64,000 nucleotides of DNA. Source: Streptomyces soli (GTDB taxonomy: Bacteria; Actinomycetota; Actinomycetes; Streptomycetales; Streptomycetaceae). Positions 1 through 64,000 of the stretch are shown piece after piece (within the stretch, counting starts at the first letter, position 1; each line of letters begins with the position of its first letter). The stretch is taken from positions 62,001 through 126,000 of the forward strand of contig NZ_RJVR01000189.1 of NCBI RefSeq assembly GCF_003999195.1. Reading direction: 5' to 3'. Made by a program: the position numbers and the translations under genes. The notes beneath the pieces were generated by a model. It was not told the DNA's origin and made no database searches. It saw only the letters and a list, made by a program, of their open reading frames with translations.

Positions 1-543
1 GGGGCCGTACTCGGAGGCGTAGATGAGGTCGGCGGGTGTGCGGGCCGAGACCAGGAGGCGCAGGGGGAGGTCCAGGCCGCGGAGGCGGTGGTGGCGGATC
101 ATGGACATGAGGGGGACGACGCCGGAGCCGGCGCCGAGGAGGAGGGCGGGGCGGTCGCCGGGCCAGGCGAAGAAGCCGCTGAGGGGGCCGCGGACCTCGA
201 CGGTGTCGCCGGGGCGGGCGGTGGTGTGGAGGTGGCCGGAGACCTCGCCGCCGTCGACGTGGTCGAGGGTGAGCTCGATGTGCCCCGAGTCGTCCGGCGC
301 CGAGGCGATGGAGTAGTGCCGCTGGGCGGTGTAGCCGTCTTGGGCGGTGAGGCGCAGCATGAGGTGCTGGCCCGGGAGGTGGCCCTGCCACTGCGGGACG
401 GCCAGGCGGAAGGTGGCGGCGCGCGGGGTCTCGCGGCGGATGTGGGTGATGACGGCACGCTGCCAGGTGGCGGCGGCGCGGTTGCTCACCGCGATCCGGC
501 CGGCAACGGCGAAAGCCGTGGTCGGAACGAAGGTGTCAGTCAC
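1..543 (-). CDS. ferredoxin/flavodoxin reductase-type oxidoreductase, 3' end cut by window edge
   Basis: FAD- and NAD(P)H-binding reductase of the ferredoxin-NADP reductase superfamily, probably the electron-transfer partner of the molybdoenzyme encoded just upstream. The 181 visible residues show the FAD-binding beta-barrel with RHYSIAS (residues 75-81, the family R-x-Y-S motif) and the start of the nucleotide-binding domain with GAGSGVVPLMSM (about 137-148). The stop codon lies outside the window, so a C-terminal 2Fe-2S domain cannot be judged. GTG start at 543 is chosen because it overlaps the stop of the upstream gene by 8 bases and no later start keeps the barrel intact. It is the last visible gene of a five-gene operon. 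The substrate is unknown. Confidence 0.88.
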   Translation of the reverse strand, partial: MTDTFVPTTAFAVAGRIAVSNRAAATWQRAVITHIRRETPRAATFRLAVPQWQGHLPGQHLMLRLTAQDGYTAQRHYSIASAPDDSGHIELTLDHVDGGEVSGHLHTTARPGDTVEVRGPLSGFFAWPGDRPALLLGAGSGVVPLMSMIRHHRLRGLDLPLRLLVSARTPADLIYASEYGP

Positions 544-1159
544 CGGAGTAGCGCTCCTCCCGCCACGGGTCGCCCCGGTGGTGGTAGCCGTTGGCCTCCC
601 AGAAGCCGGGCAGGTCGTGGTCGAGGATCCGGAGCCCGGCGATCCACTTTGCGCTCTTCCAGAAGTAGAGGTGGGGGACGATCAGCCGGGCCGGGCCGCC
701 GTGTTCGGGGGCGAGCGGCTCGCCGTCGTACTCCCAGGCGATCCAGGCGCGGCCGCCGGTCACGTCGGCCAGCGGGAGATTGGTGGTGTAGCCGGTGTGG
801 GAGTAGGCGACGACGTGCGTGGCCCCGGGGGCCGGGCGGGCCTCGGCGAGGAAGACGTCGAGGCTGACACCGGCGAAACGTACGCCGAACTTCGACCAGG
901 TCGTCACGCAGTGGATGTCGCCCCGGTACTCGGAACGGGGGAGGGCGTGCGCCTCCTCCCAGCCCCAGGTGCGGGGGGCGCCGACGAGGCCGTCGATACG
1001 GAACGTCCAGTCGGCCTCGGCCAGTTGGGGCGTGACCTCGGCGGACAGCACGGGCCAGGTGTCGCGGGCGTCGTACTGGCCGGGAGGCAGCCGGGGGTCG
1101 CGGTCGGCGGCGGTGGCCCGCCCGGTGAAGCCCCGGGTGGGCAGGGGCCGGGTCGTCAT
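536..1159 (-). CDS. sulfite-oxidase-like molybdopterin oxidoreductase
   Basis: A 207-residue protein of the compact molybdopterin-binding sulfite oxidase/YedY-type fold. DIHCVTTWSKFG (81-92) carries the cysteine (C84) that would ligate molybdenum, followed by GVSLDVFL and a conserved HGGPARLIVPHLYFWKSAKW segment typical of the family. There is no signal peptide or Tat motif, so it is probably cytoplasmic. ATG at 1159 overlaps the stop of the deaminase gene (ATGA), and its own end overlaps the reductase gene by 8 bases, so the three are translationally coupled. The reductase downstream is the natural electron partner. Family assignment is firm; the substrate (a sulfoxide, sulfite or N-hydroxyl compound) is not known. 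Confidence 0.9.
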   Translation of the reverse strand: MTTRPLPTRGFTGRATAADRDPRLPPGQYDARDTWPVLSAEVTPQLAEADWTFRIDGLVGAPRTWGWEEAHALPRSEYRGDIHCVTTWSKFGVRFAGVSLDVFLAEARPAPGATHVVAYSHTGYTTNLPLADVTGGRAWIAWEYDGEPLAPEHGGPARLIVPHLYFWKSAKWIAGLRILDHDLPGFWEANGYHHRGDPWREERYSGD

Positions 1160-2451
1160 GCGATGGCCGCCAGGGAGTTCAGGGCGGCTGCCTCGTCCAG
1201 GGTGAGCAGTTCGCGGTCGCGCATCAGGATCCGGCCGTCCACGACGGTGTCGCGTACGTCGGCGGCGGCAGCGGCGTACGCGACCATCGACCACGGGTCG
1301 TGACGCGGCGTCAGGTGCGGTCGGCCCAGGTCCAGGACCAGCAGGTCGGCGCGCTTGCCGGCCTCCAGCGAGCCCAGCCGGTCGGCGAGGCCGAGGGCGC
1401 GGGCGGACTCGATGGTGGCCATCCGCACCGCCTGCTCGGCGGTGATGGCCGTCGGGTCGCCGGCCGCCTTGTGCACGAGTGCGGCGACCCGGATCGCGCC
1501 CACCAGGTCCAGGGTGTTGGAGCTGACCGCGCCGTCCGTGCCGAGGCCGACGGTGACGCCTGCCTCGAGAAGGTCGGTGACCCGGGCGACGCCGCAGCCC
1601 AGCTTGAGGTTGGACACCGGGCAGTGCGCGACGCCCGTCCCGGTGCGGGCCAGCGCCGCGATCTCGGCGTCGGTGAGGTCGACGGCGTGCGCGAGCAGCA
1701 CGTCGGGGCCGAGCAGGCCGAGGGAGTCGAGCAGCTCGACCGGGCGCTTGCCGTGCCGCTCGACGACCATGGCGACCTCGGCCGCGTTCTCGGCGGCGTG
1801 GATGTGCAGCAGCGCGCCGTGCTCGCGGGCCAGCGCCGCGATGTCGGTGAGCTGGGCCGGGGAGAGGGTGTACGTGCTGTGCGCGAAGAGCACCGGCCGC
1901 GTACCGGGCGCGGGCGTCCGGGCCGCCAGGTCCTTACGGGCCCAGGCCAGCCGGTCCTCGTACGGCCGTCCGTCCGGCGGGCCCGGCACGTCCATGAAGG
2001 TCGGCCCGGTCAGCAACCGCCAGCCTGCCTCCGCCGCGACCGCCTCGGCCGCCTCGTGGAACCAGTACATGTCCAGCGCTGCCGTCACCCCGGACCGTAC
2101 GCTCTCCGCCACCGCGACCCGCAGCGCCGAGGCGACGTGGGAAGGGGACAGCAGCGCGGCCTCGCGCGGAATGACGCGCTCCAGGAAGCCCTGGAGGGTG
2201 ACGTCGTCGGCGCAGCCCCGCAGCAGGGTCATCGCGAGGTGGGTGTGCGTGTTGATCAGGCCCGGGAGGACGAGGCAGTCGGTGGCGTCGATCTCCTCGG
2301 CGGCCTCGAAGCGGGAGCGCAGCTCGTCGGCCGGGCCGACCGCCACGATCTCGCCGCCGCTTACGGCCACGGCGCCGGCCGGGATGACGGTGCCGGCGGC
2401 GTCCACGGTCAGGATGTCGCCGCCGTGCACCAGCAGGTCGATGTCAGTCAC
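1156..2451 (-). CDS. amidohydrolase of the MTA/SAH deaminase family
   Basis: Metal-dependent deaminase of 431 residues, closest in motif layout to 5'-methylthioadenosine/S-adenosylhomocysteine deaminases (MtaD, related to chlorohydrolases). Metal ligands are visible: H69-T-H71 in LINTHTHLAMTLLRG, HIHAAEN, the histidine of LLAHAVDL and the aspartate of GLGTDGAVSSNTLD. The C terminus carries the usual composite-domain strand (GSLEAGKRADLLVLDL). GTG at 2451 is chosen because it overlaps the phosphorylase stop by 4 bases (GTGA); longer readings upstream are the antisense or out-of-frame part of that gene. Next to a nucleoside phosphorylase and MtnB it probably converts methylthioadenosine to methylthioinosine, although 8-oxoguanine or other aminopurine deamination cannot be excluded. 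Confidence 0.9.
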   Translation of the reverse strand: MTDIDLLVHGGDILTVDAAGTVIPAGAVAVSGGEIVAVGPADELRSRFEAAEEIDATDCLVLPGLINTHTHLAMTLLRGCADDVTLQGFLERVIPREAALLSPSHVASALRVAVAESVRSGVTAALDMYWFHEAAEAVAAEAGWRLLTGPTFMDVPGPPDGRPYEDRLAWARKDLAARTPAPGTRPVLFAHSTYTLSPAQLTDIAALAREHGALLHIHAAENAAEVAMVVERHGKRPVELLDSLGLLGPDVLLAHAVDLTDAEIAALARTGTGVAHCPVSNLKLGCGVARVTDLLEAGVTVGLGTDGAVSSNTLDLVGAIRVAALVHKAAGDPTAITAEQAVRMATIESARALGLADRLGSLEAGKRADLLVLDLGRPHLTPRHDPWSMVAYAAAAADVRDTVVDGRILMRDRELLTLDEAAALNSLAAIA

Positions 2452-3212
2452 TTCGAGTCGTCCTCGGTCGTCGCCAGCAGATGCACAGCGTCCAACGTTA
2501 CCCGGCTGCCCAGAGCGACCCCGGTGGCGACCACATCGCGGTGCGGGTTGTAGCCGCCGGTAGCTTCCTCGTCGACCAGTTCGTCCGCATTTGCCCCGTC
2601 GATCACCACGATGCCGCCCGCGACCAGGCCCCGGGTCGACGCCAGCACCAGCAGCGCCGACAGCTCCATCTCGATCGCCGCGATCCCGGCCCGCGTGTAC
2701 GTGTCCCCGGGCAGCGCGATGAAGCCCGGCTGAAACGCCGCCCGCGTCCACACCACGCCCCGGTGATGCGGCGCCCGCGCCGCCACCGCCGCCCGCTGCA
2801 GCGCCAGCACCACCTCCGGCGCCGCGAAGGCCGGGTACTCCGGCGGCAGCAGCTGCTGCGTCACCCCGTCGTCCCGCACCGCCGCCTCCGCGATGACCAG
2901 GTCGCCGTCACCGATCCCGGCCCGGATCGCCCCCGCCGTGCCCAGCCTGATGATGGTCCGTACCCCCGCCTCCGCCAGCTCCTGGAACAGGCACATCGCG
3001 CCGGGCGCCCCGACCCCGTGCGACGACACCACCAGCGATGTGCCCTTCCAGCTCCCGGTGAAGGTCCGGTACTCCCGGTGGTGGGACACCTCCCGGCCGC
3101 CGTCCAGCAGCGCCGCGACCTCCGCCGCGCGGGCCGGATCGCCGACCACCACCGCGCGCGGCGGCAGACCGGTGCGGGGAATACGGGAGATGGGCAGGGC
3201 GTCAGCGGTCAT
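2448..3212 (-). CDS. nucleoside phosphorylase (PNP/UDP family)
   Basis: A 254-residue member of the hexameric purine/uridine phosphorylase superfamily. It shows the N-terminal VVVGDP phosphate-binding strand (about 21-26), SHGVGAPGAMC, the RLGTAGAIR motif that contacts phosphate and ribose, and the late AIEMELSAL glutamates that bind ribose hydroxyls. It splits a nucleoside with phosphate into base and ribose-1-phosphate. It sits 58 bases downstream of MtnB and overlaps the deaminase gene, so methylthioinosine is a plausible substrate. Sequence alone does not separate this from uridine or other purine nucleosides. Confidence 0.9.
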   Translation of the reverse strand: MTADALPISRIPRTGLPPRAVVVGDPARAAEVAALLDGGREVSHHREYRTFTGSWKGTSLVVSSHGVGAPGAMCLFQELAEAGVRTIIRLGTAGAIRAGIGDGDLVIAEAAVRDDGVTQQLLPPEYPAFAAPEVVLALQRAAVAARAPHHRGVVWTRAAFQPGFIALPGDTYTRAGIAAIEMELSALLVLASTRGLVAGGIVVIDGANADELVDEEATGGYNPHRDVVATGVALGSRVTLDAVHLLATTEDDSK

Positions 3213-3270
3213 TGCGTGGCACTCCGTGCGGTACGGGGAGAGTTATGCGTGCGCGGATCTTACGATGACT

Positions 3271-3879
3271 TCACCGGCCGGCGAGCTCCAGCTCCAGCAG
3301 CCACTCGACGACCTCCGTGTGGTGCCGCGCCTTCCGAGGGTCCGGCCCCCACGCGTACAGCCCGTGCCCCGCGACCACGACGGCCGGCATCCGGGGGTCC
3401 CGGGCGGCTTCGAGCCGGTCCCCGAGGACGCGCATGTCCTGACTGTTGGATATCACCGGCAGGGTGATCTCCTCGTCCTCCGCCGGATGGCCCAGGATCT
3501 TCAGCATCTCCAGGTCCTTGAACACGATGCCCCCCGGCTGCCGGTACCCCAGCGCCACCGAGGCGACAGTATGGACATGCACCACGGCGTCGGCCCCGGT
3601 CAACTGCGCGATCCTGGCGTGCAGTCCCGCCTCCGCGGGGGGTGTGCCCGGTCCGAGCGCGGCTCCGTCGCCGTCGGCCAGAACCACGTCGGACGCGGTG
3701 AGTTCGCCCTTGTCCAAACCGCTGGCGGTGACCGCCAGCCGGAGCGGGTCACGGTCCAGGACCACCGAGAGGTTGCCGGTCGTACCGCGCATCCAGCCGA
3801 ACGAGGCGTAACGGGCGGCTTCAGCGGCCAGAACGTCACCGGCGCGTCGGAGGTCGGCGGCGGCTTCGGTCTCGGTCAC
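3271..3879 (-). CDS. mtnB: methylthioribulose-1-phosphate dehydratase (class II aldolase fold)
   Basis: A 202-residue class II aldolase/adducin-fold enzyme. It would dehydrate 5-methylthioribulose-1-phosphate in the methionine salvage pathway. Visible marks are MRGTTGNLSVV (about 31-41), ASGLDKGEL, the zinc histidines of VVHVHTVASV, VISNSQDM and the late histidine in VVAGHGLYAWG. HARIAQLTGADAVVHVHTV and FKDLEMLKILGH resemble MtnB more than fuculose-phosphate aldolase. GTG at 3879 is preceded by AAAGGACC; in-frame extension upstream reads through non-coding sequence. It is the first gene of the operon, so the promoter probably lies in the 363 bases upstream. A sugar-phosphate aldolase is the alternative. 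Confidence 0.85.
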   Translation of the reverse strand: MTETEAAADLRRAGDVLAAEAARYASFGWMRGTTGNLSVVLDRDPLRLAVTASGLDKGELTASDVVLADGDGAALGPGTPPAEAGLHARIAQLTGADAVVHVHTVASVALGYRQPGGIVFKDLEMLKILGHPAEDEEITLPVISNSQDMRVLGDRLEAARDPRMPAVVVAGHGLYAWGPDPRKARHHTEVVEWLLELELAGR

Positions 3880-4242
3880 TGCGGGGTCCTTTACTGGTCG
3901 CCGCCGACGGCGGGGAGTTGAGCGTTGTCGATCTTCGGATCGTAGCCAACCGCCACCTCCCGGTTGGTGGATGCACGGAAAATGACCGGGTCCGGCTTCT
4001 CCTCGGGCCGGCGCCGCGCCCGCACACGGCCGGGGGTTCGTCCACCACCCCCTTCCCGACAGGCGACGAGAATTGGCGTACATCAGCGACATGGACTGCC
4101 AGCGGTTCGAGCGCCGAGCTGGGGGCACCCCCAGCCACCAGGGCTGGGGGAGTGCCCCGGTGCGGTCCCGACCCCAAACGAACCGTGCGCGCCCGGCCAC
4201 ACTTCGGCGCTCACCGAACCGTGCGTCACGCATGCTGGGCCC
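3880..4242. other. intergenic region, divergent promoters of mtnB and the ArsR gene
   Basis: This 363-base stretch lies between two divergent genes. Open frames crossing it have no recognisable protein similarity and poor codon structure. It contains a compound palindrome (annotated separately at 4118-4157) and a short imperfect repeat near 3946-3971. No riboswitch-like conserved core was recognised. It should hold the promoters for both flanking genes. Confidence 0.5.
4118..4157. repeat. compound G/C palindrome
   Basis: Two nested hairpins share one arm. GCTGGGGG at 4118-4125 pairs with CCCCCAGC at 4128-4135, and the same CCCCCAGCC arm can pair with GGGCTGGGGG at 4141-4150. GGGGCAC and GTGCCCC form an outer pair. 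Similar GGGGG/CCCCC blocks occur in the intergenic elements near 21.9 and 42.8 kb, which suggests a dispersed repeat family. Confidence 0.6.
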
Positions 4243-4623
4243 ATGGCACGCACCGACAACCCCGGCACCCGCCTTGCGGCAATCGCAGCGTTGATCGCGG
4301 ATGACACCCGCGCAACGATGTGCCTCGCGCTGCTCGACGGCCGGGCCTGGACCGCCGGGGAACTCGCGCGGCACGCGCGCGTCGCGCCGTCGACCGCGAC
4401 GGAGCACCTGACCCGGCTCGTCGCAGGCGGACTGCTGGCCGAGGAACGCCAGGGCCGGCACCGCTACGTACGGCTCGCGGACCCGCAGGTCGCCCAGCTC
4501 ATCGAGGACCTCGCCGCCGACGCCATCGCCCAGGACCAGGAACCCGCCCCCGCCGACCTCCCCACCTACGCCCAAGCGCAGCAGCTCGCCGCCGCCTACC
4601 GCCTCAGCCCCACAGCGCCGTAG
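4243..4623 (+). CDS. ArsR-type winged-helix regulator, C terminus atypical
   Basis: A DNA-binding protein of 126 residues. Residues 8-85 form a clear ArsR-like winged helix: ALIADDTRATMCLALLDGRAW, ELARHARVAPSTATEHLTRLVAGGLL and the wing EERQGRHRYVRLAD. Streptomyces relatives of this subfamily usually continue for another 90 or so residues; here the reading changes after IEDLAADA (about 4520) into a short unrelated tail. Its last 20 bases overlap, in antisense, the 3' end of a decayed flavin monooxygenase gene. The protein is probably a truncated or rearranged regulator at the border of the gene graveyard. ATG at 4243 begins at the first residue of the fold. DNA binding may survive; ligand sensing may not. 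Confidence 0.7.
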   Translation: MARTDNPGTRLAAIAALIADDTRATMCLALLDGRAWTAGELARHARVAPSTATEHLTRLVAGGLLAEERQGRHRYVRLADPQVAQLIEDLAADAIAQDQEPAPADLPTYAQAQQLAAAYRLSPTAP

Positions 4624-4935
4624 GCGCCTCGCGCCGCACCACCGGCGCGATCTCCTCCGCGAAGCGGTGCAGCGCCTCGATCTGCTGCGCCTGCCCGAGC
4701 CCGACGCCGTCGACGGTGATGGACTGCAGATCGTGCCGGTACACCTCGTGGTAGCCGAGGATCTTGTCGATGATCTGCTGATCGCCTGCTGCGTCGTGTC
4801 GGCGATGTACAGCCCGCCCGACCCCGCCGCTACGTACGCCGTCGCCGGGTCGTGCCCGTACGCCTCGTAGCGCTCGCGGTAGTGGGCGATCAGCGGGGAG
4901 TACGCTTCCCGCGGCCGGATGGCGTTCGCGGTGAA
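4604..4935 (-). pseudogene. remnant of an LLM-class flavin-dependent monooxygenase (C-terminal part)
   Basis: Two pieces of a luciferase-like (LLM) flavin monooxygenase are seen in different frames. One runs from about 4935 to 4800 (IRPREAYSPLIAHY, YEAYGHDP, GGLYIADTTQQA). The other runs from about 4785 to 4604 (IIDKILGYHEVYRHDLQ, VDGVGLGQAQQ, RFAEEIAPVVRREAP) and ends at TGA. About 35 residues of the usual middle section and the reading frame are lost between them, and the N-terminal half is absent. The upstream end is fused to an oligopeptide permease fragment. LLM oxygenases often sit beside oligopeptide-type ABC transporters in Streptomyces, so these pieces probably come from one lost operon. 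Confidence 0.75.
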
Positions 4936-5252
4936 GAGCCAGCAGCCCGGTCCCCGAGCCGACGACCAGGCCCACCGACACCGCCAGCGCGGTCGCCTTC
5001 AGGGTGAGCGCGGAGCCGTGCACCACGCGGGAGAAGAGGTCGCGCCCGAGCTGGTCGGTGCCGAAGATGTGGTGGAGACCCGGGCGCTGAAGCTTCTCGC
5101 GCGGGACGCCCGACAGCGGGTCCTGGGACGTGAACAGCCCGGGGAAGAAGGCCGCCAGGAGCACCAGCGCGATCAGCGCGAGCGACAGCAGCAGCCCCGG
5201 TCGGCGCACCGGGAAACCGGCGACGCGGCGCGCCCGCCGCCCCGCGCTCAGA
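4935..5252 (-). pseudogene. remnant of an OppC/DppC-type ABC permease (N-terminal part)
   Basis: Reading from about 5250 downwards gives the N terminus of a dipeptide/oligopeptide permease. There is a first membrane helix (LLLSLALIALVLLAAFFPGL), then FTSQDPL, the family signature HIFGTDQLGRDLFSRVVHGS and the start of the second helix. Similarity stops at about residue 105 and joins the LLM remnant. The inner-membrane loop that contacts the ATPase is missing, so the product cannot be functional. Its original start is lost together with the end of the neighbouring OppB remnant. Confidence 0.75.
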
Positions 5253-5502
5253 TCAGAAGACGGTCTCGATGACCACGGATCCGGCGAGCAGATTGCCCAC
5301 CAGCACCCCCACCACCGTCAGCGCCGGAATGGATGCGTTGCGGACCGCGTGCCGGAAGTGCACCCGCGCCCGGCTCGCGCCCTTGGCGAGCGCGGTCTCC
5401 ACGTAGGGCTCGCGCAGCGTCGTACGGAGGCTCTTGGCGAAGACCTGCGCGATGACGGCGGCCGTCGGCAGCGACAGAGTGATCACCGGCAGGATCAGGC
5501 TC
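5253..5502 (-). pseudogene. remnant of an OppB/DppB-type ABC permease (internal part)
   Basis: About 83 residues of the C-terminal half of an oligopeptide permease. They include SLILPVITLSLPTAAVIAQV, the EAA-loop segment EPYVETALAKGASRARVHFR and NASIPALTVVGVLVGNLLAGSVVIETVF. The normal continuation after ETVF (FSxPGLG and the last helix) is replaced by a TGA, and the N-terminal half is missing. The upstream boundary falls exactly at the 15-bp hairpin behind glpD, so a deletion has joined the glpD terminator to the permease gene. Confidence 0.75.
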
Positions 5503-5542
5503 GTCAACTTGACCCGGCCGTAAACGACCGGGTCAAGTTGAC
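5503..5542 (-). terminator. hairpin downstream of glpD
   Basis: Perfect 15-bp inverted repeat: GTCAACTTGACCCGG at 5503-5517 and its complement at 5528-5542, with a 10-base loop. It lies 30 bases after the glpD stop in the direction of glpD transcription and probably terminates the glycerol operon. There is no T run. Its inner border coincides with the start of permease-derived sequence. Confidence 0.65.
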
Positions 5543-5572
5543 TTGCTGCTGGATGAGTTCCAGGGAGTGGCG

Positions 5573-7180
5573 TCAGGCGCGCTTCGCGAGCAGCACCTCG
5601 ACCCGGTCGCGTACGTCCACGGTGTCCAGGCCCCGCACGGTCAGGGTCGTACGGCGGCGCAGCACGTCGTCCGCGGTCTCGGCCCACTCGTGGTCGCGTG
5701 CGTACACGACCTGCGCCCAGATCTCCGGGCCGTCGGGGTGGATGCGCTCGCCCAGCGACGGGTCCTCGTTCACCATGCGGGCGATCTCGAAGGACAGCGA
5801 GCCGTAGTGCGTGGCGAGGTGACGGGCCGTCAGCGGATCGATGCGGTGGCCCGGGTCGCGGTCCATCAGCAGACGGTGGGCGACCGCGTTCGGGTTGGCG
5901 ATACCCGGCAGCGGCAGCCGCTTGGGCAGCCGCGACAAGGGCTCCATGTCGTCGGTCAGCGGCCGGCCGGGCAGCTTGGCCAGCTTTCCGACCACCGTCC
6001 GGCCGATGTGGCGGTACGTCGTCCACTTGCCGCCGGCGACAGACAGCATGCCGCCCCGCCCCTCGGTGACGACCGTCTCGCGCTTGGCCTTCTTGACGTC
6101 ACCGGGACCGCCGGGCAGCACCCGAAGTCCCGCGAAGGCGTACGTTATGAGGTCCCGGGACAGGTGTTCGTCGCGGACGGAGAGCCTGGCCTCGTCCAGG
6201 ATCTGCTGGATGTCCGACTCCGTGGCCCGTACGTCCGCCGGGTCGCCGGTGTACTCCTCGTCCGTGGTGCCCAGCATCAGCTGGTCCTCCCACGGCAGCG
6301 CGAAGGTGATGCGGTACTTGTCGACCGGGGTGGCCATCGCTGCCCGCCACGGCGCCTGGCGCTTGAGCACCACGTGGGCGCCCTTTGACAGGCGGATCGA
6401 CGGGTCGGCGCCCGCGTCCTCCATCCGGCGCAGGTGGTCGACCCACGGGCCGGTGGCGTTGAGCACCATCCGGGCGTCGACCCCGAACTCGCTGCCGTCC
6501 AGGCGGTCTCTGAGGTCGGCGCCGCTGACCCGGCCGCGGGTGAAGCGAAGCCCCGTGACCTCGGCGTGGTTGAGCACCACGGCCCCGGCCTCGACGGCCG
6601 CGCGGACCGTCATGACGGCCACCCGGGAGTCGTTCATCTGGTGGTCGTAGTAGACCGCCACGGCCTTGAGGTTGTCCGTGTTCAGGCCGGGGTTGTCGGC
6701 CGCGGCACGGGCCGGGGAGATCACCTTGCCGACGCCGTCGCCGAAGGCGGACAGCGCGGTGTAGGCGAAGACCCCGGCGCCGAGCACGGGCGCGCTCACC
6801 GGGCCGCCCTTGTAGACGGGCAGGTAGAAGGTGAGCGGATTGACCAGGTGCGGGGCCACGTCCTTGGCCAGCGCACGCCGCTCCTGGTGGTTCTCCGCCA
6901 CCAGCTTGACCGCGCCGGTCTGCAGGTAGCGCAGACCGCCGTGGACCAGCTTGGAGGAGGCGGAGCTGGTGGCGCCGGCGAAGTCGCCGGCGTCCACCAT
7001 GGCGACCCGCAGCCCGGACTGCGCGGCGTGCCAGGCCACCGAGGTGCCGAGAATGCCGCCGCCGATCACCAGTAGGTCGTACGTGGCGTGGCTCAGCAGC
7101 TCCCGGGTCTCGGAACGGCCGGGGTTGCGGCCGGCGGTCGGGTGCGTCCCAAGGGTGGGGACGCTCTGCAGGGTGCTCAT
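5573..7180 (-). CDS. glpD: glycerol-3-phosphate dehydrogenase, FAD-dependent
   Basis: Oxidises sn-glycerol-3-phosphate to dihydroxyacetone phosphate and passes electrons to the quinone pool at the membrane. The 535-residue protein has the FAD-binding VIGGGILGTSVAW (about 38-50), GATSSASSKLVHGGLRYL, the late VAGGKWTTYR motif and the C-terminal cap domain of the family. ATG at 7180 is 7 bases after the glpK stop, and its ribosome site GAGGAG lies inside the glpK end, so the two are coupled. Last gene of gylR-glpF-glpK-glpD. Longer reading upstream runs into glpK. Confidence 0.96.
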   Translation of the reverse strand: MSTLQSVPTLGTHPTAGRNPGRSETRELLSHATYDLLVIGGGILGTSVAWHAAQSGLRVAMVDAGDFAGATSSASSKLVHGGLRYLQTGAVKLVAENHQERRALAKDVAPHLVNPLTFYLPVYKGGPVSAPVLGAGVFAYTALSAFGDGVGKVISPARAAADNPGLNTDNLKAVAVYYDHQMNDSRVAVMTVRAAVEAGAVVLNHAEVTGLRFTRGRVSGADLRDRLDGSEFGVDARMVLNATGPWVDHLRRMEDAGADPSIRLSKGAHVVLKRQAPWRAAMATPVDKYRITFALPWEDQLMLGTTDEEYTGDPADVRATESDIQQILDEARLSVRDEHLSRDLITYAFAGLRVLPGGPGDVKKAKRETVVTEGRGGMLSVAGGKWTTYRHIGRTVVGKLAKLPGRPLTDDMEPLSRLPKRLPLPGIANPNAVAHRLLMDRDPGHRIDPLTARHLATHYGSLSFEIARMVNEDPSLGERIHPDGPEIWAQVVYARDHEWAETADDVLRRRTTLTVRGLDTVDVRDRVEVLLAKRA

Positions 7181-7187
7181 TTTTTTG

Positions 7188-8714
7188 TTACTCCTCGTCC
7201 TCGATCCAGCCCATGGTCCGCTCGACGGCCTTGAGCCAGCTCTTGTACTCGCGGTCACGCTGGGCCGCGTCCATGTTGGGCGTCCACTCGGCGGCCCGGC
7301 GCCAGTTGGCGCGCAGCTCGTCGGTGTCCGCCCAGAAGCCGACGGCCAGGCCGGCGGCGTATGCGGCGCCCAGGCAGGTGGTCTCGGCGACCATGGGGCG
7401 CACCACGGGCGCGTCCAGGAAGTCGGCGAGGGTCTGCATCAGCAGGTTGTTGGAGGTCATGCCGCCGTCGACCTTGACCGCGGCCAGCTCGACGCCGGAG
7501 TCCTTGGTCATGGCGTCGACGATCTCGCGGGTCTGCCAGGCGGTGGCCTCCAGGACGGCACGGGCGATGTGCGCCTTGGTGACGTACCGGGTCAGGCCGG
7601 CGATGACGCCACGGGCGTCGGAGCGCCAGTGCGGGGCGAACAGACCGGAGAAGGCCGGCACGAAGTAGGCGCCGCCGTTGTCGTCCACCGACAGGGCCAG
7701 CGTCTCGATCTCGGCCGCGCTCTTGATCAGGCCCATCTGGTCCCGCATCCACTGCACCAGCGAACCGGTGACCGCGATCGAGCCCTCGAGCGCGTAGACC
7801 GGCTTCTGGTCGCCGATCCGGTAGCCGACCGTGGTCAGCAGGCCGTTGTACGAATTGACCGGCGTCTCACCCGTGTTCATCAGCAGGAAGGTGCCGGTGC
7901 CGTACGTCGACTTGGCCTCGCCCTCGGCGAAACAGGTCTGGCCGAACAGGGCCGCCTGCTGGTCACCCAGCGCGGAGGCGACGGGGATGCCGGCCAGCAG
8001 GCCGCCGACGGCGTGGCCGTAGACCTCGGCGGAGGAGCGGATCTCCGGCAGGACGGCGGCCGGGATGTCCATGGAGGAGAGGATCTTCTCGTCCCACTGG
8101 AGGGTCGCCAGGTTCATCAGCAGGGTGCGCGAGGCGTTGGTGACGTCGGTGACGTGCACGCCGCCGTCCGGGCCGCCGGTGAGGTTCCAGATCACCCAGC
8201 TGTCCATGGTGCCGAACAGGATCTCGCCGCGCTCGGCGCGCTCGCGCAGGCCCTCGACGTTGTCCAGCAGCCAGCGGATCTTCGGGCCGGCGAAGTAGGA
8301 GGCCAGCGGCAGGCCCGTCTCGCGGCGGAAGCGGTCCTGGCCGACATTGCGGCCGAGCTCCTTGCACAGGGCGTCGGTGCGAGTGTCCTGCCAGACCAGG
8401 GCGTTGTGCACCGGCTCGCCGGTCGCCTTGTCCCACAGCAGCGTGGTCTCACGCTGGTTGGTGATGCCGATCGCCTTCACGTCGGCGGAGGTGATGCCCG
8501 CCTTGGTGACGGCCCCGTCGACAACCTCCTGGACGTTGGTCCAGATCTCGGCGGCGTCGTGCTCGACCCAGCCCGGCTTCGGGAAGATCTGCTCGTGCTC
8601 CTTCTGGTCGACCGCGACGATCCGGCCGTCCTTGTCGAAGACGATGCAGCGGGACGAGGTGGTGCCCTGGTCGATCGCGGCGATGAACGGACCAGTGGTG
8701 TGTGCGTCGGTCAC
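7188..8714 (-). CDS. glpK: glycerol kinase
   Basis: ATP-dependent phosphorylation of glycerol to glycerol-3-phosphate in the cytoplasm. This 508-residue FGGY-family kinase has [14 protein letters not shown] (14-27), the glycerol-binding NQRETT and WQDTRT segments, [31 protein letters not shown] and the [12 protein letters not shown] nucleotide loop. GTG at 8714 follows TTGAGGAGCACATC, a good ribosome site; in-frame sequence further up is glpF read out of frame. It lies 32 bases after glpF and 7 bases before glpD. Confidence 0.96.
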
Positions 8715-8746
8715 GATGTGCTCCTCAAATCCTGGGACTCGGGCGG

Positions 8747-9505
8747 TCAGAACGCGATCTTGTACAGGCCGGCGGCAAGCGCCGCCCCCACTATCGGGCC
8801 GACGACGGGGATCCAGGCGTATCGCCAGTCCGATCCGCCCTTGTTCGGCAGCGGCAGCAGGGCGTGCACGATGCGCGGGCCGAGGTCGCGGGCCGGGTTG
8901 ATGGCGTAACCGGTGGGACCGCCGAGCGACAGGCCGATGCCGACCACGACAAGGGCGACCATCATGGTGCCGGTGCCGGAGACGGCCAGGCCCTTGGTGA
9001 GGCCGAGGGTCAGGATGAACAGGACCAGCACGAAGGTGCCGATGATCTCGGTGGCCAGGTTCTGGACCGTGTTGCGGATCTCGGGGCCGGTGGAGAAGAT
9101 GCCGAGCACCGGACCGGCCGGGCTGTTGCTGTTCTTGGCGAGCGCCGCGATCTCGGGGTCGTTCATGTGGGCCTTGAACTGGCCGTAGTACGCGACCCAG
9201 ACCAGCGCTGCGCCGATCATCGCGCCGAGGAGCTGGCCGGCCAGGTAGACCGGGACCTTGCTCCACTGGCCGGTGTCGATGGCCAGACCGATGGTCACTG
9301 CCGGGTTCAGGTGGGCGCCGGAGAGGCTGCCCGAGATGTAGGCACCGGTCAGGACGGCGAAGCCCCACCCGAAGGCGATGGCCACCCATCCGGCGTTCCG
9401 GGCCTTGGAGCTCTTGAGGGTGACCGCCGCGCAGACACCGGCACCGAGAAGTATGAGTATGGCGGTACCGATGGTCTCGCCGATGAAGATCTTGTCGCTG
9501 GACAC
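8747..9505 (-). CDS. glpF: glycerol uptake facilitator (aquaglyceroporin)
   Basis: Membrane channel of the MIP family for glycerol entry, 252 residues with six membrane spans. Both pore half-helices are present: HLNPAVT (66-72) and [13 protein letters not shown] (199-211). The aspartate after NPAR is the mark of glycerol rather than water channels. GTG at 9505 is preceded by AAAGGAG. First gene of the structural part of the operon. A GylR-type operator candidate lies about 80 bases upstream at 9587-9603. Confidence 0.95.
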
Positions 9506-9586
9506 CCGCGACTCCTTTGTCCTTCGTCCAGGGGAGGGGCTACCGGCGGTCTGGACTTCGCGCATCCTACCGACTCCGTCGGTCGG

Positions 9587-9603
9587 TGTTCGACAATGTC
9601 GAC
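9587..9603 (-). promoter_or_regulatory. candidate GylR operator in front of glpF
   Basis: On the minus strand this reads GTCGACATTGTCGAACA. It matches GTCGACAATGTTGAACA upstream of gylR (10491-10507) at 15 of 17 positions. The two copies sit just before the two transcription units that GylR is known to control in Streptomyces. That GylR binds this sequence is an inference. Confidence 0.55.
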
Positions 9604-9694
9604 CGCCGAACGGAAGTTTTCATCCGCGCTGCGGCACGCGTCAAGAGGTCTGTGAGGAAGGACTCTTGAAAGTACGAAAAGTCTCACTAACGTC

Positions 9695-10459
9695 TCAGAA
9701 ACGTCCGGCGCCCAGATCGCGGGACACCGAGCGCGCGCAATCCCGTACCGCGGCGACGAGTTGGGCCCGGATGTCGCCGTCCTCGCACACCCGCTCCACG
9801 GCGCCGGTGATCGCCACCGCGCCCACCGGCACCTTGCGCCGGTCGTGGATCGGTGCGGCGATCGACGCCACCCCGTCCCAGGTCTCCTCCAGGTCCGAGG
9901 CCCAGCCCCGGGCGCGGGTCAGGTCGAGCACGCCCTCGAGGTCGGGCAGCTCGGTGATGGTGCGCGGGGTCAGTGGCTCGCGCTTCAGGTCGGTGAGTTC
10001 GTTGTGCGCGACCGGGTCGTACGCCGAAAGAACCTTGCCCAGGGCGCTGCTGTGCAGCGGGTGCATGGCCCCGACCTCCAGTACCTGCCGGCTGTCGTCG
10101 GGCCGGAAGACATGGTGCACGATGAGCACGCCCTGCTGGTGCAGCACCCCGAGGTAGACCGCCTCGCCGCTGGAGCGGGCCAGGTCGTCCGTCCAGACCA
10201 GGGCGCGGGCCCGCAGCTCGTGGACGTCCAGGTAGCTGTTGCCCAGCCGGAGCAGCTCGGCGCCCAGCTGGTACTTGCCGGATGCCGCGTCCTGCTCGAC
10301 GAACCCCTCCTGCTGCAGGGTGCGCAGGATCCCGTGGGCCGTGCCCTTGGCGAGCCCCAGTGACGAGGCCACGTCCGACAGGCCGAGCCGCCGCTCCCCG
10401 CCCGCGAGCAGCCGCAGGATCGCGGCCGCCCTGGTGAGCGACTGGATGGGTCCTGGCAT
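9695..10459 (-). CDS. gylR: IclR-family regulator of the glycerol operon
   Basis: A 254-residue IclR-type protein very similar in its visible motifs to Streptomyces GylR, the glycerol-inducible repressor of gylCAB(X). The N-terminal winged helix-turn-helix is SLTRAAAILRLL, LSDVASSLGLAKGTAHGILRTLQQEGFV, followed by the IclR effector domain (SSGEAVYLGVLHQQG, HPLHSSALGKVLSAYDP, SIAAPIHDRR). ATG at 10459 has a GGAAGG ribosome site; an upstream in-frame ATG lacks one. It lies on the same strand, 189 bases before glpF, the known gylR-gyl operon order. Two operator-like repeats sit in its promoter. Confidence 0.94.
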   Translation of the reverse strand: MPGPIQSLTRAAAILRLLAGGERRLGLSDVASSLGLAKGTAHGILRTLQQEGFVEQDAASGKYQLGAELLRLGNSYLDVHELRARALVWTDDLARSSGEAVYLGVLHQQGVLIVHHVFRPDDSRQVLEVGAMHPLHSSALGKVLSAYDPVAHNELTDLKREPLTPRTITELPDLEGVLDLTRARGWASDLEETWDGVASIAAPIHDRRKVPVGAVAITGAVERVCEDGDIRAQLVAAVRDCARSVSRDLGAGRF

Positions 10460-10490
10460 GAAACACCTTCCGTAATGACGCCAGACATGG

Positions 10491-10526
10491 GTCGACAATG
10501 TTGAACAACGTCAGACCATGTCGACC
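10491..10526 (-). promoter_or_regulatory. candidate GylR operator region upstream of gylR
   Basis: Contains GTCGACAATGTTGAACA (10491-10507), matching the site in front of glpF, and a nearby ATGTCGAC half-site (10519-10526) in the opposite orientation. The site lies 32 bases upstream of the gylR start, consistent with autoregulation. It could also be read by a regulator of the divergent metH. Confidence 0.5.
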
Positions 10527-10676
10527 CCATCTTGTCAGAGTCGATTCTGACACCTACCGTCCGCCCCTCGGAATCCCCAGGACCCGGTTCTGTCCGCGCG
10601 TTAGTCTGGCCCGGTGCGGGCCCGATCAATTCGGACACGCAAAGCCGACAGCCGTCGCATCCCAGGGAGCACATTC

Positions 10677-13600
10677 ATGGCCTCGCCGTCCCCCTCGTCC
10701 GCCAGCACCGCCCGAGCCACAGCGCTCCGCGAGGCCCTCGCCACCCGTGTCGTGGTGGCCGACGGCGCGATGGGCACCATGCTCCAGTCGCACGACCCCT
10801 CCCTCGACGACTTCCAAGGGCTCGAGGGCTGCAACGAGGTCCTGAACGTCACCCGCCCGGACATCGTCCGATCGGTGCACGAGGAGTACTTCGCGGTCGG
10901 CGTGGACTGCGTCGAGACCAACAGCTTCGGCGCCAACCTGGCAGCGCTGGGGGAGTACGACGTCGCCGACCGCATCTACGAGCTCTCCGAGGCCGGCGCC
11001 CGCATCGCCCGCGAGGTCGCCGACGACTTCGCCGCCGACGGCCGCCCCCGCTGGGTGCTCGGCTCCGTCGGCCCCGGCACCAAGCTGCCGACCCTCGGCC
11101 ACGCCCCGTACGAGACGCTGCGCGACGGCTACGAGCAGAACGTCGCCGGCCTCATCGCGGGCGGCGCCGACGCGGTCCTGATCGAGACCTCCCAGGACCT
11201 GCTGCAGATCAAGGCCTCGGTCATCGGCGCGAAGCGCGCCATGCGGGCCGCGGGCCTGGAGCTGCCGCTGCTCTGCCAGGTCGCGGTGGAGACCACCGGC
11301 ACCATGCTGCTCGGCTCGGAGATCGGCGCCGCGCTCACCGCGCTGGAGCCGCTGGGCATTGACATGATCGGCCTGAACTGCTCCACCGGCCCCGCCGAGA
11401 TGAGCGAGCACCTGCGCTACCTGGCCCGGCACGCCCGAGTGGGCGTTTCCTGCATGCCCAACGCCGGACTGCCCGTGCTCACCAAGGACGGGGCGCACTT
11501 CCCGCTCAGCCCCGTCGAGCTGGCGGACGCGCAGGAGACCTTCGTACGCGAATACGGACTGTCCCTGGTCGGCGGCTGCTGCGGCACGACCCCCGAGCAC
11601 CTGCGCCATGTGGTCGAGCGGGTCCAGGGCCACGACCTCACCCCCCGCCGGGCGCGTCCCGAGCCCGGCGCCGCCTCCCTCTACCAGACGGTGCCGTTCC
11701 GTCAGGACACCTCGTACCTGGCCATCGGCGAGCGCACCAACGCCAACGGCTCCAAGAAGTTCCGCGAGGCCATGCTCGAGAGCCGCTGGGACGACTGCGT
11801 GGAGATGGCCCGCGAGCAGATCCGCGAGGGCGCCCACCTGCTGGACCTCTGCGTGGACTACGTGGGCCGCGACGGCGTCGCCGACATGAAGGAGATCGCC
11901 GGACGCTTCGCCACCGCCTCCACCCTGCCGATCGTGCTGGACTCCACCGAGCCGGCCGTCCTGCGCGCCGGACTGGAGAAGCTCGGCGGCCGCGCGGTGA
12001 TCAACTCGGTGAACTACGAGGACGGCGACGGCCCCGAGTCCCGCTTCGCCCGCATCACCTCCCTGGCGGTCGAACACGGCGCGGCGCTGATCGCGCTCAC
12101 CATCGACGAGGAGGGGCAGGCCCGTACCCCCGAGCACAAGGTCGCGATCGCCGAGCGGCTGATCGCCGACCTCACCGGCAACTGGGGCGTGCGTGAGTCC
12201 GACATCCTCATCGACTGCCTGACCTTCACCATCTGCACCGGCCAGGAGGAGTCCCGCAAGGACGGCCTCAACACCATCGAGGCCATCCGCGAGCTCAAGC
12301 GCCGCCACCCGGACGTCCAGACCACCCTGGGCCTGTCCAACATCTCCTTCGGCCTCAACCCGGCGGCCCGCGTGGTACTCAACTCGGTCTTCCTCAACGA
12401 GTGCGTGCAGGCCGGCCTCGATTCCGCCATCGTCCACGCCTCCAAGATCCTGCCGATCGCCCGGATCCCCGAGGAGCAGCGCGAGGTCGCCCTCGACCTG
12501 GTCTACGACCGCCGCCGCGAGGGCTACGACCCGCTGCAGGCCTTCCTGGAGCTGTTCGAGGGCGTCGACCTGAAGTCCGTCAAGGCCGGCCGCGCCGAGG
12601 AACTGGCCGCCCTGCCACTGGACGAGCGCCTGCAGCGCCGCATTATCGACGGCGAGAAGAACGGCCTGGAGGCCGACCTCGACGAGGCCCTGACGACCCG
12701 CCCCGCTCTCGATATCGTCAACGTCACCCTCCTGGAGGGCATGAAGGTCGTCGGCGAGCTCTTCGGCTCGGGCCAGATGCAGCTGCCCTTCGTGCTCCAG
12801 TCCGCCGAGGTCATGAAGACCGCGGTGGCCTACCTGGAGCCGCACATGGAGAAGACCGACGACCAGGGCAAGGGCACCATCGTGCTCGCCACGGTCCGCG
12901 GCGACGTCCATGACATCGGCAAGAACCTGGTGGACATCATCCTGTCCAACAACGGCTACACCGTGGTCAACCTCGGCATCAAGCAGCCCGTCTCGGCGAT
13001 CCTCGACGCCGCCCAGGAGCACCGCGCCGACGTCATCGGCATGTCGGGCCTCCTGGTCAAGTCCACGGTGATCATGAAGGAGAACCTGGAGGAGCTCAAC
13101 CAGCGCAAGCTCGCCGCCGACTACCCCGTCATCCTCGGCGGGGCCGCGCTGACCCGGGCGTACGTCGAGCAGGACCTCCACGAGATCTACGAGGGCGAAG
13201 TCCGCTACGCCCGCGACGCCTTCGAGGGCCTGCGCCTCATGGACGCCCTCATCGGGGTCAAGCGTGGCGTCCCCGGAGCCGTACTCCCCGAACTCAAGCA
13301 GCGCCGGGTGCCCAAGCGGGACCTGCCGGTGGAGGAGCCGGAGGAGAACCGCGGCCAGATCCGCTCCGACGTCGCCGTCGACAACCCCGTCCCCACCCCG
13401 CCCTTCTGGGGCTCGCGGGTCGTCAAGGGCATCCCGCTCAAGGACTACGCCTCCTGGCTGGACGAGGGCGCCCTCTTCAAGGGCCAGTGGGGCCTGAAGC
13501 AGGCCCGCGCCGGCGGCCCGAGCTACGAGGAGCTGGTGGAGACCGAGGGCCGGCCCCGGCTGCGCGGGCTGCTGGACCGGATGCAGACCGACGGGCTGCT

Positions 13601-14180
13601 GGAGGCCGCCGTCACGTACGGCTACTTCCCCTGCGTGTCCAAGGGCGACGACCTGATCATCCTGGGCGACGACGGCACCGAGCGCACCCGCTTCACCTTC
13701 CCCCGCCAGCGCCGTGGCCGCCGCCTCTGCCTGGCCGACTTCTTCCGCCCGGAGGAGTCCGGCCAGACCGACGTCGTCGGCCTGCAGGTCGTCACCGTCG
13801 GCAACAAGGTCTCCGAGGCGGCCAACGAGCTGTTCGCCACAGACTCCTACCGCGACTACCTGGAGCTCCACGGCCTGTCCGTCCAGCTCGCCGAGGCCCT
13901 CGCCGAGTACTGGCACGCCCGGGTCCGCGCCGAGCTGGGCTTCGCCTCCGAGGACCCGGACGACGTCGAGGACATGTTCGCCCTGAAGTACCGGGGAGCC
14001 CGCTTCTCCCTCGGCTACGGCGCCTGCCCGGAGCTCGAGGACCGCGCCAAGATCGCCGAGCTGCTCGAACCCCAGCGGATCGGCGTCGTGCTCTCCGAGG
14101 AGTTCCAGCTGCACCCCGAGCAGTCCACGGACGCCATCGTCATCCACCACCCCGAGGCCAAGTACTTCAACGCCCGCTAG
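10677..14180 (+). CDS. metH: cobalamin-dependent methionine synthase
   Basis: Transfers a methyl group from methyltetrahydrofolate to homocysteine through cobalamin. All four modules are present in 1167 residues. The homocysteine domain comes first, with zinc cysteines C235 (GLNCSTG) and C301-C302 (GGCCGTTPEH). The pterin domain follows (IGERTNANGSKKF, IVLDSTEP). The B12 domain carries DVHDIGKN at 743-750, H745 being the cobalt ligand, and the C-terminal AdoMet reactivation domain ends in HPEAKYFNAR. ATG at 10677 follows CAGGGAGC; an earlier in-frame ATG has no ribosome site. No B12 riboswitch was recognised in the 217 bases between it and gylR. Confidence 0.97.
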   Translation: MASPSPSSASTARATALREALATRVVVADGAMGTMLQSHDPSLDDFQGLEGCNEVLNVTRPDIVRSVHEEYFAVGVDCVETNSFGANLAALGEYDVADRIYELSEAGARIAREVADDFAADGRPRWVLGSVGPGTKLPTLGHAPYETLRDGYEQNVAGLIAGGADAVLIETSQDLLQIKASVIGAKRAMRAAGLELPLLCQVAVETTGTMLLGSEIGAALTALEPLGIDMIGLNCSTGPAEMSEHLRYLARHARVGVSCMPNAGLPVLTKDGAHFPLSPVELADAQETFVREYGLSLVGGCCGTTPEHLRHVVERVQGHDLTPRRARPEPGAASLYQTVPFRQDTSYLAIGERTNANGSKKFREAMLESRWDDCVEMAREQIREGAHLLDLCVDYVGRDGVADMKEIAGRFATASTLPIVLDSTEPAVLRAGLEKLGGRAVINSVNYEDGDGPESRFARITSLAVEHGAALIALTIDEEGQARTPEHKVAIAERLIADLTGNWGVRESDILIDCLTFTICTGQEESRKDGLNTIEAIRELKRRHPDVQTTLGLSNISFGLNPAARVVLNSVFLNECVQAGLDSAIVHASKILPIARIPEEQREVALDLVYDRRREGYDPLQAFLELFEGVDLKSVKAGRAEELAALPLDERLQRRIIDGEKNGLEADLDEALTTRPALDIVNVTLLEGMKVVGELFGSGQMQLPFVLQSAEVMKTAVAYLEPHMEKTDDQGKGTIVLATVRGDVHDIGKNLVDIILSNNGYTVVNLGIKQPVSAILDAAQEHRADVIGMSGLLVKSTVIMKENLEELNQRKLAADYPVILGGAALTRAYVEQDLHEIYEGEVRYARDAFEGLRLMDALIGVKRGVPGAVLPELKQRRVPKRDLPVEEPEENRGQIRSDVAVDNPVPTPPFWGSRVVKGIPLKDYASWLDEGALFKGQWGLKQARAGGPSYEELVETEGRPRLRGLLDRMQTDGLLEAAVTYGYFPCVSKGDDLIILGDDGTERTRFTFPRQRRGRRLCLADFFRPEESGQTDVVGLQVVTVGNKVSEAANELFATDSYRDYLELHGLSVQLAEALAEYWHARVRAELGFASEDPDDVEDMFALKYRGARFSLGYGACPELEDRAKIAELLEPQRIGVVLSEEFQLHPEQSTDAIVIHHPEAKYFNAR

Positions 14181-14279
14181 AGCGCAGCCCAGAGGCACTC
14201 ACGGGCCGTCCACGACGCGCCCACGACCCGCCCCGGAGGCACTTCCGCCGCCGGCGACGTAGACTGGACGGTCCGGTAG

Positions 14280-14326
14280 AGGCCGGTCGCCCCGCCCCAC
14301 CACCGTGGAGCCATGGCGACCGGCCT
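14280..14326 (+). promoter_or_regulatory. leader hairpin before the HAD phosphatase gene
   Basis: Perfect 12-bp inverted repeat, AGGCCGGTCGCC at 14280-14291 and its complement at 14315-14326, with a 23-base loop. It ends 36 bases before the next start codon. A plausible -10 and transcript start (TAGACT near 14260) lie just upstream, so the hairpin would be in the mRNA leader. It may equally be the metH terminator. Confidence 0.4.
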
Positions 14327-14361
14327 TCGTCTCCCCCTGGACAGCGCGAGGAGTGGGCCGT

Positions 14362-15063
14362 ATGACCAGCACGATTCCCGCCGTGGACAGCCGCCCGGCT
14401 GACGGTTCCGCCCTGCAGGCCGTACTCCTGGACATGGACGGCACCCTCGTCGACACCGAGGGCTTCTGGTGGGATGCGGAGGTCGAGGTCTTCGCCGAGC
14501 TGGGCCACGCCATCGACGAGATCCACCGCGAGGTGGTGGTCGGCGGCCCGATGGCCCGCAGCCTGGGCCACCTGATCTCGGTCACCGGCGCCGACGCCAC
14601 CCTCGCCGAGCTGTCGGCGCTGATCAATGTGCGCTTCGCCGAGCTGATCGGCCGGGGCGTCCCCCTGATGCCGGGCGCGCGGCGGCTGCTGACCGAACTC
14701 GGTGCCCATGGGGTGCCCACAGCGCTGGTCTCGGCCTCCCAGCGGCATGTGATCGACTCCGTACTGCGGTCGCTGGGGCACGAGCACTTCGCGCTGTCGA
14801 TCGCGGGCGACGAGGTCTCCAGGACCAAGCCGCACCCCGAGCCGTACCTGCTCGCGGCGGCCCGGCTGGGGGCCGATCCGGCGCGCTGCGTGGTCATCGA
14901 GGACACCCCGACCGGAGTGGCGGCGGCGGAGGCGGCCGGCTGCCAGGTGGTGGCCGTGCCCTCGATCGCGCCGATCCCGAAAGCGCCCGGACGTACCGTC
15001 GTGCCCTCACTGGAACACGTGGACCTGCCTTTTCTGCGCTCTCTGATTACGTCCGTGCACTGA
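14362..15063 (+). CDS. HAD-family phosphatase (beta-phosphoglucomutase-like)
   Basis: A 233-residue haloacid-dehalogenase hydrolase with a cap of the phosphoglucomutase/phosphatase type. Motif I is LLDMDGTLVDTEGFWWD (nucleophile D24, acid D26), motif II is ALVSASQ, motif III is the lysine in RTKPHPEPYLLAAARLG and motif IV is VVIEDTPTGVAAAEAAG. It would dephosphorylate a small phosphorylated metabolite; the substrate cannot be read from sequence. ATG at 14362 has GCGAGGAG upstream. It follows metH on the same strand with a 181-base gap and is followed by a hairpin. Confidence 0.9.
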   Translation: MTSTIPAVDSRPADGSALQAVLLDMDGTLVDTEGFWWDAEVEVFAELGHAIDEIHREVVVGGPMARSLGHLISVTGADATLAELSALINVRFAELIGRGVPLMPGARRLLTELGAHGVPTALVSASQRHVIDSVLRSLGHEHFALSIAGDEVSRTKPHPEPYLLAAARLGADPARCVVIEDTPTGVAAAEAAGCQVVAVPSIAPIPKAPGRTVVPSLEHVDLPFLRSLITSVH

Positions 15064-15067
15064 GAGT

Positions 15068-15100
15068 GCGCCCATAACCGGCTTTCGGAACTGTGGGCGC
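15068..15100 (+). terminator. terminator after the HAD gene
   Basis: GCGCCCA at 15068-15074 pairs with TGGGCGC at 15094-15100, and CCG/CGG pair further in around CCGGCTTTCGG. It starts 5 bases after the stop codon. No long T run follows, as is common in Streptomyces. Confidence 0.65.
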
Positions 15101-15573
15101 CTGACCGATCGTTTTCCGTGACGAATGCGCCTGTCCGAATTCATCTACCCGGCAAAAACAACGGACGCGTGATTCTTGTCACGTCAATGCCCGTCGACAG
15201 GCGGCCCGTTGAATGCTGCGCGCCCCCGACCGGAGTCGCCGGCGGGGTCGTTGTGTCCCCTTTGCTGCCCTAACCCACCAGATCGTTCCCGTGTTCGGAT
15301 ATCGGAGTGGCGCACCCCGTTACAGGCCCGTGATTCGCGCTCGGCTTCCCCGTGTTCCAGCGACGTCGGGGCTTCGAAGTACTGTCCTGGCACGTCAACA
15401 CCGCTGCCGTCACGGCTTCCACCCAAGTTCGCCCCATCTTCGGTGCCGCACCTTCGCATTCTCGGTATCGTCGCTCAAGTGTGCGAGCCCCCACCCTCCG
15501 TCGGCGGCCGGCATCTTGACGTACCAGTACGACACAGCACGGCCGCAGGCCGGAAACAGGGAGAACAACGAGG
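15101..15573. other. intergenic region upstream of the binding-protein genes
   Basis: 473 bases without a convincing gene. Open frames here (for example 15176-15577 on the plus strand) are cysteine- and proline-rich with poor codon bias and no recognisable domain. The stretch probably holds a long promoter/leader for the following lipoprotein gene; a GGGAG ribosome site lies 10 bases before its start. No strong repeat or hairpin was found besides the terminator at its left end. Confidence 0.5.
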
Positions 15574-17169
15574 ATGAAGCGCAAGCTACTGGTGCTGCCG
15601 GCCCTGGTGGGTCTGATCGCGCCCGTACTGGCTGGTTGCGGGGGCTCCGGCGGCAGCGGTTCCAGCGACAAGGCCATCGTCGTCGGCAGTACGGATTCCA
15701 TCGTTGTCTCGAAGGACAATCCGGCGCCGCTCGACCCGGCCACCTCGTACGACGCGGCCACCTGGAACATCCTGTCCAACACGTTCCAGATGCTGCTGCG
15801 CCTCCCGCGCAGCGGCACCACGCCGGAGCCCGACGCCGCCAAGAGCTGCGCATTCTCCGACACGCAGTCAGAGACCTACCGGTGCACGCTCCGTGACGGC
15901 CTGACCTTCTCCAACGGGGACGCGCTTACTGCCGAGGACGTGAAGTACTCCTTCGAGCGGATGCTCAAGATCAACAGCGACCTCGGCCCGGCCAGCCTGC
16001 TGTCCGGTCTCAAGAAGGTCGAGACCCCGAACGACAAGACCGTGGTCTTCGACCTCAAGGCTCCCGACGCCACCTTCCCGTACAAGCTGGCCACGCCTGC
16101 CGGGGCCATCGTGGACGGCCAGGTGTACCAGCCCGACAAGCCGTACGACGGCCTCAAGGTCCTCGGCTCGGGCCCGTACAAGCTGGATTCCTTCAACCAG
16201 GGTGACAGTGCTGTCCTCTCGAAGAACGACAGCTACAAGGGCAATGTCACCCTGAAGAACAGCAAGATCGAAGTGAAGTTCTTCGACGACTCCAGCAAGA
16301 TGAAGGACGCGCTCGCTGCCGGCACCATCGATGTCGTGGCAGGCTCCACCGCCTTCAAGCCGGCCGAGATCCAGTCCATGCAGGACGGCAAGGTCAAGGG
16401 CGTCACGCTCACCGAGGGCTCCGGCACCGAGACCCGCTACCTCGTCTTCAACACCAAGTTCCAGTCCGTGCAGCCCAAGGCCGTCCGCGAGGCCGTCGCC
16501 GACATCCTCGACCGGTCGACGCTGGCCCGCGACACGTACCAGCGCACCGTGGACCCCCTGTACTCGATCGTTCCGCAGGGCATCAGCGGCCACAAGAACT
16601 CTTTTTACAACCTCTACGGTGAGCCGAGCACGACCAAGGCGTCGCAGGTGCTGCAGAGCGCCAACATCTCCACCCCGGTGAAGATCACGTATACGTACCG
16701 GACCACCGCCGGCTCCTCGGCCGGCGAGGAAGCCCTCTGGCTGCAGAAGTCGCTCAACGCCACCGGGCTGTTCGACGTCAGCCTCAAGAAGGTGGACTAC
16801 GGCACCTTCGTCGGCAACGCGATCAAGGGCAAGTACGCCTTCTACGGCATCGGCTGGGCCCCCGACTTCCCCGACGCCGACAACTACATCGCCCCCTTCA
16901 TCAGCGACAACTTCCTGCAACTGCCCTACACGAGCCCCACCATCACCGGCACACTGCTCCCGCACACCCGCGAGCAGGCGGCCCGTGAAACCACGTCCAG
17001 CGACTTCGGCAAGATGCAGGACATCGTCGCGAAGGACATCCCGCTCATCCCGCTCTGGCAGGCCAAGGGTTACGTGGCCTCCCGTTCCGACATCACCGGT
17101 GTCGAGTGGGTTCTTAACTCTTCCTCCACAATCCAGTACTGGGAACTGGGCCGCGGCATGACAGGATGA
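15574..17169 (+). CDS. family 5 extracellular solute-binding lipoprotein (peptide/nickel type), copy 1
   Basis: Lipid-anchored binding protein of a DppA/OppA-type ABC importer, 531 residues. A signal peptide ends in the lipobox LAGC with C22. The family 5 pattern follows: LDPATSYDAATWNILSNTFQ, then FSNGDALTAEDVKYSFERML (the family signature) and DFPDADNYIAPF near the C terminus. It is a paralogue of the next gene, with long stretches of matching sequence, and is separated from it by an intrinsic terminator. No permease or ATPase gene is adjacent. Ligand unknown; peptides are the usual guess. Confidence 0.93.
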   Translation: MKRKLLVLPALVGLIAPVLAGCGGSGGSGSSDKAIVVGSTDSIVVSKDNPAPLDPATSYDAATWNILSNTFQMLLRLPRSGTTPEPDAAKSCAFSDTQSETYRCTLRDGLTFSNGDALTAEDVKYSFERMLKINSDLGPASLLSGLKKVETPNDKTVVFDLKAPDATFPYKLATPAGAIVDGQVYQPDKPYDGLKVLGSGPYKLDSFNQGDSAVLSKNDSYKGNVTLKNSKIEVKFFDDSSKMKDALAAGTIDVVAGSTAFKPAEIQSMQDGKVKGVTLTEGSGTETRYLVFNTKFQSVQPKAVREAVADILDRSTLARDTYQRTVDPLYSIVPQGISGHKNSFYNLYGEPSTTKASQVLQSANISTPVKITYTYRTTAGSSAGEEALWLQKSLNATGLFDVSLKKVDYGTFVGNAIKGKYAFYGIGWAPDFPDADNYIAPFISDNFLQLPYTSPTITGTLLPHTREQAARETTSSDFGKMQDIVAKDIPLIPLWQAKGYVASRSDITGVEWVLNSSSTIQYWELGRGMTG

Positions 17170-17175
17170 CCCACC

Positions 17176-17225
17176 GGTCGCGCGGATCCGGGACGTTCGC
17201 GTCCAGCGATCCGCGCGACCTTTTT
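17176..17225 (+). terminator. intrinsic terminator between the two binding-protein genes
   Basis: 13-bp perfect stem, GGTCGCGCGGATC at 17176-17188 and its complement at 17208-17220, followed directly by TTTTT. One of the clearest rho-independent terminators in the window. It implies that the second copy has its own promoter or is only partly cotranscribed. Confidence 0.85.
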
Positions 17226-17258
17226 GGTGATGGGTCGAGAAACCTGTGAGGAATGCTC

Positions 17259-18857
17259 GTGAGGAATCGAGTCCAGCGGCTGGCGCTTCCGCTCTCTGTG
17301 ACCCTGACGGCGGCGGTGGTCGCCGGGTGCGGCTCGGGGTCGTCGGCCGGGAACACCTCCGGCGAGGCCATCACCATGGGGATCACCGACAAGGTGACCT
17401 CCGTCGACCCGGCAGCCGGCTACGACGTGGGCTCCTGGATCGTCTTCAACAACGTCTTCCAGTCTCTCCTCAGCTTCCCCAACGGGGGCACCACGCCCGT
17501 GCCCGACGCCGCCAAGAGCTGCAAGTTCACCGACACCAGCAGCAAGACCTACGCCTGCACCCTGAGGTCGGGACTGAAGTTCAGCAATGGCGACAGTCTG
17601 ACCTCCGAGGACGTCAAGTTCTCCTTCGAGCGCACCATCAAGATCAATGACGACAACGGCCCGGCGAGCGCGCTGCTCGGCTCGATCAAGTCCGTCGACA
17701 CCCCCGGGGCCGACAGCGTCATCTTCCATCTCAAGTACTCCGACGCGACCTTCCCCATGAAGATCGCCTCGGGTGCCGGATCCATCGTGGACCACAGCCA
17801 GTACAAGATGGACGCGCTGCGCACCGACGGCAAGGCCGTCGGCTCCGGGCCGTACACCCTGGAGTCGTACGACAAGAACAAGGAAGCCGTCTTCAAGGTC
17901 AACGGCAGCTACAACGGCGACGACGTGATCAAGAACGCCGGCATGACCATGCGCTTCTACAACGACGAGACCACCCTGAAGCAGGCCCTCACCGACGGCA
18001 CCGTCGACCTCGCCTACCGAGGCCTGGAGATGCAGGACATAGCCAACATCCAGGCCGCCTCCACCAGCGGCAAGGGCAACCTGGACGTCGTCGAGGGCAG
18101 CGGCGCCGAGGTCCAGCACCTGGTCTTCAACCTGAACGACCCCGTGGTGGGCAACAAGGCGGTCCGCCAGGCCATCGCGTACATCATCGACCGCCAGTCC
18201 ATGATCCGCGACGTCTACAAGCGCACCGTCGACCCGCTCTACTCGGTCGTCCCGGCCGGCATCACCGGCCACAACACCGCCTTCTTCGACCGCTACGGCG
18301 AGGGCGGCGACACCGTCAAGGCCGGCGCCGTGCTGAAGAGCGCCGGCATCACCGGCAAGGTCAGCTTCACCCTGTGGGCCACCCCGGTCCGCTACGGCAC
18401 CGGCACCGTCGCCGAGCTCAACACCATCGCCAAGCAGCTCAACGCCACCGGCCTGTTCGACATCACGGTCAAGAGCGTCGACGCCGACACGTACGCCAAG
18501 AACATCGAGGCCGGCAAGTACGCCGCCTACGTCAAGGGCTGGGTCCCCGACTACCCGGACCCCGACAACTTCACCGCCCCGTTCTTCGGCGACGGCAATG
18601 TGCTCTACAACCACTACACCAACAGCCGGATCACCGCGGACCTGATCCCCGGCACCGCCGCCCAGTCCGACCGCAGCCTCACCGTCCCCCAGTTCAAGGA
18701 ACTGCAGGACCAGGTCGCCAAGGACGTGCCGATCATCCCGCTGTGGCAGGGCAAGCAGTACGTCGTCGCCCAGAACAACATCAACGGCCTGGAATGGACC
18801 CTCGACGCCTCCACCGTCTTCCGCTTCTGGGAGATCGAGAAGGTCGCCAAGCAGTAG
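17259..18857 (+). CDS. family 5 extracellular solute-binding lipoprotein, copy 2
   Basis: 532-residue lipoprotein paralogous to the gene before it. The signal peptide ends in VAGC (C24). DPAAGYDVGSWIVFNNVFQSLL, PDAAKSCKFTDT and FSNGDSLTSEDVKFSFERTI match copy 1 position by position, and the C-terminal VPDYPDPDNFTAPFFGDGN matches the ligand-binding lobe. GTG at 17259 is preferred over ATG at 17253 because the GTGAGGA ribosome site is then 6-7 bases away rather than touching the start. A strong hairpin follows the stop codon. Separate specificity for two related peptides is a reasonable guess. Confidence 0.92.
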   Translation: MRNRVQRLALPLSVTLTAAVVAGCGSGSSAGNTSGEAITMGITDKVTSVDPAAGYDVGSWIVFNNVFQSLLSFPNGGTTPVPDAAKSCKFTDTSSKTYACTLRSGLKFSNGDSLTSEDVKFSFERTIKINDDNGPASALLGSIKSVDTPGADSVIFHLKYSDATFPMKIASGAGSIVDHSQYKMDALRTDGKAVGSGPYTLESYDKNKEAVFKVNGSYNGDDVIKNAGMTMRFYNDETTLKQALTDGTVDLAYRGLEMQDIANIQAASTSGKGNLDVVEGSGAEVQHLVFNLNDPVVGNKAVRQAIAYIIDRQSMIRDVYKRTVDPLYSVVPAGITGHNTAFFDRYGEGGDTVKAGAVLKSAGITGKVSFTLWATPVRYGTGTVAELNTIAKQLNATGLFDITVKSVDADTYAKNIEAGKYAAYVKGWVPDYPDPDNFTAPFFGDGNVLYNHYTNSRITADLIPGTAAQSDRSLTVPQFKELQDQVAKDVPIIPLWQGKQYVVAQNNINGLEWTLDASTVFRFWEIEKVAKQ

Positions 18858-18894
18858 CCCCGGGACGGGCCACCGGGCCAGTGCCGTCCCGGGG
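18858..18894. terminator. bidirectional terminator between convergent genes
   Basis: Perfect 11-bp stem, CCCCGGGACGG at 18858-18868 and its complement at 18884-18894, immediately after the stop codon of the binding-protein gene and 5 bases before the end of the convergent response-regulator gene. It can serve both transcripts. Confidence 0.8.
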
Positions 18895-18899
18895 AGCCG

Positions 18900-19571
18900 T
18901 CACTGCGCCCCGGGACGCACCAGTCCGCTCTCGTACGCGTACACGGCCGCCTGCACCCGGTCGCGGAGCGCCAGCTTGGTCAGCACATGCCCGACGTGGG
19001 TCTTCACCGTCGTCTCGCTGACGAACAGCTCCGCCGCGATCTCCGCGTTCGACAGGCCGCGGGCCACCAGCTTCAGCACCTCGACCTCGCGCTCGGTCAG
19101 GGTGTGCAGCGGCTGCGGCACCGCCTCGTCGCCCGAGGGCAGTCGGCCCGCGTACTTGTCCAGCAGCCGCCGGGTGATGCTCGGCGCGAGCATGGCCTCG
19201 CCGTCGGCGACCACCCGGATCGCCTGCACCAGTTCGTGGGCCGGCGCGTCCTTCAGCAGAAAGCCGCTGGCGCCGGCGCGCAGCGCCTCCACTACGTACT
19301 CGTCGAGGTCGAAGGTGGTCAGGACCAGCACCTTCGCCGGGCCGTCCCGTCCGGGGCCGGTGATCTGGCGGGTCGCCTCCACCCCGTCCATCCGCGGCAT
19401 CCGGATGTCCATCAGCACCACGTCGGGCTGCAGCGCCCGCACCTGGTCCAGGGCCTGCTGGCCGTCGCCGGCCTCTCCGATCACGGCCAGGTCCGGCTCG
19501 GCCTCCAGGATCATCCGGAAGCCGGTGCGCAACAGCGGCTGATCGTCCACGAGCAGGACGCGAATCGCCAC
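18900..19571 (-). CDS. NarL/LuxR-type response regulator
   Basis: 223-residue two-component regulator. The receiver domain has acidic residues D9-D10, phospho-acceptor D55 (VVLMDIRMPRMDG) and the conserved lysine in GFLLKDAP. The C-terminal LuxR helix-turn-helix is LTEREVEVLKLVARGLSNAEIAAELFVSETTVKTHVGHVLTKL. No histidine kinase gene is next to it, so it is an orphan or its kinase lies elsewhere. It starts 9 bases after a RecB-like nuclease gene on the same strand, so the two are probably cotranscribed. ATG start is in line with the receiver domain. Confidence 0.93.
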   Translation of the reverse strand: MAIRVLLVDDQPLLRTGFRMILEAEPDLAVIGEAGDGQQALDQVRALQPDVVLMDIRMPRMDGVEATRQITGPGRDGPAKVLVLTTFDLDEYVVEALRAGASGFLLKDAPAHELVQAIRVVADGEAMLAPSITRRLLDKYAGRLPSGDEAVPQPLHTLTEREVEVLKLVARGLSNAEIAAELFVSETTVKTHVGHVLTKLALRDRVQAAVYAYESGLVRPGAQ

Positions 19572-19580
19572 GGGGTCTCC

Positions 19581-20486
19581 TTATGCGGTCGCCGAGGAAT
19601 CCTCATTCTTCCCCACCAGCGGCAGCGGATACGGCGGGGGAGTGCCCCCGAAGGACGGGCACACCGCCTGGTGGTCGCACCAGTCGCACAGCCGGCCCGG
19701 GCGCGGCCGCCAGTCACCCGTCTCCGTCGCCAGCCGGATCGCCTCCCACAGCGCCTCCAGCTTGCGCGCCACGGTCCGCAGATCCGCCTCCGTCGGGTCG
19801 TACGTCAATACGTCACCGCTGCCCAGGTAGACCAGCTGCAGCCGGCGCGGCACCACCCCGCGCAGCCGCCACAGCACCAGCGCGTAGAACTTCATCTGGA
19901 ACAGCGCCTCGTCCGCGTACTCGGGCCGGGGCGCCTTGCCGGTCTTGTAGTCCACCACCCGCAGATCACCGGTGGCCGCCGCGACATCCAGCCGGTCGAC
20001 ATAGCCGCGCAGGGTGAGCCCCGACTCCAGCTCCGTCTCCACGTACAGCTCGCGCTCGGCGGGCTCCAGGCGGGTCGGATCCTCTAGGGTGAACCACCGA
20101 TCGACCAGCGCGGCGGCGCTTTCCAGCCACGCCGCGAGCCGGGTACCGGCACTCTCGGCACTCTCGGCCGCATCCTCGCCCGGGAACAGCTCGGCCAACT
20201 CCGGCCGCGCGGCCAGCAGCTTCTCCCACTCGCCCGGCACCAGCGCCCGCGCCCGCTCGGCCGTCCGCTCCACCGCCGGCGCGTCGAACAGCCGCTCCAG
20301 CACCGCGTGCACCACGGTGCCCCGGGTCGCCGCCTCGCTGGGCTTCTCCGGCAGCTTGTCGATCACCCGCAGCCGGTACAGCAGCGGACACCGCATAAAG
20401 TCCGAGGCGCGGGACGGCGACAACGATGACGGCGGCCGCGGTCCCGACTGCCGCTGCGGGGGAATGCCGTCAGTACTGGTGCCCAT
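19581..20486 (-). CDS. RecB/Cas4-like PD-(D/E)XK exonuclease with Fe-S cysteines
   Basis: 301-residue nuclease of the RecB-family (PDDEXK_1) type. It shows LSPSRASDFMRCPLLYRLR (about 22-40), GTVVHAVLERLF, the active-site strands LRGYVDRLD and LRVVDYKTGK (D and E/K residues of PD-(D/E)XK), and C-terminal cysteines CDWCDHQAVC. These, with the cysteine in MRCP, form the four-cysteine iron-sulfur pattern of AddB/Cas4-like nucleases. It is widespread as a single gene in actinobacteria, away from CRISPR; no cas genes or repeats are present here. Divergent from the site-2 protease gene and followed closely by the response regulator. Role in DNA repair is inferred. Confidence 0.88.
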   Translation of the reverse strand: MGTSTDGIPPQRQSGPRPPSSLSPSRASDFMRCPLLYRLRVIDKLPEKPSEAATRGTVVHAVLERLFDAPAVERTAERARALVPGEWEKLLAARPELAELFPGEDAAESAESAGTRLAAWLESAAALVDRWFTLEDPTRLEPAERELYVETELESGLTLRGYVDRLDVAAATGDLRVVDYKTGKAPRPEYADEALFQMKFYALVLWRLRGVVPRRLQLVYLGSGDVLTYDPTEADLRTVARKLEALWEAIRLATETGDWRPRPGRLCDWCDHQAVCPSFGGTPPPYPLPLVGKNEDSSATA

Positions 20487-20581
20487 GGCAGGACCCTACG
20501 GCGTCTCACTGACAGTCGGTGTCAGCACCGCGGGGCCGGGCAAATACCATCGACGTCACCAGCGTCCAACGAGGGGAAACA

Positions 20582-21814
20582 GTGAGCGAGAACGGGCAGC
20601 CGCCGTCCGACGGCGAGCGCACTCCCGGGCCCGGCAACGGCCCCGGCGGCACAGGGAAGCGCCCGCCGGGCGGCGGATTCCTGATGGGCCGCATCTTCGG
20701 CGTGCCCGTCTACGTCGCCCCCAGCTGGTTCCTCGTCGCCGCCCTCATCACCTGGGTCTTCGGCGGCCAGCTCGACCGTGTTCTGCCCGAACTCGGCAAC
20801 CTCCGCTACCTCGTCTCGCTGTTCTTCGCGGTCGCCTTCTACGCCTCCGTACTCGTCCACGAGCTTGCCCACACCGTGGCGGCGCTCCGCTTCGACCTGC
20901 CGGTACGGCGCATTCAGCTGCAGTTCTTCGGCGGCGTCTCGGAGATCGAGAAGGAGTCCGAGACCCCGGGCCGGGAATTCGTCCTGGCCTTCGTCGGCCC
21001 GCTGCTCTCGCTCGTCCTGTCCGGGCTCTTCTACCTCGGCCTGAAGCTCGTCGAGCCCGGCACCGTCCCCGGCGTCCTGCTCGCCGGCCTCATGATCAGC
21101 AACCTCATCGTCGCCGCCTTCAATCTGCTGCCCGGCCTCCCGCTGGACGGCGGCCGGATGCTGCGCGCGGTGGTCTGGAAGCTCAGCGGCAAGCCCATGA
21201 CCGGCACCGTCGCCGCCGCCTGGACCGGGCGCGCGCTGGCCATCGCCGTCCTGATCGGCCTGCCCCTGCTCTCGTACGCGGGCGGGGCGTCCAGCGGCAA
21301 CCCCACCAGCGGCTTCGACTCCCTCACCGACGCGCTGCTGGCCGCCATTCTCGCCGCCATCATCTGGACCGGCGCCGGCAACAGCCTCCGCATGGCCCGC
21401 CTGCGCGAACACCTCCCCGAGCTCCAGGCCCGCACCCTCACCCGGCGGGCCGTCCCCGTCGCCTCCGACACCCCGCTGTCCGAGGCGCTGCGCCGCGCCA
21501 ACGAGGCCGGCGCCCGCGCCCTCGTCGTGGTCGACGGCCACGGCGATCCCACCGCCGTCGTCCGCGAGGCCGCCATCGTCGGCGTCCCCGAACACCGCCG
21601 CCCCTGGGTCGCCGTCTCGGGCCTCGCCCAGGACATCAAGCCGGGGATGAAGGTTTCAGCTGAGCTCGCCGGAGAAGACCTCCTGGACACCCTGCGGGCC
21701 ACCCCGGCGACCGAGTACCTGGTCGTCGAGCCGACCGGCGAGATCTACGGCGTGCTGTCCACCGCGGACGTGGAGCGGGCTTTCCTGGCGGCCATGGCAC
21801 GACCCCAGAGTTAA
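20582..21814 (+). CDS. site-2 protease-like zinc metalloprotease with CBS domains (Rip3-like)
   Basis: Integral membrane protease of family M50B, 410 residues. HELAH at 93-97 gives the zinc histidines and catalytic glutamate inside a membrane span. NLLPGLPLDGGRMLR supplies the third zinc ligand in the LDG motif. At least five hydrophobic spans precede a cytosolic part with a CBS-domain pair (about 285-405). Such proteases cut transmembrane anti-sigma factors or other membrane regulators. GTG at 20582 follows ACGAGGGG. The proline/glycine-rich N-terminal 30 residues are cytosolic. A 198-bp inverted-repeat element begins directly after its stop codon. This neighbour order before trmI and arc is typical for Streptomyces. 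Confidence 0.92.
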   Translation: MSENGQPPSDGERTPGPGNGPGGTGKRPPGGGFLMGRIFGVPVYVAPSWFLVAALITWVFGGQLDRVLPELGNLRYLVSLFFAVAFYASVLVHELAHTVAALRFDLPVRRIQLQFFGGVSEIEKESETPGREFVLAFVGPLLSLVLSGLFYLGLKLVEPGTVPGVLLAGLMISNLIVAAFNLLPGLPLDGGRMLRAVVWKLSGKPMTGTVAAAWTGRALAIAVLIGLPLLSYAGGASSGNPTSGFDSLTDALLAAILAAIIWTGAGNSLRMARLREHLPELQARTLTRRAVPVASDTPLSEALRRANEAGARALVVVDGHGDPTAVVREAAIVGVPEHRRPWVAVSGLAQDIKPGMKVSAELAGEDLLDTLRATPATEYLVVEPTGEIYGVLSTADVERAFLAAMARPQS

Positions 21815-22012
21815 GAGGCCGCGCGAATAGGTGGGGCGGCGTCGCGTGCCGATGGCTCTCGCCTGGCGGCGTTGTCGTCGGTCGACGACGTCCCCCAGCC
21901 TGGCGGCTGGGTGGGGGTCCTCCCCCTGGCCTCGCCGGGGGTACCCCCACCGCCTTGCCAGACTCGGCCCTCGACACGCTCCTTGCTCCGCCCCACCTAT
22001 TTGCGCGGCCTC
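21815..22012. repeat. 198-bp element bounded by 25-bp inverted repeats (MITE-like)
   Basis: The left end is GAGGCCGCGCGAATAGGTGG plus GGCGG (21815-21839). The right end (21988-22012) is its reverse complement with a single mismatch. Between them are further hairpins, with CCCCCAGCC, GGGTGGGGG, CCCCC and GGGGGTACCCCCACC blocks. It abuts the TAA of the protease gene and ends 8 bases before the trmI -10 box. No coding potential. The layout resembles a miniature inverted-repeat transposable element, but no clean target duplication is visible. Confidence 0.65.
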
Positions 22013-22020
22013 TAGGCCGG

Positions 22021-22033
22021 TAGGCTTACGCAC
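22021..22033 (+). promoter_or_regulatory. leaderless promoter of trmI
   Basis: TAGGCT at 22021-22026 is a good -10 hexamer and the ATG begins 7 bases later, so transcription would start at or next to the A of the ATG. No ribosome site is present. This predicts a leaderless mRNA. Confidence 0.5.
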
Positions 22034-22948
22034 ATGTCCGAACCGACCGGTGCCGCCCGTCGTCGCGGCCCCTTCCAGGTCGGGGACCAGGTCCAGCTCA
22101 CCGACCCCAAGGGACGTCACTACACCTTCACGCTCGAAGCCGGGAAGAATTTCCACACCCACAAGGGTTCCTTCCCGCACGACGAGCTGATCGGTGCTCC
22201 CGAGGGCAGTGTTGTCCGCACCACGGGAAACGTCGCCTACCTCGCGCTGCGTCCCCTGCTCCCCGACTACGTCCTGTCCATGCCCCGCGGCGCCGCCGTG
22301 GTCTACCCCAAGGACGCGGGGCAGATCCTGTCGATGGCCGACATCTTCCCCGGCGCCCGCGTCGTGGAGGCGGGCGTCGGCTCCGGATCGCTCAGCACCT
22401 TCCTGCTGCGCGCAGTCGGCGACCAGGGCATGCTGCACTCGTACGAGCGCCGCGCCGACTTCGCCGAGATCGCCACCGGCAACGTCGAACGTTACTTCGG
22501 CGGCCCCCACCCCGCCTGGCAGCTCACCGTCGGTGACCTTCAGGACAACCTCAGCGACACCGACGTCGACCGCGTCATCCTGGACATGCTCGCCCCCTGG
22601 GAGTGCCTGGAGCCGGTGTCCAAGGCCCTGGTCCCCGGCGGCATCCTCTGCGCGTACGTGGCCACCACCACCCAGCTCGCCCGCACCGTCGAGGCGATCC
22701 GCGAGCACGGCACCTTCAACGAGCCGTCCGCCTGGGAGACCATGGTCCGCACCTGGCACGTCGAGGGCCTGGCCGTACGCCCCGACCACCGCATGATCGG
22801 CCACACCGGCTTTCTGCTGACCGCCCGCCGCCTCGCCGACGGCGTCGAGCCCCCGCTGCGCCGCCGCCGCCCCGCCAAGGGCGCGTACGGCGAGGACTAC
22901 ACCGGTCCGGGCAGCGGCAGCGCGGGCACGCCCGCAACCGAGGGCTGA
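22034..22948 (+). CDS. trmI: tRNA (adenine-58-N1)-methyltransferase
   Basis: SAM-dependent enzyme that makes m1A58 in the T-loop of tRNAs. The 304-residue protein has the TrmI N-terminal beta domain (FQVGDQVQLTDPKGRHYTFTLEAG), the FHTHKGSFPHDELIG segment and the Rossmann methyltransferase core: VVEAGVGSGSLSTFLLRAVG (SAM loop), YERRADFAEIA and VDRVILDMLAPWECL. It sits upstream of the proteasome ATPase gene, as in Mycobacterium and Streptomyces. The C-terminal 30 residues are low-complexity. Its ATG appears leaderless. A hairpin follows at 22968-23004. Confidence 0.95.
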   Translation: MSEPTGAARRRGPFQVGDQVQLTDPKGRHYTFTLEAGKNFHTHKGSFPHDELIGAPEGSVVRTTGNVAYLALRPLLPDYVLSMPRGAAVVYPKDAGQILSMADIFPGARVVEAGVGSGSLSTFLLRAVGDQGMLHSYERRADFAEIATGNVERYFGGPHPAWQLTVGDLQDNLSDTDVDRVILDMLAPWECLEPVSKALVPGGILCAYVATTTQLARTVEAIREHGTFNEPSAWETMVRTWHVEGLAVRPDHRMIGHTGFLLTARRLADGVEPPLRRRRPAKGAYGEDYTGPGSGSAGTPATEG

Positions 22949-22967
22949 GCCCGACCGTCACGACGAA

Positions 22968-23004
22968 GCCGCCGCCGGATTCCCGTAGGGGGACCGGCGG
23001 CGGC
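22968..23004 (+). terminator. terminator after trmI
   Basis: Perfect 11-bp stem GCCGCCGCCGG (22968-22978) with its complement at 22994-23004 and a 15-base loop, 19 bases after the trmI stop. Confidence 0.7.
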
Positions 23005-23137
23005 CCCGTTCGCGGCATCCGTCCCGGCAGTCACGGGAGTCGAACCCCGAAACACCGGACCCGATCGTTCCACCACCCTGTGACGTATGGCACCATGCTG
23101 GCCACCCCCGCAGTTCGACCTCCCAGGAGACAGGCGC

Positions 23138-23698
23138 GTGCAGCCTTCCGCAGGCCCGGCCCTTCCACACACCCAAGCCGGATCGGTGCACTGGATCACC
23201 ACGGCCGCGGTCGTCGCCGCCGTCATAGGCGCGGGCGTACTCGTCCAGCCCGCCGACGCCTCCCCCCGCGGCTCCAAGGCCCCCGTGGCCGACGCCCCGG
23301 ACGCCAAGACCGCCCACTACCCCCTGGACTGCTCCGGGGGCCCGGTGGATGTCGTGGACCACGTCTCCGGCGACCTGGACCGGGACGGTCGCCCCGAGAC
23401 CGTGGCCGTCGTCCGCTGCCACTCCGAGACCGGAACCCCGCCCAGCGGCATGTACGTGCTGTCCCAGGGCGCGGCGGGCAGCACAACGCCCCGGATCGTC
23501 GAGACCCTGGTGAACCCCAAGGACCAGCGCAACATCAAGGATCTGCGGATCAGTGACAGCGCCGTCAAGGCCACCGTCCTCGGCTACTCCAGCGAGGCCG
23601 TCCCCCGCTGCTGCCCCGACCAGCAGCGCACGTACACCTGGGAATGGCGCTCGGGGACCTACTACGTGATCCCGGGGCCGCTGGCCGCCAGCGTGTGA
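23138..23698 (+). CDS. secreted or membrane-anchored protein of unknown function
   Basis: 186-residue protein with an N-terminal hydrophobic segment (WITTAAVVAAVIGAGVLVQPADAS, about 18-41) that reads as a signal peptide or single anchor with an AxA-like end. The mature part has DCSGGPVDVVDHVSGDLDRDGRPETVAVVRCH, an aspartate-rich FG-GAP/VCBS-like strand, and two cysteine groups (DCSGG, RCCPDQQ) that may pair outside the cell. GTG at 23138 is preceded by CAGGAGAC. No enzyme motif is recognised. A homologue is often found between trmI and the ferredoxin gene in Streptomyces, so it is a conserved hypothetical. Confidence 0.75.
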   Translation: MQPSAGPALPHTQAGSVHWITTAAVVAAVIGAGVLVQPADASPRGSKAPVADAPDAKTAHYPLDCSGGPVDVVDHVSGDLDRDGRPETVAVVRCHSETGTPPSGMYVLSQGAAGSTTPRIVETLVNPKDQRNIKDLRISDSAVKATVLGYSSEAVPRCCPDQQRTYTWEWRSGTYYVIPGPLAASV

Positions 23699-23702
23699 AG
23701 GA

Positions 23703-23993
23703 TCACTCCGCGTCGGGCCCGTAGACCTCTACACTGTCCGAAACCCGTCGCACATGAATGCAGTCTCCAGGGCACTCCCTGGCGGAATCCACCACATCGG
23801 TCAGCAGCGGCAGCGGCACCGGCGCGGTGGCCCCCGGCACCTGGCGAAGCTCTTCGTCAGAGCCTTTCACATACGCGAGCCCATCAATATCCAGCTCGAA
23901 GACCTCGGGCGCATACTGCACACAGATCCCGTCACCGGTGCACAGGTCCTGGTCGATCCAGACTTCCAGCGCCTCGCCGGCCAGCTCGCTCAC
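23703..23993 (-). CDS. small [3Fe-4S]/[4Fe-4S] ferredoxin
   Basis: 96-residue ferredoxin of the type that serves actinobacterial cytochromes P450. The cluster cysteines are in IDQDLCTGDGICVQYAPEVFEL (C-x5-C, residues about 18-24) and SARECPGDCI near the C terminus. The first group lacks the usual middle cysteine (glycine or aspartate instead), so a 3Fe-4S cluster is likely. GTG at 23993 has GCGAGG upstream. It is divergent from the proteasome ATPase gene, and the promoters of both lie in the roughly 250 bases between. No P450 gene is in the window. Confidence 0.88.
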   Translation of the reverse strand: MSELAGEALEVWIDQDLCTGDGICVQYAPEVFELDIDGLAYVKGSDEELRQVPGATAPVPLPLLTDVVDSARECPGDCIHVRRVSDSVEVYGPDAE

Positions 23994-24173
23994 GGGTACC
24001 TCGCCTGCCGTTCGTAGTCCGGTCTCGAACCGGGATGGAACCGCCCCTGACGGGCGTTGACCGAATCGACGATACAACCGCCCGCTTTCCGATGTTGCTG
24101 GGTGGGTATCTCCCTCGCGAGAGGACGTGCGCAAGGGTGAAGATCGGACACACCCCGACCGTCTTTAGTGATC

Positions 24174-24207
24174 TAGGGGTTTACACCCCTACCGGCACAG
24201 GTAGGGT
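24174..24207 (+). promoter_or_regulatory. arc promoter with palindrome
   Basis: A palindrome TAGGGGT (24174-24180), four bases, ACCCCTA (24185-24191) overlaps a -35-like TTTACA (24180-24185). Sixteen bases on is TAGGGT (24202-24207), a -10 candidate. The start codon of arc is 38 bases further. The TAGGGTCTG string also occurs in the pup promoter. Confidence 0.5.
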
Positions 24208-24245
24208 CTGGAAACGTCCAGCTCCCCTTGGAGGAGGTGAGGACC

Positions 24246-26012
24246 GTGGCGGCCCACGACGACGACATCAACCGTGGCGGCCGATCGACCCGTGGTCAGG
24301 ATGACCCAACGGGCCAGGTCGCCTTTCTTGAGCAGGAGATCGCCGTCCTGCGACGTAAGCTCGCCGACTCTCCGCGTCACACGAGAATTCTCGAAGAGCG
24401 GATCGTCGAGCTGCAGACCAACCTGGCAGGCGTGTCCGCTCAGAACGAGCGGCTTGCGAACACGCTCCGCGAGGCCCGCGACCAGATTGTCGCCCTCAAG
24501 GAAGAGGTCGACAGGCTCGCGCAGCCGCCTGCCGGATTCGGTGTTTTCCTGCAGGCGAACGAGGACGGGACAGCCGACATCTTCACCGGCGGCCGCAAGC
24601 TGCGGGTGAACGTCAGCCCGTCCGTCGAGCTGGAAGAACTCCGGCGCGGCCAGGAACTGATGCTCAACGAGGCACTCAACGTGGTGGAAGCCATGGCCTT
24701 CGAGAGCATCGGCGACATCGTCACCCTCAAGGAAGTCCTCGAGGACGGCGAACGAGCCCTGGTCATCGGCCACACCGACGAGGAGCGGGTGGTCCGGCTC
24801 GCCGAACCGCTGCTCGACGGCGCCCTGCGCGTCGGCGATGCCCTGCTGCTCGAACCGCGCTCCGGATACGTCTACGAACGCGTGCCCAAGAGCGAGGTCG
24901 AAGACCTCGTTCTCGAAGAGGTCCCCGACATCGACTACCGCCAGATCGGCGGCCTCGGCAACCAGATCGAGCAGATCCGCGACGCGGTCGAACTGCCCTA
25001 TCTGCACGCCGAGCTGTTCAAGGAGTACGAGCTGCGCCCGCCCAAGGGCGTCCTGCTGTACGGCCCTCCGGGCTGCGGTAAGACCCTCATCGCCAAGGCG
25101 GTCGCCAACTCCCTTGCGAAGAAGGTCGCCGAGGTCACCGGACAGCCGCAGGGCAAGAGCTACTTCCTGAACATCAAGGGTCCTGAGCTGCTCAACAAGT
25201 ACGTCGGCGAGACCGAGCGGCAGATCCGCCTGGTCTTCCAGCGTGCGAGGGAGAAGGCCAGCGAGGGCACTCCCGTCATCGTCTTCTTCGACGAGATGGA
25301 GTCCCTCTTCCGCACCCGCGGCTCCGGTGTCAGCTCGGACGTGGAGAACACCATCGTCCCGCAGCTGCTGGCGGAGATCGACGGTGTGGAAGGCCTGGAG
25401 AACGTCATCGTCATCGGCGCCTCCAACCGCGAAGACATGATCGACCCCGCGATCCTGCGGCCCGGCCGCCTGGACGTGAAGATCAAGATCGAGCGGCCGG
25501 ACGCCGAGGCGGCCAAGGACATCTTCTCCAAGTACCTGGTCCCGTCCCTCCCGCTGCACAGCGAGGACATGTCGGAACACGGTGGATCGAGCGCCGGCAC
25601 CGTCGACGCCATGATCCAGGCCGTGGTCGAGCGGATGTACACCGAGACCGAGGAGAACCGCTTCCTGGAGGTCACCTATGCCAACGGTGACAAGGAAGTC
25701 CTGTACTTCAAGGACTTCAACTCCGGCGCCATGATCCAGAACATCGTGGACCGGGCCAAGAAGATGGCGATCAAGGACTTCCTCGACCACAACCAGAGGG
25801 GTCTGAGGGTCTCCCACCTGCTCGCGGCCTGCGTCGACGAGTTCAAGGAGAACGAGGACCTGCCCAACACCACCAACCCGGACGACTGGGCCCGCATCTC
25901 CGGCAAGAAGGGCGAGCGGATCGTGTTCATCCGCACGCTCGTCACCGGCAAGCAGGGCGCCGACACAGGTCGCTCCATCGACACCGTCGCCAACACCGGT
26001 CAGTACCTGTAA
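24246..26012 (+). CDS. arc: proteasome-associated AAA ATPase (ARC/Mpa)
   Basis: Hexameric ring ATPase that recognises pupylated proteins, unfolds them and feeds them into the 20S proteasome. The 588 residues show an N-terminal coiled coil that binds Pup (about 22-82), two OB-fold domains, the AAA module with Walker A GPPGCGKT (273-280), Walker [11 protein letters not shown] and arginine-finger region ILRPGRLD, and a C-terminal QYL tail that docks on the 20S alpha ring. GTG at 24246 is preferred over an upstream TTG because GGAGGAGG lies at proper distance and homologues begin [11 protein letters not shown] strong hairpin follows. Confidence 0.97.
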
Positions 26013-26016
26013 GCGA

Positions 26017-26065
26017 CACCTCCGGCTGCGGGTGCCCACGCCGGGTGCCCGCAGCCGGGGTGTTT
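26017..26065 (+). terminator. terminator after arc
   Basis: CCGGCTGCGGG at 26022-26032 pairs with its complement at 26048-26058, flanked by CACC/GGTG that extend the stem with one bulge, then TGTTTG. It begins a few bases after the arc stop and separates arc from dop. Confidence 0.75.
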
Positions 26066-26289
26066 GAAGGCAGGACTACCTACAGGACCTACAGGACCAC
26101 ACAGACCGGCCATAGCAAGGTAATGAGGGAAATGATCTCCCCACCGCCGCCATCGCGTTCTAGGCTCTTCGGTACCGCGCCATGCAGTGCGGCGACGCAT
26201 CATGGGACTGCAGCCGCACTGGGGCCATATGTGCAGCGGTACTTGAGCGTCCGGTCCAGCACGGGCCGGAGCCGGGCAAGGAGGGCCGC

Positions 26290-27801
26290 ATGACCGTACG
26301 GCGAGTAATGGGTATCGAGACGGAGTACGGGATCTCCGTTCCCGGCCACCCGAACGCCAATGCCATGCTCACCTCATCCCAGGTCGTCAACGCCTATGCG
26401 GCGGCGATGCACCGGGCGCGTCGCGCCCGCTGGGACTTCGAGGAGGAGAACCCGCTGCGGGACGCCCGCGGTTTCGACCTCGCGCGGGAAACAGCGGACT
26501 CCAGCCAGCTCACCGACGAGGACATCGGCCTGGCCAACGTCATTCTGACCAATGGCGCCCGGCTGTACGTCGACCACGCCCACCCCGAATACTCCTCGCC
26601 CGAGATCACCAACCCGCGCGACGCCGTGCTCTGGGACAAGGCCGGCGAGCGCATCATGGCCGAGGCCGCCGAGCGGGCCGCCCAGCTCCCCGGCGCCCAG
26701 CCCATCCACCTGTACAAGAACAACACCGACAACAAGGGCGCGTCCTACGGCACCCACGAGAACTACCTGATGAAGCGGGAGACCCCCTTCTCGGACATCG
26801 TGCGCCACCTCACGCCCTTCTTCGTGTCACGGCAGGTCGTGACCGGGGCCGGACGCGTCGGCATCGGCCAGGACGGCCACGAGCACGGCTTCCAGATCAG
26901 CCAGCGGGCGGACTACTTCGAGGTCGAGGTCGGCCTGGAGACCACCCTCAAGCGCCCCATCATCAACACCCGCGACGAGCCGCACGCCGACGCCGAGAAA
27001 TACCGCCGGCTGCATGTGATCATCGGCGACGCGAACCTCTCCGAGATCTCGACCTACCTCAAGCTGGGCACCTCCGCCCTGGTGCTGTCCATGATCGAGG
27101 ACAGCTTCATCAACGTCGACCTCGCCGTCGACCAGCCCGTACGCACCCTCCACCAGGTCAGCCACGACCCGACCCTGCGGCGGCTCATCACGCTGCGCAG
27201 CGGCCGGACACTCACCGCTGTGCAGTTGCAGATGGAGTACTGCGAGCTGGCCCGCAAATACGTCGAGGACCGCTACGGCACCGACGCGGACGATCAGACC
27301 AAGGACGTACTCGGACGCTGGGAGGACGTCCTCAACCGGCTCGAGAGCGACCCCATGTCCCTGGCCGGCGAGCTGGACTGGATCGCCAAGCTGGAGCTCA
27401 TGGAGGGCTATCGCCGCCGTGACAGCCTCGACTGGTCCGCCGCCAGGCTCCAGCTCATCGACCTCCAGTACGCCGACGTACGGCCCGACAAGGGCCTCTA
27501 CAACCGCCTCGTCGCCCGCGGCCGCATCCAGCGCCTGCTGGACGAGGACGACGTCACCCGGGCCCGCACCAAGCCCCCGGAGGACACCCGCGCCTACTTC
27601 CGCGGCCGCTGCCTCGAGCAGTACGCGGACGACGTCGCGGCCGCCTCCTGGGACTCCGTGATCTTCGATCTGCCCGGCCGTGACTCCCTGCAGCGCGTCC
27701 CGACCCTGGAACCCCTGCGCGGGACCCGCAACCATGTCAAGGAGCTCCTTGACCGGTGCCGGACGGCTGAGGACCTTGTCCGGATCTTGTCCGGGGGCTG
27801 A
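26290..27801 (+). CDS. dop: deamidase/depupylase of Pup
   Basis: Carboxylate-amine-ligase-fold enzyme that removes Pup from substrates and, where Pup ends in glutamine, deamidates it to glutamate. The 503 residues show [10 protein letters not shown] (nucleotide-site glutamates), [52 protein letters not shown] and the later [16 protein letters not shown]. The roughly 40-residue extra loop near residues 35-80 distinguishes Dop from PafA. ATG at 26290 follows AAGGAGGG; 108 in-frame bases upstream are not conserved. It precedes pup by 134 bases. The Pup here ends in GGE, so depupylation is probably its only needed activity. Confidence 0.96.
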
Positions 27802-27875
27802 TACGCGGCTGAAATGCTTCTGAACCGGGAATCATCTGAGTGGCTCCCGAACGTTAGAGCAATCGAGGGCCGATG

Positions 27876-27899
27876 TCAGACCCTCCTAGTAGGGTCTGA
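27876..27899 (+). promoter_or_regulatory. pup promoter palindrome
   Basis: TCAGACCCT (27876-27884), six bases, then AGGGTCTGA (27891-27899), a perfect 9-bp inverted repeat. It contains TAGGGT (27890-27895), a -10 candidate 40 bases before the pup ATG. TAGGGTCTG is shared with the arc promoter. It could be an operator or a terminator hairpin behind dop. Confidence 0.5.
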
Positions 27900-27935
27900 T
27901 CTTGTAGGACATGACACCGGAGCGGGGTGAGGGAC

Positions 27936-28154
27936 ATGGCTACCAAGGACACTGACGGCGGACAGCAGAAGGCCACGCGTTCGACCGAAGAGGTCGAGGA
28001 GACCGCGCAGGACGCGCAGGCATCCTCCGACCTCAAGGAACGGCAGGAAAAGCTGTCGGACGACGTGGACGATGTGCTGGACGAAATCGATGATGTGCTC
28101 GAGTCCAATGCCGAGGATTTCGTGAGGTCATTTGTTCAGAAAGGCGGAGAATAG
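27936..28154 (+). CDS. pup: prokaryotic ubiquitin-like protein Pup, ending in GGE
   Basis: A 72-residue disordered modifier that is ligated by PafA to lysines of target proteins. The sequence is typical of Streptomyces Pup: MATKDTDGGQQKATRSTEEV, acidic helix region DDVDDVLDEIDDVLESNAED, then FVRSFVQKGGE. The last codon is GAA (28149-28151), so the protein ends in glutamate and is ready for ligation; many actinobacterial Pups, including Streptomyces ones as I recall them, end in glutamine and need Dop first. ATG at 27936 is preceded by GGTGAGGG. An endonuclease-like gene follows 6 bases after the stop. Confidence 0.96.
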   Translation: MATKDTDGGQQKATRSTEEVEETAQDAQASSDLKERQEKLSDDVDDVLDEIDDVLESNAEDFVRSFVQKGGE

Positions 28155-28160
28155 CACCAT

Positions 28161-28754
28161 ATGTCCGTTTCGGGGGCGGAGAAGAAGTGCTCGGCATGCC
28201 ACCGAAGTCTCCCCGTCGGTGCATTCGCGCGAAACAGGTCCAAGCTGGACGGTTTGCAGAATAACTGCCGCGAATGCACTGCGGAGGCTTACGGGCGTGG
28301 TCAGGAAGCCCGCGGAAAGAAGTTCCGGAGGGTAGTGGACGTGCCTGAGGGGCACAAGCACTGCCTTCGCTGCGACGAGGTCAAGCCCTGGAGCGAATGG
28401 CATCGCAATACAACCGCCTCCGACGGCCTGTCTACAAGCTGCAAGCAGTGCCGGGCTACTCAGGGCCGTGCTGACTACCTGAAGCGGCAGTACGGCCTCA
28501 CCGAGGCCGAGCGGGACGCCATGGTCGCCGGACAATTCGGCATCTGCCGCATCTGTTTGGCAGCCTCCGCAGAACATGTGGATCACGACCACGAGACGGG
28601 TAGGGTCCGTGGCGTACTGTGCTTCAGCTGCAACGCGGCACTGGGGCAGTTCAAGGACCGGCCCGACGTCATACGGCGGGCGGCCGCATACCTGGAAGGA
28701 AACGCGTGGAAGCCAACACTCGTAGCACCGGGCGTCTACCAGCTGCCTTCCTGA
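28161..28754 (+). CDS. HNH-type recombination endonuclease VII-like protein
   Basis: 197-residue zinc-binding nuclease of the phage T4 endonuclease VII family. The N-terminal half has two zinc-ribbon-like cysteine pairs, [11 protein letters not shown] with [12 protein letters not shown] and [11 protein letters not shown] with [11 protein letters not shown]. The C-terminal half has the nuclease core [20 protein letters not shown] and [17 protein letters not shown], including the HVDHDH active-site strand and a CxxC/CxxC zinc knuckle. It lies 6 bases after pup and overlaps the prcB start by 49 bases, so it is part of the pup-prcB-prcA operon. Its connection with proteasomal degradation is unknown. 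Confidence 0.88.
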
Positions 28755-29551
28755 CGCCTGGCTCGTCCTCGTTCATGGACTTCCTGGGCGATCACTCGCC
28801 CCAGCTGCTCCCGGGCAACCGTCCGCTGCCCGCGACGCTCGGCGCGGTGGAGCTGCCGCACGGCACGACGATCGTAGCGGCGACCTTCCCCGGTGGGGTG
28901 GTGCTGGCCGGTGACCGCCGGGCGACGATGGGCAACATCATCGCGCAGCGGGACATCGAGAAGGTCTTCCCGGCCGACGAGTACTCGGCCGTCGGCATCG
29001 CCGGCACCGCGGGCCTGGCCGTGGAGATGGTGAAGCTCTTCCAGCTGGAGCTGGAGCATTACGAGAAGATCGAGGGGGCGGTGCTGTCCCTGGAGGGCAA
29101 GGCTAACCGCCTGTCGACCATGATCCGCGGCAATCTCGGGATGGCCCTGCAGGGCCTGGCCGTCGTCCCGCTCTTCGCGGGATATGACACGGACCGGGAG
29201 AAGGGCCGGATCTTCTCCTACGACGTGACCGGCGGGCGCTCGGAGGAGCACGGCTTCGCGTCCACCGGCTCGGGCTCGGTGTTCGCGCGCGGGGCGCTGA
29301 AGAAGCTGTACCGCAAGGACCTGACGGAGCAGCAGACCACGACGCTGGTCGTACAGGCGCTCTATGACGCGGCCGACGACGACTCGGCGACCGGCGGTCC
29401 CGACGTGGCGCGCCGGATCTTCCCGATCGTCACGGTCATCACGGACGAGGGGTTCAAGAAGCTCTCGGAGGCGGAGTCCTCCGAGATCGCCCGTTCCATC
29501 ATCGAGCGGCGCCTGGAGCAGCCGGACGGCCCCCGGGCCGAGCTGCTCTGA
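28706..29551 (+). CDS. prcB: 20S proteasome beta subunit
   Basis: Catalytic subunit of the bacterial 20S core. The 281-residue precursor has a 53-residue propeptide that would be cut before T54 (PHG then [11 protein letters not shown]), giving the N-terminal threonine nucleophile. Also visible are the conserved lysine and aspartate region [15 protein letters not shown], the [12 protein letters not shown] helix and [20 protein letters not shown] at 28706 ([12 protein letters not shown]) is chosen because GGAAGGAAAC precedes it and this N terminus is conserved in Streptomyces; it overlaps the endonuclease gene. Forty-one bases separate it from prcA. Confidence 0.97.
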
Positions 29552-29592
29552 GCCCGATGCACTCGTATCCGACAGAAAGGGACGGATAGCCG

Positions 29593-30342
29593 GTGTCGAC
29601 GCCGTTTTATGTCTCACCCCAGCAGGCCATGGCGGACCGCGCCGAATACGCCCGCAAGGGCATCGCGCGCGGCCGCAGCGTCGTCGTTCTGCAGTACACC
29701 GACGGCATCGTCTTCGTCGCCGAGAACCCCTCCCGTGCCCTTCACAAGGTCAGCGAGATCTACGACCGGATCGCCTTCGCGGCGGTGGGCAAGTACAACG
29801 AGTTCGAGAACCTGCGGATCGGCGGCGTCCGCTACGCCGACCTGCGCGGCTACACCTACGACCGCCACGACGTCACGGCCCGTGGCCTGGCCAACGTCTA
29901 CGCCCAGACGCTGGGCACCATCTTCTCCAGCGTCGGCGAGAAGCCCTACGAGGTGGAGCTGATCGTCGCCGAGGTCGGTGCGGCCCCGGAGGACGACCAG
30001 ATCTACCGGCTGCCGCACGACGGCTCCATCGTGGACGAGCACGGCGCGGTCGCGGTCGGCGGGAACTCCGACCAGATCGGCAGCTACCTGGACCAGCGGC
30101 ACCGCGACGGCATGTCGCTCGCGGAGGTGCTGAAGCTGGCCGTGGACTCGCTCAGCCGGGACAACAACGGCGCGGACCGGACACTGACCGCCGAGCAGCT
30201 CGAGGTCGCGGTGCTGGACAGAACGCGGCCGCAGCAGCGGAAATTCAAGCGGATCCTGGGCCGTCAGCTCAGCCGTCTGCTGGAGGCGGAGGACGCCTCG
30301 GCGACGAAGACGGACGAGCCGTCCGACGAGGCCGACGAGTAG
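29593..30342 (+). CDS. prcA: 20S proteasome alpha subunit
   Basis: Forms the outer gating rings of the 20S particle. The 249 residues begin [27 protein letters not shown], the alpha-type N-terminal gate and H0 helix, followed by a proteasome fold without a catalytic threonine. The segment [21 protein letters not shown] is typical of actinobacterial PrcA. The acidic C-terminal tail ([19 protein letters not shown]) is common in Streptomyces. GTG at 29593 has AAAGGG upstream. It ends the pup operon; the next gene is convergent. Confidence 0.97.
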
Positions 30343-30363
30343 GAGGCCAGGTCCCCGCGAGCA

Positions 30364-31416
30364 TCACCCCGCGCGCCCCGGTAGGCCCTGTGCCTGCCGG
30401 GGCGCTGCCGTGGAGCCGCGTACGACGAGTTCGACCGGCAGGTCGGTACCGGTGACGGGGCGGCCCTCCAGGGCGTCGAGGAGCGCGGTCATGCCGCCGG
30501 CGCCGACCTCCTCGGCGGGCAGCCGCACCGTGGTGAGCTCGGGCTCGATGGCGGTGGCAAGGGCGAAGTCGTCGTAGCCGGTGACGGAGACGTCGTCCGG
30601 CACGCGGAGCCCCATTCGGCGCAGGGCCTTGCAGGCGCCGACCGCGAGGACGTCGTCGTCGCAGACCAGCGCGGTGGGGCGGGCGCCGGGGCGGGAGAGG
30701 AGGCGTTCCGTGGCCTGCCGGGCGTCCTCGAAGGTGAGGGCGGAGTGGGCGGTTGCGGCCGGCGAGGTGCCGAGGGTGTCGTGGAGTGCCTGGGCGCGTA
30801 CCCGGAAGGTCCAGGTGTCGATGGCGGCGGCGAGGTGGGCGATCCGGTCCGGCCGGTGTCCCAGGGCGAGCAGGTGGCGGGCGGTCTGGTGCATGCCGTC
30901 GGCGATGGCGAGGTTGACGGTGGCGACCGGGCCGGGTTCGGCGGGGTCGGCGTCGAGCATGACCAGGGGCAGGCCGCCCTCACCGATCGCGGCGAGTGCG
31001 TCGGCGGCCATGGAGGAGGCGATGATGCCGTCCAGGGACGCCTGGGCGGAGCCGAACGGGTCCCTGGCAGGGCCGACGCCCTCGGGGGAGGGGTAGAGGA
31101 CGACGCCGAAGCCATGCTCGGCGGCCACGCGGGCGGCACCGGTGTAGACGCGGGCGAAGTACTCGTTGGTGATCGTCGGCACGACCAGCAGCGCGGTGCG
31201 GGTTCGGCCGAGCCGCAGATTGCGGGCGGCGAGATTCGGCCGGTAACCGAGGGTCTCGGCGGCGCTGCGCACGGTGTCGGCGGTGCGTTCGGAGACCCGG
31301 CCCCGCCACTTCTCGCCCAGGACGAGCGACACGGTGGCCTGCGACACACCTGCGGCGCGTGCCACGTCCCGGCTCGTGGGCCGGGCCGCTGGCGCCGAAC
31401 CGCCCGTACGCGTCAC
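30364..31416 (-). CDS. LacI-family transcriptional regulator
   Basis: 350-residue sugar-type repressor. The N-terminal LacI helix-turn-helix is PTSRDVARAAGVSQATVSLVLGEKWRGRVSERTADTVRSAAETLGYRPN, with the usual hinge (AARNLRLGRTRTALLVVP) and a periplasmic-binding-protein-like effector domain. GTG at 31416 is chosen because it places the HTH near residue 12 and leaves room for a promoter; an in-frame ATG at 31479 would sit only 2 bases from the operator and has no ribosome site. Divergent from an MFS exporter, which it probably controls through the palindrome at 31482-31508. Effector unknown. Confidence 0.88.
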   Translation of the reverse strand: MTRTGGSAPAARPTSRDVARAAGVSQATVSLVLGEKWRGRVSERTADTVRSAAETLGYRPNLAARNLRLGRTRTALLVVPTITNEYFARVYTGAARVAAEHGFGVVLYPSPEGVGPARDPFGSAQASLDGIIASSMAADALAAIGEGGLPLVMLDADPAEPGPVATVNLAIADGMHQTARHLLALGHRPDRIAHLAAAIDTWTFRVRAQALHDTLGTSPAATAHSALTFEDARQATERLLSRPGARPTALVCDDDVLAVGACKALRRMGLRVPDDVSVTGYDDFALATAIEPELTTVRLPAEEVGAGGMTALLDALEGRPVTGTDLPVELVVRGSTAAPRQAQGLPGRAG

Positions 31417-31481
31417 GTCGGCGCCCGGTCCTCTCGTCTGGCGGCGGCGTCCGTGGGGTGGACCCGCCCGTCCGGCCATGC

Positions 31482-31508
31482 TACGTATAGATGAGCGCGT
31501 TATACGTA
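31482..31508. promoter_or_regulatory. operator-like inverted repeat between LacI and MFS genes
   Basis: TACGTATA (31482-31489), 11 bases, then TATACGTA (31501-31508). The A/T-rich arms stand out in a GC-rich genome and contain TATACG, a possible -10. The position between the divergent genes suggests the LacI-type operator and overlapping promoters. Confidence 0.6.
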
Positions 31509-31543
31509 ACACCACCGGGTCTCCCGGAGAAACGGGGGCACAC

Positions 31544-32791
31544 ATGGCAGCTGGGTACGCGGATCTGCTGCGCACAAGGCACGCGACACGGCTGCTCACC
31601 GGCACCCTGGTCGGCCGGCTGCCCAACGCGACGGCGGCCCTGGGCATCGTCCTGCTCACCCGCTCCCAGGGCGGTGACTTCACCCTCGCGGGCATTCTGT
31701 CCGCCGTCTACGGCATCGCCAACGCCGTCGGCCAGCCCCTGCTCGGCCGGGCCGTGGACCGCTACGGACAGCCCCGCGTCATGCTCCCCGCCGCGCTGCT
31801 CTCGGCCGCCGGGATGGCGCTGTTCGCGCTGACCGGCCCGGACCCGCTGCCGCTCGCCTATGCCGCGATGCTGGTCGCGGGGCTGTTCACGCCGCCCCTG
31901 GAGGGCGGGCTGCGGGCGCTGTGGCCGGGGGTGCTGAACCGGGCGGACCGTATCCACGCCGCCTATGCCCTGGACGCGGCCGCGCAGGAGGTCATGTTCG
32001 CCGTCGGGCCGCTGCTGGTGACCCTGCTGGTGGCCGCGTTCTCCGAGGCGGCGGCACTGCTGTGGATCGCGGCGGTCGGCGTGGCCGGCGCCCTGTCGGT
32101 GGTGACCTCGCCGCCGTCCCGCGCCTGGCGGGCGGCGCCCCGGGCGGCGGACTGGCTCGGACCGCTCCGCGCGGCCGGCCTGGTGGCGCTGATCGGCTCG
32201 TTCTTCTTCGTCGGGCTCGCGCTCGGCTCGATAGCGGTTGCCTCGGTCTCGTACGCCGACGTCCACGGCGGCGGCATGGTGTCCAGCTACCTGCTGTCCG
32301 CGCTCGGCTTCGGCGCGCTCGTGGGCGGCGTGGTCTACGGCGCACGGCACTGGCCCGGGATCCCTGAGCGGCGGCTGCGGCTGCTCATGGTGGGTCTGGC
32401 GGTCTGCTATCTGCCGCTGGCGCTGGTGCCGGGCGTCGTCGCGATGACGGCCCTGGCGGGACTGTCTGGTTTGTTCCTGGCACCCGTGCTGGCCTGTGCC
32501 TTCGTGGTCGTCGACCGGCACGCGCCCTCCGGTACCGTCACCGAGGCCTTCTCCTGGATCGTCACCGCCTTCGGCGTCGGCGCGGCCGTCGGTACGGCCG
32601 CCGCGGGGCCCGCCGCGCAGTACGGGGGCGCCACCGCCGCGTTCGCCGTTGCGGGGGCCGGAGGCCTGGTGGCCCTGGTGGTTCTGCTGGCCTGTGGCCG
32701 TTTCCTGGTGTTCTCAAACCTGGCGAGCCGGACCGAAAAAGATCGAATCGCCGCGGCTGAACCCGGTTTCAGCCCCACGCATCAGGCGTAA
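31544..32791 (+). CDS. MFS transporter
   Basis: 415-residue major facilitator protein with about 12 hydrophobic spans. The first half has LLTGTLVGRLPNATAALGIVLLTRS, and the loop 2-3 region is GQPLLGRAVDRYGQPRVMLPAALL, a degenerate MFS signature. The actinobacterial relatives of this group are proton-linked exporters of unknown substrate. ATG at 31544 is the first start after the operator. Its stop codon overlaps the -10 box proposed for pafA. The LacI/MFS pair interrupts the proteasome genes in the same place in many Streptomyces. Confidence 0.9.
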   Translation: MAAGYADLLRTRHATRLLTGTLVGRLPNATAALGIVLLTRSQGGDFTLAGILSAVYGIANAVGQPLLGRAVDRYGQPRVMLPAALLSAAGMALFALTGPDPLPLAYAAMLVAGLFTPPLEGGLRALWPGVLNRADRIHAAYALDAAAQEVMFAVGPLLVTLLVAAFSEAAALLWIAAVGVAGALSVVTSPPSRAWRAAPRAADWLGPLRAAGLVALIGSFFFVGLALGSIAVASVSYADVHGGGMVSSYLLSALGFGALVGGVVYGARHWPGIPERRLRLLMVGLAVCYLPLALVPGVVAMTALAGLSGLFLAPVLACAFVVVDRHAPSGTVTEAFSWIVTAFGVGAAVGTAAAGPAAQYGGATAAFAVAGAGGLVALVVLLACGRFLVFSNLASRTEKDRIAAAEPGFSPTHQA

Positions 32792-32800
32792 TGTTCAGTC
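32789..32800 (+). promoter_or_regulatory. possible leaderless promoter of pafA
   Basis: TAATGT (32789-32794) includes the stop codon of the MFS gene and lies 6 bases before the pafA ATG. There is no ribosome site, so a leaderless transcript is likely. Confidence 0.4.
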
Positions 32801-34162
32801 ATGGACCGCCGCATTTTCGGGCTGGAGAACGAGTACGGCGTCACATGTACGTTTCGAGGGCAGCGGCGTCTGTCCCCGGACGAGGTGGCGCGGTACCTCT
32901 TCCGCCGTGTCGTGTCATGGGGCCGTAGCAGCAATGTCTTTCTCCGCAACGGCGCCCGCCTCTACCTCGATGTCGGCTCGCACCCGGAGTACGCCACTCC
33001 GGAGTGTGACAATGTGACGGAGCTGGTCACTCACGACAAAGCGGGCGAGCGTATCCTCGAAGGCCTTCTCGTCGACGCCGAACGGCGGCTGCACGAAGAG
33101 GGCATCGCGGGCGACGTCTACCTCTTCAAGAACAACACCGACTCCGCCGGAAACTCGTACGGCTGCCACGAGAACTATCTGGTCGCCCGCCACGGGGAGT
33201 TCTCACGCCTCGCGGACATCCTCATTCCCTTCCTGGTCACCCGGCAGCTGCTCTGCGGCGCGGGCAAGGTGCTGCAGACCCCCAGAGGCGCGGTCTACTG
33301 CGTCAGTCAGCGGGCCGAGCACATCTGGGAGGGCGTCAGCTCCGCGACCACCCGTTCCCGGCCGATCATCAACACCCGCGACGAGCCGCACGCCGACGCG
33401 GAGCGCTACCGGCGCCTGCACGTCATCGTCGGCGACTCCAACATGTCCGAGACGACCATGCTGCTGAAGGTCGGCGCCACCGACCTCGTCCTGCGCATGA
33501 TCGAGGCGGGCACCGTCATGCGCGACCTCACCCTGGAGAACCCGATCCGGGCCATCCGCGAGGTCAGCCACGACATCACCGGGTCGCGCAAGGTCCGGCT
33601 GGCCTCCGGCCGCGAGGCGTCCGCCCTGGAAATCCAGGAGGAGTATTACTCCAAGGCGGTGGACTTTTGCGAGCGTCGCGGCATCCGCAGCGGCGTCATC
33701 GAGCAGGTACTCGAACTGTGGGGCCGCACCCTCGAATCCATCGGCAGTGGTGACCTCGACCGGATCGGCACTGAGATCGACTGGGTCATGAAGTACCAGC
33801 TGATCGAGCGATACCGGGCCCGCGACAACCTCACCATGTCGCACCCGCGCATCGCGCAGATAGACCTCGCCTACCACGACATCCACCGTCGCCGAGGTCT
33901 GTACTACCTGCTCGAGAAGCGCGGCCAGGCCAAGCGGATCTGCAACGACCTCAAGATCTTCGAGGCCAAGTCGGTGCCCCCGCAGACCACCCGGGCGCGG
34001 CTGCGCGGCGACTTCATCCGCCGTGCGCAGGAGCAGCGCCGCGACTTCACCGTCGACTGGGTGCACCTCAAGCTCAACGACCAGGCGCAGCGCACCGTGC
34101 TGTGCAAGGACCCCTTCCGGTCGGTTGACGACCGGGTTGAGAAGCTCATCGCCGGCATGTAG
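32801..34162 (+). CDS. pafA: Pup ligase (proteasome accessory factor A)
   Basis: Uses ATP to join the C-terminal glutamate of Pup to substrate lysines. The 453-residue glutamine-synthetase-like enzyme has [12 protein letters not shown] (catalytic glutamate, about 6-17), [57 protein letters not shown] and [13 protein letters not shown]. It shares these motifs with Dop at 26290 but lacks the Dop loop. ATG at 32801 begins the conserved [14 protein letters not shown] 15-bp hairpin terminator follows. Confidence 0.97.
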
Positions 34163-34193
34163 CACGGGATGTAGCAGTTGGTGTCAATGCGAC

Positions 34194-34228
34194 GCAGGGC
34201 CCCGTACGTTACTCGTACGGGGCCCTGC
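34194..34228 (+). terminator. terminator after pafA
   Basis: Perfect 15-bp stem GCAGGGCCCCGTACG (34194-34208) with its complement at 34214-34228 and a five-base loop, 31 bases after the pafA stop. No T run. Confidence 0.8.
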
Positions 34229-34294
34229 GCGCGTCGTAGAGTGGCGCGCACTGAACTGACCGTCAAGATCCATCGATGAGCTGAGGCATTAATC

Positions 34295-35230
34295 GTGCGC
34301 CGACAACTGGCCGCCCTTCTGATCGTCCCCGCCTTGCTGCTGACGGCGGCCTGCGGCAGCGACAGCAAGGGCTCTTCCGACTCCGCCAGCGGGGGAGTGC
34401 CCAAGATCACCGCCGGTACGAAGTTCGGCGAGAAGCCGACCGTCGCCAAGGGAACGGGTAGCAAGCCGACGAAGCTGGTCACCGCGACCCCGATCCAGGG
34501 CAACGGGGCGACCGTCAAAAAGGGTGACTTCATCAAGGCGAACTACCTGGGCCAGATCTACGAGACCGGGAAGGTCTTCGACAACAGCTACGACCAGAAG
34601 AAGCCGATCACCACCTCGATCGGCACCGGCGCCGTCATTCCGGGCTGGGACCAGGCTCTGGTCGGCAAGAAGGCCGGCAGCCGGGTCGAGATGGTCATCC
34701 CGCCGTCCCTGGGCTACGGCAGCCAGGCGGCCGGCACCATCCCGGCCAACTCCACCCTCGTCTTCGTCGTGGACATCATCTCCACCACCACTGTCCCGAC
34801 CACGGTCAAGGGCGGCACGGTGGTCCCGCAGACCGACCCGAACCTGCCCAAGATCGGCGTCAACACCGACGGCAAGGCCCCCTCCGTCACCGTCCCGACC
34901 TCGAAGAACCCGCCGACGCAGCTGGTCTCCAACTACGTCATCGAGGGCAACGGCCAGACACTCAAGGGCACCGACACCGTCGTCGTCCAGTACAAGGGCG
35001 TGCTCTGGAAGACCGGCAAGCAGTTCCAGAGCAGCTGGGACACCTCGCCGGCCTCGCTGACCCTCGACCAGGTCATCAAGGGCTGGTCCCAGGGCCTGAC
35101 AGGCAAGAAGGTCGGCAGCCGGCTGCTGCTGGTCATCCCGCCGTCCCTGGGCTACGGATCCACCGCGCAGTCCAGCATCCCGGCCAACTCGACACTGGTC
35201 TTCTCGGTGGACATTCTCGCGGTCGTGTAG
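34295..35230 (+). CDS. lipoprotein with two FKBP prolyl isomerase domains
   Basis: Cell-surface peptidyl-prolyl isomerase, 311 residues. The signal peptide ends in LLTAAC with lipidated C20. Two FKBP domains follow, about 75-165 (FIKANYLGQIYETGKVFDNS, IPGWDQALVGKKAGSRVEMVIPPSLGYG) and 220-311 (VVVQYKGVLWKTGKQFQSSWD, IKGWSQGLTGKKVGSRLLLVIPPSLGYG). The second lacks several aromatic residues of the classical pocket and may be less active. GTG at 34295 has TGAGG at normal distance. It probably helps fold exported proteins, fitting the Tat genes nearby. The next gene encodes a cytosolic FKBP. Confidence 0.93.
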   Translation: MRRQLAALLIVPALLLTAACGSDSKGSSDSASGGVPKITAGTKFGEKPTVAKGTGSKPTKLVTATPIQGNGATVKKGDFIKANYLGQIYETGKVFDNSYDQKKPITTSIGTGAVIPGWDQALVGKKAGSRVEMVIPPSLGYGSQAAGTIPANSTLVFVVDIISTTTVPTTVKGGTVVPQTDPNLPKIGVNTDGKAPSVTVPTSKNPPTQLVSNYVIEGNGQTLKGTDTVVVQYKGVLWKTGKQFQSSWDTSPASLTLDQVIKGWSQGLTGKKVGSRLLLVIPPSLGYGSTAQSSIPANSTLVFSVDILAVV

Positions 35231-35295
35231 GCGGCCCGGTAGCCGACGACTGCAAGAATGACCAGGTTGCCCGCAATCCAACGAGGAGCAAGCAC

Positions 35296-35667
35296 GTGAG
35301 CATCGAAAAGCCCGAGATCGACTTCCCCGGCGGCAACCCCCCGGCGGAGCTCGAGATCAAGGACATCTGGGAGGGCGACGGCCCCGAGGCCAGGGCGGGC
35401 CAGAACGTCACCGTCCACTACGTCGGCGTCTCCTTCAGCACTGGCGAGGAGTTCGACGCGAGCTGGAACCGCAACTCTCCCTTCACCTTCCCGCTCGGCG
35501 GCGGCCGCGTCATCAAGGGCTGGGACCAGGGCGTGCAGGGCATGAAGGTCGGCGGGCGCCGCCAGCTGACCATCCCCGCGCACCTCGCCTACGGCAACCA
35601 GAGTCCCACCCCGGCGATCAGGCCCGGCGAGACCCTGATCTTCGTCGTGGACCTGCTGTCCGTCTGA
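35296..35667 (+). CDS. FKBP-type peptidyl-prolyl cis-trans isomerase, cytosolic
   Basis: 123-residue single-domain FKBP with VTVHYVGVSFSTGEEFDASW, the hydrophobic pocket residues FTFPLGGGRVIKGWDQGVQGMKVGGRRQL and IPAHLAYGNQSP, TLIFVVDLLSV. No signal peptide. GTG at 35296 follows ACGAGGAGC. Close to the lipoprotein FKBP and upstream of pafB, with a strong intrinsic terminator after it. It resembles the FK506-binding proteins of Streptomyces. Confidence 0.95.
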   Translation: MSIEKPEIDFPGGNPPAELEIKDIWEGDGPEARAGQNVTVHYVGVSFSTGEEFDASWNRNSPFTFPLGGGRVIKGWDQGVQGMKVGGRRQLTIPAHLAYGNQSPTPAIRPGETLIFVVDLLSV

Positions 35668-35685
35668 CGACAGGCTGACCGGGAG

Positions 35686-35735
35686 CCCCCGCCGGGCCAG
35701 GCCATCGGCCGGTCCGGCGGGGGTTTCGCTTTTGC
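35686..35735 (+). terminator. intrinsic terminator after the FKBP gene
   Basis: CCCCCGCCGG (35686-35695) pairs with CCGGCGGGGG (35714-35723) around an inner GGCC pair, followed by TTTCGCTTTT. Confidence 0.85.
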
Positions 35736-35793
35736 CGTGCGGCGTCATGGCGGTACGGTCTGCAACGAGAGCTGAAGAAGGAAGGTTGCGCGA

Positions 35794-36759
35794 GTGGCCA
35801 TTGCCAAGGCCGAGCGGCTGATGAACCTGGCGCTGTGCCTGATGAACACCCGGCGCCCGGTCAGCAAGCGCGAGTTGCGCACCTCCATCGAGGCCTATCA
35901 CGAGGGCTCCGACGACGCCTTCAACCGGATGTTCGAGCGGGACAAGGACGATCTCCGCGAGCTCGGCATGGTCATCGACACCATCGAGAGCCTGGACGGC
36001 GAGATCGGCTACCTCGCCCGCCGCGACCGCAACCGCCTACCCGAGATCGCCCTCGACGCCGAAGAGGCCGCTGCCCTCACCCTGGCCGCCAAGGTCTGGC
36101 AGCAGGCCCGCTTCGCCGAGGCCGCCAGCGGAGCCCTGCAGAAGCTGCGCGCCGCCGGCGTCCCCTTCGACGACGGTACGGACGACCTCCCGGCCGGCGC
36201 CCACAGCGCCCTGGAGCCTCGCATCCCCGCGCCCGAGCCGGCCTTCGAGCCGCTGATGACCGCCGCCCGCGAGCGCCGCGCCGTCGCCTTCGACTACCGC
36301 AAGGCCAACGCCGTACGCCCCGAGCCCCGCCAGGTCGAGCCCTGGGCCCTGGAGTGCTGGCGCGGCCACTGGTACCTCGCAGGGCTGGACCGCGACCGCT
36401 CGGACGTCCGGGTCTTCCGGCTCTCGCGCATCACCGGCCGGGTCCGGCTGCGCGGCGGCGGCTTCACCGCCCCCGTCCCCGACCACGTGGACGTACGCGC
36501 CACCGTGGCCGGCTGGGCCGGCGACGGCTCCACCGGCAGCACCGCCCGCATCAGGCTGCGCCGCGACTCCGGGTACCCGCTGCGCGCCCGGGCGGTGGAG
36601 ATACTGCCCGTCGACGCCGACTGGGACGAGCTGGAGATCCCGTACGGGCACGGGCTGGACGCCTGGCTGGCGGAGTTCGGGCCCGATGTGGTGGTCCTGG
36701 AGCCCGCCGAGCTGCGGGCCGATGTCATCGACCGGCTGCGCGCCGTGGCCAAGGGCTGA
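35794..36759 (+). CDS. pafB: WYL-domain regulator PafB
   Basis: 321-residue transcription regulator with an N-terminal winged helix (AERLMNLALCLMNTRRPVSKRELRTSI) and a WYL domain (about 155-240; RRAVAFDYRKAN, WALECWRGHWYLAGLDRDRSDVRVFRLSRI) plus a C-terminal WCX extension. In mycobacteria PafB and PafC form a heterodimer that activates RecA-independent DNA damage genes and are encoded with pafA. GTG at 35794 has GAAGGAAGG upstream. pafC begins 17 bases after its stop. Confidence 0.94.
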   Translation: MAIAKAERLMNLALCLMNTRRPVSKRELRTSIEAYHEGSDDAFNRMFERDKDDLRELGMVIDTIESLDGEIGYLARRDRNRLPEIALDAEEAAALTLAAKVWQQARFAEAASGALQKLRAAGVPFDDGTDDLPAGAHSALEPRIPAPEPAFEPLMTAARERRAVAFDYRKANAVRPEPRQVEPWALECWRGHWYLAGLDRDRSDVRVFRLSRITGRVRLRGGGFTAPVPDHVDVRATVAGWAGDGSTGSTARIRLRRDSGYPLRARAVEILPVDADWDELEIPYGHGLDAWLAEFGPDVVVLEPAELRADVIDRLRAVAKG

Positions 36760-36776
36760 GGGGGGTCACGGACACC

Positions 36777-37733
36777 ATGGCGAACGCGATCGACCAGACC
36801 CGCCGGATGCTGTCCCTGGTGACGTATCTGCGCGAGCGCCCCGGCGCCCGGGTCAGCGATGTCGCCCGGGCCTTCGGGGTGACCGAGGCCGAGCTGATCG
36901 GCGACCTCAATGTGCTGCCGCTGTGCGGAACCAGCTTCCGGGGCGGTGACCTGCTCGACATCGACACCGACGGCGAGCGGATCTGGTGGCACAACGAAGG
37001 CGCCCTCGCGGAAGCCGCCCACCCGCTGCGGCTGGCCGCCGACGAGGCCGCCGCGCTGCTGGTCGCCGCGCGGGCCGTGGCCAATCTGCCGGGCCTGCGC
37101 GACAGCGACCGTCAGGCACTGCTGCGCGCCACCGCCAAGGTGGAGGCGGCGGCGGGCGAGGCGGCCGGGGCCAGCGCCGGGCTGTCGGTCACCTTCGAGT
37201 CCGAGGGCAGCGTCTTCGCCGATGTCGACCGGGCGATCACCGAGGGCCGGCGGCTGTGGATCCGCTACTACTCGCCGTCCCGTGACGCCCTCACCGAGCG
37301 CGAGGTCGACCCGATCCGGCTGTTCGCCGTCGGCCACACCTACTTCGAGGGCTGGTGCTATCTGTCGGAGGACCGGCGCACCTTCCGGCTCGACCGGGTC
37401 GCCGAGATCAAGCTCCTCGACACGCCCTCCGACCCGCCGCGCATCGAGCCCCGGGACCTGTCCCAGGGCCTGGTCCAGCCGGCCGGCGACGACCCCGAGG
37501 TCGTGGTCGAGGTCGGCCCAGGCGGCCGCTGGGTCGCCGAGTACTACCCGCACGACACCGCCGAGGAGCTCCCCGACGGCGCCCTGCGGATCACCCTGCG
37601 CACCCCCGACCCGGGCTCCCTGCGCAGGCTCGCCCTGCGGCTGGGCCGCGACGGCCGGATCGTCTCCCCTCGGGACCTCGCGGACAGCGCCCAGAAGGCC
37701 GCCGCCGAGGCCCTGGCGGCGTACGGGGAGTAA
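36777..37733 (+). CDS. pafC: WYL-domain regulator PafC
   Basis: 318-residue partner of PafB with the same plan: winged helix at the N terminus (MLSLVTYLRERPGARVSDVARAFGVTEAELIGDLNVL), WYL domain (LWIRYYSPSRDALTEREVDPIRLF, YFEGWCYLSEDRRTFRLDRVAEI) and a C-terminal WCX part (VVVEVGPGGRWVAEYYP). ATG at 36777 is the first residue of the conserved block. Coupled to pafB by an 17-base gap. Together with pafB it is predicted to respond to single-stranded DNA. Confidence 0.93.
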   Translation: MANAIDQTRRMLSLVTYLRERPGARVSDVARAFGVTEAELIGDLNVLPLCGTSFRGGDLLDIDTDGERIWWHNEGALAEAAHPLRLAADEAAALLVAARAVANLPGLRDSDRQALLRATAKVEAAAGEAAGASAGLSVTFESEGSVFADVDRAITEGRRLWIRYYSPSRDALTEREVDPIRLFAVGHTYFEGWCYLSEDRRTFRLDRVAEIKLLDTPSDPPRIEPRDLSQGLVQPAGDDPEVVVEVGPGGRWVAEYYPHDTAEELPDGALRITLRTPDPGSLRRLALRLGRDGRIVSPRDLADSAQKAAAEALAAYGE

Positions 37734-37745
37734 GGGGAGAATCCG

Positions 37746-37973
37746 GTGATGGTCCCGAGCGTCGTGTTCAAGGCGGCCTGCCCCGACTGCCGGGGCCGCT
37801 TCGAGCTGTCCGCCAGCGCCCTGCGGCTGGCCATAGGCGGCAGCCACAGGACCACCTTCTACTCCTTCACCTGCCCCGACTGCGGCACTTTCGTACGCAA
37901 ACCGGCCGGCGACCGCATCATCGAGCTGCTCACCGGCGGCGGGGTCAACACCATGCGCCTGCACGTGGGCTGA
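37746..37973 (+). CDS. small zinc-ribbon-like protein
   Basis: 75-residue conserved hypothetical with two CxxC pairs, AACPDCRGRFELS and FTCPDCGTFVRK, that probably bind one zinc ion. No catalytic motif. It lies 12 bases after pafC. The start may be GTG at 37746 or ATG at 37749; AAGGGGAGA fits both. Commonly found between pafC and tatA in Streptomyces, suggesting a conserved but unknown role. Confidence 0.75.
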   Translation: MMVPSVVFKAACPDCRGRFELSASALRLAIGGSHRTTFYSFTCPDCGTFVRKPAGDRIIELLTGGGVNTMRLHVG

Positions 37974-38006
37974 TCCACACCGGCCGACCCACTAGGCTCA
38001 TCCGTC

Positions 38007-38210
38007 ATGTGGCTGCTCTACCTCTACGTGGGCCTGGCGACCGTCGGCATCCTTGTCCTCGGCGTCCTCGGTATCCGGGTCTTCGCCGAGGTCCAGGGGC
38101 TGGCCCGGCAGCTGGGCCGCAGCACCGACGAGATCTCGCGCGCCTCGGACGACCTGCGGCGGGCCGCGGAGCCCGTGGCACGCAGGACCGGGGACAGCGT
38201 CCGGCGCTGA
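38007..38210 (+). CDS. small single-span membrane protein
   Basis: 67 residues: one hydrophobic segment (LLYLYVGLATVGILVLGVLGIRVF, 3-26) followed by a charged amphipathic helix (QGLARQLGRSTDEISRASDDLRRAAEPV), like short DUF948-type proteins. No known function. The -10 box TAGGCT lies 8 bases before the ATG and there is no ribosome site, so the transcript is probably leaderless. Located between the zinc-ribbon gene and tatA. Confidence 0.7.
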   Translation: MWLLYLYVGLATVGILVLGVLGIRVFAEVQGLARQLGRSTDEISRASDDLRRAAEPVARRTGDSVRR

Positions 38211-38474
38211 GCCCGCCGGGGCGTAGGAAGCTCGTAGAAGGCTCGTAGAAAGCGCTGTCACGCCAGCCCCTCGTTCTTGGCAAGCTCGAGAGGTACGCTG
38301 GCCAACGCGGCCCCGAAGGAGTGCGGCGGGGGCAGCGGAGCCAGCTGGACGCCAGGGGATTGCCAGACGTTCACCCCTGCAGGCTACGATCGCTGGCAGA
38401 ACGAAGGTCGGACGTCCGTCCGAAAGCTTCGGCAGACATGGACCCACGCCGCCTCGGTAAGAAGGTATTCGCTT

Positions 38475-38774
38475 ATGTTCGGTAGGCTCGGCGCCCCGGA
38501 GATCATCCTCATCCTTGTCGTCGTACTGCTGCTGTTCGGGGCGAAGCGGCTCCCGGACATGGCGCGCGGCCTCGGCAAGTCGATGCGCATCCTCAAGAGT
38601 GAAGCCAAGGCGATGAAGAACGACGACGCGCCGGCCCCGGCCGGGCCGCCCGCCGACAACACCACCGCCGAGCAGCAGGCCGCGCCCAAGACCATCCAGG
38701 CTTCTCCCGGCGATGTGACCAGCGCCCGCCCGGTCAACGAGACCCCGCAGCCGCACGAGACCACCCAGAGCTGA
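38475..38774 (+). CDS. tatA: Sec-independent translocase subunit TatA
   Basis: 99-residue pore-forming component of the twin-arginine translocase. It has a short membrane helix ([22 protein letters not shown], about 7-28, with the FG hinge), an amphipathic helix ([19 protein letters not shown]) and a disordered polar tail. ATG at 38475 starts [10 protein letters not shown], the usual TatA/E N terminus. A 264-base gap upstream has no gene but holds a tandem GCTCGTAGAA repeat (38230-38250). tatC follows 93 bases later. Confidence 0.93.
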
Positions 38775-38867
38775 CCCCGGCTCTCCCCAGGCCCCAGGCC
38801 CAGGTCACCAGGACAGACACACCAAGCCGACGGCGACGGCGGCTGCCGCACGAGATGAGGACGTGGG

Positions 38868-39827
38868 TTGCTCAAGTCTGCCCGCCAGCAGGAGAAGGAC
38901 CCGGAGGGGCGCATGCCCCTCGCGGAGCACCTGCGTGAGCTGCGCAACCGGCTCGGCAAAGCGCTGCTCGCGATCATCGCGATCACCGTTGTCGCTGCCT
39001 TCTTCTACAACGACCTGATCGCCTTCCTCGTGAAGCCGGTACTGACGTCGATCGGCTGCAAGGCGTCGCTCAGCGACATCGCCAACCAGTCCAGCTCCGT
39101 CAAGTCGGACACCCACTGCGCACACCTGGTCATGGACGGCCTGCTGACGCCGTTCACGCTCGCGCTGAAGGTCTCCCTCATGGCCGGTGTGGTGCTGTCC
39201 ACCCCGGTCTGGCTGTACCAGCTGTGGGCCTTCCTCGCCCCCGGCCTGCACAAGAACGAGAAGCGGTACGCGCTCAGCTTCGTCGGCGTCGGCTTCCCGC
39301 TCTTCCTGGCCGGCGCCTTCTTCGCGTACAAGATCCTGCCGACCACCGCCACGGTCCTCATCGACTTCACCCCCAAGGGCGTCGACAACCTCCTCCACCT
39401 CGACGACTACCTCGACCTCGTCACGCGCATGGTCGTCGTCTTCGGCCTCTCCTTCGAGATGCCCCTGCTGCTGGTCCTGCTGAACTTCGCCGGGATCCTG
39501 TCCGGTAAGCGGATGCTCGGCTGGTGGCGCGGCATGATCATGGGCATCACGGTCTTCGCCGCCGTCGCGACGCCGAGCACCGACCCGCTCAGCATGCTCG
39601 CGCTGGCCGGACCCATCTGGGTCCTGTACTTCATCGCAGTCGGGGTCTCGTTGGTCAATGACAAGCGCCGCCGCCGGTCGAACCCCGACGCCGATCTGGA
39701 CGACGACGAGGCCTCCGACGTGGACCTCACCCCCGAGCCGGTCGGCGCGGCCCTGCCCGAGCAGCCCAGCGGGCGCGACCAGATCGAGCGCAGCGGCTCC
39801 GGCGACGGCTTCGACGACGCCACCTGA
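38868..39827 (+). CDS. tatC: Sec-independent translocase subunit TatC
   Basis: Membrane receptor for twin-arginine signal peptides, 319 residues with six spans. It shows MPLAEHLRELRNRLGKAL, the TatC signature STPVWLYQLWAFLAPGLHKNEKRYA, FFAYKILP and FGLSFEMPLLLVLLNFAGI. TTG at 38868 is used because ATGAGGACG precedes it and Streptomyces homologues start with LKSARxxEKDPEGRMPL. The C-terminal 60 residues are an acidic cytosolic tail. Operon with tatA. Confidence 0.94.
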   Translation: MLKSARQQEKDPEGRMPLAEHLRELRNRLGKALLAIIAITVVAAFFYNDLIAFLVKPVLTSIGCKASLSDIANQSSSVKSDTHCAHLVMDGLLTPFTLALKVSLMAGVVLSTPVWLYQLWAFLAPGLHKNEKRYALSFVGVGFPLFLAGAFFAYKILPTTATVLIDFTPKGVDNLLHLDDYLDLVTRMVVVFGLSFEMPLLLVLLNFAGILSGKRMLGWWRGMIMGITVFAAVATPSTDPLSMLALAGPIWVLYFIAVGVSLVNDKRRRRSNPDADLDDDEASDVDLTPEPVGAALPEQPSGRDQIERSGSGDGFDDAT

Positions 39828-39909
39828 CCCCGACGACGCTGCTCAGAAGGTATTCGAAAAGAAAAGATCACGTCCTCTGTCAGTGGCTGCCGGTACGCTC
39901 GGTGTCAAG

Positions 39910-42747
39910 ATGAGTGACGAGATGTCCCCCGCAGAGCGCTACGCCGCCGCCAAGCTCCGGGCGGTCGAGCAGGCCACCGCCCTCGCGCCTTTCCGCGAGC
40001 TGTACGACTTCGAGCTGGACCCGTTCCAGATCGAGGCATGCCAGGCCCTGGAAGCCGGAAAGGGTGTCCTGGTCGCCGCGCCCACCGGGTCCGGCAAGAC
40101 GATCGTCGGCGAGTTCGCCGTCCACCTGGCCCTCGCCGAGGGCCGCAAATGCTTCTACACCACGCCGATCAAGGCGCTGTCCAACCAGAAGTTCACCGAC
40201 CTCGTCAAGCGCTACGGCGCCGAGAAGGTCGGCCTGCTCACCGGTGACAACAGCGTCAACGGCGATGCCCCGGTGATCGTCATGACCACCGAGGTCCTGC
40301 GCAACATGCTGTACGCGGGATCCCAGGCCCTCGACGGGCTGGGGTACGTGGTGATGGACGAGGTGCACTACCTCTCCGACCGCTTCCGCGGCGCGGTCTG
40401 GGAGGAAGTCATCATCCACCTCCCGCCGTCCGTGACGCTGGTGTCGCTGTCCGCGACCGTCTCCAACGCCGAGGAGTTCGGCGACTGGCTCGACACCGTC
40501 CGCGGCGACACCGAGGTCATCGTCTCCGAGCACCGCCCGGTCCCGCTCTGGCAGCACGTCATGGCCGGCCGCAAGATGTACGACCTGTACGAGGAGAAGA
40601 GCGGCGCCCCCGGATCCCCCGACCGCACCCGGCGCGAGGTCAACCCCGACCTCGTACGCCTGGCCCGGATGGAGAGCCAGGCCGGCGGCTTCGGCCGCGG
40701 CCGCGGCAAGGTCCGCGAGGCCGACCGCGAGCGCGAGCGGCGCCAGCGAAGCCGGGTCTGGACCCCCAGTCGCGTCGAGGTCATCGACCGGCTGGACGCG
40801 GAGGGCCTGCTGCCCGCCATCACCTTCATCTTCAGCCGGGCCGGCTGCGAGTCCGCCGTCCAGCAGTGCCTGGCCGCCGGGCTGCGCCTCAACAACGACG
40901 AGGCGCGCGTCAAGGTGCGGGCCATCGTGGAGGAGCGGACCAAGTCCATCCCCGACGAAGACCTGCACGTCCTGGGCTACTTCGAGTGGCTGGAAGGCCT
41001 GGAGCGCGGCGTCGCCGCCCACCACGCCGGCATGCTCCCGACCTTCAAGGAGGTCGTCGAGGAGCTGTTCGTACGCGGCCTGGTCAAGGCGGTGTTCGCC
41101 ACCGAGACGCTGGCGCTCGGCATCAACATGCCGGCCCGCTCCGTCGTCCTGGAGAAGCTCGTCAAGTGGAACGGCGAGACCCACGCCGACATCACCCCGG
41201 GGGAGTTCACCCAGCTCACCGGCCGCGCCGGACGGCGCGGCATCGACGTCGAGGGCCACGCGGTGGTGCTCTGGCAGCGCGGCTTCGACCCGGCGGCCCT
41301 GGCGGGTCTGGCCGGTACGCGGACGTATCCGCTGCGCTCGTCCTTCAAGCCCTCGTACAACATGGCGGTCAACCTGGTCGGGCAGTTCGGCCGGCATCGG
41401 TCGAGGGAGCTGCTGGAGACCTCCTTCGCCCAGTTCCAGGCCGACCGGTCGGTGGTCGGCATCTCGCGGCAGGTGCAGCGCAACGAGGAGGGCCTGGACG
41501 GCTACAAGGAGACCATGACCTGCCACCTCGGCGACTTCGACGAATACATGAGCCTGCGCAGGCAGTTGAAGGACCGTGAGGCCGAACTTTCCCGCGAGGG
41601 CACGGCGCAGCGGCGGGCCGCCGCCGCCGACGCGCTGGAGAAGCTCAAGCCGGGCGACATCATCCATGTCCCGGCCGGCAAGTTCGCCGGCCTCGCGCTC
41701 GTTCTGGACCCCGGCGTCCCGGCGGGCCGGTCCACCGGCTACCACCCCCGGCACGAGCAGTTCCAGCACGACGGGCCGCGCCCGCTCGTCCTCACCGCCG
41801 AGCGGCAGGTCAAGCGGCTCGCGCCCGTCGACTTCCCGGTGCCGGTCGAAGCCCTCGACCGTATGCGCATCCCCAAGTCCTTCAACCCGCGAAGCCCGCA
41901 GTCCCGGCGCGACCTCGCGACCGCGATGCGGTCCAAGGCAGGCACCGCCGGGATCGTGGCGCCGCCGCGCCACCGCAAGGAGCGGGCGGCTGCCGCCGAC
42001 GACCGCGAGATCTCCCGCCTGCGCACCGAGATCCGCGCCCACCCCTGCCACGGCTGCGACGAGCGCGAGGACCACGCCCGCTGGTCCGAGCGCTACCACC
42101 GGCTGCTCCGCGACACCCGGCAGTTGGAGCGCCGCATCGAAGGCCGTACGAACACCATCGCCCGCACCTTCGACCGCATCTGCGCGCTCCTGACCGACCT
42201 CGGCTACCTGGAGGCCGACAGGGTCACCCCGGAGGGCCGCCGGCTCGCCCGGCTCTACGGCGAGCTCGACCTGCTGGCCAGCGAGTGCCTGCGCGAAGGC
42301 GTCTGGGACGCCCTCGGCCCCGCCGAGCTCGCTGCCTGCGCCTCGGCTCTCGTCTACGAGGCCCGCTCCGCGGACGACGCGATGCCGCCGCGCCTGCCCA
42401 GCGGCAATGCGCGCGACGCGCTCGCCGAGATGGTCCGCATCTGGGGCCGCCTCGACGCGCTCGAAGAGCAGCACCGCATCAACCAGGCCGAAGGCGTCGG
42501 TCAGCGCGAGCCCGACCTCGGCTTCGCCTGGCCCGCGTACCGCTGGGCCTCCGGACACGGCCTCGACGCGGTGCTCCGCGACGCGGACATGCCGGCCGGT
42601 GACTTCGTCCGCTGGACCAAGCAGCTGATCGATGTGCTCGGCCAGATCGCGGCCGCGGCGCCAGACGCCAGCCCGGTGCGGCGCAATGCCCGCAAGGCGG
42701 TCGATGCGCTGCTCCGGGGCGTGGTGGCGTACTCGTCTGTTGGGTGA
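39910..42747 (+). CDS. DEAD/DEAH-box RNA helicase of the Ski2/HelY family
   Basis: 945-residue superfamily 2 helicase related to mycobacterial HelY and yeast Mtr4/Ski2. Motifs: FQIEACQALEAGKGVLVAAPTGSGKT (Q motif and Walker A, 57-64), TPIKALSNQKF, MTTEVLRNML, DEVH at 150-153, LSATVSNAEEF, then in the second domain ATETLALGINMPAR and QLTGRAGRRGID. The C-terminal half has the DSHCT helical domain and a CHGCDEREDHARW cysteine pair. ATG at 39910 is the first conserved start. Follows tatC, the conserved Streptomyces order. Probably acts in RNA turnover or repair. Confidence 0.93.
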   Translation: MSDEMSPAERYAAAKLRAVEQATALAPFRELYDFELDPFQIEACQALEAGKGVLVAAPTGSGKTIVGEFAVHLALAEGRKCFYTTPIKALSNQKFTDLVKRYGAEKVGLLTGDNSVNGDAPVIVMTTEVLRNMLYAGSQALDGLGYVVMDEVHYLSDRFRGAVWEEVIIHLPPSVTLVSLSATVSNAEEFGDWLDTVRGDTEVIVSEHRPVPLWQHVMAGRKMYDLYEEKSGAPGSPDRTRREVNPDLVRLARMESQAGGFGRGRGKVREADRERERRQRSRVWTPSRVEVIDRLDAEGLLPAITFIFSRAGCESAVQQCLAAGLRLNNDEARVKVRAIVEERTKSIPDEDLHVLGYFEWLEGLERGVAAHHAGMLPTFKEVVEELFVRGLVKAVFATETLALGINMPARSVVLEKLVKWNGETHADITPGEFTQLTGRAGRRGIDVEGHAVVLWQRGFDPAALAGLAGTRTYPLRSSFKPSYNMAVNLVGQFGRHRSRELLETSFAQFQADRSVVGISRQVQRNEEGLDGYKETMTCHLGDFDEYMSLRRQLKDREAELSREGTAQRRAAAADALEKLKPGDIIHVPAGKFAGLALVLDPGVPAGRSTGYHPRHEQFQHDGPRPLVLTAERQVKRLAPVDFPVPVEALDRMRIPKSFNPRSPQSRRDLATAMRSKAGTAGIVAPPRHRKERAAAADDREISRLRTEIRAHPCHGCDEREDHARWSERYHRLLRDTRQLERRIEGRTNTIARTFDRICALLTDLGYLEADRVTPEGRRLARLYGELDLLASECLREGVWDALGPAELAACASALVYEARSADDAMPPRLPSGNARDALAEMVRIWGRLDALEEQHRINQAEGVGQREPDLGFAWPAYRWASGHGLDAVLRDADMPAGDFVRWTKQLIDVLGQIAAAAPDASPVRRNARKAVDALLRGVVAYSSVG

Positions 42748-42770
42748 AGGTTGTGGGAGAACTTTCCGCA

Positions 42771-42878
42771 AGGCGAGCGAAGAGGTGGGGGTCCCCCACC
42801 TCGCTTCGCTCGCCTTGGCGGCACTCTCCCCCAGACTCCGTCTGGGGGGACCCCCACCCAGCATCTAGCTGGGGGAGA
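42771..42878. repeat. array of three palindromes
   Basis: Three hairpins in tandem. First, AAGGCGAGCGAAG and AGGTGGGGG pair with CCCCCACCT and CTTCGCTCGCCTT around a single base, with a two-base bulge (42773-42820). Second, CCCCCAGAC with GTCTGGGGG (42830-42848). Third, CCCAGC with GCTGGG around ATCTA (42856-42873). ACTCTCCCCC and GGGGGAGAG form an outer pair. It separates the convergent helicase and SsuD-like genes and could terminate both, but is more complex than a terminator and resembles the elements near 4.1 and 21.9 kb. Confidence 0.65.
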
Positions 42879-42898
42879 GCGGCCTACTCCCAACCCGG

Positions 42899-43996
42899 TC
42901 AGGCACGCGCAGCGTCACGCTTGGCTACTTCTTCGCGCACGATCGGGATGACGTACCGCCCGAAGTCGATCGCGTCGTCCAGCAGGTCGTAGCCGCGGGC
43001 CGAGAGGATGTCGACGCCGAGGTCGTAGTAGTCGAGGAGGGCCTGGGCGACGGTCTCCGGGGTGCCGACGAGGGCGTTGGAGTTGCCGGCGCCGCCGGTG
43101 GCGGCGGCGGTGGGGGTCCAGAGTGCGCGGTCGTGGAGGTCGCCCTTCGCGGCGACTTCCAAGAGGCGCTGGGAGCCGGTGTTCTCGGGGTTCTTGAGGG
43201 GGTGCCGGCGGCTCAGCGGCGGCCCCGACGCCTTGCGGGCGCGGATGCGGTCCAGCGTCCGGTGGGCCTTCTCCCAGGCCAGTTCCTCGGTCGGGGCGAT
43301 GATGGGCCGGAAGGCGGCCTGGATCTTCGGCACGTCGGTCCGGCCGGCGGCTTTCGCGGCGGCCTTGACGGACTCGATCTGTTGCGCGGTCTCGGCCAGC
43401 GGCTCGCCCCACAGGCAGTAGATGTCGGCCTCGGCGCCCCCGGCCTCGTACGCCGCCGCGGACGAACCGCCGAAGGAGACGCGCGGGCGGGGCTGCTGGA
43501 CGGGGAAGGTGTCGGAGACGAAGTCGTTGAAGCGGTAGTGGGCGCCCTCGTGGTCGAAGGGCTCGTGCGTGGTCCAGATCTTCTTGACGATCTGGATGTA
43601 CTCACGGGTCCGCGCGTACCGCTCGTCCTTGGTGAGGAAGTCGCCCTCGCGCTGCTGCTCGTGGTCGTTGCCGCCGGTGATGAAGTGCACCGCCAGGCGC
43701 CCGTCGCTGATCCGGTCCAGGGTCGCGAAGGTCTTCGCGGCGAAGGTCGGGTACGAGACGTTGGGCCGGTGCGCCAGCAGGATCTGGATGCGCTCGGTCT
43801 TCGCGGCGATGTACGCGGCGGCGGGCGCGGGGTCGGGGGACCCGGAACCGTAAGCGAAGAGGATCCGGTCCCAGCCGTTGTCCTCGTGGGCGCGGGCGAG
43901 GCGGAGGGTGTAGTCCTTGTCCAAGGAGGCGCCGGAGCGCGAGGTGACTTCGGAGCCTTCGTTGGTCGCGGCGATGCCGAGGAACTCTACGGGCAT
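42899..43996 (-). CDS. LLM-class FMNH2-dependent monooxygenase (alkanesulfonate monooxygenase-like)
   Basis: 365-residue flavin monooxygenase of the SsuD type, which uses reduced FMN and oxygen to release sulfite from alkanesulfonates. It shows VEFLGIAATNEGSEVTSRSG at the start, DRILFAYGSGSPDP, LAHRPNVSYPTFAAKTFATLDRISDGRLAVHFITGG and the inserted loop FNDFVSDTFPVQQPRPRVSFGGSS, all close to SsuD. ATG at 43996 lies inside the end of a ketosynthase stub. It has no ssuE or ssuABC neighbours here; the flavin reductase at 56.3 kb is a possible partner but distant. Substrate specificity is a guess from the family. Confidence 0.88.
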   Translation of the reverse strand: MPVEFLGIAATNEGSEVTSRSGASLDKDYTLRLARAHEDNGWDRILFAYGSGSPDPAPAAAYIAAKTERIQILLAHRPNVSYPTFAAKTFATLDRISDGRLAVHFITGGNDHEQQREGDFLTKDERYARTREYIQIVKKIWTTHEPFDHEGAHYRFNDFVSDTFPVQQPRPRVSFGGSSAAAYEAGGAEADIYCLWGEPLAETAQQIESVKAAAKAAGRTDVPKIQAAFRPIIAPTEELAWEKAHRTLDRIRARKASGPPLSRRHPLKNPENTGSQRLLEVAAKGDLHDRALWTPTAAATGGAGNSNALVGTPETVAQALLDYYDLGVDILSARGYDLLDDAIDFGRYVIPIVREEVAKRDAARA

Positions 43997-44130
43997 GGGT
44001 GTGAGGCCTCTTCTCGGATGGCGCTCACGTCTGAAGTGACGTGTTCCCAGAAGGCCTTGCGGCAGTTTCCGCCCGGCGCGATGACGCCGAGTCCGGTCAC
44101 GACGGCGCGGCGGCGTATTGCCGGTGCCAT
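43987..44130 (-). pseudogene. N-terminal stub of a type II ketosynthase
   Basis: An open frame of 47 codons reading MAPAIRRRAVVTGLGVIAPG, then GNCRKAFWEHVTSDVSAI before ending in TAG at 43987-43989. R-x-VVTGxGVxAPGG-x-x-x-FW is the classic N terminus of beta-ketoacyl synthase alpha subunits of aromatic polyketide clusters. A good ribosome site (GGGGAG) and ATG are kept, but everything after residue 42 is gone and the last 10 bases overlap the monooxygenase start. Either a truncated relic of a polyketide gene or a short reading frame kept for coupling. Confidence 0.7.
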
Positions 44131-44445
44131 GGTGTGCTCCCCTGTGTTGGCTAAAGCCGACTGAACGGTGACAGAGACACGCGGAAACGGTCAAGGGTGG
44201 TCGCCCGCGCGGTGACACGGGATGGACCCGAGGGAAATTCGGGACACACGGCGGCAATTGAGGGCGTCCGGAATTCCCCACATCAGTGGGGGCGTGCGGG
44301 GCCCCGCGAAATGCGCCGGTGGCAGACCGGCTCGAGGATCCCCGACCCCCAACCATTGAGGTCGAACTCCTGTCCCTTTATGGTCGGACGGCCACTCGAT
44401 TCCTTAACGGTGCGGAAACGCGGCGTTCGAAAGGATCACGCAGAC
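44131..44445. other. intergenic region upstream of the ketosynthase stub
   Basis: 315 bases between the allophanate hydrolase end and the ketosynthase stub, both on the minus strand. No convincing coding frame. It contains a short hairpin GCGGGGCCCCGC (44298-44309) and several GGTCA/GGTCG strings near 44189-44203, which could be regulatory. Presumably the promoter for the stub and monooxygenase gene. Confidence 0.4.
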
Positions 44446-46095
44446 TCACGAATCGGCGAGAAATGCGCGCCATCCGCCGTAGGTTGTGATGTCCATTGCC
44501 TTGCCGACCGCCTCCGGCTCGCACAGGAACCCGGGGGCCGTCGTGCCGTCCGCAAGCCCGACCCTGCCCAGCGCCATGGGGCGCGGCAGCGCGGCCAGTA
44601 GCGCGCCCAGCCCCTCGGTCGGCAGCTCCCAGACCTCGGCCTCGATGGCCGCGCCGCCGTCCGGGACCCGGACCAGGCCCGGCTTCGGCGGCTCCGTGTC
44701 GAGGGCGTACAGCCGGTACTCGGGCGCGGTACTGGTCGTGGCCACCAGCCGGGCCCCCAAGCCGAGCAGCTGGGGGTTGAGGGGCTGCCCCGACAGGTGG
44801 GCGCCGACGACCACGAGCTTCGCGGTCGGCTTGAGCAGCCGGGCGATGGCCGCCGTACGGTCGTCCGTGAAGCCACGGCCGAGCACCATCACCCCGAAGG
44901 GCAGCCCGTCCACCTCGCCGGCCGGGACGGCGATCCCGCACATGCCCAGCAGATTGGTGGAGTTGGTGAATCTGCCAAGGCGTGCGTTCGCGCCCAGCGG
45001 ATCGGCCGCCACCTCGGCCAGAGTGGGATGGCCGGGGGTCGTGGGCAGCAGCAGCGCATCCGCGTCACTCAGCTCCGCCATGGCCTGCGCACGCAGTGCG
45101 GCCAGTTTGTCCATGTCGGCGAACAGTCGGTGCGCCGGGAGGTCCCGGGCGGCCGTGATGATGCGGGCGACGGTGGGGTCGAGGGCCGGGTCGTCGGCAT
45201 GCTTGTCGATAAAGCCACCGACAGCGGTGTAGCGCTCCGCCACGAACGCGCCCTCATACAGCAGTTCAGCCGCCGCCGAGAACGCCGTGAGCTCAACACT
45301 GCGCAGCTCCGCGCCCGCCTCGGCGAGCCGCTGCGCGGCCGCTTCGAAAGCTTCCGCCCACCCCTTGTCCAGCTCACCGAGCTGATCCGTGGGCGGCACC
45401 GCGACCCGCCACGGCCCGGGCCGGCGGGCCGGCGGCTCCCCGGTCCGCCCTGCGGGCGAGGCGAGGAATCCGAAGGCGCGTTCCGCTTCCCGGATCGTAC
45501 GGGCGAACACCGTCACGCAGTCCACGCTCGCGCAGGCCGGCACAACCCCGGTCGGCGGGACCAGCCCGTACGTCGGCTTGATGCCGACGATTCCGTTGAA
45601 CGCCGCCGGCACGCGCCCCGAGCCCGCGGTGTCCGTCCCCAGCGCGATATCGGCGATCCCGAGCGCCACAGCAACGGCCGACCCACTGCTGCTGCCCCCG
45701 CTGACCCGCGCCGGGTCATACGCGTTGCGCACGGCGCCGTACGGGCTCCTGGTGCCGACCAGGCCCGTGGCGAACTGGTCCAGGTTCGTACTTCCCAGGA
45801 CGACGGCGCCCGCCTGCTTCAGCCGCGCCACGGCCGGGGCATCCCGCTCCGGCTCGTACGCGTACGAAGGGCACCCGGCGGTCGTGGGCAAGCCGGCGAT
45901 GTCGATGTTCCCCTTCACCGCAGCGGTCGTCCCGGCCAGCGGGAGGTGTTCCCCTGCGGCCAGGCGCGCGTCGATCGCGCGGGCCTCCGCCTCCACCTCG
46001 GCCTGCGGCCTGAGCCCGATCCAGATCTCGGGCCGGTCCACCTCGGCGATCTTCGTGTACGCGGCGCGTACGCGGCTGAGTGCAGGTCCGGTCAT
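44446..46095 (-). CDS. atzF: allophanate hydrolase
   Basis: 549-residue amidase that splits allophanate to ammonia and carbon dioxide. Amidase-signature triad elements are present: the lysine in TTAAVKGNIDIAG, the cis-serine in VSGGSSSGSAVAVALG and the nucleophile serine in GTDTAGSGRVPAAFNGIVGIKPTYG. The C-terminal domain (about 425-549) is complete, ending in GGWRAF. ATG at 46095 follows AAGGAGACG; an upstream in-frame ATG is weaker. It comes after the carboxylase gene on the same strand, but with an unusual 291-base gap that may hold its own promoter. Confidence 0.94.
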   Translation of the reverse strand: MTGPALSRVRAAYTKIAEVDRPEIWIGLRPQAEVEAEARAIDARLAAGEHLPLAGTTAAVKGNIDIAGLPTTAGCPSYAYEPERDAPAVARLKQAGAVVLGSTNLDQFATGLVGTRSPYGAVRNAYDPARVSGGSSSGSAVAVALGIADIALGTDTAGSGRVPAAFNGIVGIKPTYGLVPPTGVVPACASVDCVTVFARTIREAERAFGFLASPAGRTGEPPARRPGPWRVAVPPTDQLGELDKGWAEAFEAAAQRLAEAGAELRSVELTAFSAAAELLYEGAFVAERYTAVGGFIDKHADDPALDPTVARIITAARDLPAHRLFADMDKLAALRAQAMAELSDADALLLPTTPGHPTLAEVAADPLGANARLGRFTNSTNLLGMCGIAVPAGEVDGLPFGVMVLGRGFTDDRTAAIARLLKPTAKLVVVGAHLSGQPLNPQLLGLGARLVATTSTAPEYRLYALDTEPPKPGLVRVPDGGAAIEAEVWELPTEGLGALLAALPRPMALGRVGLADGTTAPGFLCEPEAVGKAMDITTYGGWRAFLADS

Positions 46096-46386
46096 CGCGT
46101 GCGTCTCCTTGTGGTGGTGGGGGCTGCCGGTCCGTGCCGGGACGAGGAGGTCAGGAACACCCACCGACCGGCAGCCGCCGTCGGCGCGGAGGGGGTGGGG
46201 CGGGGCGGGTCCGTAGAGACACTAAAGCGACGCAGAACGTCCGGTTCCGAGCTGGCGAGGAACAGAGTGGGCGACCACGCTGCTCCGGCCGCAAATCGAC
46301 TGCAGCGCCGTCTCATAGGACCCACCCCGACACGCCCCGACCCACCCACGAACCGAAGCCCCGCGCACCCCCACCCAGGGAGCCGC
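46096..46386. other. gap between carboxylase and allophanate hydrolase genes
   Basis: 291 bases with no credible gene. It is rich in GGGGT/CCCCAC repeats, for example GGGGTGGGGCGGGGCGGGTC (46194-46213) facing GACCCACCCCGACACGCCCC (46320-46339). Together they can form a long imperfect stem around a 106-base loop. No known riboswitch core was recognised. Confidence 0.4.
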
Positions 46387-49300
46387 TCACCCCGGCCCCA
46401 GCGTGAGCAACGCCGTACCGGCCGACACCTGATCGCCGGGGGCGACAAGAACCTCGGCGACGACGCCATCGGCGGGGGCCGAGACCGCGGACTCCATCTT
46501 CATGGCCTCAAGGGCGAGCAGCTTCTGCCCGGCCCGAACCCGCTCACCCGGACGCACAGCGACCTGCCAGACGCTGGCAGCGAATTCGGCCTCCACGGTG
46601 CACCCACCCTCCGGCACAGCGACGTCGGCCGTGGCCGGTGCGGGAGCAACAGCCGCCTCCGCACGGGCGAACTCGCCCGCCGCCTCCCACGCATCCCGCT
46701 CGGCCCCGAACGCGGCACCCTGACGGGCGCGAAACGCGGCAATCGAGTCCGCGTTCTCGGCAAGGAAACGCTGGTGCTCGGCGAGCGAGAACTCGCCGTC
46801 CTCGACCCGCAGGTGAAGCCGACCCGCAGCCATGTCGGCCCGCATATCGAGGAGTTCGTCGGCCTCGACGGGATACCACTTGATGCGGTCGAAGAACCGC
46901 AGCAGCCACGGCTGCCTGAGATGGGAGCCCGACCAGCTCGACCACACCTGGACCGTACGGCCCACGAACTGGTACCCCCCGGGCCCCTCCATCCCGTAAA
47001 CGCAGAGGTACGCACCCCCGATGCCCACCGAATTCTCGGCGGTCCACGTCCGCGCCGGGTTGTACTTCGTCGTGACGAGCCGGTGCCGGGGGTCGAGCGG
47101 CGTCGCAACCGGCGCGCCCAGGTACACGTCACCCAGCCCCAGCACCAGATACTCCGCGTCGAAGACCGTCCGGTAGACATCGTCCACGGACTCGAGGCCG
47201 TTGACACGGCGGATGAACTCGATGTTCCACGGGCACCATGGCGCGTCGTCCCGTACCCCCGCCATGTACCGGGCGATGGCCTCCCGCGTGGCCGGGTCGT
47301 CCCAGGACAGCGGCAGGTGCACCGTGCGGCTGGGCACGCGGAGCGCGTCCGTGGGGGGTAGCTGGGCCTCGGCCTCCTGGGCGAGGGCGAGGAGCTTGGC
47401 GGTCGGCAGGATGTCGGGGTCGACGTGGACCTGCAGGGACCGTATGCCGGGGGTGAGGTCGACGACGCCGGGGAGGGCGTCGGCAGTGAGGCGTTCGGCG
47501 AGGGCGTGCACCCGCATGCGCAGGGCGAGGTCGAGCTGCATGGGGCCGTACTCGATGAGCAGGTTGTCGTCGCCGCTGCGGCGGTACGTGACCGAGGGGC
47601 GGCCGTCGGTCTCGGGGAGGCGCCCGAGGACGCCGCCGTCCCGGAGAGCGGGCCGCGAGGCCACCGGCTGTACGGCGGGCGCGAGGCGGAGCGCCGCCGC
47701 CGCGTCCTCCGTCACGGGGACGAAGCGCACCGTGTCGCCGGGCCGGAACTGGCCGAGCTTCCAGCGCTGGCCGGTGACGATGGTGGCGGGGCAGACGAAG
47801 CCGCCGAGCGAGGGCCCGTCCGGCCCGAGCAGGACCGGCATGTCGCCGGTGTAGTCGACAGCGCCCACCGAATAGGGCGTGTCGTGGATGTTGGAGGGGT
47901 GAAGTCCCGCCTCGCCGCCGTCCGTTCGTGCCCAGCGCGGCTTGGGGCCGACCAGCCGCACCCCGGTCCGCGCCGAGTTGAAGTGGACCTTCCACTCGGC
48001 GGCGTAGAACTCCTGGATGTCCTCCTCGGTGAAGAACTCGGGCGCGGCGTGCGGCCCTTCGACCGCCCCGACCAGCCACTCGGCACCGAAAGAAGGCCGC
48101 CGGCCCTCGGGCACCGGCGTGCCCACCACCGTAGACCCGCCGTGCAGTACGTCACCCGCCCGCAGCGTCCGCCCGCCGTGGCCGCCGAAGCGCCCCAGCG
48201 TGAACGTGGCGGCGCTGCCGAGGAAGTCCGGCACGTCCAGGCCGCCGTCCGCGAAGAGGACGTACGTACGCAGGCCGTGCCCCCCGGGCGCCGGAACATC
48301 CAGCAACGCCCCCGCAGGGACGGTGAACGGCTCCCACTGGGGGACCGGCACCCCGTCGACCGTGACGGCGGCGGGGGCGCCGGTGACGCAGACAGTGGTG
48401 GCCCGGGTGAACCGCAACTGCGGCCCCTGGAGGGTGCATTCGAGCCCGGGGGCGCCCTCGTCATTGCCCAGGGCCTCGTTGCCGAGGCGGAAGGACAGGT
48501 CGTCCATCGGGCCGCAGGGCGGCACGCCGACGTGCCAGAGGCCGGTGCGGCCGGGCCAGTCCTGGACGGTGGTGAGGGTGCCCGCGCGGACGACCTCGAT
48601 GCGCGGGGTGGGGTCGGTGATCCCGTCGAGGGAGGCGGTGGTGTGGCCGGCGGCCCGGAGCGCGGGCGAGGCGGCGGCCGCGCGCAGCAGGCCGAGGTTG
48701 GTCTCGATGCCGTCGACGCGGGTCTCGGCGAGGGCCCGGGCCAGCCGGTCGAGGGCGTCGGCGCGGTCGGTGCCGTGCGCGATGATCTTGGCCAGCATCG
48801 GGTCGTACGAGGTCGTCACCTCGGTGCCCGTCTCGATCCAGGCGTCGACCCGCACGCCCTCGCCCTCCGGGAAGCGCACCCGCGTCAGCAGCCCCGCGCT
48901 CGGCCGGTGGCCCCGGCTGGGGTCCTCGGCGTAGACGCGGGCCTCGACGGCGTGACCGCGCGGGGCCTCCGGCGTGATGTCGAAGACCTCGCCGCGCGCG
49001 AGCCGCAGCATCCACTCCACCAGGTCTATGCCGTACGTCGCCTCGGTGACCGGATGCTCGACCTGCAGACGGGTGTTGACCTCCAGGAAGTACGCCTCGC
49101 CGCGCGCGGCGTCGTAGACGTACTCCACCGTGCCCGCCGACCGGTAGTCGACCGAGGCGCACAACGAGCGAGCGGTGTCAGCGAGTTGGCGGCGTACGGA
49201 GTCGGGGAGGCCGGGGGCGGGGGCTTCTTCCACCACCTTCTGGTTGCGGCGTTGCAGGGAGCAGTCGCGGTCGCCGAGGGTGACGACGCGGCCGTGGCCG

Positions 49301-49992
49301 TCGCCGAAGACCTGGACCTCGACATGGCGGGCGCGCTCCACCAGCCGTTCCAGGAACACCCTCCCTCCTTGCCCGCCCTCGGGCAGGAGGGGCCCAGCTC
49401 CGGAGAAGGACGCGGCGGCGACCCGTTGCACGCGGTCCCAGGACTCGGCGAGGTCGGCGGGGGAGTGGCAGGCCTGCATGCCGATGCCGCCGCCCCCGCC
49501 GGTGGCCTTGAGCATGACGGGGTAGCCGAGCGCGTCGGCTGCGGCGCGCGCCGCGTCCAGGCCGTCCAGCAGCCCGGTGCCGGGCAGCAGCGGCACCCCG
49601 GCGGCCTCGGCGGCGGCGCGGGCGGTGTGCTTGGCGCCGAAGAGCTCGAGCTGCTGCGGGGTCGGGCCGACGAAGACCAGGCCCTCGGCCTGGCAGCGGC
49701 GCGCGAAGTCCGCGTCCTCGGACAGGAATCCGTACCCCGGGTGGATCGCGCCGGCGCCCGTGCGGCGGGCGGCCTCCAGCACGGCGTCGACGTCCAGGTA
49801 GCTGGCCTTGGCCGGGGCGGGCCCGAGCCGTACGGCCTCGTCGGCGAGGCGGACATGGGGGGCGGAGCGGTCGGGGTCGGAGTAGACCGCGACGGTACGA
49901 AGGCCGAGGCGGCGGGCGGTGCGGATGATGCGGGCGGCGATCTCGCCGCGGTTGGCGACCAGGAGGGTGTCAAAGCCCGGCGTACGGCTCAT
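46387..49992 (-). CDS. biotin-dependent urea/guanidine carboxylase
   Basis: 1201-residue biotin enzyme with the full urea carboxylase plan: biotin carboxylase (about 8-450; VANRGEIAARIIRTARRLG, KATGGGGGIGMQ, EVNTRLQVEHPVTE), KipA/KipI-type carboxyltransferase domains (about 475-1080; TVQDWPGRTGLWHVGVPPCGPMD, HPSNIHDTPYSVGAVDYTGD) and a C-terminal biotinyl domain with LEAMKMES, K1165 being the biotinylated lysine. It carboxylates urea, or guanidine, to feed allophanate hydrolase. ATG at 49992 overlaps the DUF1989 gene stop by 4 bases. The DUF1989 pair points to guanidine as substrate. Confidence 0.94.
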   Translation of the reverse strand: MSRTPGFDTLLVANRGEIAARIIRTARRLGLRTVAVYSDPDRSAPHVRLADEAVRLGPAPAKASYLDVDAVLEAARRTGAGAIHPGYGFLSEDADFARRCQAEGLVFVGPTPQQLELFGAKHTARAAAEAAGVPLLPGTGLLDGLDAARAAADALGYPVMLKATGGGGGIGMQACHSPADLAESWDRVQRVAAASFSGAGPLLPEGGQGGRVFLERLVERARHVEVQVFGDGHGRVVTLGDRDCSLQRRNQKVVEEAPAPGLPDSVRRQLADTARSLCASVDYRSAGTVEYVYDAARGEAYFLEVNTRLQVEHPVTEATYGIDLVEWMLRLARGEVFDITPEAPRGHAVEARVYAEDPSRGHRPSAGLLTRVRFPEGEGVRVDAWIETGTEVTTSYDPMLAKIIAHGTDRADALDRLARALAETRVDGIETNLGLLRAAAASPALRAAGHTTASLDGITDPTPRIEVVRAGTLTTVQDWPGRTGLWHVGVPPCGPMDDLSFRLGNEALGNDEGAPGLECTLQGPQLRFTRATTVCVTGAPAAVTVDGVPVPQWEPFTVPAGALLDVPAPGGHGLRTYVLFADGGLDVPDFLGSAATFTLGRFGGHGGRTLRAGDVLHGGSTVVGTPVPEGRRPSFGAEWLVGAVEGPHAAPEFFTEEDIQEFYAAEWKVHFNSARTGVRLVGPKPRWARTDGGEAGLHPSNIHDTPYSVGAVDYTGDMPVLLGPDGPSLGGFVCPATIVTGQRWKLGQFRPGDTVRFVPVTEDAAAALRLAPAVQPVASRPALRDGGVLGRLPETDGRPSVTYRRSGDDNLLIEYGPMQLDLALRMRVHALAERLTADALPGVVDLTPGIRSLQVHVDPDILPTAKLLALAQEAEAQLPPTDALRVPSRTVHLPLSWDDPATREAIARYMAGVRDDAPWCPWNIEFIRRVNGLESVDDVYRTVFDAEYLVLGLGDVYLGAPVATPLDPRHRLVTTKYNPARTWTAENSVGIGGAYLCVYGMEGPGGYQFVGRTVQVWSSWSGSHLRQPWLLRFFDRIKWYPVEADELLDMRADMAAGRLHLRVEDGEFSLAEHQRFLAENADSIAAFRARQGAAFGAERDAWEAAGEFARAEAAVAPAPATADVAVPEGGCTVEAEFAASVWQVAVRPGERVRAGQKLLALEAMKMESAVSAPADGVVAEVLVAPGDQVSAGTALLTLGPG

Positions 49993-50597
49993 GCGGCGCC
50001 CTCGGTGATCGTCATGCGTACGGGGGTGGGGTCGAAGCCGTTGCAGGGGTTGTTGATCTGCGGGCAGTTGGAGACCAGGACGAGGACGTCGGTCTCGGCG
50101 CGCAGCACGACCTTCAGGCCGGGGGAGGAGATGCCGTCGACGATGCCGAGGGTGCCGTCCTCCTCGACGGGGACGTTCATGTACCAGTTGATGTTGCTGA
50201 CCAGGTCGCGCTTGCCGAGGCCGTGCTTGGCGCCCTCGGCGAGGAAGTTCTCCACGCAGGCGTGCTGGGACCAGGTGTGGTGGCCGTAGCGCAGAGTGTT
50301 GGATTCCTTGGAGCAGGCGCCGCCGACGGTGTCGTGGCGTCCGCAGGTGTCCTCGACGACGGTCATGAGCGGGGTGTGCTCGTTGGAGAGCAGCACGCTG
50401 CCGGTGGTCAGGAAGATGTTGCCCTGCGCGTGGATGGTGTCGGGCGCGCTGTAGCGGACGGCGGTGTCGTGGGCGTCGTACAGCAGGCAGTCCACGGCCT
50501 GGTTGCCGCCGAGGTCGGTGATGGCGAGGTGCTCACCCTTGCTGACGACCGCGGACCACGGCGCGCGGGCCGGAACGACGGTGCTGGTCACCTTCAT
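49989..50597 (-). CDS. DUF1989 protein, urea amidolyase-associated type 2 (carboxyguanidine deiminase subunit candidate)
   Basis: 202-residue DUF1989 family protein. Visible marks are KGEHLAITDLGGNQAVDCLLYDA, FLTTGSVLLSNEHTPLMTV, EDTCGRHDTVGGACS, NINWYMNVPVEEDG and VLVLVSNCPQINNPCNGFDPTP, with several conserved histidines and cysteines that may bind metal. Work on these DUF1989 pairs has reassigned them as the two subunits of carboxyguanidine deiminase, acting between guanidine carboxylase and allophanate hydrolase. ATG at 50597 overlaps the previous gene by 4 bases; its end overlaps the carboxylase by 4, so all three are coupled. Confidence 0.9.
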   Translation of the reverse strand: MKVTSTVVPARAPWSAVVSKGEHLAITDLGGNQAVDCLLYDAHDTAVRYSAPDTIHAQGNIFLTTGSVLLSNEHTPLMTVVEDTCGRHDTVGGACSKESNTLRYGHHTWSQHACVENFLAEGAKHGLGKRDLVSNINWYMNVPVEEDGTLGIVDGISSPGLKVVLRAETDVLVLVSNCPQINNPCNGFDPTPVRMTITEGAA

Positions 50598-51430
50598 TGG
50601 ATCCCCCTGGCGGCGAGGTGGTCGTCGGTGTTGAGAAAGGCGCGGCGGCCCTCGGGCGTGGCGTCCCAGAGCCGGTCGCCGGGCGCTGTGGGCGCGGCCC
50701 GCCAGGCCAGCACCTCCAGCGGCGTGCACACGTAGTCGGGGCGCGGGTCCACCGGGTGCGGGACGTTGGCGATCAGTACGGTCAGCGGCTGCTCGGCCCG
50801 CAGGGTCACCGACGCCCCCGGCCCGGCGGATCCGGTGAACTCGAGCTTGCCGTCGGCCACGACCCGTACGCCCTGGAAGAAAGACAGGGACGGTGGCAGA
50901 TCGCGTGGCTCCAGCCCGTTCTTCAGCGCGGCAAGTTTCAGCAGCTCGCGCCCGGCGGGGGAGGGGCCCTGCGGTGAACCGTCGCCGTAGCGCTGGGTGT
51001 TGCGTACGGCGGTGGAGGTGCCGCACAGCGCGTCGTGGCGGGAGCTGGTGTCGGCGACGACGGAGGCGAGGACGCGGCCCTGGTCGGACAGGAGCAGATG
51101 GCCTTCGCCGACGTACGCGTTCCAGAGGACCTTGACGGTGTCGGCGGCGTTGAGCCGCTCCCAGGGGCGGCCGTCCGCGTAGAGCAGCACGTGGGCGCAG
51201 GCGTCGCCGGCCAGGTCGGTGAGGCGCAGCTCGGTGCCGCGGGCGATGACTTTGTGCGTGTAGTTGCCGCCGGCCACGGTCTCGGCCCAGACGATGCGGT
51301 CCGGCGCGACGCCGGCCGGGGGGTTGGGCCAGGCGCCGGCGGGGAGAGTGGGCATGGTGTCGACCTGTGTGCCCTCCTGGGCGCGGGCATGGTCGCGGGC
51401 CCCGTATGTCGAGCCTGTCCCTGTCGCCAC
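50594..51430 (-). CDS. DUF1989 protein, urea amidolyase-associated type 1 (carboxyguanidine deiminase subunit candidate)
   Basis: 278-residue DUF1989 protein, first gene of the operon. It shows GGNYTHKVIARGTELRLTDLAGDACAHVLLY, RLNAADTVKVLWNAY, HLLLSDQGRVLASVVADTSSRHDALCGTS, FFQGVRVVADGKLEF and IANVPHPVDPRPDYVCTPLEVLAW. It pairs with the next gene, probably as a heteromeric deiminase. GTG at 51430 is preferred over GTG 51439 because GGAGG lies 8 bases upstream of it. A 22-bp palindrome sits 26 bases before this start, with the divergent TetR gene beyond. Confidence 0.88.
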   Translation of the reverse strand: MATGTGSTYGARDHARAQEGTQVDTMPTLPAGAWPNPPAGVAPDRIVWAETVAGGNYTHKVIARGTELRLTDLAGDACAHVLLYADGRPWERLNAADTVKVLWNAYVGEGHLLLSDQGRVLASVVADTSSRHDALCGTSTAVRNTQRYGDGSPQGPSPAGRELLKLAALKNGLEPRDLPPSLSFFQGVRVVADGKLEFTGSAGPGASVTLRAEQPLTVLIANVPHPVDPRPDYVCTPLEVLAWRAAPTAPGDRLWDATPEGRRAFLNTDDHLAARGIQ

Positions 51431-51456
51431 GGCTTCCACCTCCGGTTCGACGGTCT

Positions 51457-51478
51457 ATTTCTGTCGCACGACAGAAAT
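51457..51478. promoter_or_regulatory. TetR-type operator in front of the carboxylase operon
   Basis: Perfect palindrome: ATTTCTGTCG, two bases, CGACAGAAAT. It lies 26 bases before the first operon gene and 98 bases before the divergent TetR gene. The same palindrome with one changed base is found 28 bases before the APC permease gene at 59404-59425. Regulation by the adjacent TetR protein is inferred. Confidence 0.75.
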
Positions 51479-51576
51479 TAAGCGGGCGTGGCTTCGCCCC
51501 GATTGCCCGGCTGTTTCGGGGGAGTTACCGACCGCTCACGCCGGGACCGCCCGCGCGCGTGTGCGACGATCGTCCG

Positions 51577-52263
51577 GTGAGCACCTCGGGACGGCGCGTC
51601 GGACGGCCGCGCGCGCAGACGCGACCGGACAGCGGCCTGTCCGCCCGCGAGGAACTCCTCATGGCCGCCGCCGAACTCTTCACCGAGCGCGGATACGCCG
51701 CCACCACGACCCGCGCCGTCGCCGAGCGGGCCGGCATGCGCCAGGCTTCGATGTACCACTACTTCGGCGGCAAGGAGGATCTCCTCGCCGCTCTCCTCGA
51801 AGGCACCGTACGGCCCTCCCTCGACCTAGCCCTCGGCCTCGCCGCCCGCCACGAGGTCCCCGCTGAGGCCCGGCTCTGGGCCCTGTGCCGCGCCGACGCC
51901 GCCCTTCTGTGCGGCGGCCCCCACAACCTCGGCGCGCTCTATCTGCTGCCCGAGGTCCGGGCCGACCGCTTCGCCGCCTTCCGCGCCGTCCGCGAGGACC
52001 TCAAGACCGCCTACGCAGGGCTCCTCGCCGCCACCACCGCGGGGGCCGACCTCGCGCCCGCGGATCTCGCGCTGCGTGCCGACCTCGTCTTCGGCCTCAT
52101 CGAGAGCGTCATCCTCATCCGGCGCGCCTCCCCGGACCACGACCACGACCACGCCGCCTTCGCCTCCGCCACAGCCGACGCCGCACTGCGCGTCGCCGGC
52201 TGCGCCGAACACGTATTCCCCAAGCTCCGCCGCGAGGGCGAGGCCCTGCTGGCCTCGCCCTGA
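51577..52263 (+). CDS. TetR-family regulator of the guanidine/urea operon
   Basis: 228-residue TetR regulator. Its helix-turn-helix is AREELLMAAAELFTERGYAATTTRAVAERAGMRQASMYHYFGGKEDLLAALL (about 25-75); the ligand domain is variable, with a histidine/aspartate-rich PDHDHDHAAF segment near 197-206. GTG at 51577 begins shortly before the HTH. Divergent from the DUF1989/carboxylase operon; it probably binds the palindrome at 51457-51478 and the copy before the permease. The inducer may be guanidine or a carboxylated product. Confidence 0.9.
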   Translation: MSTSGRRVGRPRAQTRPDSGLSAREELLMAAAELFTERGYAATTTRAVAERAGMRQASMYHYFGGKEDLLAALLEGTVRPSLDLALGLAARHEVPAEARLWALCRADAALLCGGPHNLGALYLLPEVRADRFAAFRAVREDLKTAYAGLLAATTAGADLAPADLALRADLVFGLIESVILIRRASPDHDHDHAAFASATADAALRVAGCAEHVFPKLRREGEALLASP

Positions 52264-52392
52264 GCGGCGGCGAACTACTCCTCGTCCAGGCGGCCCGCCA
52301 GGCCGACCAGGTCCGGGAGCCGGAGCACACGCAGTTCAACGAGGTGATCGACCACATCACGTCGCAGTCGGGCTGACACGCCACCCCACACG
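52264..52392 (+). other. possible coding remnant after the TetR gene
   Basis: In frame +3 this stretch reads LSGGELLLVQAARQADQVRE and PEHTQFNEVIDHITSQSG before a stop at 52374-52376. It looks like a protein C terminus, but has no start codon of its own and no recognised family; the open frame upstream is the TetR gene out of frame. It may be a fragment left by rearrangement. Confidence 0.25.
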
Positions 52393-52422
52393 ACCGGACG
52401 GGCTCAGGCGAGCCCGTCCGGT
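52393..52422. terminator. hairpin after the TetR gene
   Basis: Perfect 13-bp stem ACCGGACGGGCTC (52393-52405) with its complement at 52410-52422 around AGGC. Probably terminates the TetR transcript from the left and any minus-strand transcript from the right. Confidence 0.75.
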
Positions 52423-52436
52423 GAATTGAGCCGCAC

Positions 52437-52580
52437 TCAGCCGGCCACGGCTTGCGCCGCCTGCTCGCGTCGGAGGCGGGCGATGGCCTCGTCGACCCCT
52501 TGGAGAGCGGTCTCGGTCTCGCAGCGGCGGGCCGCCAGGGCCGCCGCCGTGCGGGGCCCGGGGACGGAGGCGGTGTTCAT
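52437..52580 (-). pseudogene. short frame resembling a transposition accessory protein (DUF6262-like) start
   Basis: 47 codons reading MNTASVPGPRTAAALAARRC, then ETETALQGVDEAIARLRRE and AAQAVAG before TGA. The pattern of an alanine/arginine-rich helix with ETxxALxxxDxAIxxL resembles the beginning of the small accessory proteins that follow Tn554-type integrases, which normally go on for about 70 more residues. Its ATG overlaps the stop of an open frame from upstream (ATGA), whose acidic tail could be the C terminus of such an integrase. It looks like a remnant of a mobile element; the assignment is weak. Confidence 0.35.
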
Positions 52581-52914
52581 GCGGCGTCCTGTTCGGGGTC
52601 GTCACCGTCGGCTGTGCACGTATCGCTGTACTCGCCCTCCTGGTCGCTGCCCGCAGCGGCGGCGGGCACAGTCTTCCAGCGTGATCATGGGACGTAGACA
52701 CACATGATCGCTGGGACCGTGCCTGTTTCACACCTCCGCAGAGTGGGCCAGAGCCGCAGACCGGACGACCTCGCTCATAGCGACTTCATGCCGAAGCCCT
52801 CAAAGAGATACCAGGCGGCAGACATGGTGATCTTCGTCGCCGTGGACCTCGACTCAGATCGAAGCGGGAAAGGCGTCGCGTGAACGCATTGTTTCCGACA
52901 TCGGCCGCTGAGAC
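52581..52914. other. intergenic and decayed sequence before the transporter remnant
   Basis: 334 bases. The left part in minus orientation may be the last codons of a recombinase gene (acidic stretch ending EQDAA). The right part has no readable gene; a frame from 52789 reads MPKPSKRYQAADMVIFVAVD and stops. Base composition is more mixed than in the flanking core genes. Confidence 0.35.
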
Positions 52915-53583
52915 TTGCTCATGGGCGTGGCCTTCGGATTCTCGTTCGTCCTCATCCTGGTGTCCTCCATGTCCCTGATCACCGCAGATATGGCGGCGGG
53001 CCTCATCGCGATCTTGGAACGCCACATGACTCCGCTGCAGTATCTTCGATTCATGTGCCTGGGCTGGACCGGAAACATCGTCGGCGCATTCGTCTTCGTC
53101 GGTATCGCTGCCTGCGCCGGTGGCCCCTACACGTCGGTTCCGTTCCTCGCGCACGCCTACACGGTTGGTTTGGCCAAGAGCGGAACGTCGAATTTCTCGA
53201 CATTCCTGCTCGCGCTACTCTGCACCTGGTTCCTGCAGACCACCATGTTCATGTTCTTCAAAGCGCGGACTGACCTTGCCCGTATGTCATTCGCTTTCTA
53301 CGGTCCGTTCGCCTTCGTCATCGGCATGACGGAGCACGTCATCGCCAACGTGGGGTTCATCGGCTTCCCTCTACTGCTCCAGTTCGCCCACTCGTCCGGC
53401 GCCCTCCCGGGTGTCGCCACCAGCCTTTCCTGGGGCATGGGTGCCCACGGGCTGCTGCGCAACCTCCTCTGGGCGACGCTCGGCAACCTGGTCGGCGGCA
53501 CGGTTTTCGTGGCGGGTCCGTTCTGGCTGATCGCCGCCACGCGAAACCGGGGTACCGGCGTCGCCGCGACCCGCAGTGCCTGA
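52915..53583 (+). pseudogene. formate/nitrite transporter family protein, N-terminally truncated
   Basis: 222 residues matching the FNT channel family from the second membrane span onward: LMGVAFGFSFVLILVSSMSL, RFMCLGWTGNIVGAFVFVG, then MSFAFYGPFAFVIGMTEHVIANVGFIGFPLLLQ with the conserved central histidine, and NLLWATLGNLVGGTVFVAGPFWLIAA. Full-length members have about 270 residues; the first span and the N-terminal helix are missing, and a TGA lies directly before the TTG used as start. The product is probably non-functional, though the remaining frame is intact. A large palindrome follows the stop. Confidence 0.75.
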
Positions 53584-53630
53584 GCCGCTCAAGGCTGTGC
53601 GGCGTACCGCACCACGGTCGGGGTGGCCAA

Positions 53631-53690
53631 GGCCGGTCCGGGCGCCGGCCGGCCGGCCGACCGGTCGGCCGGCCGGCGCCCGGACCGGCC
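53631..53690. terminator. 60-base near-perfect palindrome after the transporter gene
   Basis: GGCCGGTCCGGGCGCCGGCC and following GGCC repeats pair with their complement ending at 53690. One arm carries one extra GGCC unit, so the stem is about 26 bp with a four-base slip. It lies 48 bases after the transporter stop. Strong enough to act as a terminator in both directions. Confidence 0.65.
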
Positions 53691-53895
53691 GACGAAATCG
53701 CCGCGAGTGTTTGTTTTCTCTGACATTCCGCTTGTGTGTCGCACATGTAAATCGGAAAGTCTGCGAATTTTTTTCGCAGATCCGCGTAACGGCAGGACAC
53801 GTGCCGAGAACTACCGCCGTGCTCATCCAATTCGGGAACGCGCCCCAGGCGCCGCCCGCGCCGACGTGCTCGTCGGCCACACGGAAGGACTCACC
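53691..53895. promoter_or_regulatory. promoter region of the OsmC/sigma-factor operon with A/T-rich hairpin
   Basis: An unusually A/T-rich stretch for this genome. TCTGCGAA (53760-53767), five T, TTCGCAGA (53773-53780) is a perfect inverted repeat about 115 bases before the OsmC start. ATG at 53896 has GAAGGA upstream. The repeat may be an operator or an early terminator. No ECF-type promoter could be assigned with confidence. Confidence 0.4.
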
Positions 53896-54432
53896 ATGTC
53901 TAACACCATCAACGCTCTCGCCGAGATCGACGCGGACGGCTTGGCGCGGCTGTCGGAGAACGCCAAGGCGGATCCTTCGGTGGGAAAGAAGACACTCAAG
54001 GCCACCACCACTTGCGAAGGCGGTTTCCGCAACCTCACCCAGATCCGCACGCTGACGCCGGTTCTCGTGTCGGAGCCCTGCCAACTTCTCGGTGACGACG
54101 CCGCACCCAACCCCTCTGAGATGGCACTGGCCGCACTCGGTTCCTGCATCTCCGTGGGGTTGCTCGCCAACGCGACGTCCCGAGGCGTCACGCTGAGCAA
54201 GATCGAGGTCGCTATGGAGGGCGACATCGACATCTCCGCGGTCTGGGGTGTCGGCGACACCCCAGAGAGCAAGGTGCCGGGGTTCACCGCCGTTCGCTGC
54301 GCCATCACGCTCGCGGGCGACGCCGACGCGGCCACGCTCCAGGAGGTCAAGGAGAACGCGATGGTGTGGTCTCCGGTGGTCAACACGTTCGCTCGCCCCG
54401 TCCAGATGAGTTCGACGCTCACCATCGGCTGA
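53896..54432 (+). CDS. OsmC family protein
   Basis: 178-residue OsmC/Ohr-like protein. It has KATTTCEGGFRNLTQIR, LVSEPCQLLGDDAAPNPSEMALAALGSCISVGLLANAT and the C-terminal strand region MVWSPVVNTFARPVQMSSTL. OsmC proteins reduce organic peroxides with two cysteines, or handle sulfane sulfur; candidate thiols are C77 (in EPCQ) and the cysteine in GSCI. ATG at 53896 has a good ribosome site. It begins a plus-strand run of coupled genes and is 43 bases from the truncated flavoprotein gene. Confidence 0.88.
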   Translation: MSNTINALAEIDADGLARLSENAKADPSVGKKTLKATTTCEGGFRNLTQIRTLTPVLVSEPCQLLGDDAAPNPSEMALAALGSCISVGLLANATSRGVTLSKIEVAMEGDIDISAVWGVGDTPESKVPGFTAVRCAITLAGDADAATLQEVKENAMVWSPVVNTFARPVQMSSTLTIG

Positions 54433-54475
54433 CTGGGGCACCCCGCGCCTTCCCTCAAGCCTCTCGGAACGGTGT

Positions 54476-55327
54476 ATGAGCTCGGCGTTCACCACCTGGG
54501 CCCACCGGATGACCATCGAGTACCTCACCGTCGCCGCCACCCGCTATTCGGAGAGCATGCTCGCTCAGCTGCGTTCCGGTCAGACACCCGGGATCACCGG
54601 GATGGCGTCGTCGTTCCGTGATCTCGCGGGCTGCGGCACGCTCGAGATCACCGCGACTGAAGACGGTGACGGCTACCTGCTGAACGGGCCGATCCGGTGG
54701 GCGTCCAACCTCTACGCCGACGCGTTGCTCGTCACCGGGGCGCGCACCGACAAGGGCGACAAGATCATTGTCGCGCTGCCCCTCGCCGCTGGCGGGATCA
54801 AGGTCGGTAAGTCCTTCTCCCTTCTGGCACTGGGCAGCACCGCCTCATTGTTTCTGTCCCTGACCAATGTCCGGATCGGCACCGAGCAGGTGCTGACGAG
54901 AGACTTCGACGCCTTCCTGACTTCGGTGCGGCCCACATTCATGGTGCTGCAGACGGCGATGTGCCTCGGGTTGGCCCGCACCTGTCTGGCCAACGCGCGG
55001 GCGTCCCTGGTTGGCGTCAACTCGGTGTTCACCACCGAGGTGGAATCGATGGTGGGCAAGATGGCGCTGGTCAACGTCGCGATGATGAAGGCGGCGCACA
55101 GTGTCGGGGGACTCGTCCCGGCGACCCGCGCGGAGCTGCTGGCCATGCGTCTGGCCGCTGCCGAGGTGGCCACCGGTGCGGCGACGCTCGAGGCGAAGAC
55201 TGCCGGAGGCAAGGGCTATGCCAGCAGCTCGGGTACGAGCCGTCGCTATCGCGAAGCCGCCTTCATCCCCGTGCAATCCCCCTCGGAGTCGCAGCTCCGC
55301 TGGGAGTTGGCCTCATGCGGGCAATGA
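54476..55327 (+). pseudogene. acyl-CoA dehydrogenase-like flavoprotein (SfnB/DszC type), N-terminally truncated
   Basis: 283 residues with the middle and C-terminal domains of the acyl-CoA dehydrogenase fold. There is a beta domain with LEITATEDGDGYLLNGPIRWASNLYADALLVTGAR and a C-terminal helical bundle, MVLQTAMCLGLARTCLANARASL and GGKGYASSSGTSRRYREAAFIPVQSPSESQLRWEL. Full-length members have about 380-400 residues; the N-terminal helical domain (about 100 residues) is absent, and the frame opens in the middle of RCMSSAFTTWAHRM. Such proteins with a flavin reductase act as FMNH2-dependent monooxygenases of organosulfur compounds. The reading frame is intact and its stop overlaps the sigma-factor gene, so it may still be translated. 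Confidence 0.7.
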
Positions 55328-55986
55328 TCGGTGAACCGGCCGAGATGAGTGCGGGGTCGTCGGACGACGCTGAACTTGCCGGGGACCGGCTGCTGCTCGC
55401 GGAGCAGATCGCGTCGCTGTATCCGGGCATGCTCCGCTTCGCCCGCACCATCGTGCCGGCTGCCCTCGCGGAGGACGTGGTACAGGAGACATGGATCGCC
55501 GTTCTCAAAGTGGCGAACACGTTCGAGGGCCGCTCGACTCTGCGTACCTGGATCTACGCGGTGCTGCGGAACAAGGCGCGTCAGGCGCTCGGAAGCGAGA
55601 CCCGACGCCGCACCGTCGAGACCGAGGAGGCGACGGACGAAGGCGGTCCGCTCGCCGGCCGCCTGCATCCGCCCGGTCATCCAGACGCGGGTCACTGGTC
55701 GGTGCCGCCGTCCGCTCGTTTCATACCCGAAGAGCGCGCGGTCACTGCGGAGCTTCGGCACAAGGTGCTCGAGGCGCTGGACAAACTGCCGCAGAGGCAG
55801 CGGAGCGTGGTGCTGCTGCGCGATGTGGAGGGTTTCAGTGCCGAGGAGGTGTGCGATCTCCTCGTCCTCGATCCGGGCAATCAGCGCATTCTGCTGCACC
55901 GCGGCCGAGCGAAGCTCCGCGCCTACATTGAGTGTTACCAGTTCGGGCGAGGATGCCCTGATAGTGAATCAGGGAGTTGGTTGTGA
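55315..55986 (+). CDS. ECF-family RNA polymerase sigma factor
   Basis: 223-residue extracytoplasmic-function sigma factor. Region 2 is SLYPGMLRFARTIVPAALAEDVVQETWIAVLKVANTFEGRSTLRTWIYAVLRNKARQ (about 40-97) and region 4 is VLEALDKLPQRQRSVVLLRDVEGFSAEEVCDLLVLDPGNQRILLHRGRAKLRAYIE. The linker is long and glycine/proline-rich. ATG at 55315 has GGGAG 8 bases upstream; ATG 55324 overlapping the previous stop (ATGA) is an alternative. Its stop overlaps the anti-sigma start (GTGA). It lies inside the run OsmC, flavoprotein, sigma, anti-sigma, flavin reductase and probably controls it. Confidence 0.92.
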   Translation: MRAMIGEPAEMSAGSSDDAELAGDRLLLAEQIASLYPGMLRFARTIVPAALAEDVVQETWIAVLKVANTFEGRSTLRTWIYAVLRNKARQALGSETRRRTVETEEATDEGGPLAGRLHPPGHPDAGHWSVPPSARFIPEERAVTAELRHKVLEALDKLPQRQRSVVLLRDVEGFSAEEVCDLLVLDPGNQRILLHRGRAKLRAYIECYQFGRGCPDSESGSWL

Positions 55987-56267
55987 AGATCGCTGACAAT
56001 TTCGACGCGGCCGGCGCTGCTGCTATCGACTGCATCGACTTCCTTCCCCTCGTCGACGACCTGCTCGAAATCGACGACGAGGGATGGGACGCGCAGGTCG
56101 TGCGCCATCTCGAGGAATGTCCACCGTGCCGGATCTTCCTTGAGCAGCTCCAAGACCTGCGACGGATGCTGCGCGCGCAGGACGACGAAGCGCTTGCCCT
56201 GTCCGACCCCCGTATCAGGACGCTACTGACCCAGGCCTGTTTCCCCCGAAAGGAAGATCCTTCGTGA
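55983..56267 (+). CDS. zinc-binding anti-sigma factor
   Basis: 94-residue protein with an acidic N terminus (CIDFLPLVDDLLEIDDEGWD) and the anti-sigma zinc motif VVRHLEECPPCRIFL (H-x3-C-x2-C, about 39-53), followed by a helix (EQLQDLRRMLRAQ). No membrane span, so a soluble ZAS-type anti-sigma that may respond to redox changes by losing zinc. GTG at 55983 is preferred to TTG 55977: GGGAG is 6-7 bases away and it overlaps the sigma stop. Its own stop overlaps the flavin reductase start. Translational coupling fixes the sigma:anti-sigma ratio. Confidence 0.88.
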   Translation: MKIADNFDAAGAAAIDCIDFLPLVDDLLEIDDEGWDAQVVRHLEECPPCRIFLEQLQDLRRMLRAQDDEALALSDPRIRTLLTQACFPRKEDPS

Positions 56268-56827
56268 ACAGCACCGTTGTCGCCGCGGCCGAGATTCTTG
56301 ACGACGCCCTCACCGGTGAGTGGACCCGCGGAGACCAGGTCGACCCGAACTCGCTGCGGAAAACAGCCGGTTCCTTTCCCAGCGGCGTGACCATCATCAC
56401 CACTACGTCGGGCGGCAATCCGATCGGGCTGACGATCAGTTCGTTTGCCTCGGTGTCACTCGATCCACCGTTGCTGCTGGCGTGCGTCGCGCGTACCGCC
56501 AGCAGTCTGCCCGCCTTCCGGGTCGGCGGACGGATGGGTGTCAACGTGCTCGCCAACGACCAGGCATGGCTGGCCAAGCGCTTCGCCAGCCGCCAGGAGG
56601 ATCGGTTCGCCGGCGTCGAGTTGCAGCCCGGCTCCCACGACGTCCCGCTGCTGGAGGGCGTCGCCGCGTGGCTGAACTGCCACATCGCGCGCATCTACGA
56701 CGGTGGCGACCACGTCATCCTCCTCGCGCGAGTGCACACCGTCCACCGCTCCGGCGCACGGCCATTGCTGTACCACTCGGGGAAGATGCACGACTGGGCG
56801 ATAGCGGCCTTGGAGACGACCACCTGA
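56264..56827 (+). CDS. flavin reductase-like protein (HpaC/two-component monooxygenase reductase type)
   Basis: 187-residue flavin reductase domain protein. SLRKTAGSFPSGVTIITTTSGGNPIGLTISSFASVSLDPPLLLACVARTASSLPAF is the flavin-binding core, and DDxxIARIYDGGDHVILLARV-type residues with RSGARPLLYHSGKMHDW complete the fold. It supplies reduced FMN or FAD to a partner oxygenase, most likely the acyl-CoA dehydrogenase-like protein encoded two genes upstream. GTG at 56264 follows GAAAGGAAG and overlaps the anti-sigma stop (GTGA). Last intact gene of the operon; a rhodanese fragment follows. Confidence 0.9.
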   Translation: MNSTVVAAAEILDDALTGEWTRGDQVDPNSLRKTAGSFPSGVTIITTTSGGNPIGLTISSFASVSLDPPLLLACVARTASSLPAFRVGGRMGVNVLANDQAWLAKRFASRQEDRFAGVELQPGSHDVPLLEGVAAWLNCHIARIYDGGDHVILLARVHTVHRSGARPLLYHSGKMHDWAIAALETTT

Positions 56828-56946
56828 TGGTGGACCTGAGTGTCATGCAGCCGGGCCGACGAGACGATGCTCCCCACCGCCACGTGCCCGTCCGTCTCCC
56901 GTGGACCGGCCGTCACGTTGCGACCTCGGTCGGGCTGAGCGCGTAG

Positions 56947-57230
56947 CGGAGCCCTGTCTTCGACCCGCAGATCACCGTTGACGAACTGACCGGTCCGCGA
57001 CTTCGCGACGCCCTCGCCCGCGGTGTACGCCTCCTCGACACGCGCGATCCGGAGACGTTCGCGGCCGGGCACCTGCGCGGAGCGGTCAACGTCGGTCTCG
57101 ACGGGCGTTTCGCGGAAACAGCGGGCATGGTGCTCCGGCACGGTGACCAGATCATCGTCATCACGACCGACGGGCGTGCGCGGGAATCCGCCCTGCGGCT
57201 GGCCCGGATCGGTATCGACACGGTACAGCG
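56947..57230 (+). pseudogene. rhodanese domain fragment
   Basis: The frame opened after TAG at 56944 reads FDPQITVDELTGPRLRDALA, then RGVRLLDTRDPETFAAGHLRGAVNVGLDGRF and IIVITTDGRARESALRLARIGIDTV. This is the rhodanese domain found after the beta-lactamase fold in persulfide dioxygenase-type proteins, in which the active-site cysteine is often replaced. No start codon with ribosome site and no N-terminal part, so it is a broken gene. It fits the sulfur theme of the flanking genes. Confidence 0.6.
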
Positions 57231-57445
57231 CAGTGGTTCCACTTCGCCGGCCCCGGCGTCATCCGCAAATACCTGGGCGGCAACCCAGGCTACTTCCCGG
57301 AACCGGCCGGAACCGCCGAAGGCCCCACCGGCCGGCAGATCCCCCGCCTTCCGCCGCAACGACCTCCAGGACTTCGACCGCAAGCGTACCGGCGACAACA
57401 CCGGCACCGCCGGACGACCCACCGGCCCCCAACACCGCGGTCTCG
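57231..57445 (+). other. unidentified coding-like fragment
   Basis: In frame +3 from 57231 the sequence reads QWFHFAGPGVIRKYLGGNPG, then YFPEPAGTAEGPTGRQIPRL with codon usage like real Streptomyces genes, and then dissolves. It has no start or stop of its own and joins the rhodanese fragment on one side and the integrase remnant on the other. Family not recognised. Confidence 0.3.
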
Positions 57446-57916
57446 ATGCACGTCGCAGAGTTCTCGCCCGTCGAGGTCAGGATCGAGGACCGGACCGACC
57501 CGCTCAACCCACACGTGCGAACTGCACGTCTGCTCTTCACGGACGATCACGGGCAACCCATGCGGCGGTCGACATGGTCACGCATCTGGGGGCGCATCCG
57601 TGCGGATGCCGACAAGCTTCTCGTGGCGAGGGGGACAGACGTGCGTGTCCCGAAGAAGTGAACGCTTCACAGTCTCCGGGACTTCTACGCCACGACGTTG
57701 ATCACGAGGCGGGAGAACGTGAAGTTGGTTCAGGTCCGCCTCGGGCACTCGGAGCCGTCGATCACTCTCGACAAGTACGTCGGGTTCTGGCCGACCGAGG
57801 AGGACACGACCGCGGCGGCTATCGAATCGGTTCTGGGAGAGCCGGAGCGAGTTCTTCAGCCGAGTGCACGCGTTGTGCACTCCGCCACCGGTATAGGGCC
57901 CCGGCGCCTATGGTGA
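57446..57916 (+). pseudogene. tyrosine-type integrase, C-terminal part with an in-frame stop
   Basis: The catalytic half of a phage/ICE-type tyrosine recombinase. It begins MHVAEFSPVEVRIEDRTDPL, continues LLFTDDHGQPMRRSTWSRIW, and after an in-frame TGA at 57659-57661 goes on in the same frame as TLHSLRDFYATTLITRRENV, VRLGHSEPSITLDKYVGFWP and EDTTAAAIESVLG. The H-x-x-R box, LGHS motif and catalytic tyrosine region are kept. The N-terminal half is missing. Its last 98 bases overlap the convergent permease gene. A remnant of the element that brought in the island. Confidence 0.75.
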
Positions 57917-59375
57917 CCAGGAGGAACAGCACAGTGAACCACTGGAAGTACCAGTGCCCGCCGGTCGGGTCGTAGACGGCGGCGCGGGGCCAGGCGAGGT
58001 TGACGGTCATGAGGAGGCCGTAGGCGAGGGCGAGGGCGTTGACGGGGATGCCCCAGCGGCCGAGGGAGAAGAGCGGGCGGCCGGATTCGTCGGTGCCGCC
58101 GGTGGGGAGTCCGCCGCGCAGGCGGCGCAGCAGCAGGGGGCCGGTGACCATGGCGTACGCCAGGTAGAGCATGGCGATGCAGGTGGTGCCGATGGCCAGG
58201 AAGGCGTCCGGGGAGAGGAAGTTGAGCAGGCAGATCGCGGCCGCGCCGCCGCCCACGACGAGGGCGGGACCGGCGGGCACGCCGGTGCGGGCGGAGACCT
58301 TCGAGAGCCCGGCGGAGAAGGGGAGGACGCCGTCGCGGGCCATGGAGAAGAGCATCCGGGAGCCGGCGGTCTGGATGGCCAGGGTGGCGACCGCGATGGC
58401 GATGGTCACGTCGACCAGCAGGGCCTTGCCGACCCCGTTGCCGAGGCTGCTGGTCAGGACGTAGCTCAGGCCCTCGGTCGCCAGCCGTCCGTCCGTGAGG
58501 CTGGGCGCGGCGAGCAGGCCGGCTAGCAGCAGCAGCCCGCCCAGTACGCCGGCCGCGGCGAGCGCGGTGAGGATGGTGCGGGGCGCGGTGCGCCGCGGGG
58601 CGTGGGTCTCCTCGCTCATCTCTCCGGCGCTGTCGAAGCCGATGAGGACGTACGCGGCCGTGAAGGAGCCCACGAGCAGCGCGCCGATCGCGCCGCCCTG
58701 GCCGCCGGTGTGGAGGGTGACGCCGGGGCCGTGCTCGACGTGCGTGAAGAGCAGCACGACGATGAGGGAGGCGCCGATGATCTCGGCGGTGACGCCGACC
58801 CGGTTGATCGCCGACATGATGCGGTTGTCGAGCATGTTCACGATGGTGGTCAGGACCAGCAGGATCACGCCCAGCAGCGCGGCGTTGGCGGCCCCGGTCG
58901 ACGTCGTGGGCGCCGGGTCGCCGCCGACGATCTGGAAGCCCGACCAGATTGCCGGGAGCACGACCTGCAAGGCCAGCGCCGCCGCCGCGACCACGACGAC
59001 CTGGCCGATGACCATGATCCAGCCGGCGAACCAGCCGAAGGCCGGCGTGCTGAGCCGTGTCGACCACTGGTAGATCGCGCCGGAGATCGGGTAGCGGGCG
59101 GCCAGTTCGGCGAAGCAGGCGGCCACCAGGAGCTGGCCGATGAGCACGGCGGGCCAGGTCCAGAAGAAGGCGCCGCCGCCGAAGGAGTAACCGAAGGCGA
59201 AGAACTGGAACACCGTCGTGAGCACCGAGATGAAGGAGAAGCCCGCGGCGAAGGAGGCGTAACGGCCCAGGCTGCGGTGCAGTTCCTGCCGGTACCCGAA
59301 CCCGGCGAGGGCAGCGGCATCCTCGGTGTCGCCGGCCGGACCGGGGGTCGCGTCGGGCGGGGCGGTGGCGGTCAT
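57819..59375 (-). CDS. APC-superfamily permease (amino acid/amine type), candidate guanidine or urea-compound importer
   Basis: 518-residue transporter with about 12 spans. It shows FGYRQELHRSLGRYASFAAGFSFISVLTTVFQFFAFGYSFGG (TM1 with the unwound GxxxG-type stretch), SGAIYQWSTRLSTPAFGWFAGWIMVIGQ, FDSAGEMSEETHAPRRTAPRTIL and SRMLFSMARDGVLPF, all typical of amino acid/choline-type APC permeases. ATG at 59375 has CAGGGG upstream. A palindrome nearly identical to the operator of the guanidine/urea carboxylase operon lies 28 bases before the start, so it is probably co-regulated by the TetR at 51.6 kb. Its 3' end overlaps the integrase remnant. Confidence 0.9.
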   Translation of the reverse strand: MTATAPPDATPGPAGDTEDAAALAGFGYRQELHRSLGRYASFAAGFSFISVLTTVFQFFAFGYSFGGGAFFWTWPAVLIGQLLVAACFAELAARYPISGAIYQWSTRLSTPAFGWFAGWIMVIGQVVVVAAAALALQVVLPAIWSGFQIVGGDPAPTTSTGAANAALLGVILLVLTTIVNMLDNRIMSAINRVGVTAEIIGASLIVVLLFTHVEHGPGVTLHTGGQGGAIGALLVGSFTAAYVLIGFDSAGEMSEETHAPRRTAPRTILTALAAAGVLGGLLLLAGLLAAPSLTDGRLATEGLSYVLTSSLGNGVGKALLVDVTIAIAVATLAIQTAGSRMLFSMARDGVLPFSAGLSKVSARTGVPAGPALVVGGGAAAICLLNFLSPDAFLAIGTTCIAMLYLAYAMVTGPLLLRRLRGGLPTGGTDESGRPLFSLGRWGIPVNALALAYGLLMTVNLAWPRAAVYDPTGGHWYFQWFTVLFLLVTIGAGALYRWRSAQRVHSAEELAPALPEPIR

Positions 59376-59403
59376 GTCGGACCCCTGTCGCTGGTTCCTG
59401 CTG

Positions 59404-59425
59404 ATTCCTGTCGGGCGACAGAAAT
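59404..59425. promoter_or_regulatory. TetR-type operator in front of the permease gene
   Basis: ATTCCTGTCG, two bases, CGACAGAAAT: the same 22-bp palindrome as at 51457-51478 except for one base in one arm and the central two. It lies 28 bases from the permease start, against 26 bases for the carboxylase operon. Confidence 0.75.
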
Positions 59426-59452
59426 TAGAGGCGTGGCGTTTCGGCCGCGTGA

Positions 59453-59665
59453 CGCATCCGTGTCGGCCAGGCTCCGAAGTCCTCACCGTGGCTCGGCCCG
59501 GTCGAGGCCCAGCTGCTGGAGACCGCGCTGGCCGAGTTCGCCGGCGTACGGGAAGCCGTTCTCGACGGTGTCCGGCTCAGCGCCCGCGCCGACGACGGGC
59601 CGGCGGCGGTCGCCGCGGTGTGGCTGTCGACCCGCACCTTCCGTACGTACCAGAAGTCGGTCTGA
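59453..59665 (+). pseudogene. 3' gene fragment of unknown family
   Basis: An open frame after TGA (59450-59452) reads SSPWLGPVEAQLLETALAEF, then AGVREAVLDGVRLSARADDG and VAAVWLSTRTFRTYQKSV before TGA at 59663-59665. Codon usage is gene-like, but there is no start codon with ribosome site, and the front lies on the permease operator. A hairpin follows at 59678. Family not recognised; taken as the tail of a lost gene. Confidence 0.3.
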
Positions 59666-59677
59666 CGGTTGGTGATC

Positions 59678-59713
59678 GAAGGCGCCAAGGGGGTCCTGCC
59701 TCTTGGCGCCTTC
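59678..59713. terminator. hairpin after the gene fragment
   Basis: Perfect 12-bp stem GAAGGCGCCAAG (59678-59689) with its complement at 59702-59713. It lies 12 bases after the fragment's stop and 123 bases beyond the end of the convergent siderophore-interacting protein gene. Confidence 0.65.
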
Positions 59714-59836
59714 GTCATCCAGGCGACAGGTTGTGGGCATGTCCGCGTCATGCATACGCGACAGGGTCGGCAGCACAGCGCCGTCCAGGCCCGGGAGGCT
59801 CCATGCGTACCCGCCGGGCTGCCGCGTCGACAGGGC

Positions 59837-60682
59837 CTAACGGGCGGCGGTCTCCTGCTCGGCCTCGACCTGCTCGTTCCAGACCCGCTTGGACGACTGC
59901 CAGCCGTCCTCGTCGTGGCCGAGTCGCCAGTAGCCGGAGATCGAGAGCCGCTCGCGCGGGACTGCCCGCTCGACCCGCAGCACCCGGCGCAGCTCCTTCA
60001 CGAAGCCCGCCTCGCCGTGCACGAAGGCGTGCACATCGCCCGCCGGGAAGTCCCGCTCCGACACCGCCCGCACCAGCTTCTGCCCCACCGGGGCGCCGTC
60101 GCGGTGCAGCCAGACGACCTCGGCCCCGGTCGGCGTCTCCAGCTTCTGCTCGTCCGCCGGGCTGTCCACCTCGATGAAGGCGTACGCCGCCGCACCGGCC
60201 GGCAGTCGCTCCAGGGCGGCCGCGATGGCCGGCAGCGCGCTCTCGTCACCGGCCAGCAGATGCCAGTCCGCGTCCTCGGCGGGGGCGTACGCGCCGCCGG
60301 GCCCGCCGAAGAACAGCTCGTCGCCGGGCTGTACGCCGGCGGCCCACGGCCCGGCCAGGCCCTCGTCGCCGTGGTGGACGAAGTCGACCCAGAGCTCGCG
60401 GGCGTCCGCGTCCCAGCGCCGCACGGTGTACGTACGCTGCCGCGGCCACTGGTCGCGGGGCAGCTCGGCCCGGATCCGTTGGAGGTCGAAGGGCTCGCCG
60501 TAGTCGACGCCGTCCAGCGGGAAGAGGAGCTTGATGTAGTGGTCGGTGTACGTACCCGCGTCGAAGTTCGCGAGCCCGTCGCCGCCGAGGACGACGCGGA
60601 TCATGTGCGGGGTGAGTCGCTCAGCGCGCTCGACGCGCCCCCGGTGCAGCTGTGGCGGCTTGCGCGCCGGACGATCTGCCAT
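59837..60682 (-). CDS. siderophore-interacting protein (FAD-dependent ferric-siderophore reductase)
   Basis: 281-residue reductase of the ViuB/SIP family that releases iron from imported ferric siderophores. The FAD-binding domain has RVVLGGDGLANFD, DHYIKLLFP and RQRTYTVRRWD (R-x-Y-(S/T) motif); the SIP domain has WHLLAGDESALPAIAAALERLP and AFVHGEAGFVKELRRVL, SISGYWRLGHDEDGWQ, the conserved C-terminal signature. ATG at 60682 follows GGGAGGGCGAC. A near-consensus DmdR iron box lies 22 bases upstream at 60704-60722, so it should be induced by iron starvation. Confidence 0.95.
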   Translation of the reverse strand: MADRPARKPPQLHRGRVERAERLTPHMIRVVLGGDGLANFDAGTYTDHYIKLLFPLDGVDYGEPFDLQRIRAELPRDQWPRQRTYTVRRWDADARELWVDFVHHGDEGLAGPWAAGVQPGDELFFGGPGGAYAPAEDADWHLLAGDESALPAIAAALERLPAGAAAYAFIEVDSPADEQKLETPTGAEVVWLHRDGAPVGQKLVRAVSERDFPAGDVHAFVHGEAGFVKELRRVLRVERAVPRERLSISGYWRLGHDEDGWQSSKRVWNEQVEAEQETAAR

Positions 60683-60703
60683 GTCGCCCTCCCGTGTATT
60701 GAG

Positions 60704-60722
60704 TTAGGTAAGCCTAACCCAA
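60704..60722 (-). promoter_or_regulatory. iron box (DmdR/IdeR operator)
   Basis: On the minus strand the 19 bases read TTGGGTTAGGCTTACCTAA, which differs from the consensus TTAGGTTAGGCTCACCTAA at two positions. It lies 22 bases before the siderophore-interacting protein start and includes the stop codon region of the exonuclease gene. Confidence 0.8.
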
Positions 60723-61634
60723 TGCGGTCAGCAGTCGTTGCAAAGATCCCCCCAAGCCCCACTGCTCCGCCAGCGCCTCAAGCACCTCCGGGTCCTTCGG
60801 CTCGCCCGACAGCGCCGGATCGAACTCCGGAAGCGGTACGTCACCCGCCACCCGCACCACCTTCGGCGCCACGGCGACGTAATCCCGGGCCTCCAGCAGC
60901 CGTTGGCGCTGCGCCGGGGTCAGCTTGGACGCGGGGTCCGCGGCCGCCGCCATGATCCCGGCCAGATCGCCGTACGCATCGAGAAACTTCGCCGCCGTCT
61001 TCTCACCGACCCCCGGCACCCCCGGCAGGCCGTCGCTCGGGTCGCCGCGCAGCAGCGCCAGGTCCGCGTAGCCCGAGCCGTCGACGCCGTACTTGGCGCG
61101 CAGCCAGGCCCCGTCCACGAGATCGAGGTTGCCGACGCCCTTGAGCGGATACAGCACCCGCACCCCGCGCACGTCGTCCACCAGCTGGAACAGGTCGCGG
61201 TCACCGGTCACGATGTCCACCGGGCCGGCCGCCAGGCCCGTCAGGGTGCCGATCACGTCGTCGGCCTCGTAGCCCGGCACGCCCACCCGGGCGATGCCGA
61301 GCGCGTCGAGGACGGCCTCGATCACCGGCACCTGTGGGGACAGCGTGTCCGGTACGACCTCGATGTCGGAGCCCTCGGGGACCTCCTCGGCGACCCGGTG
61401 GGCCTTGTAGGAGGGGATCAGGTCCACCCGCCACTGCGGGCGCCAGTCGGCGTCCATGCAGGCCACGAGGTCGTCGGGGGAGTGGTCGGCGACCAGCCGG
61501 GCGATGAAGTCCAGCAGCCCGCGCACCGCGTTCACCGGGGTGCCGTCCGGGGCGCGCACCGAGTCGGGCACCCCGAAGTACGCACGGAAGTAGAGGCTGG
61601 CCGTGTCCAGGAGCATCAGGCGTCGCTTCGTCAC
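60714..61634 (-). CDS. 5'-3' exonuclease (FEN/Pol I N-terminal type)
   Basis: 306-residue flap-type nuclease equal to the N-terminal domain of DNA polymerase I. Metal-binding acids are seen in LMLLDTASLYFRAYFG, CMDADWRPQWRVDLIPSYKAHR, GYEADDVIGTLTGLA and DIVTGDRDLFQLVDD; the helix-hairpin-helix is GDPSDGLPGVPGVGEKTAAKFLDAYGDL. GTG at 61634 is chosen just before the first motif; GTG further up is possible. It is a stand-alone gene common in Streptomyces. Role in RNA primer or flap removal is inferred. The stop lies in the iron box of the next gene. Confidence 0.92.
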   Translation of the reverse strand: MTKRRLMLLDTASLYFRAYFGVPDSVRAPDGTPVNAVRGLLDFIARLVADHSPDDLVACMDADWRPQWRVDLIPSYKAHRVAEEVPEGSDIEVVPDTLSPQVPVIEAVLDALGIARVGVPGYEADDVIGTLTGLAAGPVDIVTGDRDLFQLVDDVRGVRVLYPLKGVGNLDLVDGAWLRAKYGVDGSGYADLALLRGDPSDGLPGVPGVGEKTAAKFLDAYGDLAGIMAAAADPASKLTPAQRQRLLEARDYVAVAPKVVRVAGDVPLPEFDPALSGEPKDPEVLEALAEQWGLGGSLQRLLTALG

Positions 61635-61805
61635 GCCCTTGATGATGCCGCACGGCACCGACAGGCACCGCCAGGTGACCTCGGTCACGGAATGGTTTGC
61701 TCCGCTTCTGCCGGGGCAGCCGCAGGCCCGGAGCGGGCCAGGAACGCTCCACGACCTGCCAGCGGGGGCGGCGGGTCGCTTTTTGGTACGAGCCCAGAGG
61801 TGTAT

Positions 61806-62831
61806 GTGTCCAGGCTGGAAGTCGAGCATCTGTACAAAATCTTCGGCAGGCGACCGGAAACGGCCGTCCGCTGGCTTGAGGAGGGAGCCGACCGGGCCGA
61901 ACTTCGCGACAGCGGCACCACGGCGGCGGTGATCGACGCCACCTTCGATGTCCGCGAAGGCGAGATCTTCGTCGTCATGGGCCTGTCCGGATCGGGCAAG
62001 TCCACACTGCTGCGTACCCTCAACGGACTGCTCGAACCCACCTCGGGACGCGTCCTCTTCGACGGCCACGACCTCACCGCCCTCGGCCCGCGCGAGCTGC
62101 GCCGCGTCCGCTCGCACGGCATCAGCATGGTCTTCCAGCACTTCGCGCTCTTCCCGCACCGCAGCGTCCTCGAGAACGCCGCGTACGGCCTCGAAGTGCA
62201 GGGCGTCGACCGCGCCGAGCGCGAACGCCGGGCCACCGAGGCCCTGGAACTCACCGGCCTGGCCGGCTGGGAGAAATCCTGGCCGGACGAGCTGTCCGGC
62301 GGCATGCAGCAGCGCGTCGGCCTGGCCCGCGCGCTGGCCACCGACGCCGACCTGCTGCTGATGGACGAGTCCTTCAGCGCCCTCGACCCGCTGATCCGCC
62401 GCGACATGCAGGACCAGCTCCTCGAACTGCAGAAGCGGCTCAAGAAGACCATCGTCTTCATCACCCACGACCTCAACGAGGCCATGCGCCTCGGCGACCG
62501 CATCGCCGTCATGCGCGACGGCCGCATCGTCCAGATCGGCACCGCCGAGGAGATCCTCCTCCGGCCCGCCAACGACTACGTCGCCTCCTTCGTCCAGGAC
62601 GTCGACCGGTCCCGGGTCCTCACCGCCGGCGCGGTCATGGAGAAGTGCGCCGGCGACGCGGACAGCTCCGGCCGGTCCGTCACCATGGACACCCCCATTG
62701 CCGACCTGTGCGCGCTCAGCGCCGACAGCGACGAGCCCATCGCCGTACGCTCCGACGAGGGCAAGCTGAAGGGGCTGATCCCGCAGCAAACACTGCTCGC
62801 CGCGCTCGCGGGGGAGGTCACCCATGCCTAG
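61806..62831 (+). CDS. glycine betaine/proline-type ABC transporter ATPase (ProV/OpuAA family)
   Basis: 341-residue ATPase that powers uptake of compatible solutes. It shows EVEHLYKIFGRRPETAVRWLEEG (QAT-family N terminus), Walker A GLSGSGKS (59-66), the Q-loop in SMVFQHFALFPH, signature LSGGMQQRVGLARALA, Walker B LLLMDESFSALDP and the histidine of VFITHDLNEAMRLGD, then a short CBS-like tail (about 275-341). GTG at 61806 is preferred over GTG 61800, because AGAGG is 6 bases upstream of it and touches the other. Overlaps the permease start by 8 bases. Osmotic regulation is likely but no site is visible. Confidence 0.93.
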   Translation: MSRLEVEHLYKIFGRRPETAVRWLEEGADRAELRDSGTTAAVIDATFDVREGEIFVVMGLSGSGKSTLLRTLNGLLEPTSGRVLFDGHDLTALGPRELRRVRSHGISMVFQHFALFPHRSVLENAAYGLEVQGVDRAERERRATEALELTGLAGWEKSWPDELSGGMQQRVGLARALATDADLLLMDESFSALDPLIRRDMQDQLLELQKRLKKTIVFITHDLNEAMRLGDRIAVMRDGRIVQIGTAEEILLRPANDYVASFVQDVDRSRVLTAGAVMEKCAGDADSSGRSVTMDTPIADLCALSADSDEPIAVRSDEGKLKGLIPQQTLLAALAGEVTHA

Positions 62832-64000
62832 GCTCCCCCTCGGCGACTGGGTCGACAGTGGCGTCACGTATCTGCGCGACCACTGCGCCTGGCTCTTCGA
62901 CCTCATCACCACCGTCGTCTCCGGCATGTACGACGGCCTCGACGCCGTTCTGCGCGCACCGGAACCGCTGCTGCTGGCCGGCATCTTCGCCGTCCTCGCG
63001 CTGTGGCTGCGCGGTCTGACTGCCGGGATCCTCACCTTCGCGGGCTTCGCGCTCATCGACTCCGTACAGCAGTGGACCGCAGCCATGGACACCCTGTCCC
63101 TGGTGCTCGTCGCCACCGTCATCACCATCGTGCTCGCCGTGCCGCTCGGCATCTGGTCGGCCCGCAACCGCACGGTCGGCGCGGTACTGCGCCCGGTGCT
63201 GGACTTCATGCAGACGATGCCGGCCTTCGTCTATCTGATCCCCGGCATCTTCTTCTTCGGCGTCGGCCAGGTCCCGGGCATCATCGCCACCATCGTCTTC
63301 GCGATGCCGCCCGGCGTACGCATGACCGAGCTGGGCATCCGCCAGGTCGACGGCGAACTCGTCGAGGCGGCCGAGGCGTTCGGCACCAGCCCGCGCAACA
63401 CCCTGCTGCGCGTCCAGCTCCCGCTCGCGCTGCCCACCATCATGGCGGGCATCAACCAGGTCATCATGCTGGCCCTGTCCATGGTCGTCATCTCCGGCAT
63501 GGTCGGCGGCGGCGGCCTCGGCTCGTCGGTCTTCACCGCGATCAGCCAGGTCAACGTCGGCCTCGGCTTCGAGGGCGGCATCTCCGTCGTCATCCTCGCC
63601 ATGTACCTCGACCGGGTCACCGGCTCGCTCGGCAGCCGCGTCTCCCCCCTCGGCCGGCGCGCGCTGGCCGCCGCCAACTCGCTGCGCGGGGCGCGCGTAT
63701 GGACCTACCGGCCGCACACCGCCGTCGCGATGGTCGGCGTCGTCGTGCTCGCGGTGGTCGCGGGTGGCATGAACGTCTTCGGCCCGTCGTCCACCGGGAC
63801 CGCCGTCGCCGCCGGAAAGAACGTCGGCCACGGGCGTACGGTCAACCTCGGCTACATCCCCTGGGACGAGGGCACCGCCTCCACGTACCTCTGGAAGGAG
63901 ATCCTGGAGCAGCGCGGCTTCGCCCCCAAGGTCACCCAGTACGACGTCGGCGCCCTCTACACCGGTATGTCCACCGGCAAGGTCGACTTCGAGACCGACG
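62824..64000 (+). CDS. glycine betaine ABC transporter permease fused to substrate-binding domain, 3' end cut by window edge
   Basis: 392 residues are visible and the frame is open at the edge. Residues 1-285 are a ProW/OpuAB-type permease with about six spans, including ALIDSVQQWTAAMDTLSLVLVATVITIVLAVPLGIWSARN and the ATPase-contact loop ELVEAAEAFGTSPRNTLLRVQLPLALPTIMAGI. After another hydrophobic segment (VAMVGVVVLAVVAGGMNVFG, about 302-321) comes the start of an OpuAC-type binding domain (VNLGYIPWDEGTASTYLWKEILEQRGF). So permease and binding protein are one polypeptide, with the binding domain outside the cell. ATG at 62824 overlaps the ATPase stop. Confidence 0.9.
   Translation, partial: MPRLPLGDWVDSGVTYLRDHCAWLFDLITTVVSGMYDGLDAVLRAPEPLLLAGIFAVLALWLRGLTAGILTFAGFALIDSVQQWTAAMDTLSLVLVATVITIVLAVPLGIWSARNRTVGAVLRPVLDFMQTMPAFVYLIPGIFFFGVGQVPGIIATIVFAMPPGVRMTELGIRQVDGELVEAAEAFGTSPRNTLLRVQLPLALPTIMAGINQVIMLALSMVVISGMVGGGGLGSSVFTAISQVNVGLGFEGGISVVILAMYLDRVTGSLGSRVSPLGRRALAAANSLRGARVWTYRPHTAVAMVGVVVLAVVAGGMNVFGPSSTGTAVAAGKNVGHGRTVNLGYIPWDEGTASTYLWKEILEQRGFAPKVTQYDVGALYTGMSTGKVDFETD

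Follow-up and report, generated by a model that had tools for sequence, protein, structure and literature searches.

In Corynebacterium glutamicum, the regulator AmtR recognises the box tttCTATN6AtAGat/aA and has codA, a creatinine transporter and urea genes among its targets (PMC2723105). This AmtR is released by PII and not by a small molecule. For M. smegmatis, AmtR was shown to bind before an amino acid permease gene orthologous to the one described here, and derepression was seen in the amtR mutant; this control of a gene set was published in 2013, with the enzyme of the set termed urea carboxylase (PMC4222082). GlnR also binds before that permease gene, and nitrogen control of the set requires GlnR but tolerates the loss of amtR (PMC4222082). 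Neither urea nor amino acids caused release of M. smegmatis AmtR, guanidine being unnamed among the effectors tested (PMC4222082). Two further points of reference are that GlnR boxes consist of 5-mers at 6-base spacing (PMC10704036, PMC3087709), and that Asp at the position of residue 1330 of the K. lactis enzyme separates guanidine carboxylases from urea carboxylases, which carry Asn (PMC11410670).

The window, that is, the whole stretch of 64,000 nucleotides of Streptomyces soli DNA analysed here, contains a locus which we are confident in reading as an AmtR-controlled guanidine assimilation regulon. Its features are as follows.

44446 to 46095, minus strand: allophanate hydrolase of the AtzF type, encoded at the end of the operon (TIGR02713 at 676 bits against a cut-off of 511; Amidase and AH_C in Pfam)
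46387 to 49992, minus strand: biotin-dependent carboxylase of 1201 aa, annotated as urea carboxylase, predicted guanidine carboxylase (TIGR02712, 1809 bits, cut-off 1304)
49989 to 50597, minus strand: cgdB (UAAP2, DUF1989), predicted carboxyguanidine deiminase subunit (TIGR03424, 337 bits, cut-off 285)
50594 to 51430, minus strand: cgdA (UAAP1, DUF1989), predicted carboxyguanidine deiminase subunit, start chosen by RBS (TIGR03425, 306 bits, cut-off 206)
51457 to 51478: predicted AmtR operator 1, perfect palindrome, kept in all same-genus genomes with the carboxylase
51502 to 51539, plus strand: GlnR-like repeats ATTGC-n6-GTTTC-n6-GTTAC-n6-CTCAC, at a fixed offset in Streptomyces-type loci (putative GlnR binding)
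51577 to 52263, plus strand: ortholog of amtR, a TetR-family gene, in divergent orientation to the operon (PDB 5e57, fold and tree)
52264 to 57818: gap of 5.5 kb with unrelated genes, from amtR to the permease gene (gene names by eye)
57819 to 59375, minus strand: APC permease, candidate guanidine importer (Pfam AA_permease_2; homologs behind guanidine-I riboswitches)
59404 to 59425: predicted AmtR operator 2, one arm change, conserved
59438 to 59486, plus strand: GlnR-like repeats GTTTC-n6-GTGAC-n6-GTGTC with weaker repeats after, conserved in promoters (putative GlnR binding)

Results

Two promoters with a common palindrome

A pattern search of the window located the perfect 22-bp palindrome ATTTCTGTCGCACGACAGAAAT at 51457-51478 (0 mismatches) and a second copy, ATTCCTGTCGGGCGACAGAAAT, at 59404-59425, whose single mismatch falls in an arm. 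Even with up to 3 mismatches allowed, the window yielded no third copy, and 100 dinucleotide shuffles of it gave 0 matches. By eye, the perfect palindrome lies 26 bp from the GTG start of cgdA at 51430, which has GGAGG before it, and the one-mismatch copy lies 28 bp from the ATG start of the permease gene at 59375; both positions and both distances agree with those of the initial annotation, as does the divergent orientation of the TetR gene relative to the operon. In the whole genome (9.4 Mb, 412 contigs), a pattern search at up to 3 mismatches, with the reversed pattern as control, recovered 4 sites against 0 for the control, so that the search for further copies, empty within the window, gave two elsewhere (C48:37841-37860 and C53:6962-6981). 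A chance origin of the palindromes is ruled out by the shuffles, the reversed-pattern controls and the conservation described below.

The operon has the order cgdA-cgdB-carboxylase-allophanate hydrolase, and all four products score above the curated NCBIfam cut-offs in profile searches, which were run with these cut-offs and with Pfam. CgdAB was recognised as an adjacent DUF1989 pair, UAAP1/UAAP2, each member exceeding its own cut-off. In the alignment, Asp713 of the carboxylase falls at K. lactis position 1330 and Asp955 corresponds to the second required Asp (K. lactis 1584), so that a TIGR02712 match is combined with Asp at both positions, as in guanidine carboxylases; of the 106 homologs that could be read there, 102 carry Asp at the selectivity position. 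This Asp signature supports the operon as a guanidine carboxylase pathway, and it backs the earlier step from a DUF1989 pair beside a urea-carboxylase-like enzyme to guanidine use. The permease finds its best NCBIfam match in TIGR03428 ('permease, urea carboxylase system'), full-length and at 636 bits, below the cut-off of 740, which counts against an AmtR-guanidine regulon; judged by this match, it can be taken as a close relative of TIGR03428 outside its formal membership.

The divergent regulator is an AmtR ortholog

The closest solved relative of the window TetR is M. smegmatis AmtR (PDB 5e57, E=5e-41); in the same sequence search the C. glutamicum AmtR entries of the PDB followed at 1e-26 to 1e-29, and the next TetR reached only 3e-12. 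When its AlphaFold model (mean pLDDT 94) was submitted to Foldseek, the top 14 matches were AmtR chains. In a quick tree, in which many inner branches are weak and the branch leading to C. glutamicum AmtR is long, the known AmtRs group among AmtR-like proteins encoded near guanidine operons, with 8 other TetRs far off. The protein is an ortholog of AmtR, and the alternative of an uncharacterised kind of TetR is rejected. In its layout the operator TTTCTGTCGnnCGACAGAAA agrees with the AmtR box, and TTTCTGTCGCACGACAGAAA fits its layout and spacing with A changed to G in each core, CTAT forms of the box being present in relatives. Four base-contacting residues of C. glutamicum AmtR (Thr42, Gln53, Ser55 and Tyr57) recur in the window protein as T45, Q56, S58 and Y60; Tyr58 and His59 are not retained in place. 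We regard the palindrome as an AmtR box, that is, a predicted operator. The idea of a TetR-controlled regulon stands as far as the shared operator goes, but it had missed both the AmtR identity of the TetR and the published AmtR control.

GlnR-like repeats adjoin both operators. Those at operator 1 keep their offset in almost every Streptomyces-type locus (promoter alignments); at operator 2, GTTTC, GTGAC and GTGTC span 59438-59464, weaker repeats extend to 59486, and the array is kept across an alignment of 16 promoters from the genus. At each site a single 5-mer is an exact fit to GTnAC; the 6-base spacing and the conservation fit the GlnR layout. The guanidine regulon is probably also GlnR-activated, and with GlnR plausibly reading nitrogen status, AmtR would be left to read something else.

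Conservation, loss and rearrangement

Both sites are present in every same-genus genome with the carboxylase (17/17), while 17 of the 18 genomes without it have no site (17/17 versus 1/18; Fisher p 4e-9, kinship ignored). The single exception, G021, has kept amtR, cgdAB and both sites, and has lost most of the carboxylase and the permease. This joint conservation in relatives bears out the proposal that a common operator ties the operon to the permease. In another genome, G012, an orphan amtR is left, without sites; its neighbours, by eye genes for a helY-type helicase and a siderophore-interacting-type protein, resemble those on the flanks of the window locus. At a greater distance, the order-level relative genus g5 has a single operon, permease-cgdA-cgdB-carboxylase-allophanate hydrolase-amtR, with a related palindrome directly 5' of the permease gene where the contig extends that far. 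A comparison of 80 named loci, covering Streptomyces, Microbispora, Saccharothrix, Amycolatopsis, Glycomyces, Nocardia, Mycobacterium and Kineosporia, found the palindrome with no more than 3 mismatches in 51 (0 for both control patterns) and an AmtR-clade gene in 73.

The 5.5 kb between amtR and the permease gene contain, by eye, transporter-like, OsmC-like, acyl-CoA-dehydrogenase-like, sigma/anti-sigma-like and flavin-reductase-like genes, and no counterparts of these ORFs were found in the related loci compared. In several relatives, amtR and the permease gene are close convergent neighbours. The gap is in line with an insertion, and the suggestion that the genes were once adjacent and then split is to that extent sustained; however, a distance of about 8 kb between the two sites is found in many Streptomyces as well and the TetR-permease spacing varies freely within the group, so the split says little about function.

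Additional boxes and riboswitch counterparts

One of the two boxes outside the window precedes an operon of an NCS1 permease, a codA-deacetylase fusion and a ureohydrolase (L002), and the other lies between an XRE-cupin gene and an amidohydrolase gene (L001). Both recur in G028, intact within intergenic DNA that is otherwise 68-77% identical, and within the genus just two genomes yielded these targets; no box accompanies the NCS1 relatives of other genera (L145 and L146). The two boxes would extend the AmtR regulon. A relaxed-box search of the genome for a wider AmtR regulon returned one weak extra match against 2 for the control. The C53 ureohydrolase, considered as a guanidinase, is closest to guanidinopropionase and guanidinobutyrase, and the guanidinase assignment is unsupported.

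No guanidine riboswitch family was matched in the window. In four relatives (G035, G044, G045 and G047), a guanidine-I riboswitch, scoring below the gathering cut-off in G035, precedes a permease 61-62% identical to that of the window; after the permease come cgd genes and then, where the locus extends far enough, a carboxyltransferase. These four genomes gave no AmtR match, and their loci no AmtR box. In the 3 cases read, Met occupies the selectivity position of the carboxyltransferase, so the riboswitch relatives are not strict orthologs, and this too counts against an AmtR-guanidine regulon. On this comparison, the riboswitch counterparts lend support to guanidine as the theme of the operon without proving strict orthology. 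The notion that the TetR replaces the guanidine riboswitch is favoured by the matching place that the riboswitch holds in the four relatives, but the genome itself retains one guanidine-I riboswitch elsewhere, before a lyase-like gene, so its guanidine control need not lie with AmtR alone.

Discussion

In the regulon as we picture it, AmtR would bind the palindrome before each start and repress both the operon cgdA-cgdB-carboxylase-allophanate hydrolase and the gene of the APC permease, two units that GlnR would activate under nitrogen shortage. The permease would bring in guanidine, the carboxylase would convert it to carboxyguanidine, CgdAB would deiminate carboxyguanidine to allophanate, and the allophanate hydrolase would yield ammonia and CO2. 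The presence of guanidine, or of an early pathway product, would release AmtR.

That the pathway serves urea instead is highly improbable. The name 'urea carboxylase' is the one used in NCBIfam and in the 2013 AmtR paper (PMC4222082), but a urea-specific carboxylase was rejected on Asp713, since Asp stands where urea enzymes carry Asn; moreover, the operon includes the DUF1989 pair, guanidine-I riboswitches precede related operons, and the genome also encodes urease, so urea need not pass through the window carboxylase.

The nature of the signal is a matter of finer balance. Guanidine or an early pathway product as the AmtR effector is a suggestion that we make tentatively. D107, N117, P125, F135, R139 and Y146 are kept in all of 102 guanidine-linked AmtRs, and Y122, E126 and E176 in 99%; a guanidinium site would call for acidic and aromatic residues such as occur in this set, and they may line a common pocket. 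The PII-responsive C. glutamicum AmtR carries D107E, E126I, F135Y, Y146F and E176M, and it is possible, though again a tentative view, that AmtR was originally a guanidine-sensing repressor, evolutionarily interchangeable with the guanidine-I riboswitch, of which the C. glutamicum form is a derivative that lost ligand sensing. That the latter answers to PII counts against an AmtR-guanidine regulon, and AmtR could act here, as it does in C. glutamicum, as a repressor that follows nitrogen status and is freed by the PII protein GlnK, with no guanidine sensing. The guanidine genes would then be one scavenging set among others, which would account for the codA and amidohydrolase boxes, 2 of the 4 sites being at other nitrogen-compound genes, in keeping with the codA, creatinine transporter and urea targets of C. 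glutamicum. We consider this rather unlikely, because nitrogen control in M. smegmatis depends on GlnR and persists when amtR is lost, PII is not the transcriptional signal there, GlnR-like repeats stand beside both operators here, and several of the invariant residues are altered in the PII-responsive protein. Also unlikely is another small molecule common to the guanidine operon and both extra targets, such as a urea- or purine-derived nitrogen compound, a guanidino acid or a late intermediate, e.g. allophanate. The NCS1 permease, codA-like deaminase, ureohydrolase and amidohydrolase genes would suit such an effector, but urea and amino acids failed to release M. smegmatis AmtR, and the extra targets occur in two genomes of the genus against all carboxylase genomes for the guanidine targets. 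If guanidine does prove to be the signal, AmtR would become the first transcription factor known to respond to guanidine, and the link offers a cheap direct test, as M. smegmatis AmtR has already been crystallised (5e57). Among the open-access papers searched, none links AmtR with guanidine, although the 2016 structure paper on M. smegmatis AmtR could contain an earlier test.

Overall, the locus is a genuine regulon with two promoters, conserved among relatives and assigned to a known regulator, and it can now be linked with guanidine. The closest described sets, msmeg_2184-2189 of M. smegmatis and sav6697-6709 of S. avermitilis (PMC4222082), have, like the window, AmtR, an amino acid permease, the unknown frames urf1 and urf2, the carboxylase and an amidase, and in S. 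avermitilis amtR is likewise divergent from the operon, with the permease apart. They were read as urea metabolism and no effector was found, whereas the window enzyme has the guanidine signature; new with respect to that work are also the mapping of both operators and the two more boxes in the genome. C. glutamicum AmtR shares with the window protein the TetR subfamily, the box layout and a codA-type target, but differs as a global, PII-released regulator of about 35 genes in which several residues invariant in guanidine-linked AmtRs are changed. Riboswitch-controlled guanidine carboxylase operons have the same pathway genes, with a related APC permease in Catenulispora-order relatives and nitrifiers, and rely on an RNA sensor, whereas the window system has a predicted protein repressor and no riboswitch in the window. 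Set beside these systems, the guanidine reading would correct the urea interpretation of a regulon widespread in actinobacteria.

Carboxylase and carboxyltransferase matches

The carboxylase match covers the carboxyltransferase part alone (about query 464-1118) at L101, L053 and the loci of Nocardia and Rhodococcus; that same match showed neither a biotin carboxylase part nor a biotin carrier part. At three loci from relatives with riboswitch-controlled operons (L054, L060 and L061), the carboxyltransferase has Met (GGIM) at the position that separates guanidine (Asp) from urea (Asn) enzymes, so the published Asp/Asn signature is not applicable to them.

Further AmtR boxes

The AmtR box is conserved at an operon comprising an NCS1 permease, a codA-deacetylase fusion and a ureohydrolase, found at L002:2013-6981 (in the window genome, outside the window) and L038:3211-8354. 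A second AmtR-like gene of the related genome G054 (L046:3511-8907) has a near-perfect box. Its neighbours, judged by eye, are an ABC transporter of the dipeptide type and a gene resembling cysteine hydrolases, an arrangement that suggests another AmtR-type regulon.

Other RNA elements

In the window:
10556-10679, Streptomyces-metH RNA (RF03076), 89 bits

Elsewhere in the window genome (L055:3191-5176; C16:77552-77675, minus strand), a guanidine-I riboswitch precedes a lyase-like ORF, as it likewise does in the related genome G028 (L056:5104-7080). Judged by eye, this ORF resembles the aromatic amino acid lyase family; a lyase-like gene is not what a guanidine riboswitch usually controls.

Follow-up and report, generated by a model that had tools for sequence, protein, structure and literature searches.

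A conserved actinobacterial operon with an ECF sigma/zinc anti-sigma pair, possibly for cyanate or thiocyanate, and its damaged copy in Streptomyces soli

What does an ECF sigma factor with its own anti-sigma factor control when the pair lies between a flavoprotein gene and a flavin reductase gene? The question is raised by a 64,000-nucleotide stretch of Streptomyces soli (contig NZ_RJVR01000189.1; hereafter the window), in which an initial annotation had read the order OsmC, flavoprotein, ECF sigma, anti-sigma, flavin reductase. Gene calls and domain profiles bear this order out, with all features on the + strand. The OsmC-family protein (53896..54432; 178 residues, intact frame; PF02566, 5.1e-18) is followed by an N-terminally truncated flavoprotein of acyl-CoA-dehydrogenase fold (54455..55327, ORF from the ATG at 54476), which is 79% identical to residues 71-360 of the intact protein of a Rhodococcus locus (L037). 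Then come the sigma factor (55315..55986), with sigma70 regions 2 and 4 (PF04542 and PF08281, both over cut-off) and 71% identity to that of L037, a 94-residue zinc anti-sigma factor (55983..56267) and an HpaC-like flavin reductase of 187 residues (56264..56827; PF01613, 9.4e-41). The FNT and rhodanese fragments noted at the flanks are both there as remnants: a formate/nitrite-type (FNT) transporter remnant at 52915..53583 (PF01226, 7.7e-29, profile positions 55-240 of 240) and a rhodanese domain remnant at 56956..57225 (PF00581, 1.1e-8; 51% to residues 247-337 of an L037 protein). Of the gene overlaps that had been claimed, GTGA is indeed common to sigma/anti-sigma and to anti-sigma/reductase; the flavoprotein/sigma overlap depends on the sigma start, being 13 bases with the ATG at 55315 and none with a start at 55345.

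Related loci were collected via the flavoprotein (the best 80 of 87 confirmed relatives), and a flavoprotein tree of the 80 loci plus the window was built by a quick method. OsmC, flavoprotein, ECF sigma and zinc anti-sigma stand in the same order at 58 of the 80 loci; the flavin reductase is also present at 6 of these 58, with none within search reach at the other 52. The order is thus not unique to this strain (four genes at 58 loci, all five at 6), and its recurrence in several genera puts the arrangement far outside what chance would give. Many mycobacteria and their relatives hold the gene set intact. OsmC accompanies all 58 sigma-bearing loci and 72 of the 80 overall, leaving 8 without it; 14 of the 22 sigma-less loci are OsmC-linked, and at 3 of these 14 a TetR gene takes the place of sigma, an apparent regulator replacement for the same enzymes. 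A cyanase gene, cynS, lies between OsmC and flavoprotein at 30/58 sigma-bearing loci versus 0/22 sigma-less ones, and its domains PF02560 and PF21291 were over cut-off in both loci tested (L037:5279-5719 and L041:5315-5785). FNT genes occur at 44 of the 58; L037 carries instead an NMT1-type ABC transporter (PF13379 binding protein; SsuA model match under cut-off). The operon plan would read OsmC, optional cyanase, flavoprotein, ECF sigma, zinc anti-sigma, optional flavin reductase and a transporter of FNT or ABC type. No description of the combination of cyanase, ECF sigma, flavin reductase and OsmC was found in the open-licence PMC literature, and the gene set seems undescribed so far.

The window operon is a damaged copy of this conserved actinobacterial operon. 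Compared with L037, cynS and flavoprotein codons 1-70 are gone at 54433..54455, and the 43-base gap between OsmC and the flavoprotein ORF proves to be the scar of this deletion. Homology to the intact flavoprotein starts at residue 71 (window 54455), so about 70 residues are lost, and the ATG at 54476 corresponds to residue 78. Helices 6-12, 18-32, 40-48 and 63-76 of the modelled relative are missing, as are the near-invariant A28, D32, R39, G54 and L63 (alignment of 78 of the 80 flavoproteins, kept by length). No cyanase match was found anywhere in the window. The FNT lacks some 75 N-terminal residues, aligns to residues 76-297 of the L041 FNT at 55% and has an in-frame TGA directly upstream (52909-52911); it does not qualify as a full-length channel, while the L041 FNT covers nearly the whole profile. 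Selenocysteine at this TGA was ruled out, the relative having an ordinary residue there and homology upstream being absent. In L037 the corresponding rhodanese domain belongs to a longer protein whose front part is metallo-beta-lactamase-like (NCBIfam matches under cut-off). The initial annotation would have been undone by an order confined to this strain or by a flavoprotein truncation that makes the operon a relic; the former does not apply, and the latter does as far as an oxygenase operon is concerned.

It is highly improbable that translation from the ATG at 54476 still gives an active flavoenzyme and that the operon functions in the window as it is. The flavoprotein frame is open, its start Met is common to relatives, the other four frames are intact and dN/dS against L037 is low (0.15/0.85), a ratio that mostly reflects the time before the deletion; against this, four N-terminal-domain helices and near-invariant residues are gone, FNT and rhodanese are only fragments and the genome's other flavoprotein copy, on contig C72, is likewise broken. 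A misassembly of the OsmC-flavoprotein junction is very unlikely too. The assembly is a draft of 412 contigs, and the two related copies of both OsmC and flavoprotein in the genome could be confused, but at DNA level the two OsmC copies share only 89% identity, which makes chimaeras less likely, the FNT and rhodanese remnants represent independent decay at the same place and none of the three cyanases found elsewhere in the genome sits in such an operon. As a circular continuation carrying OsmC-cynS-flavoprotein, contig C72 was rejected (its ends share no exact overlap of 15-199 bases, and no cyanase spans them), and a shared theme with its formate dehydrogenase/SelABD genes was likewise dropped, with no match at E<=1e-8 in the 80 loci (flanks <=6 kb). 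The window copy was probably acquired from elsewhere; a search of the window revealed no tRNA gene and so no tRNA-borne integration site. With cynS and the flavoprotein N-terminus gone, the oxidation step should be dead in this strain; the promoter and the frames of OsmC, sigma, anti-sigma and reductase are still present and may be active.

The sigma factor belongs to the ECF family, combining regions 2 and 4 within a single short protein and scoring 88.6 bits against TIGR02937 (cut-off 42.9); it scores 59.3 against the actinobacterial SigH model (cut-off 251.55). Directly after it, in 58/58 loci and the window, comes an anti-sigma factor of the zinc-binding (ZAS) type, with Hx3Cx2C and an upstream ligand. 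Cys17, His42, Cys46 and Cys49, a four-ligand set like that of RsrA, are kept in 59/59 anti-sigmas (window included). The zf-HC2 match stays below cut-off (18 versus 22.2 bits), the profile being short and the ligands nevertheless present, and the RsrA equivalog cut-off is missed (17.1 versus 62.5 bits). A crude test detects no membrane-like stretch: the top 19-residue Kyte-Doolittle mean is 1.31 in the window and at most 1.58 among the 59, compared with 2.27 for an FNT control. Sensing of thiol or peroxide stress, as the initial annotation proposed, is plausible, and there is about an even chance that the zinc site serves in redox or thiol sensing.

Upstream of osmC lies a putative sigma promoter, CGTAAC-N17-GAACTAC (53785..53814), shared with L037 osmC and related to a motif at sigma-bearing loci. 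The consensus is CGTCAC-N17/18-CACTAA, the window form CGTAAC-N17-GAACTA. Allowing one mismatch at most, we find the motif ahead of osmC in 57 of the 59 sigma-bearing copies (the window plus 58 loci) versus 0 of 14 OsmC-linked sigma-less copies, a count over the 72 OsmC-bearing loci and the window that leaves out the 8 loci without OsmC and uses a consensus read by eye from the same loci that were scored, the window/L037 form having been picked after viewing. The fit at L038 is poor (3 mismatches). The exact window motif has one site in its own genome (reversed-pattern control, 2 sites), and sites are few in 12 other genomes (reversed-pattern controls there, 4). Because the exact site occurs once, the pair probably drives its own operon only. 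Sigma relatives reach beyond the operon, with a match at E<=1e-25 in 50 of 394 genomes of the class; those in G018 and Nonomuraea have different neighbour genes. From the sigma-linked motif and the four conserved zinc ligands, the sigma pair is part of the flavoprotein operon and its control of that operon, as initially claimed, is very probable, and we are rather confident that the sigma factor drives its own operon. A pair with so few target sites would place promoter, sensor and enzymes in one operon as a closed, testable switch.

Which reaction do the enzymes carry out? An organosulfur monooxygenase had been proposed for the flavoprotein; a weak SfnB/DszC family resemblance remains, at scores far under the equivalog cut-offs (SfnB 27.3 for the window and 30.2 for L037 versus 430.9; DszC 24.6 versus 850), and the window protein searched alone has no Pfam match. 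The AlphaFold model of the L037 flavoprotein (pLDDT 92) has the acyl-CoA dehydrogenase fold, with its best 10 structure matches at Z 38.7-39.3 and rmsd 2.5-2.9 over 342-348 residues. The best 50 of 516 and best 50 of 527 matches are of the acyl-CoA-dehydrogenase superfamily, including acyl-CoA oxidases and ColB1; DszC is not among these, which excludes nothing, and does appear in the sequence search. The acyl-CoA dehydrogenase catalytic Glu, presumably E368 of the rat short-chain enzyme, is missing: query residue 344 aligns with SCAD 367, which makes Ser345 the residue that follows; this serine is invariant across 28 flavoproteins picked for diversity from the 80. The flavoprotein represents an enzyme group without an assigned reaction. 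OsmC is an OsmC/Ohr-type protein with two cysteines, Cys84 (73/73 aligned copies) and Cys135 (61/73), presumably the catalytic pair, and no OsmC mention in connection with sulfane sulfur was found among the matches listed from the open-licence PMC literature. The reductase scores 139.9 bits against PF01613 (cut-off 27), and the 8 NCBIfam equivalogs among the matches listed are all under cut-off.

The intact operon points to cyanate or thiocyanate because cyanase and FNT (at L037 the NMT1-type ABC transporter) are often part of it; judged from this gene neighbourhood, the chances that the operon chemistry is of this kind are about equal either way. FNT and CynABD are the two transporters found beside cynS in nitrifiers, according to an excerpt of PMC10753782. 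A cyanase outside the fetched locus exists in 18/18 searched genomes (of 28) whose sigma-bearing locus lacks an in-operon cynS; the survey also covered 2 of the 30 loci where cynS is in the operon and 6 of the 22 that lack sigma. Four genomes with OsmC-linked loci without sigma (L080, L085, L076 and L099) yielded no cyanase, so the flavoprotein cannot always need one. Among 198 genomes of one genus, cyanase occurs in 41/41 with a flavoprotein match at E<=1e-115, taken as OsmC-type by score alone, versus 107/157 others, with kinship uncontrolled; it is present in 148/198 overall and also in the 8/8 whose best flavoprotein match is a distant one (E 1e-62 to 1e-71). In at least G340, G116, G895 and G952 the single cyanase found adjoins the flavoprotein.

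Sulfur scavenging is a less probable alternative, though one to be taken seriously: an SfnB/DszC-like FMNH2 monooxygenase would act on an imported organosulfur compound (sulfone, sulfonate or thioether), with cyanase as a nitrogen-supply passenger. It is consistent with the weak profile matches, the NMT1-like binding protein of L037 and the ABC genes that adjoin two other copies, those of C. halotolerans (read by eye) and C. occultum. Distant flavoprotein relatives stand beside ABC transporter genes without OsmC or cyanase, which fits organosulfur better. A 28% flavoprotein relative lies three genes after cysK on pANL, a plasmid with many sulfur-related genes (PMC8049743, in excerpt), and in R. 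qingshengii IGTS8 an ECF sigma downstream of a tau cluster is raised in dibenzothiophene culture (PMC8557817, in excerpt). However, this alternative leaves cynS and FNT unexplained, the profile scores fall short of the SfnB and DszC cut-offs by an order of magnitude, and among the operon's genes we recognised none for a sulfonate monooxygenase. Stress defence is unlikely. Here OsmC and flavoprotein would detoxify a thiol oxidant or electrophile (organic hydroperoxide, hypothiocyanite or isothiocyanate) sensed at the anti-sigma zinc site, and cyanase would clear released cyanate. The constant presence of OsmC at sigma-bearing loci, its conserved cysteines and the RsrA-like ligands speak for it, but an anion transporter suggests uptake rather than defence, and the few motif sites per genome are unlike large SigR-type regulons.

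We favour a self-regulated cyanate/thiocyanate operon that is a relic in this strain, at a probability of roughly 0.55. In intact copies the anti-sigma factor would hold sigma until its Cys/His zinc site is disturbed; the trigger may be oxidised thiols, reactive sulfur or a substrate-derived electrophile. A single dedicated promoter upstream of osmC would then be read by the released sigma, which would thereby activate its own gene along with the rest of its operon. A small anion would enter through the transporter. The flavoprotein would oxidise it with reduced flavin from the reductase, cyanase turn cyanate into ammonia and CO2, and OsmC handle peroxide or sulfur by-products; thiocyanate/cyanate would be the likeliest substrate set. 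More specifically, and rather doubtfully, the intact operon may perform aerobic, flavin-dependent, intracellular conversion of thiocyanate to cyanate and sulfur, followed by cyanase, with sensing and switching by a dedicated ECF sigma/zinc anti-sigma pair that serves little more than one promoter and took over from a TetR repressor; if true, this would be a second, copper-free cyanate pathway, widespread in many non-tuberculous mycobacteria. Should the substrate be thiocyanate or cyanate, a flavin route would join the known copper- and cobalt-enzyme pathways, of relevance to many environmental mycobacteria. No flavin route for thiocyanate is described among the matches listed from the open-licence PMC literature, at the level of titles and abstract openings.

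SigR governs a large thiol-stress regulon. The pair described here resembles RsrA/SigR in that an ECF sigma is followed, with start/stop overlap, by a small anti-sigma without a membrane-like stretch and with Cys...His-x3-Cys-x2-Cys, but it scores far under the RsrA and SigH model cut-offs and has few motif sites per genome. With SfnB/DszC the flavoprotein shares the acyl-CoA dehydrogenase fold and, in some copies, an adjoining reductase; it differs in its scores and in its neighbours, which include cyanase and OsmC. The cynS sets of cyanobacteria and nitrifiers with cynABD or FNT, as outlined in the part of PMC10753782 at hand, combine cyanase with the same two kinds of transporter (the L037 ABC transporter is NMT1-like, its CynABD identity putative), whereas flavoprotein, OsmC and ECF/anti-sigma are added in this operon and some copies lack cynS. 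Finally, the thiocyanate dehydrogenase cluster of Thioalkalivibrio would share with it the idea of a cyanate pathway, thiocyanate giving cyanate and sulfur; there, to go by an excerpt of PMC5744179, the enzyme is a copper protein of the periplasm, encoded next to a two-component system, whereas here a flavin-type and presumably cytoplasmic protein stands with an ECF sigma factor.

The five frames claimed by the initial annotation are all present where it placed them, and the overlapping stop and start codons it described were recovered, with four bases each, at the sigma/anti-sigma and anti-sigma/reductase junctions. OsmC, sigma-70 regions 2 and 4 and the flavin reductase were named by Pfam; the anti-sigma scored 18 bits against zf-HC2 (cut-off 22.2). 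The flavoprotein alone had no Pfam match and only weak NCBIfam matches, the top one being SfnB. The carrying contig is 128 kb long, in a draft genome of 9.4 Mb that is 99.66% complete. As an operon type the arrangement is real and better than first described, and worse than first described if taken as an operon that works in this strain.

A search of genome contigs with the flavoprotein gave 87 relatives, and the window genes were placed by tblastn on the best 80 of these. The best 80 are chiefly from Mycobacterium, the other genera including Corynebacterium, Mycobacteroides, Rhodococcus, Nesterenkonia, Amycolatopsis, Nocardia, Brachybacterium and Streptosporangium, and 58 of them carry the order OsmC-flavoprotein-sigma-anti-sigma. 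A cyanase gene (cynS) lies between OsmC and the flavoprotein in 30 of these 58 sigma-bearing loci and in none of the 22 sigma-less ones; its identity was confirmed by Pfam in loci L037 and L041. The FNT transporter gene is downstream in 44/58 and a flavin reductase is present in 6/58 (L037, L038, L040, L041, L061 and L070). L037, from Rhodococcus sp. HNM0569, shows 79% identity and is the window's sister in the tree (SH-aLRT 99). After its reductase come an NMT1-type ABC transporter and a rhodanese domain, then a longer protein whose front resembles a metallo-beta-lactamase and which also has a rhodanese-like part. Two cluster types were seen, one linked to OsmC and an outgroup type without that link which, where neighbours were read, has a SCO4226/DUF4242-like gene before the flavoprotein and ABC genes after it. 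On the flavoprotein tree sigma presence requires 4 changes and cynS 12.

The sigma-bearing loci have a motif in common before osmC, CGTCAC-N17/18-CACTAA, which in the window and L037 takes the form CGTAAC-N17-GAACTA. Scoring each copy by the better of the two forms, we found an exact motif in 47 of 59 sigma-bearing copies and one mismatch in 10; L038 has three mismatches and L111 (M. lepraemurium) two, and in L111, where the flavoprotein and sigma matches are also split, the operon seems to be decaying. In the 14 sigma-less OsmC-linked loci the count rises to 3-5 mismatches, and 2 of 1460 mononucleotide shuffles came within one mismatch. Since the motif was derived from the same, mostly mycobacterial loci on which it was scored, its weight rests on the sigma-less contrast and on genome-wide counts. 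The window form has one site in its own genome (reversed-pattern control 2). CGTCAC-N16-18-GCACTAA was found in 10 of 12 other genomes, each of the 10 having the osmC site; the 12 genomes hold two extra sites (reversed-pattern control 4), one of them an exact motif in the L041 genome (L144/L150), in the same orientation and 366 bases upstream of the osmC site. Ten of the 22 sigma-less loci contain a TetR gene of one type, versus 0 of 58 sigma-bearing loci. Two of these ten supplied the queries, three are OsmC-linked, and in two the palindrome TAGACAGAnTGGTCTGTCTA precedes osmC. The sigma pair thus seems to take the place of a TetR regulator.

Residues C17, H42, C46 and C49 are present in all 59 anti-sigmas, none of which has a membrane-like stretch. 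According to PMC7406223, the zinc motif occurs in most soluble anti-sigmas of this class, but the site may be structural; the motif thus does not prove the redox sensing that had been proposed. Sigma relatives are not confined to this operon. Of 394 genomes from the class, 50 have one at E<=1e-25. The relatives in G018 and Nonomuraea, each of them by eye beside a small zf-HC2-like gene, have neighbours unlike the operon's. In Nonomuraea gerenzanensis (L006, 4941-10542) a sigma relative and a small zinc-type anti-sigma stand just before ergothioneine-biosynthesis-like genes, egtA-D, as read by eye. The M. kansasii plasmid pMK12478 (L004) has two sigma/zf-HC2 pairs within ~5.3 kb, near ssuD, redoxin and haloalkane dehalogenase genes, one sigma being 47% identical to the window's.

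As modelled (pLDDT 92), the flavoprotein has the acyl-CoA dehydrogenase fold (Z 39). An invariant serine aligns where the rat short-chain acyl-CoA dehydrogenase has its catalytic glutamate, E368, so the flavoprotein is not an ordinary member of that enzyme family. The best clue to its substrate is the cyanase link. Where the flavoprotein match reached E<=1e-115, a threshold chosen at a gap in the match list, cyanase was found in 41/41 genomes, versus 107/157 others (Fisher 1.2e-6, kinship uncontrolled). Cyanase is likewise present in all eight genomes whose only flavoprotein is a distant one, and in at least four genomes (G340, G116, G895 and G952) the sole cyanase found adjoins the flavoprotein. 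The absence of cyanase from four of the sigma-less genomes searched (Nocardia, Brachybacterium and two Corynebacterium) counts against the link. We infer a thiocyanate step; the known enzyme of the cyanate pathway is a copper protein (PMC5744179).

In the host family the operon is rare. A sigma match at E<=1e-25 occurs in 1 of 34 other genomes of the genus (43% identity), and the flavoprotein at E<=1e-40 in 2 of 394 family genomes, its own and G010. The G010 flavoprotein, at 45%, comes from an assembly with 7% contamination and lies between an upstream SCO4226-like gene and downstream ABC transporter genes (the latter read by eye). Given this scarcity, the window operon was probably acquired. 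At 57698-57916, adjoining the right side of the rhodanese remnant, a short frame resembles an integrase C-terminal part (PHROG 216, E 0.0085; no Pfam match) and may have been left behind by the element which delivered the operon. Immediately left of the operon, on the minus strand at 44446-51439, are genes of another small-nitrogen-compound pathway, for a urea carboxylase-like protein, an allophanate hydrolase-like amidase and a DUF1989 protein.

Compared with L037, the window lacks the stretch from just past osmC through flavoprotein codon 70, cynS included, and with it would go four N-terminal helices of the modelled relative. The FNT frame matches a relative from roughly residue 76 onwards and is bordered by a TGA, and what is left of the rhodanese aligns with residues 247-337 of the L037 protein. 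A second OsmC, 87% identical and without the promoter motif, is on contig C72 of the same genome, which also carries, far from it, a frameshifted flavoprotein fragment, after which the opening codons of a sigma gene may follow. This set and the window's both look like relics. Between the second OsmC and the broken flavoprotein (L131, 672-12611) are genes for formate dehydrogenase subunits, an NrfD-like protein, SelA, SelB and SelD; gene calling divided the alpha subunit, a split for which a putative selenocysteine codon could account. Three cyanases lie elsewhere in the genome (contigs C53, C338 and C340), with no operon genes among their neighbours; the C340 copy comes, by eye, after a carbonic-anhydrase-like and a LysR-like gene.

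Searches of open-licence PMC papers for the gene combination did not find it. The general kinds are known, namely an ECF sigma factor with a zinc anti-sigma and a cyanase with an FNT transporter; for nitrifiers, PMC10753782 describes FNT or CynABD beside cynS and calls the cyanate role of FNT uncertain.
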